Below, piece by piece: positions 1-64,000 of a stretch of 64,000 nucleotides of DNA. The stretch is from Tetraselmis striata (Eukaryota > Chlorophyta > Chlorodendrophyceae > Chlorodendrales > Chlorodendraceae). The stretch covers positions 22,533 to 86,532 of the forward strand of contig VCJN01001568.1 in NCBI GenBank assembly GCA_006384855.1. The letters are read 5' to 3'. Position 1 is the first letter of the stretch, and the number at the start of each line of letters is the position of its first letter. The position numbers and the translations under genes were made by a program. The notes below the pieces were generated by a model. It saw only the letters and a program-made list of their open reading frames with translations. It did no database searches and was not told where the DNA came from.

Positions 1-145
1 TCCTCTTTTTTTGGTGATTTCCGATATTTCAAAGTTGAGTCTGGTTTTGCCAAAAAGGTCGCGCAGGCTGTTTTACACAGTCAAGAGCCGAAATTGGCAG
101 GAAGGTTTAGCGAAAAGCGTGGAGGGAAAACGGAGTCAGGGGGGG

Positions 146-332
146 CGCTGCGTGGAACGCAGCGAAAACTGGAAGATGGCAGGCTCAGCTGTTCTGGCTG
201 CTTTTATGTCTACTCGTGCTGCACCCAACAAGGGCGCAACAACAGTTACTAGTTCCCGTACCACTGCGCAGCACTTGTAGCTGAAAAGCGGTTAGGTCAA
301 GGATGGAAACCCCATAAACTAGTTTAGATCAT
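146..332 (-). repeat. Split direct repeat A2 of element copy 1
   Basis: The second 187-bp A repeat. At its boundary (332/333) it directly abuts the 25-bp B1 repeat, giving TTTGAA followed by ATGATC in element orientation. This is the same sequence that would form if the two outer ends were joined in a circle. Confidence 0.85.
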
Positions 333-410
333 TTCAAAGTTGAGTCTGGTTTTGCCAGTCTTGAGCGAACGTAGAGAGCGGTGGATTGACGGAGAAGGGG
401 TAGCGCCAAG

Positions 411-2036
411 TCATGAAGGAGGCACTGGGAAGGCCACCGCTGCGGAGTCCTGTTGGACTTGGAAGTGGCGGAGGGGGGCGATGTGTCCAAAGAAGAACCA
501 CGCGCCATGAGAAGGAAGAACGTTGGGGTCGATGTAGTCCAGAACGACATCGGAGTTAGTGGCCCAACCGCCTTGGTAGCGGATGTGGGACAGTGGCGCT
601 CCGATGGCGTTTGCTGCAGAGGCTGCGCCCTTGCGTAGACTGTGTGAAGTCCAGGAAGTGCCAGCAGGAGGGGCAGCGTTGACTAGGTTGACCGCTGTAG
701 ACAACCAGTCTGACATCGTAGCCGCAGTCCAAGGTTTTGACTGCTCAGCCACATTTACAGCCCAGAAGTTGGAGGCAGCCAAGCCAACAGTAACCAGGGG
801 GACAGACTGGACGTTGTCGATGAAGTAGCGCAAGAGTCGTGCCACTCGAGGGTGCTCGGACACCGGAAGGAGAAGTACGCGCAGGTCGTCGGGTCCCCGA
901 CGGCCAGCGCGACCCTTCTCGCGGTAGATCTGCAAGGTGATGTTGTAGGTGTCGACATGCACATCTTGCGCTCGACAGGAGACGCCAGTAAGGCCCCTGG
1001 CAAAGAACAGGAAGTTGACAACCGAAGCCAAGAGGGCTCGGTAGTCGAGGTGGGACTCTGGGTAAGGAGCAGACACAATTAGCTCGGCCTTTGAGACGAA
1101 GCGGTAAGCTACATCCGCAGGCAGAGGGACACGCAAAGGGGCAGCGTCCAGCCGGCGCTGCCGCAACATTAACCCACGCCTTGCCGAAGTGAGGTGTAGG
1201 CTGTCCTTGGCGATCGGGACGAGGTTGTGCAGCTCGAAGAAGGTGTTGATGGCAGACAGGTAGGGCTGCAGCGACTTAGCTGCGATGTGACCTCGCTCCC
1301 CGATCCAGGCAACGTACCGAACAACAGTAGCAGTAGTCGCCTCCAGCGGGCTGATGTTCTCGGAGTCGTGGCAGAACTCAGCGAACTGAGACAGTCTGCC
1401 GGCGTAGCTCTTGAGGGTCTGCGCGCTGAGGGAGCTGGAGAGCAGGTCCAGCGTCCGCTGGCCTAGCTCGTCTGAGCCGAACGCGTCCTGCAGCCGAGAT
1501 CGCAGTGACGCAGCCCATGGAGCGATAGCTGCGGGCTCGTCGATTACGTAAGTGCGTCGTTTTACTGACAGAGTTCCACCGGCACGGCTACTGTTCGCAA
1601 AGTACTCGGCAGCAGCGGTTAGGTTCCCGGCGGTTGGCCGGTAGTTGCTGGACGGGTTTGCAGTAGCTTCAGTACGGGTTTGCGGGGCTAGGTTCAGGTA
1701 AGAGGGCCGCCCCGCGCGCCCGTCGCGCTCGTAGCGCCTGTCCCGTGCGTAACGTACACGCGCGAAACTTGGTCGTTGCGAACCGGTTGTAACACGTAGT
1801 GTAACAACCGACGAACGCAGAGATGGGGTTGTAAGAAAGGCGGATGGTTGAGCCGCCATGTGCAGGTGTGCGGATGGTTGAGCCGCACTCGGCTGTAGCT
1901 GTAAGAAGCGCCGCACCGAGGAAGGTCTAAATGAAGTCTGTAAGGTGGGGGGGTCAGGTCCTGACACAGGGCGCTCATCCCGCCGTTGAGCTGCAAGGGT
2001 GCGTTTTGCGGCGGTCACCGAAAGGTGGCCTCGCAA
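411..2036 (-). CDS. Tyrosine recombinase/integrase of the element
   Basis: An intact 541-residue ORF. Residues ~185-290 look like the SAM-like core-binding domain of phage-integrase family recombinases. The C-terminal catalytic domain shows the box II HxxR (HSLRKG, His ~465 and Arg ~468), a GGW (Trp ~491) and a candidate nucleophile Tyr ~501 in VVLDYID. The first catalytic Arg is probably in the segment FARGLTGVSCR. The first ~150 residues are low-complexity. The enzyme would cut and rejoin element ends, consistent with insertion without target duplication. No reverse transcriptase lies between it and the gag-like ORF. A Crypton recombinase is an alternative, but split direct repeats favour a DIRS-order relative. 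Confidence 0.85.
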   Translation of the reverse strand: MRGHLSVTAAKRTLAAQRRDERPVSGPDPPTLQTSFRPSSVRRFLQLQPSAAQPSAHLHMAAQPSAFLTTPSLRSSVVTLRVTTGSQRPSFARVRYARDRRYERDGRAGRPSYLNLAPQTRTEATANPSSNYRPTAGNLTAAAEYFANSSRAGGTLSVKRRTYVIDEPAAIAPWAASLRSRLQDAFGSDELGQRTLDLLSSSLSAQTLKSYAGRLSQFAEFCHDSENISPLEATTATVVRYVAWIGERGHIAAKSLQPYLSAINTFFELHNLVPIAKDSLHLTSARRGLMLRQRRLDAAPLRVPLPADVAYRFVSKAELIVSAPYPESHLDYRALLASVVNFLFFARGLTGVSCRAQDVHVDTYNITLQIYREKGRAGRRGPDDLRVLLLPVSEHPRVARLLRYFIDNVQSVPLVTVGLAASNFWAVNVAEQSKPWTAATMSDWLSTAVNLVNAAPPAGTSWTSHSLRKGAASAANAIGAPLSHIRYQGGWATNSDVVLDYIDPNVLPSHGAWFFFGHIAPLRHFQVQQDSAAVAFPVPPS

Positions 2037-2072
2037 GGCTCATGCAGCTCCGACGAGCGGCGCCCCACGCCA

Positions 2073-2927
2073 TCACTCGTGCTCACCTTCGCGGCCGCGT
2101 CCACGTCCGCCGCCACGTCCTCGCCCACGCCCGCGACCTGCAGCTGCAGCCGCTACTCGAGAAGTAGCGGTCGCCTTGGCGCTGCTGGCAACGGTCGCCT
2201 CGAAGACACGACGCTCGTAGTCCCTCATAAGGTCCCCAAAAATCGCAGAACCCAGATGCTCCGCAGCAGGCTGAAAATGCTGAGCTCGCAGCACATCCAG
2301 AACACCTTGGTCACCGTGCACACGCTTGATCTCATTCAGCCTCCGCAGGAAGGCTAGACGAAAACGAAACGCCTTGTCGATGGCCTCGGCGTGATTCCGA
2401 GCTCTCGCGAGGTAGGGGGTGAAGTCCTGGTTAGTGGCGGGGACGTAAGGTAGCAGCTCGTCGAGCGCCACGAAAAGGGCGGCCATGTGAGCCCCGAAAC
2501 ACGACATCCACAAGTACTCCTCCTGGGCCGGCAGACGCCGGTCATCCTGCTTGAGGTACTCGTTCGTTAGGTCGGTGCTCAACGGGAAAAGTCCAGGCAC
2601 TCGGCTGACCGGTCGAACGGCCTCGTAACCAGACTCTGCTCTCTGCAGTAGCTCTGGCACCGCGAGGTAATCATCCTCGGCACTCACGGATTTTGCTCCG
2701 ACACGGCCGCTCTGGGCTAGCTCTAGCAAGTCGGGGCGCTCTGCGGCTCCCCCGCTGCCTGTCGGCTGTCCCGCGAAGCGCTGCCCTGAGCCGGAGCCAT
2801 GTGCCCCTTCTCCATCAACAACGCGATCACGAGCCGTCAATTGTGCCACAGTTGTAGCCAATGCACGCACATCTGCTTGCAACGACGTGAGCGTCGGCTC
2901 AACGACGGGTTCTTCTCCATCTGACAT
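2073..2927 (-). CDS. Gag-like protein of the recombinase element
   Basis: An intact ORF of 284 residues, starting at the MSDGEE methionine (ATG at 2927); an in-frame extension upstream is also open. Residues ~10-45 have a leucine-spaced, possibly coiled-coil stretch. A Gly/Ser-rich linker follows, then a helical middle region. The C-terminus is a Gly/Arg-rich tail (alternating RG repeats) typical of nucleic-acid-binding proteins. It precedes the recombinase ORF by about 36 bp on the same strand. The gag-like role is inferred from position and the basic tail; I recognise no zinc knuckle and no enzymatic motif. A frameshifted relative lies at 35357-36227. Confidence 0.7.
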   Translation of the reverse strand: MSDGEEPVVEPTLTSLQADVRALATTVAQLTARDRVVDGEGAHGSGSGQRFAGQPTGSGGAAERPDLLELAQSGRVGAKSVSAEDDYLAVPELLQRAESGYEAVRPVSRVPGLFPLSTDLTNEYLKQDDRRLPAQEEYLWMSCFGAHMAALFVALDELLPYVPATNQDFTPYLARARNHAEAIDKAFRFRLAFLRRLNEIKRVHGDQGVLDVLRAQHFQPAAEHLGSAIFGDLMRDYERRVFEATVASSAKATATSRVAAAAAGRGRGRGRGGGRGRGREGEHE

Positions 2928-3040
2928 AGTAACGCACGGACGTACGGACGAGAATATCACACTCGGATGGCGAGCCGGGTGTGGTCTTGAACAACCTGGG
3001 GTGACCTTGCTCGCAACGGGTTACGAGACAGTTTTTACAT

Positions 3041-3227
3041 CGCTGCGTGGAACGCAGCGAAAACTGGAAGATGGCAGGCTCAGCTGTTCTGGCTGCTTTT
3101 ATGTCTACTCGTGCTGCACCCAACAAGGGCGCAACAACAGTTACTAGTTCCCGTACCACTGCGCAGCACTTGTAGCTGAAAAGCGGTTAGGTCAAGGATG
3201 GAAACCCCATAAACTAGTTTAGATCAT
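3041..3227 (-). repeat. Split direct repeat A1 of element copy 1
   Basis: A 187-bp terminal repeat, essentially identical to 146-332. In element orientation it begins ATGATCTAAAC. Its inner end carries a short inverted repeat (CGCTGCG...CGCAGCG) that could form a hairpin. Confidence 0.85.
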
Positions 3228-3404
3228 ATCGCCTTCTGCTGCTAGCTCATCGAAATATAATGTACGTGGATACTGTAATTAGATGTACGTGGGTACTGCC
3301 GGAGTAGGGTACCTCTATTGCTTCGGTGTGTTAGACAAAGCGCGAATCTCATTTTGCCAAAGGAGCGTGTAGCTTGATTACAAGACACTCGCCATACATA
3401 TAAC
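3228..3404. other. Spacer between two mobile elements
   Basis: The right flank of the recombinase element's insertion site, followed by AT-rich sequence up to the inverted-repeat element. No gene seen. Confidence 0.6.
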
Positions 3405-4757
3405 TACACCCCTCCACATAAGTCCGGGTTCTGCATTTTCGATCGCAAAGCGCATGCATGGGCGAGGATGACGCCGGCTGCATGTGCATACATGCTAACT
3501 ACAGTGGGAATAGATCGGGCGAACGCCTATTGTGCGCTTTATACCCACCCGCGCGACAACACGACCATTTATTTGTGGGCGCCCCTTACAAAACGAGAAA
3601 TCGGTGCATGATGCGTTGGCGCCGGAAAATTGTGGGTTGCGCCAACCGTCCAAACCTATGGAAATAGCGGCACTCGTCGCACCAAACTCGGTGAATACGG
3701 CCCTTGGCATAAAGTTGCACACACCGTGCGGGTAGGCCACTGAAAGCATGTCGCTGTAGGCACGACGTGACGCCCCAACGACAAGTTGGCCACTGTGGGG
3801 AGCAGTTTTGGGGTGAAAATGCTGTTGTTTCTGTGGCGAACGCACGTAGGAGAGGCGCTCGATGGGCCCCTTGGCGTAGGGCGATGCTCTACTATGGGGG
3901 CGCCTGGTGGAATGCCAGTTGCACCGTTTCGTGGGCGGGGTGGCGCGGTAGGGGCGTGGACTTTAATTATTATGAAATTCCTTGAAAAATACTGTGGAAA
4001 ATGGCATTTTGGCTGGTAGATGTGTGTATCGCTAGGAGGCGGCACATGCCAAGTGTTGGTGGTCCGTGGTCATCCACACACATAACGCTCTCGCACAGCT
4101 GGGTATGGGGCTTAGACACGCACTTGGCGCAAAGGCATGCGCCCGACATGGGTGGGCACATGAGGCAGTGAGGGGCAAATTGGATGATCATCTTTGGGGA
4201 TTTTTTCCGGAGCCCCCAAAAATCATTTTATGATTTTAGAAGATTGTTTTCGACGCAGATTTGAACGAGCAATCGCGTGGTATTTTTAAAACAGTTTTCT
4301 GAGCAAAACCTGAGAAGGTATAGCGTTTTCAAGCCAAGGGGGTGTTGCTGAGCGTGGCCGACATTGATGCCACGCCAGTATCGCAACGCGACATGTACTA
4401 GCCGCCGCCCACACAGCTGCACCCCAACCAAATGCACCCGAGCCCCTCGCCAATGTGTTTCCTCACGCGTTCATGGCCATTCCGCCGTTTGGTTGTCTAT
4501 TCACGCGCGTCGGCGTGTGCGTGATACCGACCATGGTTTTGGTGCAGTTACAGGCGACGCCAATCCACGCACCAAGTGCAGCGTGACACCCTAGTCAAAC
4601 GTCTTTAAGCTTCGGTTTGAGCCACTCGTCATGCAGGTTTTATAAAACCCTCTGAGATTCCAGGGTTTCATCTCATAGACCCTACGTTCAGGTACCCTAG
4701 ACTTCTGAAGTCTTGAGACTGCCAAAAAGGGACCCCAAACTTATGTGCAGGGGTGTA
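3405..4757 (+). mobile_element. Terminal-inverted-repeat DNA element, copy 1
   Basis: A 1.35-kb unit bounded by near-perfect inverted ends, TACACCCCTNCACATAAGT, with the outer TA present on both sides (possible TA target duplication). A 1.4-kb relative in the same orientation lies at 56072-57478. Both keep related but frame-broken minus-strand coding stretches; one has a DGWRNPQF motif that faintly resembles DUF659/hAT-type transposases. I treat it as non-autonomous or decayed. The superfamily is unresolved. Confidence 0.75.
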
Positions 4758-5220
4758 GAAGGGCGGGCTGAGGCCGGTGCGAGTCCCCTGTAGTCGCTAT
4801 GTTATGGTGTGAATTACAAAAAGGGCAGTAACAAATCCACCTACTGCTAAAAGTAGTACTAGAAAATCCATACATCGCTACGTTGTGGTATACCCTGTAC
4901 CGGTATTTTGTGGTCGCTTACCGGTACTCGTCCCTTCATGTAGCATAATATTTTGAATATGTGGAAAGAAGCGCTTACAGATAAAGCACCTAGAGGTACA
5001 TAACATCGGCCTCTCTCTCTTTACACTACGTCGTCACTGGTGGCTGGCAGCTACAGGGTACCTCTGGAGCGACAGCACGCGCCACCGCCCACCGCCGCTG
5101 TTGCTGCGGGGTAATTAATATAGATACTAATCCTTACTAGTAGTAGGAGTAGGAGTAGCCTCGTCGACGTGACCGAGGCCTGACGATAAGGTGTGGCCAG
5201 GTGGTCGCTGCGCGCGCATG
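4758..5220. other. Intergenic, no gene seen
   Basis: Mixed-composition sequence between two mobile elements. No coding or RNA feature recognised. Confidence 0.5.
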
Positions 5221-5225
5221 AGTTG

Positions 5226-5461
5226 TATTATAGTACAACAGTACTAGCGCAGTGTGCCAGCAGCGTGCAGTGTGCAGTGTGCGAATGTGCACAGCGACAA
5301 CAGTATCCTGGGCGCCCGCCAGGTGCGCGCGCCGCTACATGGCGGCGCGGGCGCTGCCGCGGGCGCCACACACTTCCTTTAACCTCACCGCATCCTCCTA
5401 CCCCTCCCACTCGGCTGCCCCTCGTCAGGGGCCCACGCCCGTGCCATGCACCAGGGCTATA
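5226..5461 (+). repeat. 5' LTR of the copia-like element
   Basis: Begins TATTATAGTAC and ends near CACCAGGGCTATA. Aligns over its whole length with 6659-6902 with a few substitutions and small indels, so it is not brand new. Confidence 0.8.
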
Positions 5462-5558
5462 AGAGGTTATGGTGCCCTCCTAGCCTCACAGCGTCGCTTC
5501 CCGCTGTGTGCTCCGTCTCGTTGCGCCGCGCCCGCCTGCACGGCGCGCCCTCCTGGCC

Positions 5559-6556
5559 ATGTCGCCCGGGTTCTCCGTGAGCGTTTGTATGTCCGACCTC
5601 ATGCCTGCCCCGCCGCCGCCAGGCGCCGGCGGATCCTCCGACCAGTGGCCCGCACTCGACCAATCCTTTGGCCTCCTATCCCCTGCCTCCTGGGGACAAG
5701 TCAGCTCTGCAGCGGTCCAACACGCCGTGCAGATGCAGCAAGCTGCCTCAGCCGAACTGATGTCTCAGCTGCTCGCGCTGATGCGAGACATCGCGCACGA
5801 TGCTGCCACGGCCGCCGCCCGCGCGGTTCTCCATGCACATGACCTGCCCCGGCTCTCTCTCCAGCACGAAACGGCGCAGCCGGAGCCCGCGCCTCCGCCG
5901 CCTGCCGCCCCCGTGCAGCCGGAGCCAGTGCCTCTACCGCCTGCCGCCCCCGTGCAGCCGGAGCCCGTGCCTCCGCCGCATGCCGCCCCCGCGCAGGCGG
6001 AGCTCGTGCCTCCGCCGCCTGCAGCCCCCGCGCAGCCGGAGCCCGTACTTGCCGCCGCCACCTCAGCGCCCGCCGCTATCCGGCACGCCGCCATCCGCGC
6101 AGCCAGAGCCCGTGCCTCCGCCGCATGCCGCCCCCGCGGAGCCGGAGCCCGTACCTGCCGCAGTCACCTCAGCGCCCGCCGCTATCCCGCACACCGCCAT
6201 CCCTTCAGTCGCCGCCATCTTGCCAGCGCCATCGCCACCGACAAGGCCCCGCTCCCCCGAGAGGACCATGAAACGTATCGGTGCTGGTTTCCTGGGCTCT
6301 GTCAACTTCCTCACGATGTGCACCGGACCGGACGTCGCCTTCGCTGTCAGCGTGCTCAGAAGGTTTCAGTCTGCGGCCCCGCAGAAGACCCACCTCATGC
6401 GTGCTCTGCCATCTCAAAGGCACCCCTGGCCTGGGCATCACCTACGGGGCCACTGAACCGGGGGGGCTCGCCTCGTAGTCTACTCAGACTCCGACTGGGC
6501 AACTGACACCAGCAACCGGCGCTCTCAGTCCGGTGACATCAGCATGCTCAATGGTG
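5559..6556 (+). pseudogene. Copia-like internal remnant (Pro-rich gag-like plus RNase H fragment)
   Basis: The upstream half, from the ATG near 5559, encodes Pro/Ala/Glu-rich repeats (PEPVPPPxAAP type) with no recognisable gag motif. From about 6270 the sequence reads like the end of a copia polyprotein: GAGFLGSVNFLTMCTGPDVA, then a LKGTPGLGITYG segment, then VYSDSDWATDTSNRRSQSG, where YSDSDW is the RNase H signature. At least one frameshift separates these pieces, so no functional polymerase can be made. Confidence 0.75.
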
Positions 6557-6658
6557 CCCATCATCAAATAAAGCCATGTCAGAACCTACTCACACCCTGC
6601 TGCTTAGACAAGCATGGGCACTAGTCAACTGTATGACCGGCCTATGCTTGAGAGGGGC

Positions 6659-6902
6659 TATTATAGTACAGCAGTACTAGCGCATTGTGCCAGCAGGGTG
6701 CAGTGTGCAGTGTGCAGTGTGCGAATGTGCACAGCGACAGCAGTATCCTGGGCGCCCGCCGGGTGCGCGCGCCGCTACATGGCGGCGCGGGCGCTGCGGG
6801 CGCCACACACTTCCTTTAACCTCACCGCATCCTCCTGCCCCTCCTACTCGGCTGCCCCTCGTCAGGGGCCCACGCACGCCCGTGCCCTGCACCAGGGCCA
6901 TA
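6659..6902 (+). repeat. 3' LTR of the copia-like element
   Basis: Partner of the left LTR, preceded by a polypurine tract and followed by the AGTTG duplication. Confidence 0.8.
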
Positions 6903-6907
6903 AGTTG

Positions 6908-7319
6908 CCCCTCGTCGTCGGTTCTATAGAGGACTTGAAAGATTATAGAAAGTACTGGTACGTCACATCTGAAACCGTCTTAATGATTATCTGATGTACA
7001 ACCTCTGAGCAGCAGCAGTCGGATGGCCACCCGCCGGCGTTACCGTTAGAGACTAAACCCACAGCACATCGATGACGGTATGTAGCTCGCTACAGGGTGA
7101 AGAAACCGTTAATTAATAGCGACATATATATATAAATATATTAATAGCCGTTATATTCCGCCGCTGGCCCACCCGAGTGCGCTTTGCATCACTTCAGCTT
7201 CAGCGCTGCACGTGCCCCTTGCGCGTACCCACAGCGGCACAGAGCGACGCAGCTCGTGCCCCAGCCCAGGCTCTCGTCAACCCTCCGCGCCACAAGGCTA
7301 CCTCAACGCTGCAGCGGGC
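6908..7319 (+). promoter_or_regulatory. Upstream region of the ABC transporter
   Basis: Contains an AT-rich block with a TATAAATA match at 7131-7138, about 190 bp before the chosen ATG, followed by GC-rich 5'-leader-like sequence. A promoter role is inferred from position only. Confidence 0.4.
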
Positions 7320-10300
7320 ATGGAGCCGCCGGAGCACGAACCTGGCGCTGAGGCGGACGGCCTGACATCGTACCCCCGTGAAGACGTCGACAGCGAGCCG
7401 GATGAAAGCAATGATGTTTTCGAGGAAGATGAGACCGGTGCAAGCAGCGGCGCCGACGTCGGCGCCGACAGCACGGCATCGCGCGAGCTGAAGCGCGCTG
7501 TCAGCGTGCGCGTGAGCGAGGTTGAGAACAACCTGACGATGGGTGAAGTGGACGCAGAGGCGGTGCCGGGGTTGCTCGGCGCGGCCGCGGCGGAGCAGCG
7601 CGATGCGGAGATGGCGGAGCTGGTGGCGGCAGCGGAATCGCGCGACAAGTTGGAGAGTGCGCGCGCGCGGCGGGTCAAGCTGCCTCCGGCCAGCAGCAGC
7701 CCTTCCCTGGTGGATCGCTTATCACGCGGTGCCAAGGAGGTTGCCAGGGAGGCCAGCGGGAAGATAAAGCCGGTGCTGTCGCGGCCGTCGTTAAAGCAAG
7801 TGAGGCAGCGCCTCACGCGCGACACTCTGGCCATCAAGGTGGACAAGCTAGACCTAGTGGGCCGGCTGCTGGCGTACAGGTGAGCCCCCCCCGCCCCCCC
7901 CCCCCCCCCCCCCCCACCCCCCACCGAAACAATGTCGCATACCCGAATTGCAGGTAGCAACGTCTAGTTTCAGGAACTTCGACGTACAATGGCAACGCAA
8001 AGAGGGGTCGACGCGGGTGGGGGCAGGTCGGCGCTGTTCGGCAAAACGCGATGTCGCTCGCCTCGACGCGAGGGGCTAGGCCCCTGGCGGTGACTGCCAT
8101 TGGTGCGACGGGGCTGCTGGGCGGCAGACGCTCTATCATGCGGGGAGCGTCGCGATTGCCGAGTTTCGGTGGTGGGCTATCCTGTGAGAACTCGGCAGTA
8201 TTGGGAAGGGGGGACGTTGGCAGCGAGTGCTGTTTGTGTGAAATTCTCCGCTACGCGGAGGGTTGGCGAAGGAGGATATGGATTGGTGACTGCTGTTGGT
8301 GCCTGGCTGGAGGGGGCACGTGCCCATACATATGCTTGCAGAGGTTATGTCATCGCCCAGCCTGAACTATCTCCCTATGTGGACCTGGCCAGGTCGACAA
8401 GTGGGCAGACCTTCCAGGAGAAGCTGGCTGCAGAGCTGAAGGCCGTGGACGTCAAACTGCCGACCATCACAGTGCAGTACAACGATTTCTCCATTACCGC
8501 CAACGCTAAGAAGGGCGACAGCATCTCTAACGTTGCCAACACCATCACGTCCAACCTCAAGCGCCAGGTGGGCGCCTCGGGCTAGTGCCCCCCCCCCCCC
8601 CCCCCCTCCAATACATGCTCCTGTGTGAGCAGCATCTCAGCCCTGACCTGTGCCGCTGCTTCATCCAGGAGAGCGTCAACAAGAAGATCTTGAATGGCGT
8701 GTCAGGCGTACTGCGGCCGGTCTGCCCCCCCGCCAGGACACCCCCCTGCACCCAAGCCCCCAAAACAACGCTTCTGCACCCTCCTACGCTGGTGACGCTG
8801 ATAGGCTGTCTACTTGTGCCCCCCCTCTTCTGGCACAGGGCCGCGCCACGCTGCTGATGGGGCCGCCAGGAGGCGGCAAGTCTGTCTTCATGAAGGCGCT
8901 GAGCGGGCGGATCAAAGAGAGCAAGGATCTGACAGTGAGGGCCCCGCAAGCCAGAGGCTGCTAGGCAAAGTAACGATGTCAAATAATCCCAGTACCGCCA
9001 TCAGCTTAGCCTTGCCATCCAGCGTACTGATTTTCGTCCTCCATCTTCCCCTCCCTCCTATCCCGTCACCGCTCAGTTCACCGGCGACCTCTTCTACAAT
9101 GGGCACCGCCAGGACGAGTTCAGGATTGAAAACAGCTCGGCGTATGTGGAGCAGGTGCGGCTACCTCTCGTATAGCTGGATATCATGGCAGTCCGGTTTT
9201 GCCACATGGCTTCTTCCGGGGACATGCAGACCCCCTCGCTGACTGCCCCCCCCCCCCCCCCCCTCCCCCGCCAAAAACACCCCTCTGGCCCCTGCTTCCA
9301 GATGGACAATCACTTCCCGACACTTACTGTCCGCGAGACATTGGAATTTGCCAAGCAATGCCAGCGTGGCGTGGGTGAGGGCAGCATCGTGAAGACTGTC
9401 AAGCTGCTGCTGGCCAGCCGCAGGAAGCGCAACCTGTCGGCCGCGGTGCGCACCTACAATCCCCGTCCAAAAATCCCTCGCGCCGGACGATCACCGCCGA
9501 GATATGTCTGCCCCAACCAGCTCTCAGCTACTAAATCGCATCTGCGGCGCTGGTGACCAGCTGATGGAGCAGCCTGACGTGTCCGCTGACTCTCCCCTCC
9601 CTTGTGTCGGCAGGCCGGTGGCTCGAGCATGTCGTCGGCCTACTCTGCCACGGACCTTGTGTTTGAGAACCTGCTGCATGAGCTGAACAGCTCAGGCACG
9701 GTGGTGGTGGACTACGTCCTCAAGCTGATGGGCATTGACGGCTGCCAAGACACGGTGGTTGGTGACGCGATGCTGCGCGGCGTGAGCGGCGGCCAGAAGA
9801 AGCGCGTCACCACCGCGGAGATGCTGGTGGGATTCACACAGTTGCTGCTGATGGATGAAATCAGTACAGGTATGAGCCGCAAGCGGGCTGTCGGGGCTGG
9901 GGAGAGGGGGGGGGGGGGGGGGGGGGGCGAGAGGGTGTCCCTCTCTGAAGCCAGTCTGAGGCAAGCCGGACTGCACTCGCTGTCTTCCAGGCCTGGACTC
10001 CGCCACAACATTTCAGGTGGCGCTGTTCATCACCAACTACACGCATGCCATGTCGTGTACCACTGTGGTGGGCCTGCTGCAGCCTCCGCCCGAAACGGTG
10101 GCGCTCTTTGACGACATCCTCATCATCGCCGAAGGGTGCGGGCCCCCTCCCCCCTTTGCTTGCTCCAATACATGTGCCTGTGCACATACGCATACATGCA
10201 CATTGTGAACATGCCTTTTGATGCGTCGCAATGTAACTCAAGGGGAGCGATGGCATGGGCTTCTAGCGCTCATGTCCCGTTTGGATGTATGAAAGTGCTA

Positions 10301-13300
10301 CGTGCTGATCGTTGGGCACAGCCCTCATTCTCCTTCATTGGGAATATGGACTCCCGAAGGGGGGTGGAGGGGGGGGGGGGGGGGGGGGGGATCAATTGCC
10401 CAGCCTTGCACGGTACAGCTGCTAAGAAGGCACCTGTCCTGCGATCACCTGGAGTGAAATGACAACTCTCCCAGATTCATTCCCTGGAATGATACGCTGC
10501 AATGTGAGCCTCTCCTGCCCCCCCGTTGCGGCCGCCCACAGGAAAATTGTGTACCACGGCCCCACTGCGGAGACGCTGCCCTTCTTTGAATCTCTGGGCT
10601 TCACCTGCCCCTCGCGTAAGGACATGGGCACCTTTCTGCAGGAGCTCTTCACGCCGCAGGGTACGTCTCCCGGGAACCTGGTGCCATGCTTGGCATCGCA
10701 AAGTTCCTGCCTCGCTCTCCAAGAGTCATGTTCCTGATCGCCAGGCGGTCTGTCTCTTGCATGACCTGACTTGTGCGCCGGGGGGGGTTGCAGGCCAAGT
10801 GGAGTACATGCAGGGCGACCGCAAGACAGACTCCATGGATGAGCTTCTGCTGAGCGTGGACCAGATGGCGGGGGCCTTCTGGGCCAGCGACACCGGCAAA
10901 GCGCTCCAAGCTGAAGCTGCAGATACGGTGGACCGCGGTCTGAGCCACCCGGACGCGCTGCGCAAGCAGAAGTACGCGCTCAACCCGTGGGAGGCGTTCA
11001 TGGTGCTCTTCAACCGGCAGGTGACGCCAGCTACCGACCAGCAGGGCCATCTTCAGCAGTTTGGGCATCAGCCGCCGCACCCCCAATGTCCCGCCACTTA
11101 CCCTCCTGGCGGCTGTGGGCGCTGTTGGTGCAGGTGCTGCTGCTGAAGCGCAATACAAACTTAATCTACACGCGCGCGGGTTTTGCCATCATCACCGGCC
11201 TCATCCTCGGCACCGTTTTCTTCCAGCTGGAGCCCACCCTTGGTGAATCGCGCTCCTACTTTGGCCTTTTCTACCTCATTTGCATGTACCTGGCGCTGGG
11301 CAACCTGCCGCAGGTCGCAATCACCTTCAACGCCAAGAACATCTTCTTCAAGCACAAGAACAACAACTTCTTCCCCGCCTGGATTTACGTCCTGGTGCAG
11401 CTGATGGTGCACATCCCCTTTGCGCTGGCCGAGTCGCTCATCTTTGGCATCTGCATGTACTTTCTGTCAGGCCTCTCCACCACCAGCGCTAAGGTGAGTG
11501 CTTGCAGCACCCTGTTCTACTCGCACCCATTTGCCCATGCGTTGTCTGTCCTGGATCGCGACACGTGCTGTCCCCATGGCTGACTACCTCCCGGTAATTT
11601 CGTTGCAGTATTTCTTCATATGGTTTGTCATCGCTTTCTCGACTCACGTCAGCATGGCCACCATGTTCCGCTTCATCGCAAACATCTCACCTTCCATGGT
11701 GCGCGCATCCTCCATCGCGTCGCTCGCGCTCCTCATCAACGTGCTCACCTCTGGCTACACCATTGTGTATGGGGACATCCCTCCCTGGTGGATCTGGCTC
11801 TACTGGATCAGCCCCTTCGCGTATGCCATTCGCGCGTTTGTCATCAACGAAATGACGGCACCGCGATGGGAAATGCGAGGTGCGGTGCTACCCCGCTGAG
11901 CGCAGGACGCCCGCACAGCCCTATGCAACTGGCCCCACCCCTCCGCAGCTTGTCCTCAACCGTCGTCCTGACACAGTGGAATTGAACAGGTGTTGTCGCT
12001 CTGGAGGGCTTTGACTTTTTCACCGAATCTTGGTGGATCTGGGCGGGCGTGGGATTCCAGTGGGCCTTCACCATTGTCGTCGTCATGCTGTCTTCTCTCA
12101 CGCTCACCTACCTGGACACGCGCTCCGCACACCAGGTTGGCAGCCCCACCCCGGCTGGTCGCAGCTGAGCGGAACCCCACAGGATGTTTCACCACTTGCG
12201 CATGCGCATCAGGTTATCGCATGCCGTAAGGCAGAACCAGGCGCCAACAATGGCCAAATCTGGCTACTGTATGGTCTCAGGCTGCTCGCAGCTTTGCATC
12301 TGACGCGGCACCCTCGTTCCTTTCCAGGTTCGCATCAGCGACCGCCAGCGTGACCAGGCCATGGCGCAGGCCAGGAGCGAGTTCAGGCGCGCCAAGCTGC
12401 AGCTCAAGGAGCTGCAGAAGGAGCTTAAGTCGGGACCTACCAGCCCTGGTCCCAACGCCGTGGCCATCAAGATGCCGACCACCGCGTCAGGACCTATCCC
12501 CTTTGCGCCCGTCTCCCTCATCTGGCGCGACCTCAAGTGGGTGGCTACACCCCAATCACCGCCCCACTCTGTGTGCCGATATGCCAGACACACGATTTCG
12601 CTTTGGCGTGCCCATGGCATGCTGGCCTCCATTGCGACGCTGCCCGTCTCCCAGGCTGATTTGCTTTGGGTGCCTGCACAGGTACGTGGTGAAGACCCCG
12701 AGCGGCGCCAAGCTGGAGCTCCTGAAGGGCATCTCTGGCTTTGGCCGCCCCCGCCGACTGACCGCGCTCATGGGCGGCAGCGGCGCGGGCAAAACCACCC
12801 TGATGGACGTCATCTCTGGCCGCAAGACGCAGGGCGAGATTCAGGGCGACCTGCTTGTCAACGGTGAGCTCCCCAGTGCTGCCCCTCGAGGCTATTCCGC
12901 GCGTTTCCCTGCTGATTGAGCATGTCCTCCCAAGATAGACATTGTGCCGCAAAAACGTATCCAGCACCCTTATGCTTCGGTTATGTATACCAGCAACGAT
13001 GTGATGTTAATCCATGTGTAGAGTCACACCCCTTCCTGACAGTCGCATTGGCGGATGATCTGCTCGTGCTGGTGCGGGTCCGTGCTGGGTGCGTTGCTAG
13101 CCAGCAGCCAGGCATCCCACTGAGCCATAGCCTCAGTTAGTCTGAAGCCCCTCAGCCCATGGAGCCTGAAGCATCTCTGCTGCCGCTTGCTGCCAGGCGC
13201 GCCAAAGAACCAGGCGTCCTTTTCCCGCATCATGGGCTACGTGGAGCAGACCGACATCCACAGCCCGCAGGCCACGGTGCGCGAGGCGCTCAGCTTCAGC

Positions 13301-15657
13301 GCTGCGCTGCGGCTGCCAGCAGACACGAGCGACATGCAGCGCGACCAGCTGGTGCAGGACGTGATCAAGATGGTGGAGCTGGACAGCCTGCAGGACCAGC
13401 TGGTGGGCGTGCCTGGGCTGACAGGCCTGTCAGGGGAGCAGCGCAAGCGGCTGACCATTGCAGTCGAGCTTGTATCCAACCCCAGGCACTTTGCCCTCGC
13501 CCCCACATGCTTGCTTAGTGACTTCCTCTGCGACTCACGGCGTGTGTCTCGCCACACTTACTGCTGCCTCTCTGCATTTCAACATGGTGATGGTATCCTT
13601 TGGCTCTCTGTCCGTCCCACTCCTGTTTGTGCCTGCGCAACTCGCCCATCGCCGTGTTGCTAACTGGGCGCCTGCCCGCCGTGCCGCAGCGTGGTGTTCC
13701 TGGACGAGCCAACCAGCGGGCTGGACGCAACGGCCGCCAGCGTGGTGGTCCGCACCATGCGGACCATCAGCGAGGCGGGCCGCACGGTGATGGCCACCAT
13801 CCACCAGCCCTCCATAGAGATCTTTGCCGCATTCGACGCGCTGGTGCTGCTCAAGCGCGGCGGCCGGCTCATCTTCTTTGGGGAGCTGGGAGAGGCCTGC
13901 GCCAATCTCATCAACTACCTGGAGGATCAGCCCGGCGTCCCCAACATCCTGGACGGCTACAACCCTGCCACGTGGATGCTGGAGGTCTCGGGCGGGGATG
14001 TTGAGGTCAACGGTGTTGTCAAGGACTTTGCCAACCTGTATGAGGTGCCCCCCCCCCCCCCCCCCCCCCCCCACCCCCCCTCCCTCTCAGCCATACACAC
14101 TGGTTCGGCAGACTGGCACTTCCCCAAACAGAATGTGCCCAAGCCAGTGCTCACATGCTGTGTGCGGTGCCTTCCCTGTTCCTCGCAGGAGTCGGAGCTC
14201 AAGGCGGCAAATGATGCGGAAGTGGAGAACGAAATCACGGCCAGCCAGTCCGCCCCCAAGATCGACGGCAGTGGCGCAAAGTCGGTGCCCCTGGGACGGC
14301 AGTTTGTTTTCCTCCTGCGCAAGAACTTCCGCACGTACTGGCGCTCCCCCAGGTGAGGCGGCCCTCCACAACCTGCGTCAAACGCCCACCGCCACGTACC
14401 CCGGTGTCCGCCGCATCGCACCGTCGCTCACGCGCCCGCTTCCGCCGCCGCAGTTACAACATCACGCGGATGATCGTCATTGCGGTGATGGGCGCCATGT
14501 ACGGCTCCATCTACTGGCAACAGGGCCTCGCCATCACAGGTGGGGGCAGCCCCCCCCCCCCCCCCCCCCCTTTGCCTGCACCCCCTCTGCCATTCTGATC
14601 TGCCCCTGGCGCTGTGCATCGGGGAATACGTGCAGGCCGTCATCCCACCCGCGGGCCACAAGCTTGCCGCTAACAAACCCCCCCCCCCCCCCCCCCAACC
14701 CGCCGCCGCGGTCCCCGGCTCACCCTTGTGAAATGTCCACAGCAACGTCCATCGACGAGAACCGAGTGCAGAATTTGCTGGGCGTCATCTTCAGCTCCAT
14801 CACCTTTGTGGCGGTGTTCCAACTCACGGCCGTGCAGCCGATTGTCGCGTATGAACGCTCGGTGAGGCTGCTGCAGCTGCCATCGGTTTCCTGCGGCGCC
14901 AGCGTCCCGCTTTCTGTCGTCAGCCTCCCACATGAGGGGAGCGCGTAGACCCTCCGTGACCTGTTGACAGTGTTTGGCACGGAGGATAGAGAAACCAATG
15001 GGTCTGTCGCGCCTGGCTGAGCCCTCTGCTCCCCCCCCCCCCCCCCCCTGCCAACCCGCGCCCCACCAGGTGTACACGCGCGAGTCGGCAGCCAACATGT
15101 ACAGCGTGTGGCCGCAAAGCCTAGCGCAGGTGCTGGTGGAGCTCCCCTTCCTGGTGGTGCAGGCGCTCATCTTCGTGCCCATCCTGTACTTTATGGTCGG
15201 CTTTGTCCCGGACGCCGGCAAGTTTTTCTTCTTCCTGCTCGTCAACCTGGCCAGCCTCTCGCTGTTCACGCTCTTCGGGGAGTGGCTGGTGATGGTGACG
15301 CCCAACCAGCAGCTGGCGCAAGTCTTTGGTGCGGGGCTGAACCAAGTGTGGAACATCATGTGCGGCTTCCTGGTCGCGTTCCCGCTCATCCCGGCCTGGT
15401 GGCAGTGGGCGAACCGCGCCACGCCCTCCACCTGGCTCATTTACTGCATTGCCGCCAGCCAGATGGGCGACAGCCAGGCCGTCGTGAAGGCGGTGCTCCC
15501 CGGCGACGAGCGCCCACTGGGCGACTACCTCGCCGCCAACTTTGGCTACGAGTACAGCTTCCGCTGGCCGTCCCTCGGCATCGCGCTGCTCTTCATCCTC
15601 TTCTTCCGCATCACCTCCACCCTGGCGCTGCGCTACATAAACTTTGCCAACCGCTAA
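7320..15657 (+). CDS. Full-size ABCG/PDR-type ABC transporter, 21 exons
   Basis: Exons 7320-7879, 8393-8567, 8669-8719, 8839-8934, 9077-9154, 9302-9445, 9614-9869, 9991-10135, 10542-10660, 10794-11020, 11134-11493, 11609-11879, 11990-12135, 12328-12536, 12682-12863, 13197-13485, 13690-14044, 14189-14352, 14454-14539, 14743-14861 and 15070-15657 join in phase to 1539 residues. Order is N-tail, NBD1, TMD1, NBD2, TMD2, the reverse (NBD-first) topology of plant/fungal PDR exporters. NBD1: Walker A GPPGGGKS ~270, signature VSGGQ ~425, Walker B LLLMDE ~445. NBD2: GGSGAGKT ~977, LSGEQ ~1084, VVFLDE ~1104. Such pumps export hydrophobic compounds at the plasma membrane; the substrate is unknown. Intron 16 needs a GC donor. 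The exon 6/7 junction is the least certain. Confidence 0.93.
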
Positions 15658-15706
15658 ATTTAGACAGCCTCCATCTCCCTCCTGTGTAGAAGACAGCTCC
15701 CATCTA

Positions 15707-15711
15707 TGTAA
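15707..15711 (+). terminator. TGTAA polyadenylation motif of the ABC transporter
   Basis: TGTAA lies about 50 nt after the stop codon. This pentamer is the usual green-algal poly(A) signal (family knowledge). Confidence 0.5.
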
Positions 15712-17014
15712 CCGCCCCGAACTTGCAGTCATCCTACCATCTGACCCGATGACCGTAGCCTCATGGAATGCTTTCTACTACACACCATGCACCCTGGTTG
15801 CTGAATACAATGGCGGCAGCCCTGGGATTACAAATGCGTGCTACAATGTCATGAGCCCCTTGGCCTTCTTACACCGCCGCATACGGTCGTCGCGAGTGAG
15901 CCATAAGCGCTGTCAGCGTAGCCCGCGTCAACATGACCGGAGAGCAGGAGATGTTTAAAAGGCGTTTTTTCTTGTCAGCGGCGGCAGTGTTAGTAGATGG
16001 CGTTTCGATACAGTACGGAACGGAACCCGGCACAAACACACGGGGATCCCCAGGCTCCCCATCCCGCGCAGCGCATGCGAAAGCTGCAAGGCAACATGTC
16101 AGGAGGAGCATGCAACAGCATCATCTGACAGCGGGAGACTCGGCCTCGTAATTCGTCCGTCCAGGAACCAAAGTGAGGCAGGCAGTCGCCGCGACAAGCA
16201 TGGCATAGCAAGGAGGTGATGGCTTGGCGGTAGTTCCCGCGTTGCAAAGACAGCATATGAACCAGCACCGATGAAGCCGAGGGATCCAAACGCTGCACGC
16301 AGCATTATTCCGACACGACAGTCCAATAGCAATGGGCGTGCTGCACCGGCCGCGAAGGAGCATCATCGCCCGGTCCCTTGTGTTGCCCACCGGCAAGGGC
16401 CACATCACCGGTAGACCCAAGCCAATGGGCGTCCCCGTCGTTCCACCTCAAGGGGCGGACGCTGACATGCGTGACATAATGACGAGTGACATAGTGACAT
16501 AAACATGCGTCAATTAAGGGTTCAATATAGACTGTTTGTTGTTCACTCGCACCGCCGCGCAGGGTTTTGTGCGCGCCGAAATTGATAAGACGAACAAGCA
16601 GGCATAAGGTAGATCTGCTGAGACCCAGCAATGTCCGCTGGATAAGATACCGATTTCTTCGTCATGTGCCTCATCACGTGACCGGCATCCTAACCTCGCA
16701 TCCACTGATTTTTGGCATGGAGGCAACACCTTGTCCTGGGAAATGCTGTCAATCTGCTGATGGATATGGCGGGTGGGCCGCGCGGCTGAGGGGGGGGGGG
16801 GGGGGGGGGGGGGTAAATCAGCACCAGAGCGACACAATGCACATTCAACTTTTTTCGCCGCGAATGAAATCATTCTTCTTGTTTCGATGAATCACATGTC
16901 GGCCTGATCTCCCATAATATCGCGGATGATCATCCGCCCATATACATATATACATACATATATATCAGCATCTGCTGGGCTATACTCTGTACAACATGAT
17001 ACATATTTTCACAA
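15712..17014. other. Gene-poor region with a poly-G run
   Basis: No convincing coding sequence. A run of about 20 Gs at ~16793-16813 resembles the intron homopolymers, but no splice partners were found around it. Confidence 0.5.
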
Positions 17015-18065
17015 ACGTGTCATGCCTCGCCTTTTCGCCAAATCTGAGCTTATGAATAGATGGGCAGCTGAAAAAAGGTTTTATGACCTGAAACCCTGGA
17101 ATTTGGCGCATTCATGCACAATAGTAGAATAATTATCATCATAGGTTTAAATCAAACCCTATGACCCAAACACCTGCGCAACACGGGTGGTCATGGCGCC
17201 GCATTATTTGATGTTTTAAGTACCCCCGCAGAACACGTGCCGCCATGCATAGCGGGATGGCAATGGACGGTTGAGGAAACATGTAAGCAAAGGGTCGGTT
17301 AGGATGTTGCTGAGCGCGGTGAGACTATGTAAGCGCGATTTATGCACTGCACGGTTTGTAGTGTTGATACCATCGCAACTGCAGTGTCGAGCACCCTAAC
17401 ACGACACGATGATAGTCAGATGAGCGTTGCAATAAGCAGGGATTCGCAGTTGCTTACAAAATTCCGAATTACCTAATTGAATCCTTAGCGAGGAGTGCTA
17501 GTCTGTACCTGGGGATCCGTTTGGGGCATCGGAACATGTTTATGCACCTTTCGCGGGCTATCTATAACGTAAAAATACGCCGCAACATGACGTTAATTGC
17601 AACATGGGGCCACATCAGGGGCGCGTGCAACTTCACGGCACGCGCATATCTTAATGTAATACTCGACACCAGCCGATGGCCTGAAAGTGCGTTGGGTGTA
17701 CTCGCGCACAGACCACATCGCTCACACTTGGATGGTATTCAACGGTTGCACGCCCCCTGGAGGCCTTGAGCGATGCACACGGCCGCCATACTCGCTCCCT
17801 CTTTATTACATAATGACTTTTACCAACATCAACGCATTAAGTGCACAGCATTCCCACTATGCCCAAAAGTGACACGCAATGAGCATATAGCCATGCATCA
17901 CTACTACAGGAAAGCTTTGCTCAATGGCAAGGGGCCGCGCAAAGACCGCCCATGCTTGCCCATGCAACGATTCGTCGAAGAATAACATTTTAGCCCCCGT
18001 GATTTACATTTGTTCCTTCACCGGGCCACCCATGCGTTAGCAACGGACATGTGGTATCATGTGAG
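17015..18065 (+). repeat. Decayed dispersed repeat, copy i
   Basis: Sequence from ~17020 to ~17520 aligns, on the opposite strand, with ~34510 down to ~33900. Shared landmarks are TTTTCGCCAA, TTTATGACCT, GGTTGAGGA and GTTGATACCATCGCA. The ends are not defined and no intact ORF remains. It is probably an old DNA transposon. Confidence 0.55.
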
Positions 18066-18079
18066 CTTATTCTGAATGG

Positions 18080-20142
18080 CCTTACGCAAGACCGACACAA
18101 CCCGTTGTGAAAAAATCGTGCTCATATACACGGAGAGGGCAAACAGCGGCAGATATCAAACGCTGACATCGGACTTCGGGAACAAACCGTCTATCAAAGA
18201 CTTCTCGGCTGCGTCGTCTCAAAGGACCTCGGGCTCCCACCACCCAACCTCCGCCCCGCGCGCAGAGTCGGCGACACGGAAGACAAGAACGACGACAACC
18301 TCCTCCGGGTCGCGGTTCATATACCGGACTCCTTTCTACCCCGTTCCAAACAACCCCAACAGTCGATGAATGGGGGCAAACGGCAGGGAGGAGGCACATC
18401 ACCTCATAGACGTTGAAGTCGTAGAAAAACTTGCGCGGTTGAGGCGTGGCGGGGCGCGGGTGGCGCAGCGACTCGGGTGTCCAGCGCGTCAGATTACGGC
18501 GAGTAGGGCCGCGGTCGTCGTAGCTCCAGTCACCATCTAGGGAGTGCCCTTACCGATGCTCGTCGCACGGGCATCAATGAATGATATACTTCTTTATGTC
18601 CAGGACGTTCATGCACTGCTCCACCTTGTACCACGTCTCGGTAAGCTCTGACCCGTCCTTCGGTAGCATGTGTTTCCTCAGAACTTCGACAACCTCTCGA
18701 ACGCCGCCGTCTTTATGTTGTGCTTCCGCTTCCACTCACAAAGGTTAAGCGCGGCCTCCATCAAGGTCGCGTCGGCACCGTCCGGTGTACAATTGACGGC
18801 GTCTGTTGCGAAGGGGGCGGAGGAGCAGGTGCTAGCAACGACGGAACTAGTAGGCGGCTAGGCGCCACACATGCGGGGGAGGAGGGGGAGTCGACACGAT
18901 ACATGCTTACCTCTTCCCGTCGTCGTACTTCCCTCGAGCGCTGTTGGCCCCGATGTTGACGTCATACCTCGCTCCAACGTCTCATCCACCGTCGCTGTCG
19001 TTGCGGCTGTCGTCAGAGGGGTTGCCTTCCACAACCCCCGCGAAAATGCCTTCGGCGTTGCTATCGGCGTCGCTGTCGGAGTCGAGAAGTTCGCGTAGCT
19101 CATGTCAGGTGCACATGCGCACAAGCATCTAAACGAACGCGCGTGTAAACGGCATCTTCAGCAAATCATCGTTTGCACGTTGCCACTGCGATACTCTTAC
19201 CAATACCTAAACTGTGGGGCAACAACGCGGGCAAGCACCCCCCGAAGGCACCGTCGGTGGGTGCGCAAGGGCCGCACCGCCGGTAGGTCGACAATGGCGC
19301 CTTGCGGCAACCTGCAAGTGAAATCGCCCAGCTGCTCTGTCTTCAAATCCAGCGCGGTTGTATCTCCGACTCAGTTAGCTCTTCCCAGTCGCCATCGTCG
19401 TAAATCACCTTCATCGCCATCTTCCTATCAGCCGGGTCTGCGTCCTCGTTATCCCATCTCCAACTGGCGACCTTGATGTTGGATGATACACACGGGTGGC
19501 TATGACAGGGCGGCGGTGGGCCTATGTCATGTGTAACGGGACGTCAGGGAGGGCAACGGAGGGAGGGGGCGGGGGGATACCTGGCCGAGAAAGCTCCCCC
19601 GCGTCTCGAACGTCTTGGTTATGACAGCGCCCACGTGAAGTTCGGCATTCATCTGTTGCGCTGCCATGCTTGCTGCCAAGCCACCATGAGACGACACCGA
19701 ACGCCCCTCCCCGCCGTTGGGTAGTGCGGGGCTCGCTGATTCGTTTTGGGGGAGACGAGAGCGGCGGAGAGGGCGGCGGGAGCGATGGCGGCAGCGACGG
19801 TATCGATGCACCCGGCTCGCCCCGCGTTTCGGTCTGACCGGGTCCGGACGGAGCAGAGGCGTGACGGCCGTACGGCGCAGCAACTACCGCAGGGGCGCCA
19901 TCACCACCCGCTGCGACAGGCGCCGCGGTGTCCGGAGGCGGCTTGGCGCACGCCTCCGTCCCTATGCAATGCATGTGCGTGTCGTAGAACCGATTCCCCG
20001 TGAAAGAGACGCCACACGCGCAGCAGCGCATTCTCTTTGCCACCTCTTCCCAAGTCCCCTTGGCAGCGAATCCAACCTTCCTTGCCCGCCCTCTGTCAGG
20101 AATACGGCGCTTGGAGTTGCGACGCCCTGTGGTGCACCACAA
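18080..20142 (-). pseudogene. Degenerate transposon protein remnants (Tnp2-like?, zinc-finger and Tudor-like pieces)
   Basis: Minus-strand coding-like segments in several frames. From 20142 a 206-codon ORF starts with a basic region and a Cys/His cluster (CCACGVSF...HMHCIG), possibly a BED-like finger, then a Pro-rich tail. Near 19480-19350 the sequence reads VIYDDGDWEELTESEI, like Tudor-type domains. An acidic run (DSDSDADSN) lies near 19080. Near 18790-18570 comes LMEAALNLCEWKRKHNIKTA, then LPKDGSELTETWYKVEQCM, which resembles the segment before CACTA/Tnp2 transposase cores. Frameshifts and stops separate the pieces. The overall assignment is tentative. Confidence 0.45.
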
Positions 20143-20540
20143 CTCAGCGCCGGCGGCTCGCAGCGGCGGGGGTTGTTAGGGGCTAGTCACTGGCGCTCAA
20201 GCGGCTGCTGCGCATGGTAAGGTATCCGCGCGACTTGCAGCAATTTAGCGGGCCTTGAGACCTACGGGTGATAGCTTGTGATGAGGCGTTAAAGTACAGT
20301 GTGGCGAAAGTCCCAACGATTACGGGTAGCCTCGCGAGGCGCGATGTTGGTCCAGTGTACTATGGGCATGGCACAAGATGGTACTGGTAGCATATTACGG
20401 CATGTGGGCGAGCCGGGCACGTCATTGCGACTACCGAGCATCGCAGAAAAGTGGCGATTACACGGTAGATACGGCGATTACACGTCCATTCCCTGGAAAA
20501 AAATCGCCTTTACGGTATAATTACGAGACAGTCCGGGAGG
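20143..20540. other. Intergenic, no gene seen
   Basis: Nothing recognisable beyond the broken edge of the next coding remnant. Confidence 0.5.
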
Positions 20541-21177
20541 CTAGTGCACCTTGTGCGTGCCGTCAGTCATAAGGTGCAAGGGCAATCCAAAAAGCAAAGC
20601 CATCCGAAGAGTGCTCAGGAGCTCGAGCGAAGAAAAAGCCACTGCACTCGACTCTTCTTCGTCTCGGAGCACAACCAAGTCAGTTTCTGACACCTTATCA
20701 AAAGTCGTGCCTGAAGGCATTGCCTTCGACTCGGCCCGTTCGCGCAAGTCGTGAAAACATGTGAGGTGGAATACTCCCTTACCGAGCTTGATAATAAAAT
20801 ATTTTTCCACCGCCTTAAAATTTGAGTCAGGAGCTGGGGCCGCAAGCCGTCCAAGACTCCGGCAGCCCAGTGCACACGTAGTCAGCGTGGAAGCAGCCGG
20901 CTGTCGGGCGCCATGGACCCCGGACGCCCGGGCAGCAAAATCCCGCAGCCGGCGGCCAATCCAGTGGCGCCACCCCCACCCATCACAATCACGCGGGCGG
21001 TAGCGAGGCCGCAGCCGCAAAGGTGCCCAAAGATAAGGGCAGTGGACCGAGCACTCATGTGCTCGCCTCGCCCATGGGAACGAGGAGCTACAGATGGGGG
21101 GGGGCGGTCGCCGCCGCATAGTGCAGTGACTACTGTATATGGCGAGCAGCAGCCTCGACTTTACGCGCCCATGTGAC
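20541..21177 (-). pseudogene. Truncated coding remnant, possibly transposon-derived
   Basis: An open minus-strand frame. Its C-terminal half (KYFIIKLGKGVFHLTCFHD, then ..LPLHLMTDGTHKVH) looks protein-like and weakly resembles the DGT motif region of Mutator-type transposases. It stops abruptly at 20541 with unrelated sequence beyond. The N-terminal half is Pro/Arg-rich and may not be coding. Confidence 0.35.
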
Positions 21178-21195
21178 ATCAAGTAAATGATTATG

Positions 21196-21730
21196 ATTAC
21201 ATGAGCTAGACGCAACATTCAAGAAATCCACACAGAAATCCAGAAGGAAATCCAGCTACGGGCCAACAGAGGCGGGAACCGCCATGGTAGCCTCCGACCA
21301 GTCATCGCCACCAGCCAGCCGCCGCTCCACGCAGTAGGGACGCTCTCCCCAGCACACAATCCCGGGGCACTCCAATAGCGGCACTAGGCCGAATGTAATG
21401 TGAAGGCGCCGACAGGAAAGGAGCTTCGAAGTTGAGGTCTCGCAGCAAGGAGCGGAAGTGGGGGGGTGAGTCCAACCCTGAACAGGGCGCCACGGGCGTG
21501 CAACAGACGCAGGCCACCCAACGCCAGATGCGCCGCCAGCTCGGTCGCGTCCTTTTCCGCCAAACGTAGAACGCCTTCCCCAGCACAACATCCCGGGCCA
21601 CTCCAATAGCGGCGCTGAGCCGAATGTGATGGGGAGGCGCCAACAGGACAGGAAGGGAGAAAGTGCTCAACGAGTAGGGAATGCAGAGCCGACCGGGCCA
21701 GCAACGACGTAAGACGCCGATGTGACATCA
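21196..21730 (+). repeat. Dispersed repeat family R1 with an internal duplication
   Basis: Begins ATTACATGAGCTAGACG, then AAATCCAGAAGGAAATCCAG. The same block recurs at ~23326-23560 (+) and, diverged, at ~57770-57890 (-). Within this copy, a GGGCACTCCAATAGCGGC unit near 21365 recurs as GGGCCACTCCAATAGCGGC near 21595, an internal duplication of ~230 bp. The minus strand stays partly open, but I recognise no protein. Confidence 0.6.
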
Positions 21731-23325
21731 AGTACCAGAATCACAACATACGGGTAGCGATCCAGGTCGCTACAGGTATTCGCAATCCGTATCGCTATTT
21801 CGCCAGGAGAAGGTTTATATACTACACTTCAAAATTAATTGTAAGCGAACTGTCCAGCAAGGGGTAGTTGGTGAGCAATTTTCGAGTTTCAACGCATTAC
21901 GAAAACCCTCCGAGCTGGGGACGCGGGGTGACCTGCCGGGGTTTACAATTAGTTCGGGGTGCGAAAACTACTGCTCAAATCATAGAACTCTGACGGAATT
22001 ATAAGCGATCTATGCCGAATTTGGACTTACGGGTTTTTATGCTCCTACGCGCCCGCCGTAACACGAAGAGTTAGATACGTGCTTGCCCCACTGTGTAGAG
22101 CTAGGAGCGCGCTACCATATGAAACGGTTGCCAAAAGGTGCGCATGCTCATTGCAAAACAATTCGCCGCCTACACGAGTCTGTGCCTCGTGATAGGTGTA
22201 GCACTTGTTTAACGCTGATGTACGTGGGCATTATGAGCGGTTGAAAGGCGCGATGCGGCATCACTCGCAGTGCCATGCGAGCACATTTTGGGGCAGTCTA
22301 TTGCTATAGGGGCATGCCAAAGACTCCTCATGTGTTGCGCGTAGGCATATTTTTCTGAATATTTGTGCTAATGTAAACTCGAGATGTGCGAAATTCGTGC
22401 CTCGTTTTTACATATACATACACATCAATGTACATGGCCAAATCGATTCAATCTACAATATGGGGGTTGTAGCCAGCACTCCTACCCAACATACCCCTAT
22501 ATTAGGATTGGCGCCACGCCCTTCGATTGCGCGTGAGCACAGACCCTACCCAAAGTAGGGTTTGCCATTTATTTTGAAGCGTAGTGTATGTGACCATTTT
22601 TGGCCTGCGATTCTCGTACCCGCGAACACAGCGAAGGGTTCAAATCAGTGATTTGGTTAGTTTGGATAAGACGCGGTATCCTAATACGCGTTATCCTAGT
22701 TGCTATACCCAAAGGCAGACGAGCAATTTATATTTCAAACACCGTAAATCCTAAATGAACCCGCTGCCACGTCGTACTACCGGCGAAGTCCTCGTCATCA
22801 TGGACGAGGCAGCGACAAGTGGGAAACGCGAGGTCGATAACTATCACCCCTGAATATGCTTCGGCAATTTGCTTGACTATAACGGAGCGGCAACCTTTCA
22901 TGGTTGCTGTTAGTTCTGTTTGTAGTGCGCATTTTGTGAAAGCCCTGATGTAATATAATATGATTGTGTAAACTACAACAGAGCGTCGCCTACCCAGGGC
23001 TTTCCACAACTGGATTGCTGCCAAACCGGCCGTCGTAGGGTCGCTGCAAGGGTTTCACTGCCAGTCCTGCCCCGAGGGCGGGGGAAAAACTGTCACCCCA
23101 TTTATTCTCGTCGTATCGACGACGATGGTTGTCACCTTTTTAGGGTTTTAAAACCCGTTCAACCCTAAACAAATAATACATATATAAATGCACGTACTGA
23201 TACCAGCAGGAGTAAACTACCAGTAGTTTTTTTTTCCGTCCCCGGGACAGGACTGGCACTAGTGAAACCCTTGCAGCGTCTCCGTAGTCGCAGCGTCTCA
23301 GTAGTAGTGTCTCCATACACATTCG
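21731..23325. other. Intergenic, no gene seen
   Basis: AT-richer sequence with short open frames only. A palindromic GGGTTTTAAAACCC lies near 23143. No homology recognised. Confidence 0.5.
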
Positions 23326-23560
23326 TCGTGATTACATGAGCTAGACGAAACATTCAAGAAATCCACACAGAAATCCAGAAGGAAATCCAGAAGGAAATCC
23401 AGCTACGGGCCAACAGAGGCAGGAACCGCCAAGGTAGCCTCCGACCAGGCATCGCCACCAGCCAGCCGCCGCTCCACGCAGTAGGGACGCTCTCCCCAGC
23501 ACACAATCCCGGGCCACTCCAATAGCGGCACTAGGCCGAATGTAATGCGAAGTAGTAGTG
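23326..23560 (+). repeat. Dispersed repeat family R1, second copy
   Basis: Nearly identical to ~21192-21415, but with one extra 12-bp unit in the CCAGAAGGAAAT stretch. An isolated copy of its ATTACATGAGCTAG end also occurs at ~23805. Confidence 0.65.
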
Positions 23561-24350
23561 TCGCCATACACATCCATGAATTTAGTTGCTGCGAGTTCGG
23601 CGGGTACGGCCGTACGGGGTACCGATACTGTAGGTAGTGACAGCCTTTCCGTGCTTCTGGACGCTCTCCCAAGTACGCTCACCCCAGTACTTTCCGTGCA
23701 TGCTCTGGACGCTCTCCCTGTAACCAAGAAGTAATAGTGCCAGCCTGATAGGTAATGTGAGGGAATGCGCTTACGTTTATCGGTGGCAAGAGTCTGTAGT
23801 ATAATTACATGAGCTAGAGTCTGTAGTGCTACTCCGAGGTTGTGAGTTGTGAGCATTGTCTGATTACAGTTCGGCAGGGCGCCGCGCTGATATATCAGCG
23901 GGCGCAGTGCGGACGACAGGGCGCAGGCGCAGCCACTACTAGTGGGGCGCGCGCTACGCGCCTTAATGTGTGCTATGGTTGATTAGGGTTAGTGAGGGTA
24001 TAGGAGATATCCTCACAGGTAAAGACTACCGTATACCGTGTAATTGATCATTGATGTGATTGATTACCGTATACTCGTACCGGTACCGCATCCTGGCGGT
24101 CGGCCGCCCATATCCTCCCGGCGGCGCGCCGCCGCGCCGTCGTCGCAGGCTCGCAGCATTTTAATAACGCCACTACTGGTATCAGTACCGGGCGGTACAC
24201 GCTCCTGGTACCATAACTCTACCCCGTACCCGGCGGAGAGGGTTGTCTCAGTCTAGAGCTTCTCCGCCGCTGCTCACTGCCGACGGTAGCTACCGTGCTA
24301 GAGACTTTGAAGCAACATCCCTTGTTGAATGTGAATTCATCGTGTCAAGG
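23561..24350 (+). promoter_or_regulatory. Upstream region of the receptor cyclase
   Basis: No gene seen. Holds a 16-bp perfect palindrome CGCTGATATATCAGCG near 23885 and GC-rich sequence with GGTACC-type repeats. Any regulatory role is inferred from position only. Confidence 0.35.
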
Positions 24351-27300
24351 ATGACTCGCTGGCGGCACCTCTCACCGATTCTACTCGTTGTCGCCCTGCT
24401 GAGCCGCGCACAGAGCAGCAGTGTGCAAGCGATATGTACCGACAGCGGCCCTTGGGGACAGGTACGTACTCGAACATGCACAGCCCCCGGTGACCCACCA
24501 GCCCTTTGCGATCTTGCTGCTATATGCAAAGTGGCAGCAATATTATTCCGCAACAACTACTGGTACTCATGAAGCCGATGTCTTGAGGATGCTTTTGTGG
24601 CTAGTCGCTACGTGGCCGGCTACTCGGTAACAGGTCGTCCTTGGTTTCTTGGACTCCACGGACCTCTCCCCCAGCTCGGCCAGCTCGGCTGCCAACTCGG
24701 CACTCCTTTTCGTCTGGTTTTATCCATGTTTTATTTTTTGCGCTATATCCCGGGATGACGGGTACCGGTACCCGCCTGTACGGCTGCAGAAACTCTCGCA
24801 GGTGCGCGTACCCCGTCCCACCCTCCTGGTTAGGTCCTTCTAATTTTCTTCCATATAAATAGCTAGTAGCCTAGTACAGGCTTCCAGTCGCACTTTCCTT
24901 TCCCTGCGGACACAACTCGGCAGTCAGCCGCCGGGGTAGTTCGACGACACGCTGTGACGAACAAGAGCACACGGCTTGCCTCTGCTGGTGAACTACTCAC
25001 CAGGCAAGGGTTTCTCCGGACCCACCCCCCCCCCCCCCCCAGCCCCTCGCTCAGCACAGACACACACCGCGTTCGCGACAGCTATCGGTACCTCGTGCAT
25101 GCTGCTTGTTTGCTGACGCCGTATCTGCTGTGGCTGGATGTTGCCTTTCATTAGGGCGTGTGCTCGACGAGCAGCCCAGAGGCCTGTTTGGAGGGCTGCC
25201 TGGCAGGCACCCCATGGGATAGCCTGCGGATCGAGCTGGGTACGGCGCCCGCGCGGGTGCGGCGCCAAGAATGGACGCCGCCGACGGTGCGGAATCCACC
25301 GTGGCTGAGCGGCACGCTGCTGGCGAGCGTCTATCGAATTCTCGCGAAGGTGCGTCGACGTTCCCACTCTGGAAAGTACCAGAATCTCGCAGAGCAGCCC
25401 AAAGGAATGGGAGGGAAAAAGACAGCGTGGTGATGATATCCTCACGCCACGCACAGCACTCGCCTTGGGCTTTGCCACAGCAAACAGTCACGGAAGCGCA
25501 CAATTCTGATGAGCCGAGGGTGAGGGAATTAGGGCTGTGATGTCTGACTTGCACCTACCCAACTTATGCTGCGGGGAATACGAGTAGTGTGAATAGTGGT
25601 TATTGCGCCCCCATGCCCATGTGCGGCGCTGCCAAGGGATGGGATGGCCCGCCTTGAGACATGCTCCACCCTATGCCTTAGGTTGCTCTCAACGGCTTGG
25701 CGCTGGTGGCTAACACTGGCTCGCTCAATGAGGCGCAGGAGATGCTGGGCTACGACGAGGTGTACACCATCACATCCGCCTCGCGCAGCGGCGTAGAGGC
25801 AGCAGCCAGCAGCGAGTGCGGTGCCATAACACTGGAGGGCTGGCAGACAGATGCCGCAACAGATGCCGCCCTGCTAGGGGGTGGGCCTGGCGCGGGTAGC
25901 GGGAAGGCGCTGTCCAGCCCCCTGGGTGCTGTGGGCTCGGAAGGCCTGTACGTGCCCTCCCGCATGCCGCAACAATCCACGTACTACCAGAGCCTGCCGC
26001 CGAGCGCCTTCCCGCCGGACGGCACCATGGGGCCCTCCGACTTGGATGGCTACTTCCCGGAGGGCAGCCCCTGGGGCTGCTCCGCGCAGGAGGCTGGATG
26101 GAGCGTATCGCAGTGCCAGGAGGGGCGCTGGTGAGCATGGGCGCCGCCTTGTCCCCAAAGCGCCTAAATCCCAGGCGCAGCTACGTTGATCCACTCTGCA
26201 GTGCGCCCCTGACGTGCCCTCCGCCATTGCCAGGTACCCTACCAACTGCGGGCAGACTTTTCCAAGCAACACCTGTGCGGAGATGTACATCCCGCTGCAG
26301 TCGTGGTCGGATGGTGCGAGCACCCAGGCACCTTGTCCCCCCGCCCTCCCTGCGCATGCGATTCCCCCGCAGCCGGCGGCAGCTGTAGGAAGACATATAA
26401 TGCCGTCCGCGCCGATCTTGAGGCTGTCTTTCCGTGCTGCTCTCCCTTGGCACGCCGGACCTGCAATGGTGATCGGATCTGTTGATGGTAGTAGCGCAGG
26501 CACTTGTCACTGGGTTGTGAGCGCTGCCTGAGAACATGTACCAAGTCTAAACAGAACATGCGACCATGTGCTCCAGGCTGGTGGGAAGCAGCTGCGCAGA
26601 ACCTTGGCCTCAACTTCTCTGCAGTTTACACCAGCTACCAGGGCCAGGTGGACCTGGTGCGGAGCGCCTATGAGGAGGGCAGGGACATCATGTACTACTG
26701 GTAGGTGTCCCCCGCCAGCATGCTCGGCTGCTGGCTGCTGGATGATAACAGGCTCGTCCAACTCAGACTACGGCCTGCTGCCGCTGCGCAGGTGGCAGCC
26801 AGACCCGCTGACGTCCACGTACCCATCCCAGCGCGTGATGCTGCCGCACTTCTCCCTCGAGTGCGCGGCCTCGTACGACAGCGACCCCCTGCTGTCGGGT
26901 GTGGCCTGCGAGCGCGAGGACGTGGCGCTGCGCAAGTTTATGAATGCGCAAGAGGCGGAAGCGCAGCCGGACCTGTACACCCTGTGGAGCCGCTTCCATG
27001 TGTCGACCGCCGAGCTACGCCACCTGATGAGTTTCCATGTGCAGGGCGGCGGCTCCCACGAGACGATGGACGGCGCAGCTTGTGCGTGGCTGAGGTCGGA
27101 GGATAACACCGCACACTGGCAAACTTGGTTGGACATCCACGACCCCTGCGGGACGGCAAGCACGGGCGAAGTGTGGGACCCTTCTGCGATGGCCTGCGTG
27201 CCGATGGCAGAACCCCCAGCGCAGGGTGGCGGCACAAACCGCATGCTGCTCATCGGGGCGGTGGCAGTGCTCTCGGCGCTGTTGCTGTGTGCCTTTGCTG

Positions 27301-30300
27301 TGTGCGGCGTCACCTTGTGCAGGGTAAGTGCGGCTTGCTGCGGGTGCTCTACACAGCAATCTAGAACATGCGGGTGCAGGACATGCATGTCATTTGTCGG
27401 CTGGGTGATTAGTTTCAGAAAGTGATAACAGTAGTGGCAGATAAGGAAGACAAATGGTTACGGGCGACTGACACTGGCGGCTGCTCGGTAAATTGTGGCA
27501 GGCAATGCGCATAAGTCCTATGGGGAGGCACAGTGTGCCCCCCGGGCTTGGCCCTGAAAAAACAGTCACACTGGTGATAACCGACATTCAGGGTAGCACC
27601 AGTCTGTGGGATGCGTACCCCGAGGAGGTGAGCTGCCCCTGTGTTGCCACCCTCTCTGCGACCCACCTGTTTGATGTGCGCCTGGTCGGTGTGACACAAT
27701 GCGCCTTGGGGCTGTGGCTGGACGGCGCGCAGATGGCCAAGGCTGTGGCGCTCCATCACCGCTGCCTGCGTGCGGCACTCAACGAGTGCAATGGCTACGA
27801 AGTGGCCACAGAAGGGGACTCCTTCAAGTGCGCTTTCCACACGCCAGGTGCGAGCCGGCCGCAGCCTCGCAAGACCCCTCTGCAGCGCCTGAAAACAGGG
27901 CTATTCCCTTGCTGCGGCGTTCGCGTGGTGTGGATAAAATTGACGGCCAGTGGGTAATGCCTGCAGAGGATGCAATCAGCTGGGCGATTCTGGTTCAGGT
28001 GAGTGCGGGCAAGTGCAGTCGCCCATCTTTGTTTGCTGTGTGGAATGCAACGTGAAGTTCTCTATCCTGCCAAGTTATCTGCGGACAGGCTGGAGATGCT
28101 TTGCTTAGCACACCTGTGGGCGTGTTGCTGCCTGCAGCTGGAGCTGTTGGCTGCACCCTGGGACCCAGCCCTGGAGGACGGTGGCATGGGGGACTTCGGC
28201 GAGGCCACCAACTGGGCAGACATGAGCCGCAAAAAGACCAGCAGTAGAGACATCAGCCACTTCAAAAGCTTCAAAGACGGTGGAGTTCCCCGAGCCGCAA
28301 GCGCATGTTGGCTGCTCCCTAGAGTTAGATGGATGCTCAGTTTTTGGTTTTGAATGGAGGGGGGAGGGGGGGGGGCTACCTTACTTGGGTCCTGGATGTC
28401 AAAGGTAAGTTCACGGTTGCGTCAGGTGTGGAACAGTGCTGTGTGTACTCTGCGCTTTGTGTGGCTGTGGTTGGAGGAGTGTTAGCAAGTCGGCATCGTC
28501 AGAGACATGTCTGCATCCTGACGTGCCCGATCCTCCGCTGTCCCTAATCAGCCGAGAAGGACTTGGACGCAAAGAGCATCCGGCCGCGTCGCTTGATGTT
28601 TGACATGAGCACCGCTGGTGCCACCAAGTTCTCCAAAATGGCAACCGCAAAGGTGAGCCCCCCGTGCCGCATTGCTCCTGCATAGGCAAGACCCGCCGCC
28701 ACCAGCTGATCCTGGTGCTACCGCTCTTGTCCCATCACACACAGGACCCGGAATGCGCTGTGAGGCACAGCAGCTGTCAGGCTGCCGTGCCCGCCTTCCG
28801 AGGACTGCGAGTCCGCATGGGCATCCACACCGGCACCGCCAATGTGGTTGGCAGGCATGACAACACGCGGCGAGTAACATATGGTGGCAAGGTGTCTCCC
28901 TTCAGCCCTGAAGCTTCTCTTCGCGCGCGCGCGTGTGTGTGTGTGTGTGTGTCCCACTTATAGCCCTTATTTTGTCTGCTGACATTCACATGCAGACGCA
29001 GATGCCAATCAACACCAAGCAGTTGCATATGCATACATACATATGTATGTATGTATGTATGTATGTATATGTGTATCTGTATATATTGCTTTTTGGCACC
29101 GCTTTAAGCACCACCCCTTTCCTTTTCAGCAATCGGCCCCGTGTTTGCGCAGGTGGCCGCCATTGCCAAGGCCGTTTCAGACGTCCCCTGCGGCGGGCAG
29201 ATCGTTGCCTCCAGTGACACCATTGCGGCCATCGGCTCCATGCACGGCCTCATGCAGTGCGTCAATGAGCGCTGCTTTGGCTGGGCATCGGCAGCGGACC
29301 CCCCAGAGCGACAGGTCCCGGGCATGCTGACAGTGATTCACCTGGGGTCGCACCTGCTGGGCCGCCAGTCTCTCAAAGCCCGGGTGCTCAACCCATATAC
29401 GACAGCGCTGAAACCAAACTTGCAAGAGCAGGAAGAGATCCGCCGTTCTGCTGACCATGCGCAGCATCACTCGAGAGTCCGCATGAATGTACCTGACAAT
29501 GCGCGCTCCGAGTCGAATATCCAAGAAGCCACTCGGAGATCCAAATCGTACGGCTCGCGCAATGAGCTATCTCCAAGCATCGCGGTAAAGCCAGCCAAAG
29601 AGCAGCAGCCACTTCTGCCGCTGGCATCGGTGGGCCTGGCGGACATGCCCGACCTGCTGACTTACGCCGAACAACTTCAGAGGAGCCAAGAGCTAGTGAC
29701 CATCGTCCCATATCCGCTCCGCTCCCGTTATTGGTGCGTGCATGCCACCTTCACCAAAGCGACGCTGTGTGTGGCTGTGTTTTTGGCAATTGACACTCCT
29801 CTTGTGGGCCACATCCCCCTTCAAAGAGGTAATTGCGTACTCGATCTGTTGGCTGAAGCCCCCCCCCCCCCTTCTCCCCTCCCCTTCCCTTCCTTTCCCT
29901 CACAATGCAGGTGCTTTCCAAAGATTGACACACAGCAAGTATCCGCGGGGTACCATGATGCCCCGGCAGCCGCAGGCGTGACAATCATGTTCATCTTCAT
30001 GGAGGGATGGGACGAAATGAAGGACTGGGCTGAGATATCCAAGCGCCGCTCCGATGTCCTCATGGAAGCCAAACAGATGCTTGAGCTGCAGGTGTCCCCT
30101 CCCCCCCTCGTGTGATTGTAGCCCCCCCCCCCCCCCCCCTTCTCCCTCTAGTCTAGCAGCACTTGTGCAGCCTTGCTATGGGCATTGGCTCCCAGGTCCC
30201 CCAAACACACCTTGACACACTGCTAGATTAGGGCTCTCGCTCCAACTCGCCTGCTACTTTTGAGTGTGCTGTTCTGTCAGGACCCCCGTGTCCGAGGAAT

Positions 30301-32480
30301 GGAAGGAGCACATATTCCTATTCATATTCCTCTTATTGGCACCACCCCCTTCTGCCGCAACAGTTCTCACTTCCCTCATTCTCACTTCCCTCTGACACCT
30401 TCCCTCTTCCGGGCGCATGGGGTGCCTTTCTTGGCAGGTTCGAGCGAACTTGATTGGCTTCCGCGGATACGAGGTGGAGGGCGAGGACGGCTGCTTTGTC
30501 TGCGCCTTTGGCAACGCAGTGGATGGGCTGGAGTACGCGGTGTCGCTGCAGGATTGCATGGCCGAGACGCCATGGGACCCCGAGCTCCTGCAGGCGAGCT
30601 GGTGCCGGACGGTGGTCTCCAACGGGAGTCAGCTGCTGTCCGGCCCGCGCCTCAAGATTGGGCTCTGCACGGCGGACGCCCTGCAGGCGCAGCCGTCCAT
30701 GCGCACGGGGAGGATGGAGTACTTTGGATGGGTCATGAACCATGCGGCGCGCGTGGCGGCGGCTGCGCACGGCGGGCAAGTGCTGTTCCATGAGCACACC
30801 CGCAAGGCGCTGGACATCGACAAGCTGCATCACTCCGTTGTCGTCAAGTACTGCGGGAAGCACAAGATGAAGGGCATCAACAAGTCCATCAACGTGTACC
30901 AGGTGGGCGGCCAGATGTGCAGCCTTCCTGTGATGTGCGACCATTGGCCTGCTCAGGATCAATGGAAGAGAGGATGGCATCGGCGTACCATAGCACCACA
31001 AAGCGTGTGGTAGGCATGGAGGAGGCGCGGGCTGTTGAGTAGGTGGACATGTTATCATCATCGTACAGTCAGACATTATTAACGCACTGGATGTACGCAT
31101 GGCAGGCATGTGGACCGCACTTTTGGGAGCACTCCTTCCCTCCGCTGGACACCAAGGATGTGGACAAGACTCTGCAGCCGCTGGCGGAGTACTTGGCTCT
31201 GCAGGGCGGCGACAAGCGGAGGAGCTCCATTGCCAGGCTGAGCTTTGCCAGCTGCGGATCTTGTTTGGACAGAGAGATGGAGGGTTCTGAAGACCCCGAG
31301 GTGGATGCCAAGCTGGAGGTGCGCAACGATTGTCCGCCGGTTGCGAGCACGGGCTGTGCATGCTTGCATGCAATGTAGTGAACATATAACCATCCCGAGA
31401 TCAGAAGCTGTGCTGCTCGTGTATGATAGCTGCACTGCCGGCTGGCGCCTGCCTCTCTGGTTTTGTCTCCCGGACTCTCTCTCTGCCTGCACTGCGAATG
31501 AGTCCATGAGTTCTGCTGCTGAGCCATGCTTTTGCGCCTGCAGAATATCGTGAATGAATCGAGAAAGAGCACCGAGGTCCACCGGAGGCTGACGCTAGAT
31601 GACCGCCTCCGGCGAGTGATTCCAAAGCGCAACGGCAGCGGACGCAGTAGCTTAGATTCCAGATGCATGGAGCTGCGTGCAGCAGAACAAGGAAAATACA
31701 GTGGTGCGCCCATCGAGCAGTATCGTCGGCAGCTACGTGGTGCGATGCCTGCGGGAACGACGCAACATGTGAAATTTCGCACATCGCAAGGGGCCAAGGA
31801 CGAGTCCCAGGAGAAGGTAAGGGCCTCCCGGCCATCGCTGACAGTGTTGGTCGATGAGACAGCCAACGGTTGGCGCAGGTTAACATTGTGAGCGCAAAGT
31901 CATGACATTACGCTTTCATGCTCTTGTGGCTTTGTCATTGGCAGTACCGAGGGCATTGGATTCGGTGCTATCCAATTACCGCCACACTGAGTGTGCCCAC
32001 CATCCTGCCCCCCCCCCCCCCCCCCCACACACACACCCTCCCTTGCAGGTCGATCCTGTGGGGATAAATACCGAGCCCCCGCCGACCTGCCGCCAGCAAA
32101 TGTCAACGAGCAAACGTGACGAGAGCTCGTCGCCTGCCGCTCCGCACATCGGGTTACACCGTAGTGGCAGGCGCTTCTCAATGGGAAGCACCACCGGCTC
32201 CAAGTCTCTGGAGTTGCGGCCTGACCGCCTCTCTGATGAGCAGGAACAGGCAGATTTAGCTTGGGCAAGCTCGCGGCGGCCTACGCTACTGGACTTTGCG
32301 ACAGCCGGTCCTGCCTCGGGGTCCAGTGAGGCCAAGGCTGAGCCCAGCCTGCCATGGGACACGAAAGCATTGGACAGTTTTGCCAGTGCTGCATACAAGC
32401 TGCCCGACAGCCCTGGCACAACTGGCAACGCCAGTTCCCCTGGGAAACGCATCCCAAGCGCCAGTGACAATAGGGTGTGA
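24351..32480 (+). CDS. Receptor-type class III nucleotide cyclase with two cyclase domains, 18 exons
   Basis: Exons 24351-24461, 25155-25349, 25682-26130, 26234-26313, 26577-26700, 26792-27323, 27502-27627, 27733-27847, 27967-27998, 28138-28279, 28552-28652, 28745-28891, 29153-29733, 29911-30091, 30438-30902, 31106-31318, 31544-31816 and 32049-32480 join in phase to 1432 residues. A signal peptide (1-~26) leads a Cys-containing ectodomain resembling glycine-betaine-type binding proteins (e.g. ~270-330). One membrane helix spans ~470-492. Cyclase domain 1 (~515-775) keeps metal Asp525 (VITDIQGST) and Asp568 (EGDSF), but Ala721/Ala725 replace the catalytic Asn/Arg. Domain 2 (~930-1125) lacks the metal Asps (Phe941, Gly990) but keeps Asn1073 and Arg1077. 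Together they would form one composite site. Glu986 at the base-selecting Lys position hints at GTP use. The Ser-rich tail is unrecognised. The first intron is the least certain. Confidence 0.85.
28931..29069. repeat. Microsatellites in a cyclase intron
   Basis: A (TG)n run near 28931-28951 and a GTAT tetranucleotide run near 29036-29069, both inside the intron that splits the domain 1 active-site loop. Confidence 0.8.
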
Positions 32481-33879
32481 GCAGTCTCTGATAGTCTGTT
32501 CTTAGGGTTTATGGAATCGATAGACAACAGTCATGTTGAGCTCCTGGGAGCAGCACTGTAGCGTGCATCTCATGTGGCTTGCATCTGGCCGGTCAACAAC
32601 GTACCGGCCCACTGTGACATTATATCAGCCAGGCACTGCGGATGTGATGATCGTTGAGGTGTTGTCAATGTGAAATGGCGCACATTTCACATTTCACATT
32701 TGTCAATGTGAAATGTGAGGAGGGACCGAACACCAGTTTTGCGGAGAACATCTATATCGTTATTATGTCATGGTCAATATCATTCAGACACACCAATATA
32801 GTATGAAGTAACTTGACAGTTGAATCAGCGATGCGTCGATTGTTCAGAAAATTTTAAAAGAACTACGGGTTCTATATCACTGGCCTACAGTTCCATGAAT
32901 TGCATTGCCAGCGCTTTGAAGTACCACAGTAGCAGTACCTCCCAACCGTGAGATCGTAATCGGACGGCTGTGTAATTAAGGACAGTGGGCGGGCGGGTGG
33001 GCGGGTGGGTGGATTATAGTACTTAGTAGTACATGCCAGTAGATAAGCGCTTTAGTCATGCACCTATAAGCCCGATCCGCTGCACTATACGGGTACCCGC
33101 ACGGCAATAAAGCTCACCGCCGAAAAATCGACGCTTCGCTGGATAACGAAATTGGCGTGGGCTTAAATAAGGCGAATCACAGCTGGTAGAAATGGCGCGG
33201 CCGTTGTGCATCATAGATTTTGCGAGAATGATATATGTGCGTACGTGTACTTGTGGGTACACAAAGGGGGGTAGTGTAGTCGTCTTCTGCTTTGTCTTGA
33301 TACAAACGCTGACTAGCAGCCGTTGTTTTGTCCCCCTGCAAGTGCCTAGCATCAGTAAAATACAGGACCGCCAGTAGCAGTCTATAGGTGGCAGGTTGCT
33401 GATTGGGCAGCGAGTCCGGTTATGGGCCTATGCTGTGTCGTAGGGGGAAGAGGCTATATATACAGTATATATAGCATAGTATATATGCAGTACATACCCA
33501 TGATATGCAGTACATGCCCATGAATCATCATACTGAGGCAATACTGCAAAGTAGAAACACTGTGATTCAATGAGGTTAGTGGTCCGCCCCACTACAACTC
33601 TAAAAGGAACAAGTAAACCATTTGTGACAGATAATGATATAATCGTCATACATTTCTGGGGGTGCTAGGAGTGCTGCGCAAGCGCTGCACAAATAATTGA
33701 AGCAATTGTTATATACATCCACTCGCATGCAGTCGAAGAAGGGGGCTTTACTTTCGCGTTTATTAGTTTATAGTATAGGTGATTTCCTAATACCTTATCC
33801 AGGTTATTGGTCTTGTAGTTGTATCATATATTATTTTATATCACTTATGCACATTTACAGAGCTGTGACTGATTGCGGT
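32481..33879. other. Intergenic region after the cyclase
   Basis: No gene seen. It includes the hairpin below, a G-rich run (GGGCGGGCGGGTGGGCGG) near 32985 that could form a quadruplex, and AT-rich TATATA repeats near 33450-33490. Confidence 0.5.
32688..32717 (+). terminator. Perfect 13-bp hairpin in the cyclase 3' region
   Basis: CACATTTCACATT, a TGTC loop, then AATGTGAAATGTG, about 210 nt after the stop codon. A third copy of the GTCAATGTGAAATG arm lies at ~32664. A role in 3'-end formation or mRNA structure is inference. Confidence 0.4.
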
Positions 33880-34510
33880 TACCATTAAGGATTTCATGGA
33901 CAATTAAGGGTGTGTACCCGTTATTGATCTTCTTGGAGTAAGCATTGCCCGTAGTACGGCGGGGTAAGAATATTCCCTTTTCCTTCATGTTGAGCTCCCG
34001 AAATTCGACACCGGTGCGATGAAGGTAATTGGGTAGGAACTATGCCTTGCGTAAAGTTTAATGAGATTTATCACAGGATTTTGTGAGCAATCCATGCAAT
34101 CCTATAGATATCCGCATAGGTGTCTTGTTAGGTTGCTCAATATGAGGGCAAGAATGCAACTGCGATGGTATCAACACACACCGTGTAAAGGCTCACTTGG
34201 CCCCGCCGCGCACACCAACGTCCTATAGCATCTTTGCGAACATGTCTCCTCAACCATTCATAGAACACGGCCATCCCACCATGCCATGTACTAGGCATGC
34301 GCGTTGGCACATGTGAGGCACCAATCCCACTGTGGGGATACTTGACACGCCCCATGTGGCGCCAGCATGGCCACTCATGTGGCGCATTTGTTAGAATCAC
34401 ATGGCTTGATCTAACCCTGTGATGAAAAAAGTTAATAATAAATGTGCAATATTCTGGGGATTTAGGTCATAAACAGTGTATTTAGCTACCCATTTTCGTA
34501 AACTCAAAAT
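33880..34510 (-). repeat. Decayed dispersed repeat, copy ii
   Basis: Reverse-strand relative of ~17020-17520, with the same landmarks in the same order but many substitutions. The ends are not defined. Confidence 0.55.
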
Positions 34511-34792
34511 TGGCGAAAGGGGGCCGGGGAGTTATCTGAGTGGAAAAGTATGCTAGAGCAGTACCGGTACGTAGTAATAATATGCATATGAAGTTGAGTA
34601 GGCTGCGGCGGCGGCGGCAGGCGGTACCCGTACTACATATTTATTGGTCGTAATATTTACTACTGGTCGTACGACTGGTACGGCGGTACCCGTATTATAT
34701 TATCATAAATCATAATCATATTTTACCGTAGTATAATAGCACGCTTCCACCCCGCAGTCGCTGTAGAGGACCTTTCTGATTGCCTTTTATTT

Positions 34793-34831
34793 TGGTGATT
34801 TCCGATATCGCCTTCTGCTGCTAGCTCATGT
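34793..34831 (+). other. Uninterrupted copy of the recombinase element's target site
   Basis: TTTTGGTGATTTCCGAT followed directly by ATCGCCTTCTGCTGCTAGCT. These are exactly the left (8-25) and right (from 3228) flanks of element copy 1, joined without gain or loss of bases. This is a paralogous empty site, so the element sits inside an older repeat. Confidence 0.8.
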
Positions 34832-35356
34832 AATTATAATAGCACGCTGTGTGTGTGACAAAAGCGCAGTACCAGCAAATCCACCGCTGAAATCAGTGGA
34901 TGTTTTTCGCCAACGACGGGACAGCATCACAACAGGATCTCGTCCCGAGACTTTTAATCACTATACTAAAATTATGCTAGTCACTACAAAGTCAGGATTA
35001 TGTAGCGCGCTATACCTTCAGTGAGATTCATGTTGTATTGCTGACGATGGATTGTATGATCTAAACTAGTTTATGGGGTTTCCTCCCTTGACCTAACCGC
35101 TTTTCAACTACAAGTGCTGCTCAGTGGTACGAGAACTAGGCACCTGTCGTTGCGCCCTTTTTGGGTGCAGCACGAGTAGACATAAAAGCAGCCATAACAG
35201 CTGAGCATGCCATCTTCCAATTTTCGCTGCGTTCCACGCAACGATGTTAAAACTGTCTTGTAACCTGTTGCGAGCAAGGTCACCCCATGTTGTTCAAGAC
35301 CATACCCGGCTCACCACCCGTGTGTGCTATTCTCATCCGTACGTCCGTGCGTTACC

Positions 35357-36227
35357 ATGTCAGATGGAGAAGAACCCGTCGTTGAGTCGACGCTCGAATC
35401 GCTACACGCATACGTGAAGGCCCAATCTACATTGCTGCGCGAGCTTGCAACAGCGTTGGCCCAATTGACGGCTCGTGATCGTGTTGTTGATGGAGACGGG
35501 GCACATGGCTCCGGTTCCGGGCAGCGCATCGCGGGACAGCCGACAGGCAGCGGGACAGCCGACAGGCAGCGCCCCGACTTGCTAGAGCTAGCCCAGAGCG
35601 GCCGTGTCGGAGCAAAATCCGTGAGTGACGAGGATGACTACCTCGCGGTGCTAGAGCTACTGCAACGAGCAGAGTCTGGTTACGAGGCCGTTCGACCGGT
35701 CAGCCGAGTGCCTGGACTCTTCCCCCTGAGCACCGACCTAACGAACGAGTACCTCAAGCATGATGACCGGCGTCTGCCGGCTTTTGAGGAGTATCTTTGG
35801 ATGGCGTGTTTCAGCGCCCACATGGCCGCACTTTTCGTAGCTCTCGACGAGCTGCTGCCCTACGTCCCTGCTGCAAGTCAGGACTTCACTCCCTACCTCG
35901 CGCGAGCTCCGAACCACGCCGAAGCCGGCGTTTCGCTTTCGTTTGGCCTTTCTACGGAGGCTTGATGAGGTCAAGCGTGTGCACGGTGACCAAGGTGTTC
36001 TGGACGTGCTGCGAGCCCATCACTTTCAGCATGCTTATGAGCATATGGGTTCTGCGATTTTTGGGGACCTCATGAGGGATTGCGAGCGTCGCGTCTACGA
36101 GGCGACAGTTGCCAGCAACGCAAAAGCGACCGCTACCGCTCGGGTAGCGGCAGCGGCTGCAGGGCGCGGGCGTGGACGAGGACGTGGTGGTGGACGCGGG
36201 CGTGGCCGCGAAGGCGAGCACGAGTGA
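35357..36227 (+). pseudogene. Frameshifted gag-like gene of copy 2
   Basis: Starts with the same MSDGEEPVVE, but a small deletion near 35925 (where copy 1 encodes an IDK) shifts the frame. The second half continues in another frame (from ~35943) through the Gly/Arg-rich tail to 36227. N-terminal indels are also visible relative to copy 1. Confidence 0.8.
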
Positions 36228-36263
36228 CGGTGTGGGGAGCCTTTCGTCGGAGCTGCTGGAGCT

Positions 36264-37908
36264 TTGCGAGGCCACCTTTCGGTGACCGCCGCAAAGCGCA
36301 CCCTGGCGGCTCAACGACGGGATGAGTGCCATGTGTCAGGAGCTGAACCCCCCACCTTACAGACTTCGTTTAGACCTTCCTCGGTGCGGCGCTTCTTACA
36401 GCTACAGCCGAGTGCGGCTCAACCATCCGCACACCTCTACATGGCGGCTCAACCAACCGCCTCCCGTACCATTTCATCACTGCGTCCGTCGATTGTCACA
36501 CTGCGTGTTACAACCGGTTCGCAACGACCAAGCTTCGCGCGTGTACGTTACGCGCGTGACAGGCGCTACGAGCGCGAAGGGCGCGCGGGGCGGCCCTCTT
36601 ACCTGAACCTAGCCCCGCAAACCCGTATAGATGCTGTTGCAAACCCGTCCAGCAACTACGTACCGGCCAACCGCCGGGAACCTAACCGCTGCTGCCGAGT
36701 ACTTTGCTAACAATGGCCGCCCCCCTTGTCACTCTGTCGGTAAAGCGGCGCATTTACGTAATTGACGAGCCCGAAGCTGTCGCTCCTTGGGCTTCTTCAC
36801 TGCGATCTCGACTGCATGATGCTTTCGGCTCAGACGAGTTAGGTAAGGGCAGCGGACGCTCGACCTGCTCTCGAGCTCCCTCACCGCTCTGACACTCAAG
36901 AGTACGCCGGCAGACTCTCCTAGTTCGCGGAGTTCTGCCACGACTCCGAGAACATAGCCCGCTGGAGGCGACCTCTGCTACTGTCGTCCGGTACGTTGCA
37001 TGGATTGGTGAGCGAGGGCATATTATCGGGGCTAAGTCGCTGCAGCCCTACCTGTCCGCAATCAACACGTTCTTCGAGCTGCACAACCTCGACCCAATCG
37101 CCAAGGACAACCTGCACCTTACTGCAGCTAGGCGTGGGCTGATGCTGCGGCAGCGCCGTCTAGAAGCCGCCCCTTTACGAGTTCCTCTGCCTGCTTATGT
37201 AAATAGCTTACAGCTTAGTTCGTCGAGCGGGCCGACTTCATTGTGTCTGCTGCCACCACAGAGTACCAATACAACTTTCGAGCCCTGGTGGCCTCGGTTG
37301 TCAACTTCATGTGCTTTGCCAGGGGACTTTTTGGCGTGTCCTGCCGAGTGCGGGATGTGCATGTCAACGATTACAACATTGCCCTGCAGGTGTACCGCGA
37401 GAAAGGTCGCGCTGGCCGACGGGGCCGCGACGACATGCGCGTGCTTCTCCTTCCGGTGTCAGAACACCCCCGCGGTGCACATCTCCTTTGCATTACTTCA
37501 TCGACCAGTACATTCTGCCCCCCTGGTTCCTGTTGCCTTGGCTGAAACAAACTTCTGGGCGGTCACCCCAAGCGAGCAGTCCAAATCTTGGACCGTGCCG
37601 CTACAATGTCGGACTGGCTATCTGCAACCGTTCGTCTTGTCGGTGCTGCCCCTCCCGCCGGCACTTCCTGGACCTCACACAACCTTCGCAAGGGAGCAGC
37701 GTCTGCCGCTAACGCCATCGGAGCTCCATTGTCCCAAATTCGCTACCAAGGCGGCTGGGCTACTAACGACGTCGTTCTGGACTACATCGACCCCAGCATT
37801 CTTCCTTCACCCGGCGCGTGGTTCTTCTTTGGCCACATTGCGCCCCTCCGCCACTTCCAAGTCCAACAGGACTCCGCAGCGGTGGCCTTCCCGGTGCCTC
37901 CTTTATGA
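36264..37908 (+). pseudogene. Broken tyrosine recombinase of copy 2
   Basis: Matches copy 1 in pieces: 36264-36710, then a shift, an in-frame TAG near 36918, further shifts around 37200 and 37490, and a final open piece 37588-37908. The catalytic HNLRKG and the GGW...VVLDYID tyrosine motif survive in the last piece. Not functional as it stands. Confidence 0.8.
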
Positions 37909-38290
37909 CATGGCGCTACCCCTTCTCCGTCAATCCCCCGCTCTCTCCGTTCGCTCATGACTGGCAAAACCAGACTCAACTTTGAAATGATCTAAACTAG
38001 TTTATGGGGTTTCCTCCCTTGATCTAACCGCTTTTAAGCTACAGGTGCTGCTCAGTGGCACGAGAACTAGGCACCTGTCGTTGCGCCCTTTTTGGGTGCA
38101 GCACGAGTAGACATAAAAGCAGCCATAACAGCTGAGCCTGCCATCTTCCAGTTTTCGCTGCGTTACACGCAGCGCCCCCCCTGACTCCGTTTTCCCTCCA
38201 CGCTTTCACTTCACCTTCCTGCCAGTTTCGGCTCTTGACCCTGTACAAGTCCCTGCGCAATCTTTTGGCAAAACCAGACTCAACTTTGAA

Positions 38291-39367
38291 ATACGGGTAC
38301 GGTATTACAATTAAAGTACCAGTACCTGTACCGGTGTGAATCACAAAAGGCCAGTAGTAAAAATTCCACCGCTGCGTAAGGATTATGTGGGAAGCTGGTC
38401 GCTACCAGCAATCCTGAGGTAATCCACAGGGAATCCTTAGCTCTAGATACGAAATCGTCAACACTATACGATATACTAAGCTGCTGGTTAGAAGCCGCTG
38501 TACTACCCACAGCAGTTCGTAACTCGTACCGTTGCAACGGCGCGTCATTACTATACGGCGTTACGGGGGTAAAAACCCGCCAACGCCAACTACCTGGTAC
38601 GTCCGTACCTTAGCGCGTACCTGGTACAGGTACCGGTAGTGATCGTAAGACGAGCAGCCATTTCATGCCTCACCCGCCAGTAAGGATTGGCGCTACCTGG
38701 TGCCCGAAGGCCGCCACATCGCCTACTGGGCATTACCTGTAGCACCGCCGATTTTCTCTACATAGCGACCAGCGATCAGTTGAGTAGTACAGGTACTGGT
38801 CTATCGCTAAAGGCAGCTCGGTACCGCTCTCGCGGGTACTCGGCGGGTAGCACTTTCACATACGCTGACTAATCAAAAGTTCGCCTCCATGATACACATG
38901 AATACATGCTGATGGCAATGTGAGCGGTACCGACCTGTCAAGAGTACAGGTGTAGTCTGGCGGTACCGGTAAAAGTTGTTACAACTCGTTACATTACATT
39001 ATTACGGTCAATATACATCACCCGGAGACGCTCCGCCATCTCCGCCATCAACCACCCCGAGCGCAGAACGTAACGGCCAATGAGGTGACTGGTGATGCAC
39101 TAGTGGAAGCATTTGCTCCTTGGTCTGCTGCATAAATTGGCGGTGTGCCCAGAAGATGCAACAGGAAGACGAGTCGTCGTCACTGGTCCCTGACGCCCCA
39201 ACCCTGACTGGAAGTGAGTCAGTGGTGTCCCGTAGCCGAATAGCCGAACTTACTGCACTGCACCTCTTGTATTTTGAACTTTGTCACACAAGAGCGAGCT
39301 TTGCTGGGCGGGGTTTTCCAAACTCTCGATTTCCTCTAAGGATCGGCCACAGCTGACCCATCCAGCC
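38291..39367. other. Intergenic region upstream of the secreted protein gene
   Basis: No gene seen. Rich in GGTACC/GTACCGG-type short repeats. Probably includes the promoter of the next gene. Confidence 0.4.
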
Positions 39368-42300
39368 ATGGTGCCGCCAGTCTCCCCCGTCCCTCGACGT
39401 CTCCTAGCGGCGACAACGACCTTGCTGCTGCTGCCGTTGCTTCTACTGGCGGGTATGGTTCAGGCCGAGCCACAGTACGCGAGGTGTGCGCCCGTCATCA
39501 ATGCGCGCGGCGTGCGGGACGCTTGCGGGCACTCGATAAACCCTTCCGCCGTCTCCTACCTGCCGACCTCCCGCAAACTGGTCATTTCGGGGCATGAATA
39601 CATCATCCACGCCTCTGAGGGAGAGGACGGCGTGTTCACTGTCGACGGCTGCTACTACGGTGAAGGGAGAACGCTGGGTAGTGGCGACATCGAGGCGAGC
39701 GCGTCGCTTGACTTCGCTCTCGGTAGCATGCCAACCATTGAGACCGATCCAACTGGCCGACTCGCCATCAATTGGGCCAAGGTAAGGCTTTTCGTATCAC
39801 CCACTTCTCTACAACAAACCTTATCTCGCTCTCGTAGAGAAGGAGCAATGCTGACGAGTGTCTTGTCGAGAAGCGCGAATGCATCTGCCTGCCACCCTGT
39901 CGGGAACGCTTACAAACGCTGAAACTGCCGCCGCCGCCGCCCTCAGATGAAAGCGTTGGAGAGTCACATTCTTGTCGTAGAGGAAAATTATTCGTTTCGC
40001 GGCGTGTACCTCGTCGACACGTCCCGCCTCGGCACTGGCTTTGTTCGCTCCGATGTCGCCACGGTGTCGCGCTTCGAGCTGCCGGTGTACCTGAAAAATC
40101 TGGAGGCACTGGCGTTTGTTCCTGATCTCTCAGACGACGACTACCTCGGCATCATGATCATGGGATCCCAAGACAGGGTGTTCAAGGCCTGCCGCATCCC
40201 CCTGGGCGATAGCTCCAAGCCGGTGCGCTACCCGTGCACCCACCACCTACTGACGTGCGACTCACCGGTACAGGCGGCCGTTAGACATATTGTGAGCAGT
40301 TTGCCATATTACCGCTGCTGGGTACAAATCGAATGGCGAACTTCTGTGCGTGCCCACGCAGGTTCGCTGCGAGCGCGAAAGTGCATACTACCCCGATGGG
40401 TCAGTGGACTCCATGGAGTACGACCCCACATTCGAGGTGATGCCCGGAGTATTCGGGGCTCTCGTGATCGGCGCGGACCCCGCGGATCACGCCGTGTACG
40501 TGGATCCCTGGGCCCTGGCGCTCCGCGGCGAGATTGTCCGCTGGTCTGGCCAATTTGAAATGCACAGCGGCCGCGTTGGCAGCGTTCCCATGATCGGGCG
40601 GGAGGGACATGCCATATACGGCAACAAGGTGGGGCTCATCCCTTCGACATGTCTAGCCCGCTACAATCGTGTACATGGCAGCCAGACTTACGGATGGATG
40701 GCCTGCCATCACCTCCCCGCTGTGCCCTCCCCAACAGGTGTTCTACGCGCTCGACCAGAACAGGCGCGCCAGTGGCGCTGTGGTGTGCACCATGCGCAAC
40801 AAGCCGCGCTCCATTGCCCGACATGTCACCGGGTGGCACCCCGCGGATGCGGGCAACCCCATTGCCTCATCGCAGCTCAGCGCCAGCGGTGTGCTTGACA
40901 GCAGCGCGCTCTTCCCTGCACTTGTTTCCACAACGGAGCCGCTGGTACCAATGGAGGAGATCACTGCTCTCTACACCCTGCGGCGCTGGCCGGCGTATGC
41001 CCTCAACGGCGATGGCGAGTGCGGGGGCGTCTGCCGGCAGGAGAAGGACGTCATGTGCATGCTCTACCCTCAGCTCTGCATGTACCTGCGCTGCCAGGAA
41101 TTCAGGTACCGTGCGATGCCCCGACTCACAGCCCTCTCTCAAGGCGGCGCACGCGCAGAGTCACCCTGATTCTGCCCAGCCCTGAGGCTGTCCATGTCTG
41201 ACATACGCAGGTCCGGCCGCTTCAGCCTCGACATGGAGGATGCCTGCGGCGCTGTCAGCACAGGCGACGAGGCATTCAGCCTGGGCGCCGCGGTGTCGGC
41301 CCTAAGCCTCACAGATGGAGAGGTCATCCAGGTCTGGCGCATGCTGACCCCTGCAGACGGCGGGCGGTGCGGCAAGGAGTGCCAGCAGTCCCGGGACCTG
41401 TTGTGTGGCGTATCTGCGGAGCTCTGCCAGCAGCTGCAGTGTGAGGATGCCCGGGCGGGCAATGACAGCAACATGGCCCTGGAGGAGTGCCAGGACGTAC
41501 CGGTGCCCAGGCTGCCCAGGCAGCTACTGCCTCTCCCGCTGTCTGACGTGCAAATGACCAAGCGCTGGAGGGCTGTTGGTGGGGAAGAGGGGGGCGCGGC
41601 GGTGGAGTCTGGCCAGTGCGGCCGCGAGTGCCAGCAGGACCGGCGCCAGATGTGCGTTGGCAACCCGGAGCACTGCTGGAGGCTCCGTTGCTCCGATATC
41701 CGCAACGGCTTCCTGCCGCCTGTCGTTAACTGCGATCTCGACGCGCCTGCGCTCCTCAGCGTGCAGCCTGCAAGCTCCCCAGGGTAAGTGCCAGTCCACT
41801 CATCTCCCCTTCCTCTCTTCACGACCCTTTCACCTCTTTCATGCCATCATCCATCCTGGGATCCTAAGTGCAGACATGTTGGCAGCGCAGACATACTTTG
41901 AGGGCACTTATGCGATGGCTGTATCGTTCTTCTGCCCCACGCTTTCATCAGGTTGAAGGCAGCCGAAGACGGCGTGTGCAAGTGGGGACCGTGCGACGGC
42001 GGAATCGAAAATGACATCGGCTGGTGTAAGACCGGCCTGGGTAGCTGTGTGGTGGGCTGTGTCTCGACCTGGTGCCCTCGGTCCGCAGACTATAAGCCGG
42101 TGCTGCCTGTCGGCCAGGCCGACGGCGAAGCGGGGGTCGAAACCACCACCACAACCACACCTCCCGCGGTGGCGCCATCCGCCACAACGTCCATCCCCGT
42201 TCCTAGCACCCCAGCGGCGCAGGATGTGGACGAGTCGACGCTAGCCGAGACGGAAGAGTCGACGACGGTCGAGAAGGACGAGCCGACGTCGGCAACGAAG

Positions 42301-43119
42301 GATGATGAGTCGACGACGACAGAGATGGATGAGTCGACTCCGGCTGAGATGCACGAATTGACACCTGCCGAGAAGGATCCGTCGACGCCTGCCGATAATA
42401 GTGAGTCGACAACGGGCGAGAAAGAAGAGTCGACGCTGGCCAAAAACGATGAGGAGTCGACGCCAGCTGGGATAGACGAGTCGGCGCCGGTCGAGAGTGA
42501 CGAGTCGCAGAGCGCGACGCCCTCATCCAGCACGAGCCAAAACAGCAGCACCATACCGTCGTCGACACCGGAGGCCGCTACACCAGAGTCTAGCACCGTA
42601 GACGCAGCAGAGGAGGTGCCGGCTGGCACCACCACCGACACGGAGACGTCTACATTGGCAGCAGAGAACACCCCGTCGGTAACGACAGCGGTGGCAACGA
42701 CGACGCCGACAAAGTCGGCGCAGGTGATGGAGCACGACCCAAGTGGTGAGGAGGGGCAGGTGCTGGAGGGCGAGCCTGCGCCATTGGCGCCGACCGCGAC
42801 AGAGTCAACCGCAGGAACAGGAGCAACCGCCTCGGCAGCCCCAGGCGCCACGGCTGAGAGACTACCCGCCGTAGCCGTCGCCGAGCGTGCAGGAGACGCC
42901 GCCCCCGCGGCCATCGATACTACCGTTGCGGAGTCGACGCACGATACTCGCGATGAGAACGAGCACGCGTCTCAGCAGGCCGCCGCCGAGTCGACCACCA
43001 CGCCCAGCCCCGCCAAGGGCGCCGCTCCGGCTTCCGAGGGCGGCTACTGCAACTGGTTCGACTGCGACGGGGAGGCGCAGGGTCCGCAGTGGTGCGGCGA
43101 GACGGTTAACAACTGGTGA
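39368..43119 (+). CDS. Secreted Cys-module and mucin-like Ser/Thr-rich protein, 6 exons
   Basis: Exons 39368-39781, 39947-40222, 40362-40628, 40738-41105, 41211-41783 and 41952-43119 join in phase to 1021 residues. A signal peptide (~1-35, Leu-rich core) leads an unrecognised N-terminal region. Three modules share C-x3-C-x7-C-x6-C-x4-C, at ~414, ~495 and ~578. A C-x-W-x2-C-D-G motif begins at ~642 and recurs at the extreme C-terminus (~999). Between these lies ~330 residues of Glu-Ser-Thr repeats (ESTxAExDE type), a likely O-glycosylated mucin-like stalk. An extracellular or cell-wall role is inferred. The exon 2 donor could instead be at 40269, also in phase. The last codons overlap a possible donor (TG/GTGAGAGCC plus a C-tract); splicing to ~43166 would end the protein C-LYTVK instead. 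Confidence 0.8.
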
Positions 43120-43892
43120 GAGCCCCCTCCCCCCCCCCCCCCCCCCCCCCCCCCCTCTCCCAACAGCCTCTATACAGTGAAATAAATATCATGCCTCTAT
43201 ACACACACCGGCAGTGGTACACTCGCATAGATAATTCATTCCTGACTCGCACTGCCAATCAACTAACCAGTCTATCAGGACGCAAGTACATCAATTATCA
43301 TAGAAAAGAAAAGCATATATAGACTATGTTTTGCTAAGTTGGCTTTTCTTGAAAGGAAACTGACAGACACATCGTAGTCGTATTGCGAATCGATATCGGA
43401 CAGCACTAAGGGCAGTATTCGATTGGGTATTGCCCATTCACTCAGGAGAAGTTTGCGTACATTGTTTTAAATATCCAGCAATACAGGAATGCGGACCGAT
43501 GCACGACGATGAGATTGCGTCAACAATTACTTCAGAAGCGTTGTTTATTTATTAGGAGGAGTACAACGAGCGTGTATTACGTATTGTTCTGCTAGTAGTG
43601 CCAGTATTCGAGTAACAAGGAATATTGCAAGTCCTGTGTCGTATCCGCCAGTGGTAATAAGAGAATACATTATAGGTTATAGCAGAATATAACAATACAG
43701 ATAGGAAAACGCTAGAAGGGTGGCAAAACGCGGCCAGGCACCGCCATTTCAAACCACCTATATGAATGAGGCCCATCATATACCGGTACAAGCCCGGAAG
43801 TCTATGTCAGGCTTGATGGCGGGTTAATTAGGCAACACGAGTGGTAAACATCGGCCTGACGTTCTGCCCCCCCCCCCCCCCCCCCTCTCTGG
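43120..43892. other. 3' flank and intergenic sequence
   Basis: A C-homopolymer at ~43130-43155, then AT-rich sequence and a second C-run at ~43868-43885. No gene seen in between. Confidence 0.5.
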
Positions 43893-44390
43893 ATGTCCAG
43901 TGTCTTGACGTGCGGCGGGATTTGGTGCTGGGGAGCTCCTATCAAGAGGGGCGCCACGCTGCCGGCACAGTCTCAGCAGGGCTCCGCCACGCAGCCGGGT
44001 GGCAATACCCGCGAGGATGTCGCCGGAAGCGGACTGCTACCCCAGAAGGCGGGCTACGGCGAGGCCGGGGCGGCGGTCGCAGCGGCGGCGGAGCTGCCAG
44101 TGGACTTCCTGGCGGAGAGGGAGGGGCCAAAGGGAGGTGGTCGTGCAGCCCGGCCGCAGCTCTCGGCGGCCGGTATGCTCAGCCGAGAGGCGGTGCTCGG
44201 CGGCCGCAGCGGGAAGGAGCAGCCGGCGGCGGCCGCGGTGGAGGACCCGCTGGCGGTGGACATTGCCGACCTGGAGGGGCTGGAGCTGGACGACATCGAG
44301 CTGGCGCTGCTGGTCCACATCCTCGGCGACCTCGACAACGTGCAGCTCACGCACTCTCTGGACGGGGACGAAGATGGCGTCAGGGGCTGA
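43893..44390 (+). CDS. Hypothetical Ala/Gly-rich 165-residue ORF
   Basis: ATG to stop in one frame, GC-rich. The C-terminal third is acidic and helical (ADLEGLELDDIELALLVHIL). It is immediately preceded by a C-tract and TCCAG, which looks like a 3' splice site, so it may be the terminal exon of a gene whose earlier exons I cannot find. No family recognised. Confidence 0.3.
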   Translation: MSSVLTCGGIWCWGAPIKRGATLPAQSQQGSATQPGGNTREDVAGSGLLPQKAGYGEAGAAVAAAAELPVDFLAEREGPKGGGRAARPQLSAAGMLSREAVLGGRSGKEQPAAAAVEDPLAVDIADLEGLELDDIELALLVHILGDLDNVQLTHSLDGDEDGVRG

Positions 44391-46365
44391 GCAGAGGCCT
44401 CCGCGCCATCTTGCCAAACCAGACGAGCGATCCATCTCTTTGCACAAAAGAGGATGACGTATAAGTACACCCAAGTAGGACGGGGCTATTGGTAGATTCG
44501 ACCGCAACTTCCGGTCCGCAGAGTCCGCCGCGTTGTGTCCGTGCGCGCTGCCCCCCAAGGCCGGCACCGTAGCGGACAACACCGCTGCGCCTCTACACCG
44601 ACCTGCTGAGACATGCAGATACAGAAGGCGCGGGAACCCCTCTCCCCCAGCTACCTCCCGGAGCGCCTCCCCCATTCAAGGCGGAGGCGCGCCCGGGAGT
44701 CAAATACATAGTCGGGCGCTCGCCAAGGTTAGGGGACACTAGATACTAGAGGCACAAGTGCCTGCTGGTCACAGGAGCAGGTCAGGCGACCCGCTACGCG
44801 AGCACGGGGGTGCGGATGGGGAGGCCGGCCCCTCAACCCCCAGCACCCCTGCGGCACGCGCAGCGAATAGACCCACTTGCAGGGCCGCATATTCAAGCAG
44901 CGGCAATGTACAGTGATGCGGCGTATTCCTTTATTCCTTATTCATAATATGATTTAATATCATCTAGCCGCTACATGAAGACATTCGCCGTGCCCGAGGC
45001 AGACTTTGTCCATTGTGAGCTCCCCATGGCATGTGTCTGTTTTCCGCACAACAACGTGCAGCGGTTGGCCCGTATATCAATGCCAGCTGCAGGGACACAC
45101 ATTTTGCCTTTGTGAGATACGGCCATGGCATAAAACCGCCATTGAAATTGAAATTATTACAGCTGAATCGAGCTCTTCCCCCTGACAAGCTGTCTTTGCC
45201 CAGCATCAGGGAAGGGCCCGCCCTTGACCATAGGGTCCACTAATAAAAGCGGGGCCTCTGTAGGCCACGTGGCTTTGTTGCAGAACATCGCTACAAATAT
45301 GCAGCTATGGTAATAGCAAAAGTTTAGTGTTTCGTACGGAGGTGATTACGTGCGGACAGGGACGCCAGCCTGTACACGCCGTCCACATTGGTGTGCACAA
45401 CGCACGCCAGCAGAAACCCGTGACCACGTGACCGCGCCATATAGCGCTATGCTCATGTTCCTGCCGTTGATTGTCCTTCGGAAGTCGCGGTCTGCTCCAG
45501 CGCTACGCCCCACCGGCCGCGGCCAAGCAGCGAGGCCCCCTGGACGTCTTGCTGCTGAGATCAGCCCCCGCCTTGAGCTGCTGCCAGCGGTGTCCCCTGA
45601 CGCCCCGGGGTTTCGGAGGTGAAGGCGGGGAAGACACCCCCCTGCACCGCGGGCTGTATGCTCTCCGATTACCGGCAGCATACCGGGCCGATAAAACCGC
45701 TAGTCTAACCAATGTACTAGCGTAGCGCAGTGCATTGAAGAAAGGGCTTGCGACTGCCCGCACCAGCCTAGAAGTGACGATGTCACATAGTTAGTGTCCA
45801 CTTCTCTATCCGACGCCCCCCCCCTTTGGCTATGTGCGCTCACGTTTAGCAAATTTCAGGAGTCTTTTGGTCGGTGTTTTAGTCAGCAGATGGGCTTCTG
45901 AGAATCATCCAGTCTGTTGGTCGTCAAATGACTGCATGCTACGGGCACTGCCGACCCTGTGCGGGCTCAAGTAGTCGGGCCGTAAGACAGCTGGCCTGGC
46001 TCGCCCAAGAACAAAGTTGTAACAAATTTCAATCTCAATTAGCAGATTCCTTGGATTGCCATCTTTGCCACACTTCCCACATAGCCAAGCCCATGAAGAC
46101 CGCTTTGCCCTTCACAACGCGGTCGTCTTCTCACCGGGGTGTTAAATCAATGAATATACCCTCAGTAGGTATTTTAACAACACCTAGGCTAGTCGGTCAT
46201 GAGGATACCTACCAGTGCTCACTGCCCATGTTGTCGCACTGTCGGCAGGTGCCAGGGAGCGAGACCAGACATCCAGACAGAAGCATTCCTCCGCACATGC
46301 GAATGACAAAATATGGTAGGGCATAGGCTGGCCACGCAGCTGGTACACATAGGCCAATCCATCGC
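44391..46365. other. Intergenic, no gene seen
   Basis: Short open frames only, none with recognisable motifs. A poly(A) signal for the leftward glycosyltransferase gene should lie at the right end, but I see no clear TGTAA on the minus strand close to its stop. Confidence 0.45.
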
Positions 46366-49300
46366 TCAGTCGGCCTGCTGCTTGCCGGGCAATTTGAAGA
46401 TGAGGGGGTTGGTATGCGGGCGAGGCGGTTGGTGGTGCGCCGCCTCCGCCAGCAGCGTGGCCGTCTCTGCGTCGTCCTTCCCCGCTGCTGCCGCCGCCAC
46501 CGGCGGGATGTCGGTAGTGGGGTACGGCAGCATCGCGGCGCCCAGGGGCGGCAGCCACATGGCAAGCGTCTGCCACAGCGTGCGCGCAGCTGCATGGCCA
46601 GCGGGACAGGTGCCGGGGTGTTAGTCACGGCCGTCAGCGCCGCAATCATCCGTGCGCACAATTCTGCATGTCCGCAAGGACATCACTACGGCAGCAGGGG
46701 TAGTCATGTACACGAGAGATTGTACAAAGCATTACATACTACTTATGCTCGGTGCCAGTTTTCACCCGATGCCCAAAAAGGCTGACAACCCACCACAGCA
46801 GGGACGGGAGCAATGTGTTATTGCTGTCTGGTGGAAGGAGGAGCGGCGATGACAGATAGGGCTTCGGAGCCAGCACATGCCTGCCACTGGTTCTCATCAC
46901 ATGGTTTCGGAGCCAGCACACGTCTACCACTGGTTCTCAGCATATCGTTTCGGAGCCAGCACACGTCTACCACTGGTTCTCATCACATGGTTTCGGAGCC
47001 AGCACACGTCTACCACTGGTTCTCATCATATGGTTTCGGAGTCAGCACACGTCTGCCACTGGTTCTGATCATATGGTTTCGGAGCCAGCACACATCTAGC
47101 ACTGGTTCTCATCATATGATTTCGGAGCTAGCACACGTCTAGTTATGATCATATGGTTTCGGAGCCAGCACACGTCTAGCACTGGTTCTCAGTAAACAAT
47201 GCCTGTTTCACAGCCACGACATCAGGGGACTCTCCAACCAGTTCTGCTGCAAGATGCTCTTGCATCCGTTGTGGTACCCCCGCACTCTCGTCCCCAAACG
47301 TTGCATTGCGGTGTTTAATCATGCAGAGGCGGTCGCGGGGGCGCACCAGGCGGGTACAGGATGGGCACAAAGGAGAGGAAGACGCTGAAGGTGGCGGCCT
47401 TGAAGGCCGGCGAGCCTGTGGCGGCGATGAAGGGGAGACCCCACGTGAAGTACCTGGCGGGTGCGCAGCAACGGCAGGGGTGGGGGGGGGGGGGCATGGT
47501 TCAGGCGCTTGCCCGCAGAGGGAATGCTCATCACATGCGACACGACCCCAGCCCTTCAGAGGCAGTGAGACAACTAGCTTTCTGAGGCTGGCAAAATCTT
47601 TCTGGGACATGTGGCTTTGCAACCAGTGATACGTTCTGTCATGTGGTCCGGAAATACTGGACGTCGGCGCTCATCCCTCTCTCGAGGGAAAAGAGTGTGT
47701 GTGGGGGGTGTGTTTGGGGGGGGGGGGGGGGGTATGACGACGCTGTGCAGGCGATTGCGGACTCGCGGTTTCGGAGCATGAACCTGACCAAACGGGCCTT
47801 GCACTCGCTGCTCAGGGCGGACAAGAGTTGGGCAGCAGCATGCGGACAACACCACAGGTAATGGTGCTCTGGGAATAGGCACACATGCACGGCGGAGCGG
47901 AAAAGTGGCAGCTGGTTATGGGGGGAGGGGCAGGGGCAGGGGGCGCACCAGAAGTGGACGATGGGGGAGCAGCTGAGCAGTAGCAGGAAGAAGGCCTCCC
48001 CAAATACGGCGAACCGCGCCTGCCTCTGGGCCTTGGGGCGCAAGGCCTGCGGCGGCCGGCAGGCAGCGGGATGGGGGTTAGGGTTAACCTTCCAAATAAT
48101 GCGCAAACTACCTAGAAAACACTGGGCATACCGGTGAGGTATGCATTTCTTACTTGGCGACCTCCGGGAAAAAGGACATTTTACACATGTACACAAAACT
48201 TTGATGAAACATGGATAAATAAACGGACGTGCGCGATAAATTGCTGGGCTTCCTTGGAACTTCGCAGCCGTAGAATATGGTAATAGGAATCTACTGCGGG
48301 GAAACGGGGGGCACTAAGAGGGTTGCTGCCAGGGCTGTGCACAAGTCGCGGCGGGGTTTCCTTACGCCCTAACGCAAGTAAAGTAATGACATAAGACATA
48401 ACTTTCGTATACATGGCACGATACGCATAAATGGGTGACGGGATACGCGCAACATAAAGACTTACGGCATACCGTGCAATTGAATACGGTTCGCAGGGCC
48501 AAAAAATGGATTGTTTTGCACCTTTGCGCCGGAACATGTGTGATCTATTCTGCTTTATTCTGATTTATGTCGACGTTTAAATAGTTTTTGCTTGCGCGCG
48601 GGGGGGGAGGGGGGGGGGGGGGCTCGAAAACGTTATCCATCCGCGAACAGTTGTTGTATTTGCTCGGTAAGCATACGCATTTATGGTATAAATCATGACA
48701 CGGTCTCCGTGCTTGTTGGCGGGCGGTGCTTCGGTTTTGACGTCTTGCTGCTGCAGCGCACCTCCAGCACAAAGCGGCCAGACAGCAGGAGGGCGAAGAG
48801 GGCGACAAAGTGGTAGTTGCTCAGCTGGGGTGCCCAGGACGGCGCCGCCTTGGTCACCAGCGTCGGCAGGAAGCAGTTGAAGCGCGCGTTGCGCGCCCAG
48901 TCGGAGCTGAGCGGCGCCAGGCGGCAGGAGGCGGCGGTGCAGAAGGGCGCGGCGGACAGCGCCAGGGGGGTGAGCCCCAGCAGCAGCACCGCGGCGCTGC
49001 GGGCCAGGGTGAGCCCCAGCCGTGGCAGCAGCTGGCGCCACTCGCCGCGCGGGCTGCGCGTGGCGGCGTGACGCGGGGACGCCAGCCACAGCAGGCGCAG
49101 GACGGCGGCAAGACACTCCATCCACTCCCCTGCGAGCCCCCCCCCCCCCCCCCAGCCAAGCCACGCCCGTCAGTGCCTGTGCCCTCAGCACACGAGCTGG
49201 GAACGCACGCTGCGTGGGGGACCCACTCATGTCGCTGTGCAATTAAGAGAAAATGTGCCGCTTTGCCATCAAACTGTCCAGGGTGCATGGCTCGTGGGTA

Positions 49301-51308
49301 TCAGCGTCCAGCATACCGTAACCACGCTTTGGCTATACTACTGGGTGTGACCCCCCCCCCCCCCCCCCCCCCGGCATGGGCGAAGAGAGAAATACCATAT
49401 CTATCTAAAATCAAATCAGAATATACCACAGATAGATCTTCCCTCTCATCGCTGCAAAAGAAGCGAACAATACATCTTTTGACCCGCGATCTGACCCAAT
49501 GAAACGGTTCCGGTAATCGTCAAGCGGGTTTGAGTGCACGAGGCGACGCCTGGGGCGTGTTCCAAGTGTTTTAAGAACACACACATGGGTTTCAGAGGGC
49601 TGCATGCTACGGGCTACGGCCGACTGAATGTGGGTTCATGCAACTGGGGCGTGGGACAGCTGGCCCGTGTGGCTGGAAGACTGGCAGAAATAGCGTAATA
49701 ACTGTAATCTTAATATGGGAATATCAAAATAATAGTAATAGAATAATAGCAATAATAGTAAGACATTTCAAACTACACACCTCACCACGGGAACCAAGCT
49801 CACCCGTGATGGCGGGCAGTCAGGCGGCTGCAGCCCGCACGCACCTTCCGCGAGGACCACAAAGCCCAGGAAAGGCAGCGTGACCCACTTCATGGCCGCG
49901 CTGCAGCCGATGAGCAGCGAGGTGAGGCACCACTTGCCGCGCTCAAATGCCAGCCTGAGGCACGGTCGCCGCCGGGGAGCGATGGTGATAGTGGTGGGGG
50001 AAGGGAGGGAGGGAGGGCAAGGGAGGTTCCATCAGCGACCCGAAGACTGCACCACAAGCGGCGCAGCAAAGGGGGGGGGGGGGGGGATCGCGCGCGAATC
50101 GATTTTGCCGGCGCAGTCGCCAGCGATTATTTTGGCACACAGTAACAATGGGGTGCTCCATAGACGCCAGGCGCCATTAACCTTTAAAGGACTGATGTAT
50201 CGGAATTGTGTACACGGCAGTGGATGGGTGCCGACGCAGACACAAACGCACCACAAATAGGAACCTGCCCAACGTGTCAGAGGTGAAATGTAGACGAAAC
50301 CAAAGCGGACATATAGTGAATGTTCTTGTAGGTGGCGAACAAGCCCGATTTGAGGCGCATAATAAGGGTTTGCACAGGTGCGTCGGCACCCGTATGTGTT
50401 TGTGGAGGTGGGCAGCAAGACAGCGCACACAAGAGAACAAACGCAGTAGCAGCGCTGGGTGACTGCAGCAGCGGTTTCCATCCAGGGGCAGAAGAAGAGT
50501 GGCAGGTTGGGGGGGGGGGGGGGGGGGGGGCACCAGCCGAGCACCAGCGGCAGCACGACCATGCTGTCGTAGTGGCCCCCGGACGCCTGCGCGAGCAGCA
50601 CAAGCGGGTTCCAGCCGTACAGCGCTGCGCGATGGGCGCCGAACTGCCTGCTCAGCAGCCTTCAAGTGGGATCCATATGGCCCAGGAAGGGAGGGGGTGT
50701 GGGTGAGGTGGGGGGGGGGGGGGGTCAGTCTGATGCTTTACGATGCTGAAGTGTAGCGTTGTTATGACAATAACATGCCAACACACGTATATTTTGTGGA
50801 CAAGTATATGTGGTATACGAGTTCGTGTGCTTAACGCCGTACCGGTACTACCTGTGCGGTTTAGGTGTGCGATGGTTGCGGCCCGCCGGGATAACAGCAT
50901 TATTATTATAACCACCGTGGCACCGCTGCTCCCGCTGAGCACTCTGACGGCGCCGTTTGACTCCCGAGCCGTTTTTTTTTGAGAGAGATCGCGACTCTCC
51001 AATTCAAGGTGACGCACTTAGCAGTGTGTGCTGCCAGAGGCTGCTGTGACAGCCGGCTGACCTATGAATAGCATCGGGTGGTGGCATTGTAACTGTAACC
51101 CATCTCGTTCTCTTGTCTATGCGCTCCTCGATCGCGCACTGCACCAACCACCGGTCTACAAAACGACCCTCCGAGGCAACAGTGTCGCATGGCAGCTGGC
51201 GCAAATATCTTGGAATTTGCCGCCAGTTTTTGAGCGAGCCGGAATTACTTGTTTGCCTGGCTGTGAAGAGGATGTGAAACAGTCGGTGTGTGTTTATGTG
51301 TGTGTGTT

Positions 51309-51348
<40 letters not shown>

Positions 51349-54300
51349 TGGGGGGGGGGGTGAATGGGTGTGTAACAATGCACATAGATAGTAATGTGTT
51401 TGGGTCATAACCACTCACGTGGCACATTATCACAACAGTGCCAGGTGCCCATGCTCTCACAGTTTCTGCTGTTGATCGTGTGTGTCGGGTCCAAAAGGCG
51501 GGGGGGGGGGGGGGGGGGGGGAGGGGGGGCGCACCAGGTGATGACCATGTCCACCGAGGTCACCAGGACCTTGAAGTGCGGCACCCGGGGCGCCACAACC
51601 GCCGCCGCACGAAAGACTGCGTGAGTGCGCCACGCCGCGGCAGGCGATGTCACGCCGGCGGGCTTCCCCGGGAAGGTTGGTGGTGCGGAGAGGGCAGGTT
51701 GATGAAAACGTGGGGGCTGAGAGAAGTGGGGGGATGGTGGGGGGGGGGAGGGGGCTGTACCGAGCTGCGCGAGTGGTGGGTATGTGGAGGTGACGCTGGG
51801 GTGGTTGCAGCCTGCGCGCACCTGGCAGGACGGGCAGCCGTATTGTTGTCAGCGGCAGATGGCGGGTGCAGCAAGTGTGGCGGCTGAACAACTGCCTGGC
51901 TGTGGCTCTACGCTCAATCCATCGCTGGGAAAATTGCGGGAATGAACCCCAGCTTCCCGTAGCTGCTGAACTATCACGGCCATGCAGCGCTATCCAGCTA
52001 GCGGCTGAGCGGGCACCTGGTCAGCATTTTGTATTACACCTTTTTGTAAATATTTTTGTAATTCCAGGGTGATCCAGAAGGAGTCGGGGGGGGGGGGGGG
52101 GGGGGGGGGGGACCTCCTGTCAGCTGTCCCCAAAAAACGGTGTGCCTATAGGTTACAACTACCCTATCACCAAACTATAGCCGAATTGGATCTATGAGTA
52201 TCACTAGAAGGTGTCCTATGTTCCAGGGCTCAGCTCTGCCATTGTCTGCCATAGAATTGTGAATAGCACAGCCACATGGCGATACAGTGGTGGCATGAGC
52301 AGGCGACGTGGCAACCCCAATTCCGCGGGAATGAGAGAGCCCGCAGGGGGAAGAAGTGGTCCGCTGCGGTCGGGAAAGGGGTGAGAGGCCCGGGGGGGGG
52401 GGGGGGGGGGGTAACCTGGCTGATGTAGTGAGACCCGGCAGCTTCCGCCACCTGCTTTGCCACGTCAGAGCCCGGCGCATGCTCGTACGGGCTCAGGCCC
52501 TACGTGGGGGACAGGGGGCGGCTCCCCGCTCAGCGCCATGGTGCTCCAGCGGTTGTGTGTGTGTGTGTGTGTGTGTGTGTACAAGCCTGCAGATCCGCTC
52601 CTTTTCTGCTGCATTGCCTCTGTACATTCATGCAAGAGACGGCAAGGCCAGCCAAGCGGGGAAGGAGGTGAGGTGGGTGGGGGTGGGGTGGGGGGGGGGG
52701 GGGGGTCCTAGCGTGATGGAGGGGGCGCGGGCGCACCTGCCGCTGCAGCCAGCCCTCCCACACGAAGCGGAAGATGTCGTCCCCGGCCGTGTTGGCGCCC
52801 ACCAGCAGCAGCAGCCGCGCTGCCCAGGCAGCCAGCCACAGCAGGGACAGTGGGATGCGTGGCGCGCCCTGCGCCGCAGCCGCAAGCACAGCAGGTGGAT
52901 CAGGCGCCTCCGTGGGTGGGGATGAGGACACCAGCGGGTGTGCGAGAAGCGGCGGAAAGGGGGGGGGAAGAGTTGTGCGTGTGCAATGGCGATTCTTGTC
53001 TTGCGGTTGCGTGTGTGTCGGTGGGTGGGTGATCTGAGGATGGGTGGTCGTTGGTTGGGGTGCATGCATGTACACTTGGATGGAGAAGATGGCACGAGCG
53101 GAGGGAGGATTGGAGTTGGGCGGGTGGGGGGGGGGGGGGGGGGGGTCACCAGCAAGGCAAGGTAGCTGGCCAGCTGCAGGAGGCATCCAAACACAAAGCG
53201 CTGCTTGGCGCCCGCCTCGCGCGTGTCATTGCTCAGGGACACCTGGGGCACAACTCACGTCAGCAGGCGTCTCCTCAGCTGATTCTAATGAGATCTCATG
53301 GAGCAACTGAGCGGCGCCAAGGGGGGAGGGGGGGGGAGGGAGCCCACCTCGAGGGCGCCGTACACCAGCAGGAAGGCGGATAGGTAGGCGAGGCGCTGGC
53401 GCCATGCGGGCATCCCACGCCACTGCTGCTGCTCCCGGCTGCTGGCAAGCTCCCAGCGGCGCGGGGCTGCGCGATGCGCCCCGGGGGAGCGCGCCACGGG
53501 GTGCATCACCATGTCCGACAGCTCCTGCGGGGCGCGGCCGGCGGACAGCGGGTGAGCCCCTCTGCCTGCGTGTCTCTGCCCGGGGTGGGGCAGTGCATGC
53601 CGGGCCGAGCGACCTGGGGCTCAACCTGCAGGTACATCTGCCCGATGGTCAGCAGGATGATGGCACCTGCGTGCAGCGAGCCCTGCAGCGGCGGGGCGCC
53701 CAAGGGGAGGAGTGGGGGACACCGAGTCAGTCCATGGGCTGCAAGCTCCGCACAACAGCCCTCCTGCGGCAGGCAGCTTGTCAATACTGACTTGTCATGC
53801 TGTGGATAGTGCTGACTCTGGGTGGCCACATAGACAGTAGTTCGAGAACGCCTGGCGTCTGGTGTTGGCAGTATCAGTGTGCGCAGAGAGGGGTGCGCCC
53901 GGGTAACAACAGCCGCGACTCCCTGCGCACCAACTCTCGACGTTGGGGTCCCTGATGCGAGAGGCTGGGCAGCGCCGGGTGGCGCCACACTGGTCCGTAC
54001 CTTGATGGTTCCCGAGATCTTTGACTGCCCGCGCAGACGCGGGCAGTACTCCACCGGCACTTCCGCCACCCTCACCTCCCGCCACGGCTGCGCTGCCTTC
54101 ACCTGGTGCGGCCGCGGACAGGGAGGGCGGCCTCAGTCCCCTTGCCCACAGAGCATGCTGACACTCCGTAGGTGTTGTACTGTGCAGGTGGCGGTGGCGA
54201 GAGCTGGGTGACAGGGCGGGGCCAGGGTCTCACCTGCATCTCCACCGTCCACCCAAACCCGCGGTCCTGCATCTCCATGTCCAGCAGCGTGGACTTCCGG

Positions 54301-55141
54301 ATCAGCCGGAAGGCGCCCAGGTCGTGGTACCGGTGGCCCCAGCTGCAGGCCAGCAGCCAGCACCGCCAGTCAGAGCAACGCTCGGACCCCCCCCCCCCCC
54401 CCCCTCCCGGGCCCCTGTCCTTCGGATTCGCTAAACGTCACCCCGCGTAGTTCGGCGACGCACCCCAGCGCCATCAGTGTGGTCGCCAGCCAGTTGCCAA
54501 AGCGCTGGGGCATCGTGAGCCAGCGCCGGCTGCTCTCTGTGGCCGTGCGGTCGCCTATTACAAGGTCGGCGCCTTCAGTCGCCTGCGAGTAGCCGTGCCA
54601 TGCGAGCCTCGTCAGCTGTAGCAGCGCCACCACCAGCATCAACTCCAGTCCATGCCCACCTATGTGCCCCACCCATCCCAACCAAGCAAGCACAGCTCAC
54701 AACTGCCCCAGCTGTTTGCCCAGCCTGCATGGCTATAAGGCGTCAAGTTGTTCTGTCGTGAGCGGGGAAGCTGGCCAAAGTGCAAGGGCGGGGGGGCTTG
54801 CCACCTCCAGGAGCCGAGGAAGTTCCGACACGTCGTCCTGCCCGTCGCCCGCGGCGAACAGCACGGCCTCACACTCGGGCCCCAGGTGCTGCATGCCGCT
54901 CCAGCAGGCCTCGCCGTAGCCGCGGGAGCGCTCCACCACCACCTCCGCCCCCGCAGCTGTCGCCGCCGCGCCGCTGCCATCGCTGCTGCCGTTGTCCACC
55001 ACCAGCACGTGGCCAACGCCCGCCCGCAGCAGCCTGCTCACCACGTCCTACCCAGCGGCATGCACGCGCCCAGCTCTCAGACCCTGCCCAATCCCCTCGT
55101 CTCCCCTTTGCCTCAAGTCAACGCGAAGGGGCGTCAGTCAG

Positions 55142-55188
<47 letters not shown>

Positions 55189-55429
55189 TTGAAATTTCTG
55201 AACATATGCATGCAGATAGAGCGAAGACACACACGAATCTGTAGGCACCGGGCGGCGTCATGCTGTTCGGCCAACCCCGTCCCAAATGAAGCCCCTTTAC
55301 ATGCCGTGCAATGCTGCAGGTCGCGCCTGGCGGCGGTAGCACGCGTACCCCAATCAGCTCCTCTTCGTTGAGAACCGGCACGATGGCGGTCGTCCGAGCC
55401 GCCAGGAGCTTCCCCGCCGTCGCCGCCAT
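46366..55429 (-). CDS. GT2 glycosyltransferase fused to a GT-C membrane mannosyltransferase, 18 exons
   Basis: Exons on the minus strand: 55429-55349, 55047-54805, 54582-54464, 54342-54234, 54102-54001, 53682-53626, 53524-53348, 53242-53150, 52868-52737, 52499-52416, 51821-51761, 51616-51535, 50647-50534, 49954-49845, 49129-48762, 48046-47949, 47453-47347 and 46589-46366. All junctions keep phase, giving 786 residues. Residues 1-237 form a GT2 transferase of the bacterial-like dolichyl-phosphate sugar synthase type: IVPVLNEEE, VVDNGSSDGS, AAGDGQDD, GADLVIGDR, FGWTVEMQV and KISGTIK. From ~238 begins a multi-span GT-C (GT87-like) protein: GDDIFRFVWEGW, GLSPYEHAP, TSTYPPLAQL, YGWNPLVLLAQASGGHYDS and SPIVHFWYFTWGLPF. 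The halves join through a 101-bp phase-0 intron (53525-53625). An alternative end at 47315 skips the last exon. Two adjacent genes remain possible without cDNA. Confidence 0.8.
46863..47190. repeat. 43-bp minisatellite in the last intron of the GT fusion
   Basis: About eight tandem units, each beginning TTCGGAGCCAGCAC and ending near GGTTCTCATCAYATGG, at starts 46863, 46906, 46949, 46992 and so on; one late unit is shortened. It lies inside the predicted intron 46590-47346. The period is not a multiple of three. Confidence 0.85.
51304..51358. repeat. (TG)n and poly-G tract in a GT-fusion intron
   Basis: About 20 TG repeats followed by a G-run (C-run on the coding strand). Confidence 0.85.
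52555..52581. repeat. (TG)n microsatellite in a GT-fusion intron
   Basis: About 13 TG units in the intron before the GLSPYEHAP exon. Confidence 0.85.
55142..55188. repeat. (CT)n(CA)n microsatellite in the first intron of the GT fusion
   Basis: A compound CT then CA dinucleotide run in the intron between the first two exons. Confidence 0.85.
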
Positions 55430-56071
55430 CGCCGTCGCTGCGGCCGACCGGTGACGCGCCCGACTTTCCACTCAACTGGCCGATGCCAGCACTAGGACTG
55501 GGCACAGCTCTTGCTGGAGCTTCCAGTCCAGCGGGGGCTCGGGCGGCCCACGACTAGCCCCAACCAACGACACCTACTTGTACCCTCGGCGACAATGAGG
55601 AGAATCGCTGCTTCTCGTCGTCCGCTTTGTCGCGAGGAAGGCGAGACGCATTACCGCCGACGTTGCTAGTCGTAGCGGCGAGAGGCGAACATTTTTGTCG
55701 GGGCGTGAAGACAGAGACAACAACTGGCTGGGATAGCTTGCGATATAGCTATCGTTAGACGACCCGCTGCCTTGCAGACGGGATGGAGTTTGGCAATTAG
55801 TGGGGGGGTGTGGGGGCTTGGTGGGGTAATCGAGTCTGAGGCTGTCAGCACGGCGGCGGTGGGTCGTTCCGCGGCGGCACGTCCGAAGAATATATTACAC
55901 CGGCGTCGCCGCACCCAGAAACCTTGCATGACGTTATGCATCGCCGACGATTCGGCATGTTGGGCGGACGCCCGACTGCCGCGCGGGAGTAGAAGGTCAT
56001 CCGGCGCCCCGCGACGAATAATATGGACGCGCGGTTTTGCTAGTATCGCCGGTCGCGAAATAAATAACCTA
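55430..56071 (-). promoter_or_regulatory. Upstream region of the GT fusion
   Basis: GC-rich leader-like sequence just upstream of the chosen ATG, then mixed sequence up to the inverted-repeat element. The minus-strand frame stays open above the ATG, so a longer N-terminus cannot be excluded. No promoter motif identified. Confidence 0.35.
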
Positions 56072-57478
56072 TATACTCTTCCACATAAGTCCGGGTTCTG
56101 CATTTTCGATCGCAAAGCGCATGCGAGGGCGAGGGCGAGGATAACGAGGGCGATATGCGAGGGCGAGGATAACGCCGGCTGCATGTGCATACATGCTAAC
56201 TACAGTGGGAATAGTTCGCGCGAACGCCCATTGTGCGCTTTATACCCACCCGCGCGACACTACGACCATTTGTGGGCGCACTTAAAAAACCAGAAATCGG
56301 TGCATGATGCGTTGGCGCCGGAAAAATTGTGGGTTGCGCCAACCGTCCAAACCTATGGAAATAGCGGCACTCGTCGCACCAAACTCGGTGAATACGGCCC
56401 TTGGCATAAAGTTATTGCACACACCCTGCGCGTAGGCCACTGAAAGCATGTCGCTATAGGCACGACGTGACACCCCATCCAACGACAAGTTGGCCACTGT
56501 GGGGAGCAGTTTTGGGTGAAAATGCGGCTGTTTCTGTGGCGAACGCACGTCGGAGAGGCGCTCGATGGGCCCCTTAGCGTAGGGCGATGCTCTACTATGG
56601 GGGCGCGTGGTGGAATGTCAGTTGCACCGTTTCGTGGGCGGGGTGGCGCGGTAGGGGCGTGGACTTCAATCAATATGAAATTCCTTGAAAAATGCTGTGG
56701 ATAATGGCATTTTGGCTGGTAGATGTGTGTATCGCTAGCAGGAGGCGGCACATGTCAAGTGTTGGTGGTCCGTGGTCATCCACACACATAACGCTCTCGC
56801 ACAGCCGGGTATGGGGCTTAGACACGCACTTGGCGCAAATTAAGCCACGCGCCGCCCGACATGGGTGGGCACATGAGGCAGTGAGGGGCAACTTGGATGG
56901 TCATCTTTGGGGATTTTTCCGGGGCCCCAAAAAATCGATTTTTTGATTTCAGAAGATTGGTTTCGACGCAGATTTAAACGAGCAATCGCGTGGTATTTTT
57001 AAAACAGTTTTTTGAGCAAACCCTGAGAAGTTATAGCGTTTTAAAGCAAAGGGGGTGTTGCTGAGCGTGGCCGACACTGATGCCATGCCAGTATCGCAAC
57101 GCGACATGTACTAGCCGCCGCCCACACGGCTGCACTCCAACCAAATGCACCCGAGCCCCTCGCCAGTGTTTTTCCTCACGCGTTCATGGCCATCCCGCCG
57201 TTTGGTTGTCTATTCACGCACGTCGGCGTGTGCGTGATACCGACCCTGGTTTTGGTCGGTGCAGTTGCAGGCGACGCGCGCCCATCCACGCACCAAGTGC
57301 AGCGTGACACCCTAGTCAAAGGTCTTTAAGCTTCGGTTTGAGCCACTCGTCATGCAGGTTTTATAAAACCCTCTGAGATTCCAGGGTTTCATCTCATATA
57401 CCCTACGTTCAGGTATCCTAGACTTCTGAAGTCTTGAGACTGCCGAAAAGGGACCCCAAACTTCTGTGCAGGGGTGTA
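56072..57478 (+). mobile_element. Terminal-inverted-repeat DNA element, copy 2
   Basis: Same orientation as copy 1 and alignable over its whole length, with small indels. Near 56127-56175 it carries an extra GAGGGCGAGGATAACG-type duplication. The left end is diverged (TATACTCTTCCACATAAGT) but the right end is intact. The central minus-strand reading frames are shifted relative to copy 1, so neither copy encodes a clear protein. Confidence 0.75.
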
Positions 57479-58549
57479 TATCATTAGTAAATAATTATAT
57501 GATTAATGATGGATAGTAGCAGTTGCTATCAATTATATATTATGGATTCAAGTCGCTAAATAAAAGAAGCTAATATGAGAACGCTTATTCTCAGCAAGCA
57601 TAAGGCGATCGGAAAATCACCCGAAAAGGCACCCGAAAAGGAAACGCCTTGCGCTACTACTCCGACCACGCCAACTCCTACTACATCCTACTCCTGTCTC
57701 GCGTGAGCAGAGCCATATGAGAGCAAAGTAGTACCCCATACCATCTTCTACTACACACTGCGTGGAGCGTCGGCTGGCTGGTGGCGAAGCCTGGTCGGTG
57801 GCTGTCAAGGCGGTTCCCGCCTCTTGTGGCCCGTAGCTGGATTTTCTTCTGGATTTCCGTATGGATTTCTTGAATTTTGCAAGTAGCACGTGTAATCAAT
57901 CTTCTACTACACACGAAGGTACGGCAACTGCGAGGCAGGTGGACGCAGCAGCAGACGAAGAGGGAAAAAGCGCAATGACCACGAGCACACACAGTACTTG
58001 ACCGTCTGCACACCGGCTGAGAGAATGCCGCCCGAGGTATTTCTCAGCAAGCATATGATTTAATATGAATCATCCCCCTACTTTAACATAGATTTATGTG
58101 TAATTTAATATTAGTGAGTGTAGCGACCCACACGCAACAGTAGTAGCGACTATAGCATCGCCATCGCGCACCCTAAGGATTTTATCTAATTTCGAAGTAA
58201 TAATATTAGCATGGAAATTTACTGCATGGAAATCGACCCGAAACCCTATCTGGACCTGCTACCCTGGCGGTGTCACATTAGCCGGGGGTGGGCGCGCCTC
58301 GGCGCGGGTGATGTCGGCGCCCACGGCGGCTCGGCCAGGCGCGCCGCGCAGCAGCAAGGACGAAATCAGCACAGCAGCGGGTTTGTCGCTGTTCAGAGGA
58401 CGAGAGCGCGCGGATAGCGCGCATGAGCGACCGTAAGAAGCGAGGCGCAGCCGCCGCTGCCGTCACTCCCGTCTTACCACTCAGCTGCGCCGGCGACCGT
58501 CTCGCCTCCCCTACTTACCCCCTCGTCTACCTACCGTACCGCTGTCACA
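57479..58549. other. Intergenic region upstream of TMA7
   Basis: AT-rich at first. At ~57770-57890 it holds a diverged minus-strand copy of repeat family R1. The last 300 bp are GC-rich and presumably contain the TMA7 promoter. Confidence 0.5.
57770..57890 (-). repeat. Dispersed repeat family R1, third (diverged) copy
   Basis: Reverse complement of the R1 start: AATTCAAGAAATCCATACGG, then a GCTACGGGCC block and a CCAGCCAGCCGACGCTCC block in the same order as at 21196 and 23326. Confidence 0.6.
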
Positions 58550-59189
58550 ATGCCTGGAAAGGACGGTGAGTCTGGGCTAACCCCTTTCCTGCTGCGATAG
58601 GGCGCCGGACACCCCCCTCGTGGCCGCTGGCCGGGTGCAACCGGCGAGACGCGAGCGCGCTGCACCCTAGACTCACCCCCCCCCCCCCCCCCCCCCCCCC
58701 CTTGGCGTAGGTGGCAAGGCCAAGCCACTGAAGAAGGCCAAGTCGAACAAAGGGGAGCTGGACGAGGTTCGTGCCCCCCGACAATCCCACGCTTGAGCGC
58801 CGTCCGCAGCGCTGTGCCCCCTCACCCACCCGCCCCCCACAAAAAAAGACAAGAAAAAAGGAACGCACCCGCGCAGCTACTGCCACGCGGCTAACCGTCT
58901 GAGACGGCTCGACCTTCCCCCGCACACCATCGCAGGAGGACCTCGCCTTCAAGAACAAGCAGAAGGCCGATGCGGCGGTGAGTGTGGCCTGGGGCATCCT
59001 TGCCTGCGGCAGCTTGCTGTGCCCCTCCCGCACCTGCATGCCTCGCGCTGAGCATTGCAGATACTGGGGGCACAGAGCACCCGCATTCGTCGCGGTCGGA
59101 GGGCTGACCCCCTCCCGAACTGCCGTGCCTCGAATGCACAGGCGCTCAAGGCCTACCAGCAGGCCCAGGGCAAGGGCAAGAAGAAGTAG
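58550..59189 (+). CDS. TMA7: Translation machinery-associated protein 7, 4 exons
   Basis: Exons 58550-58565, 58711-58766, 58936-58977 and 59142-59189 join in phase to 53 residues. It begins MPGKDGGKAKPLKKAKSNK and ends in a Lys-rich GKGKKK tail, the full-length pattern of the small, highly charged eukaryotic TMA7/CCDC72 family that associates with ribosomes. Intron 1 is mostly a C-homopolymer, showing that such tracts really are intronic here. A TGTAA motif follows the stop by 43 nt. It converges with the sugar-kinase gene. Confidence 0.95.
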
Positions 59190-59231
59190 AGGCATTCCGT
59201 AGTTCAGGCAGCAGGCCCTGCCTCCAGCCGG

Positions 59232-59243
59232 TGTAACGTTACA
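59232..59243. terminator. Palindromic TGTAACGTTACA between convergent genes
   Basis: A perfect 12-bp palindrome that puts TGTAA on both strands: 43 nt after the TMA7 stop and about 300 nt after the leftward kinase stop. It could serve as a shared, bidirectional poly(A) signal (inference). Confidence 0.5.
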
Positions 59244-59542
59244 TGTACCGTTCATCTCCAGCGGTCAGCGAGGGCCTCCCGCTCCGCCCTCCCCGCCCAC
59301 TGGCCCACCTATCTGTGCACCCACATCACGGTGATATCAAACGTGCAGGGGCTAGCACGAGCACCCACTGTCCCTGCGAGTACTATTGGGTGAGAGCACG
59401 TGCGGGAGCAGCGGGGGCGCTCTTCTCTGGCGTGCCCCTTGAGGGAGCGCTGCAGTCGCGGCACTGCTGAACATGAGGAGGCCATGAGCAGGCAGAGGGC
59501 TCATCTAGATGCAGGGCCAGCCCCCCCGCCCTTCATCTGTTA

Positions 59543-62500
59543 TTATTGCCCCGGCGGCCCGGCCATTTGCTGCAGCGACTGCAGGTATGCCTGCGGTGTC
59601 CCGATGTTGAAGCGCTCGCCCTTGACGCAGATGCCGACGAGGCCCTGCCGCGGGGGGGGGGGGGCGGGGGGGGGGGGGGGCGATCAGCCCAGCCCATCAA
59701 GCAACCCCCCCGCCCCCCCCCCCCCTCCTCCAGCTCTCTTGTGCTGCGGCAGGGTGGCCAGCAGCAGGGCGGCCGCACTTGCTCCTTTCGCAGGCTGTCC
59801 AGCGCGGGCGTGAGCTGGAACTTGCCGCCCTGCCGCAGGTTGTTGCGGATGTTGTTGCCCAGGTGGCGGAAAATGGCTGGCGGGAGCACGTACTGCCCGT
59901 AGAAGGTGAGGAAGGTGTCCTCTGGCAGCGGTGGGTTGCCCATCACCAGGTTCCTCTGCGCGTATGCCTTGGTCGGCTTCTCCGCGAGCTCCGTGATGCG
60001 CAGAACAGAGGGCAGACCGCCCCGGTGCCCGTGGGGTCCGCCCGGCAGCGGCGCGCTGCTGAGCGAGGCGAACGCGTCCAGCATCGCCTTGCGCGGCCCC
60101 AGCGGCACCCCCATCTCGCGTAGCTCCTCGGCGGTCAAACACGGCAGCTGGCTGTACAGCAGCCTGAGACCAAGCAACGCCGCATGCCACCTGTCAGACC
60201 ATCAGCCGCTCACCTAGCCGACCCCACGCAATCACAGAAACACATAACACTGAACGCGCAATGATGCATGTGTGTGTGAACATTAAATTAGGTCCATGAC
60301 TCTCCCCAAAACTAATGTGCTTGGCCACATTGCATGGATAATCCCGCTTCATTCCTACGTGTTGTGACTATTCGATTGTTTCCGCTGTTTAGGGGTATAT
60401 GGGTGCGTGTGCATGTGTCATGGGATGGCATACACTTTTGGGGGGGGATAGGGGGGGGGGGGGGGGACATGAAGGGCCGGGGGGGGGGGGGGGGGGCGGG
60501 GGGGGTCACCGCTCTGATAGGAAACGCTCCGCGTACTGCGAGAGGCCGAGGTCGTCCAGCGCGCGCTCGACGAGGTTTGCGTGGCGCGGCCGGGCAGCGG
60601 CAGGGCTGTCGCCGGGGTCGTCGTTGGGTTCGTGGATCCAGGTGCCGCAGGCGGTGCCAAAGTTGTGCACGTCCTCCACCTGCGTCTGCATCAGCCCCAC
60701 CACTGGGCACTGGTGGTCCGCAAACGCGTCGAGCAACTGCGCCGCCACGGGCGTGGCCACCGTGGAGCGGTACACATGGTGCCCGATCAGCAGCAGGAAG
60801 GGCGAGTCGCCCACGGCCTCGGCCGCGCAGAACAGCGCGTGGCCAAACCCCTCCTGGCTCGGCTGCACGATGAGCCGAACGCGCTCGCCGATCGCCAGCA
60901 GCTCGCGCGCCACGTCACGGGACGCGACGGGCAGCGTGTTGAAGTTCTGGTGCGAGTCCGGCTCGTGGAAGAGGCGCTGGAAGACGGGCACGTCGTCCGC
61001 CTGGCACACGATGATGACCTCCTCAATGCCCGCACCCACGAGCTCCTCCACGTGCAGCAGGATGGCGGGCTTGGCGTGCCCCGCGCCGTCCAGCACCGGG
61101 AACATCTCCGTCTTGACGGCCTTGGAGCAGGGGTAGAGCGCTGAGGAGAAGCCAGCCGCGGGGATGACGGCCTTGGTGACGCTCGCGCCCGGGCGCAGGG
61201 TCAGCGTCAGCGTATCCATGCCAAAGTCGCGGCTGATGATTTCCGTCACGGCCGCCTGGTCCTCGGCGCTGCGCGCCAGAAGCTGGGCGGTGCCGTCCCC
61301 CTGTGACCCCACGCCCTTGCCGCCCCAGATGTGCGGCTGCAGCGCGCCGTGCGCCAGCACCGCATGCAGCAGCGGCGCGGTCAGCTGGGCCGGGCAGGCG
61401 GGCGCTCCCAGGCTGTCCCAGCCCGCCTGCGCCTCGCTCATGAGGCGCCCCAGAGCCTCGCCGTCGCCGTCCTGCAGGCGCCCGATCGCCTGTTCGCAGA
61501 TGCGCTTGTTGACGGGCCCCAGCAGCTGGTGCACGCCGCGCGACACCTCGTCCCGCGGGAAGGGGTAGCCCGCCTGTAAGCTGGCGAGGATCTCCGTCGT
61601 GCTCTTGCTGCCCGCGAGGTCCACGACGACATAGTGCAGCGGCGGGCCGCGCAGGCTGAGAGGCTCCACGCCCACAAACTCCCCGTCGTAGCGCATGACG
61701 ATCGGACGGTCGCCGTACGCGCAGCCTTGGTCCATGCGCCCGCACCGGGAGGGGGTGGCCAGCTCGCCTGGAAGCGTTTCGAATCGGTGGGTGCCAATGG
61801 GGGCGGGTACTCAGTAACAGCATGCATGTGGTCGCGGTTGGAATGCTGCTCTGGCTCGGGTAGCTCAGCAGGGCGGGCAGGCGTTGACCATGGAGGGCAC
61901 GGGATGTCAGTGCAGAGACATGCATGTCGGCGGAAGCGAGCCGGAGGGCAGTCACCCTGGTATGCGTACTCCATCTCGCCGCGCAGCGTCATCTTGATGT
62001 CGTAAACCTGGTTGAATGCGCGGGCCACCAGCACGCAGAACGCTGCGCTGCTGGACAGCCCTTTGCGCATGGGCAGGTCCGTCCTGTAGTTGTAGATCTC
62101 CAGGCCCCCCACACGGTAGTCCACGCAGATTTTGTACGCCACGCCCGCCGCATACGACCAGAAGCCGCCCTCCTGCGCGACCTTGAGCAGCGCCTTGGGC
62201 TCCAGGTCCAGCTCGAACGGTCCCACTACCTCCCCTTTGTCTGTGGTGGTTGTCAGGATGAGGGAGGAGGGGTGCCGCTTCACGCGGGCGAATAACCCCT
62301 GGTTGGTGCCGCATACGATGGTGACGCCTAGTGGAGGCGGCGGTGCACAGTCAGGATGCATGCAGCTGTCACCGTCATGCGCGCCAGCTAGCAGAGCCGA
62401 TGCTCCGCGCCAACATGCCCCATGCCAAGTCCTTAACGGATGGGCACGCCCTGGTCACCTGGGGTGATGTCTGCATTGAAGCGCGTGAAGCTCCCCGCCC

Positions 62501-62660
62501 AGTCCGTGTGCTCCCCAAAGAGGCAGACGCGCCCTGGGACGAAGAGCTCATGCACCTCCCGCTCCCTGCTCCTCGCCACCTGCTCCAGGTTGACTGAAGA
62601 GGCTCGCGATGCTGCAGGGGGGCGAGCTGGCGAGCCGGGAGGGCTCATGAACAGACTCAT
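59543..62660 (-). CDS. GHMP sugar kinase fused to a nucleotidyltransferase with an inserted SAM domain, 5 exons
   Basis: Exons 62660-62459, 62327-61956, 61767-60510, 60163-59779 and 59644-59543 join in phase to 772 residues. The kinase half (~25-365) has the galactokinase-type motif GRVCLFGEHTDW (~43), PMRKGLSSSAA (~153) and GGKGVGSQGDGT (~340). From ~388 a GalU/UDP-glucose-pyrophosphorylase-like domain begins (TKAVIPAAGFSSALYP). It is interrupted at ~588-645 by a SAM domain (LDDLGLSQYAERFLSER, then LTAEELREMGVPLGPRKAM). It resumes with LRITELAEKPTKAYA and ends VKGERFNIGTPQAYLQSL. The usual Arg of the GxGTR motif is Ala here, so activity or substrate may differ. A salvage kinase plus nucleotide-sugar synthase is the likely role; the sugar is unknown. 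Plant FKGP has the opposite domain order. Confidence 0.87.
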
Positions 62661-64000
62661 GGCCTTCTAAAGAGGCCCACTAAAGAGCGCAGCCCCCTAT
62701 TGGGCCTATTGACTAGGTGCACCGGCCCCAGCTGGCTACACTAGCCTAATCCTTGGCTGAATTTCGCATGGGCTGCGCCGTGCTGATTGCGGAGACTTGG
62801 TCAAACGCACCCGGGGGAGCGCTACTGGAGCGGGTTGCAGCCCATGCACGGCATGTCTCTAAACCCCCATGTCTGGTCGTATGTCCTCTTATGGCGATAT
62901 CTAAGGACTATCCCGAACACGTTGATTGATGCGGTGGTTCTTGTTTGCCGCTCGCCGGCCCATTGCTGAAGTGCCAACAATGAAGCCCGTCGTCGTCGAG
63001 ACATTTACCCATAGTCGCTAGTATGGTTTCATAGTCGTTGGTTTCTGCCTGCTGTTTTTTATGCTGCTGAAATCAGGGCGCACCGCGCGCCGCCGCTCGC
63101 GAGATGAATAGTGTGGTGCTTTTTGGGGGCCCGGCGGAGGACCGGGGGGGGGGGCGGGGGGGGGGCGGGGGAAACAGAATAATCAAGCAAATCGTCCGAC
63201 GTGTTTAGCAGAACAGGGTAAGAACTTTATATCAACCGGCTTGTGCAGAACGAGGAGCAGAATGGCAAATTGGAGTACAGTGGATGAGACGCGGTCATTG
63301 TGTGTGTACTGCAGGCGTCAGAATTAATGAACGAGTGGGTCTTAATCACGCCACATGTCGCCAAACTGATTGCCGCCCTCTGGGCATATATCCTCATCTT
63401 CACTCGAGCTAGCCGCCCCTAGTAGTTGCACAATGGATGCGGTGGCGTATGGTGGACATATACGAATTTACATCTAGCATATAACGGACTGGCGTGCGCA
63501 TGTACAAAGAGCGTCGCTTAAATGCTCAGGCCGCAGCCGGAAAGTAACAATGACGCTACCGTTAGAACCCTCAAACCCTAAACCCTAAATGACGCTTTGT
63601 TTTGTTATATAATCCTTATACCCGGTACCAAACGGTTCGCTATACCGCGTGGGGCACCGAATTGAAGTTCGGGTGTTAAAAACCTTTCATTACTTTTGAC
63701 GCATGCAGCCGGGTTGTGTATTAAGTAGTATACGCTTGCCGTTTTTTTGGCCCCCCACAGTAACCTTGGGGTGATATGGGGCTTTATTTGGGCAGCGTAC
63801 TCTACACCCGTCCATAGGGGGGTCTATCTAGGGCTCTCGGCAACTGGCCACTACAATGGCGGCGGTGCGGCGCCCGCGCCCCGGTCAGGGCGGGTTGCGG
63901 ACCTCTAGAATAACGTACGAGGTACTCGAACCTGTCCTGATGGCAGACGGCGTGGCGGTATCAGCAGGTCTGCGGCGTCAAGGCCGGGGTCGGCCGGTCG
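62661..64000. other. Terminal intergenic region
   Basis: Upstream of the kinase gene. No gene seen. It includes a G-rich run at ~63143-63172 and short AT-rich stretches. Confidence 0.5.
63573..63589. repeat. Short telomere-type run (CCCTAAA)
   Basis: AAACCCTAAACCCTAAA, two units of the plant/trebouxiophyte-type telomere repeat in an interstitial position. Too short to be a telomere. Confidence 0.7.

Follow-up and report, generated by a model that had tools for sequence, protein, structure and literature searches.

A nuclear gene of the photosynthetic eukaryote Tetraselmis striata combines a glycosyltransferase family 2 (GT2) domain with a GT-C membrane glycosyltransferase, and its sequence makes it reasonably likely that the product is a two-domain membrane enzyme for both steps of a sugar-lipid pathway. 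The fused halves are probably a polyprenyl-phosphate-sugar synthase and a transferase that uses its product. The gene runs on the minus strand from 55429 to 46366 of the window, the 64,000-nucleotide stretch of contig VCJN01001568.1 that was analysed. Rebuilt from the sequence, it has 18 exons and 17 introns, all of them GT-AG (Table 1), with a coding length of 2373 nt for 790 amino acids and a TGA stop, in one open frame with consistent phases. The preliminary description had an 18-exon chain in phase throughout, with exon 6 (ending MYLQ) and exon 7 (starting ELSDMV) both phase 0 and 101 bp apart, and the rebuilt model bears this out. The predicted product begins with the GT2 domain (residues 1-237), followed by the GT-C domain, which is of the GT87 type; residues 238-262 and those after about residue 736 lie outside every alignment made. 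The fused architecture is thus present in the genome, and a single polypeptide is predicted from it. No second copy of the gene was found in the host genome, where the sole copy-like matches are a fragment of exon 3 and two matches at E of about 0.006 with internal stops. That genome also has a RuBisCO small-subunit match, which fits a photosynthetic host without pointing to a narrower lineage; a scan for pherophorin (PF12499) gave no hit, and its controls gave none either.

Table 1 Exons of the fusion gene and the intron at its domain boundary, in window coordinates.
Feature	Position	Strand	Content
Exon 1	55349-55429	-	Start codon; GT2
Exon 2	54805-55047	-	GT2; AxD motif FAAGDGQ, residues 91-97
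Exon 3	54464-54582	-	GT2
Exon 4	54234-54342	-	GT2
Exon 5	54001-54102	-	GT2; R206, K212 loop RGQSK
Exon 6	53626-53682	-	Last GT2 exon, end MYLQ
Intron 6	53525-53625	-	101 bp, domain boundary, phase 0; weak donor, strong acceptor
Exon 7	53348-53524	-	Linker and first GT-C exon, start ELSDMV; TGATG if intron 6 is retained
Exon 8	53150-53242	-	GT-C
Exon 9	52737-52868	-	GT-C; acidic first-loop motif GDDIFRFVWEG
Exon 10	52416-52499	-	GT-C
Exon 11	51761-51821	-	GT-C; NHPSVTSTYPPLAQ motif
Exon 12	51535-51616	-	GT-C
Exon 13	50534-50659	-	GT-C
Exon 14	49845-49954	-	GT-C
Exon 15	48762-49129	-	GT-C
Exon 16	47949-48046	-	GT-C
Exon 17	47347-47453	-	GT-C
Exon 18	46366-46589	-	GT-C end, tail with no aligned homologue, TGA

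The family assignments originally made for both halves are supported. The GT2 half matches the Pfam model PF00535 (E 1.6e-10; 41.6 bits against a cut-off of 23.3) and scores 107 bits with the AglJ model (TIGR04182), below its curated cut-off of 325. It is bacterial in type, as had been proposed, with 50% identity to an Acidobacteria protein, compared with E 1.8e-6 for its best relative in the PDB, an archaeal dolichol-phosphate mannose (DPM) synthase (PfDPMS, 5mlz). Within the bacterial collections and PDB sequences compared, no one sister group emerged, and the 50% bacterial identity disfavours eukaryotic DPM1 as its nearest kin. Transfer from bacteria, raised in the preliminary description, is a possible origin. 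A canonical DPM1 was not found in the host genome with a Streptomyces Ppm1-like query used without a positive control, and the best PF00535 match there (on C1691) is not DPM1-like by eye. A viral origin was rejected: viral contigs gave 25 relatives, of which the best by E-value has 33% identity over residues 14-210.

The GT-C half is recognized through its bacterial relatives. Aligned with hhalign to a profile of 11 bacterial GT87-like proteins, whose members were first picked with a profile that had the algal sequence among its seven seeds, it matches over 355 columns (99.7% probability, E 1.1e-25). Ten of these 11 proteins match Pfam GT87 (PF09594), and 12 of the 13 residues invariant among them are kept in the alga, including D111, the acidic first-loop residue. 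At E<=1 neither Pfam nor NCBIfam has a model that matches the GT-C half alone, nor does the fused protein match the Pfam GT87 model directly at that threshold. The same bacterial profile finds GPI mannosyltransferase 1 (E 2.4e-8); this class is related to the GT-C half by profile and distant in sequence. Enzymes of the class use a lipid-phosphate sugar as donor, and none is known to be fused to a GT2. The membrane genes at two bacterial loci (L007 and L008) were first aligned as GT87, lack the GT87 motif and were dropped from later profiles.

The two families also meet in bacteria. A GT87-like gene lies within the flank searched at 23 of the 80 best chromosomal loci of GT2 relatives and at 7 of 11 plasmid loci; the other 57 chromosomal loci, many of them cut by contig ends, have none, and among 20 Acidobacteriota contexts just 3 have one. 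The count of 23 was identical with two GT87 profiles, the first seeded with the algal sequence and six others and the second adding 14 of the loci themselves. The commonest partner among those tested is a TIGR04282/DUF2064-like gene (54 of 80 loci), found with a profile of whose seeds only L021 belongs to the 80. Neighbourhoods containing GT2, GT87 and TIGR04282/DUF2064 (for example L002, L003, L021 and L182) place the two families side by side, and at L182 GT2 precedes GT87 in the algal order with 24 bp between them. These are separate genes, however, and in the host TIGR04282 is on another contig than the fusion gene. Another counterpart is WP_217924567.1 of Miltoncostaea oceani, a 651-residue protein annotated as glycosyltransferase family 2, which carries both families in one polypeptide and adjoins a DUF2064 gene; it differs from the algal gene in its reverse order (GT87, then GT2), in residing on a bacterial plasmid and in having no introns. 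No description of a GT2/GT87 fusion was found in the literature searched (titles and abstract openings, with subscription journals thinly covered).

Because the families adjoin in bacteria and are fused in reverse order in Miltoncostaea, the algal gene would join linked functions. The GT2 domain, as a dolichyl- or polyprenyl-phosphate sugar synthase on the cytosolic face, would take a sugar, which may be an unusual one, from an NDP-sugar and attach it to an isoprenoid phosphate. The lipid so charged would be flipped across the membrane and taken as donor by the GT-C domain on the opposite face, and the fusion would hold both steps together at a fixed ratio. Known GT2 synthases act from the cytosolic side of the membrane, known GT-C enzymes from the other. 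With active sites on opposite faces, a flipped lipid is therefore expected instead of a direct hand-over, and this expected separation was counted against the explanation we prefer. More tentatively, the pathway may also use a TIGR04282-type enzyme, with arsenosugar lipids as the most specific candidate product. The original idea that one half makes what the other consumes thus gains support from the bacterial neighbours and the Miltoncostaea fusion.

Whether the halves form one protein turns on intron 6. The consensus splice ends reported earlier hold for the GT-AG borders and for the acceptor (11.7 bits, a score reached by 0.4% of the gene's 455 AGs) but less so for the donor, CAG/GTTGAG, which is weak (3.0 bits, reached by 22% of the gene's 479 GTs). 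Likewise, the absence of a stop or start between the halves holds in that the GT2 frame is open through the intron, yet the intron contains a Met codon in that frame. Read through, the GT2 frame reaches a TGA at 53508-53506, inside exon 7; the GT-C frame meets a stop whose first base is the third of the intron, and has its earliest Met at codon five of exon 7. Two proteins could hence arise if the intron were retained or the locus bicistronic, with GT2 ending at this TGA and GT-C starting at one of two ATGs flanking and overlapping it (ATGGTGATG). The coincidence of stop and starts as TGATG and the weak donor are consistent with this reading, as are the bicistronic nuclear loci described as pervasive in green algae (PMC11892635), which in Chlamydomonas reinhardtii have a median inter-ORF distance of 183 nt (PMC11892635). 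We nevertheless regard two proteins as unlikely: splicing of intron 6, with its strong acceptor, joins two phase-0 ends precisely where the domains meet, the same families are fused in Miltoncostaea, and with the intron retained the GT2 protein would gain about 39 residues that have no aligned homologue.

The chemistry of the enzyme could also depart from the preferred reading. PfDPMS shares its fold family with the GT2 half and has a DxD motif, whereas the algal domain, much closer to bacterial proteins, lacks the first Asp and reads A93-G-D95; of 109 bacterial rows, 108 carry Asp at position 93 and one carries Gln. The corresponding Asp89 of PfDPMS contacts the mannosyl group (PMC5526996), and an altered or degenerate GT2 half might make no standard lipid-phosphate sugar and serve another sugar, regulation or anchoring. 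This seems quite improbable, as D89A of PfDPMS has residual activity (PMC5526996), the frame is open throughout and several other residues are kept. In the alignment with PfDPMS, D95 and Q97 fall opposite Asp91 and Gln93, which hold the metal, although a two-residue gap opens just before them; D95, R120, R206 and K212 are common to all 109 bacterial rows, and R206 and K212 lie in a conserved RGxSK loop, the probable counterpart of the basic loop of PfDPMS, where we infer their equivalence to Arg202 and Lys208. An ordinary hexose pathway to glycolipid or glycoprotein, unrelated to arsenic and compatible with the preferred explanation, is a more substantial possibility, though short of an even one. 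Its sugar nucleotide could come from an upstream kinase-pyrophosphorylase gene on the same strand, with a pyrophosphorylase domain at 60509-61810 on the minus strand (86 bits with the GalU model, cut-off 327; E 3.4e-20 to GalU-type structures in the PDB) and a galactokinase-like piece at 61441-62454 (24 bits); 77 of the 80 bacterial loci, moreover, have no ArsS within the flank searched. Adjacent eukaryotic genes are often unrelated, however, TIGR04282 is the partner most often present among those tested in bacteria (GalU being outside that count), and the sugar-contacting Asp is lost.

A more specific and unlikely proposal is that the fusion fills in the glycosyltransferase steps that are missing in arsenosugar-lipid synthesis by algae. 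ArsS, the arsenosugar radical SAM enzyme, belongs to arsenosugar gene sets (ArsM, ArsS, TIGR04282, TIGR04283), and GT2 relatives lie near it in four bacterial genomes (L013, L021, L036 and L176). ArsS stands beside GT2 homologues at 3 of 80 loci, in 3 of 19 ArsS regions and in 1 of 20 Acidobacteriota contexts; most bacterial loci have no arsenic gene. L021 was the only source of the ArsM profile, and of the four TIGR04283 matches three are seeds of the TIGR04283 profile itself, so the counts for both carry little weight. In the host, ArsS-like exon pieces span 2 to 302 of 303 positions, and TIGR04282-like exons, TIGR04283-like sequences at two loci and an ArsM-like sequence are also present, all below curated cut-offs; looser ArsS, TIGR04283 and ArsM searches also match in 14 of 14 control genomes. 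Compared with the bacterial sets, the host genes are dispersed, and a role for GT2 or GT87 within such sets is putative. Under this proposal ArsM and ArsS would make 5-deoxy-5-dimethylarsinoyl-ribose, a TIGR04282-type enzyme would activate it, the GT2 half, which has lost the sugar-contacting Asp, would attach it to phytyl phosphate, dolichyl phosphate or another isoprenoid, and the GT-C half would hand it to a glycerolipid. The end products would be arsenosugar-phytol and arsenosugar-phospholipids, which are found in green microalgae. In C. reinhardtii the predominant arsenolipid is arsenosugar-phytol (PMC11009773), and no enzyme for it is named in the abstract, introduction, discussion and further passages of that paper. 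No glycosyltransferase of the algal pathway was found in the literature searched (titles and abstract openings, subscription journals thinly covered).

If the arsenosugar link is true, the fusion would be a candidate gene for the attachment of arsenic-containing ribose to lipids in green algae. More broadly, fusions in opposite orders and a recurrent bacterial neighbourhood connect a GT2 family about which little is known with a GT87-like family, and the two likely catalyse consecutive steps.

The gene rebuilt from the sequence on the minus strand (55429-46366) has 18 exons and 17 introns, all GT-AG and of consistent phase, and encodes 790 amino acids. The preliminary description of an in-phase exon chain running from a GT2 domain into a GT-C domain is right, and the phase-0, 101-bp junction that it placed between the two coincides with intron 6 (53525-53625). 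The two domains are likely fused in one polypeptide. A competing explanation is that intron 6 is retained and yields a bicistronic transcript, not one fusion protein. Intron 6 does not contain TGTAA, which green algae use as a polyadenylation signal; between 44000 and 55500 the sense strand has seven occurrences, one of them (45161) past the stop. The host genome, a eukaryotic assembly (224 Mb, 2,903 contigs), yielded no second copy of the gene. Apart from the gene itself it has one good piece, a fragment on contig C977 (L103, C977:12000-21000, at ~4290-4410), where exon 3 and a little flank are copied without the neighbouring exons. At least four introns (8, 10, 12 and 13, from 53149, 52415, 51534 and 50533 downwards) carry long C runs a few bases from the donor, and repeats of ~43-60 bases (TTTCGGAGCCAGCACACGTCT...) are visible by eye in intron 17 (~46860-47190).

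Pfam Glycos_transf_2 matches residues 15-165 of the GT2 half (E = 1.6e-10), for which the best curated model is AglJ (107 bits against a cut-off of 325), two further lipid-phosphate sugar synthase models score 54-55 bits, and, among solved structures, an archaeal dolichol-phosphate mannose synthase ranks as the best relative (E = 1.8e-6). This half has no hydrophobic segment at the threshold used, the first in the fused protein starting at residue 282. A GT2 pattern scan of 84,980 species genomes confirmed at least 272 stretches, the best 80 of which are 35-50% identical to the algal half, with an Acidobacteria MAG on top among the matches listed. In a quick tree of 91 rows, with 21 of the actinobacterial loci omitted, the algal half nests inside the bacterial family without a resolved sister group, the enclosing forks having SH-aLRT values of 83-92, none starred. 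The bacterial relationship proposed for this half is supported.

A rival reading gives the GT2 half an altered function. D95, R120, R206 and K212, invariant in 109 bacterial rows, are shared by the alga, which has Ala at position 93 (Asp in 108 rows, Gln in one) and Gln at position 97 (Ser in 101 of 109). According to PMC5526996, the metal of the archaeal enzyme PfDPMS is held by Asp91 and Gln93, while the motif's first Asp, Asp89, touches the mannose, and D89A retained residual activity. In the alignment, Asp91 and Gln93 are matched by algal D95 and Q97, so that the metal site seems preserved and the contact with the sugar altered.

Searched by itself, the GT-C half gave no match to a Pfam or NCBIfam model at E <= 1. 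It aligns over 355 columns with a profile built from 11 bacterial proteins encoded at GT2 loci (probability 99.7%, E = 1.1e-25); ten of these proteins match Pfam GT87, and 12 of 13 invariant residues are kept. Besides GPI mannosyltransferase 1 (E = 2.4e-8), this profile picks up two designed proteins through a short stretch (E = 0.003-0.006) and has a weak match to the mannosyltransferase 9dm5 (PimE; E = 0.12). The nearest single bacterial sequence (L028; 25% over 464 aa, E = 5e-24) is encoded directly upstream of its own GT2 gene.

Linkage of GT2 and GT87 in bacteria is recurrent but far from universal, as GT87-like genes accompany GT2 at 7 of 11 plasmid loci (from 17 matching records), 23 of 80 chromosomal loci (the best 80 of at least 272, with up to 7 kb per side and many ending early at contig ends) and 3 of 20 Acidobacteriota contexts (the top 20 of 52 genomes with algal-type GT2). 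TIGR04282-like genes occur at 10 of 11, 54 of 80 and 4 of 20, respectively, and 67 of the 80 chromosomal loci have a GT87-, TIGR04282-, TIGR04283- or ArsM-like gene. In the acidobacterial locus L182, GT2, GT87 and TIGR04282 follow on one strand, with 24 bp between the first two. A single 651-aa protein of Miltoncostaea oceani unites both families as in the alga but in reverse order (GT87, then GT2). Four actinobacterial plasmids (L003, L005, L007 and L008) share a set of GT2, DUF2064/TIGR04282 and methyltransferase genes, to which several add methylthioadenosine-phosphorylase-type, epimerase or molybdopterin-oxidoreductase genes; these sets suggest that 5-substituted ribose-1-phosphates may be activated there.

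Some bacterial loci also carry ArsS, the arsenosugar radical SAM enzyme. The Lentisphaerae locus L021 encodes ArsS (TIGR04167, 384 bits, cut-off 300), a single ORF joining GT2, TIGR04282 and TIGR04283 (L021:6989-9013), aquaporin-family and GT87 proteins, and an ArsM-like methyltransferase under the ArsM cut-offs. L013, the best GT2 relative among the genome-scan matches listed, has ArsS, TIGR04282 and GT2 consecutively with a convergent GT87 piece; L036 holds GT2, GT87 and ArsS inside ~6.5 kb; and in L176, without GT87- or TIGR04282-like matches, ArsS lies ~0.5 kb ahead of GT2. ArsS exceeds its cut-off in 18 of the 46 genomes of the closest loci, among the matches listed, yet of 19 ArsS regions, several of which are truncated, only 3 have the gene close to GT2. 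At a GT2 threshold of 197 bits or more, placed at a score gap after the scores were seen, the 199 Acidobacteriota divide into 52 genomes with algal-type GT2, of which 16 have ArsS, and 147 others, of which 15 do (two-sided Fisher p = 0.0013, kinship ignored); at the search's own limit of E = 1e-40 the counts are 21/93 versus 10/106.

The host genome has ArsS matches in five pieces on contig C2841 (between positions 2 and 302 of 303) and partial copies on C418 and C1310, a result confirmed by a profile of ten bacterial ArsS. It also has matches to TIGR04282 (C1502, one exon, 39 bits) and TIGR04283 (on C554 and on C1298, where two pieces contain stops), and ArsM-like exons scoring at most 74 bits. 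No match exceeds its curated cut-off, as would be expected when a gene is divided into exons. Since loose searches for ArsS, TIGR04283 and ArsM were positive in 14 of 14 control genomes (TIGR04282 in 3 of 14), the ArsM-like matches in particular are weak. Chlamydomonas reinhardtii makes arsenosugars, with arsenoribose-phytol as its dominant arsenolipid, for which the relevant parts of the paper name no enzyme (PMC11009773). Because of the bacterial ArsS-GT2 loci, the host ArsS and TIGR matches and this algal lipid, arsenosugar-lipid synthesis is a real, if rather unlikely, candidate role for the fused gene; that most GT2 relatives lack a nearby arsenic gene counts against it. A further rival, an ordinary hexose pathway, is made plausible by the upstream kinase-pyrophosphorylase on the same strand as the fused gene; apparently a single spliced gene that begins with the kinase, it could supply an NDP-sugar. 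Elsewhere in the window, two look-alike stretches, with a common leader peptide by eye, are perhaps two copies of a tyrosine-recombinase retroelement.

Further features of the window
Feature	Position	Strand	Model matches
Galactokinase/GHMP-kinase-like pieces, then GalU-like nucleotidyltransferase domain	~59536-62666	-	PF00483, 40 bits; GalU model, 86 bits
Look-alike stretches, partly phage-integrase-like	414-3020; 35264-37957	-; +	PF02899 in 414-2039
ABC-2/PDR-type transporter pieces and adenylate/guanylate cyclase domain	13664-15654; 30396-31010	+	PF01061; PF00211

Any specific pathway for the fused gene is putative. In the most likely scheme, the GT2 domain would transfer a sugar from an NDP-sugar at the cytosolic face to form an isoprenoid-phosphate sugar, the loaded lipid would then be flipped across the membrane, and the GT-C domain would transfer the sugar after the flip, with the membrane sides of the two steps expected to be those of known families.
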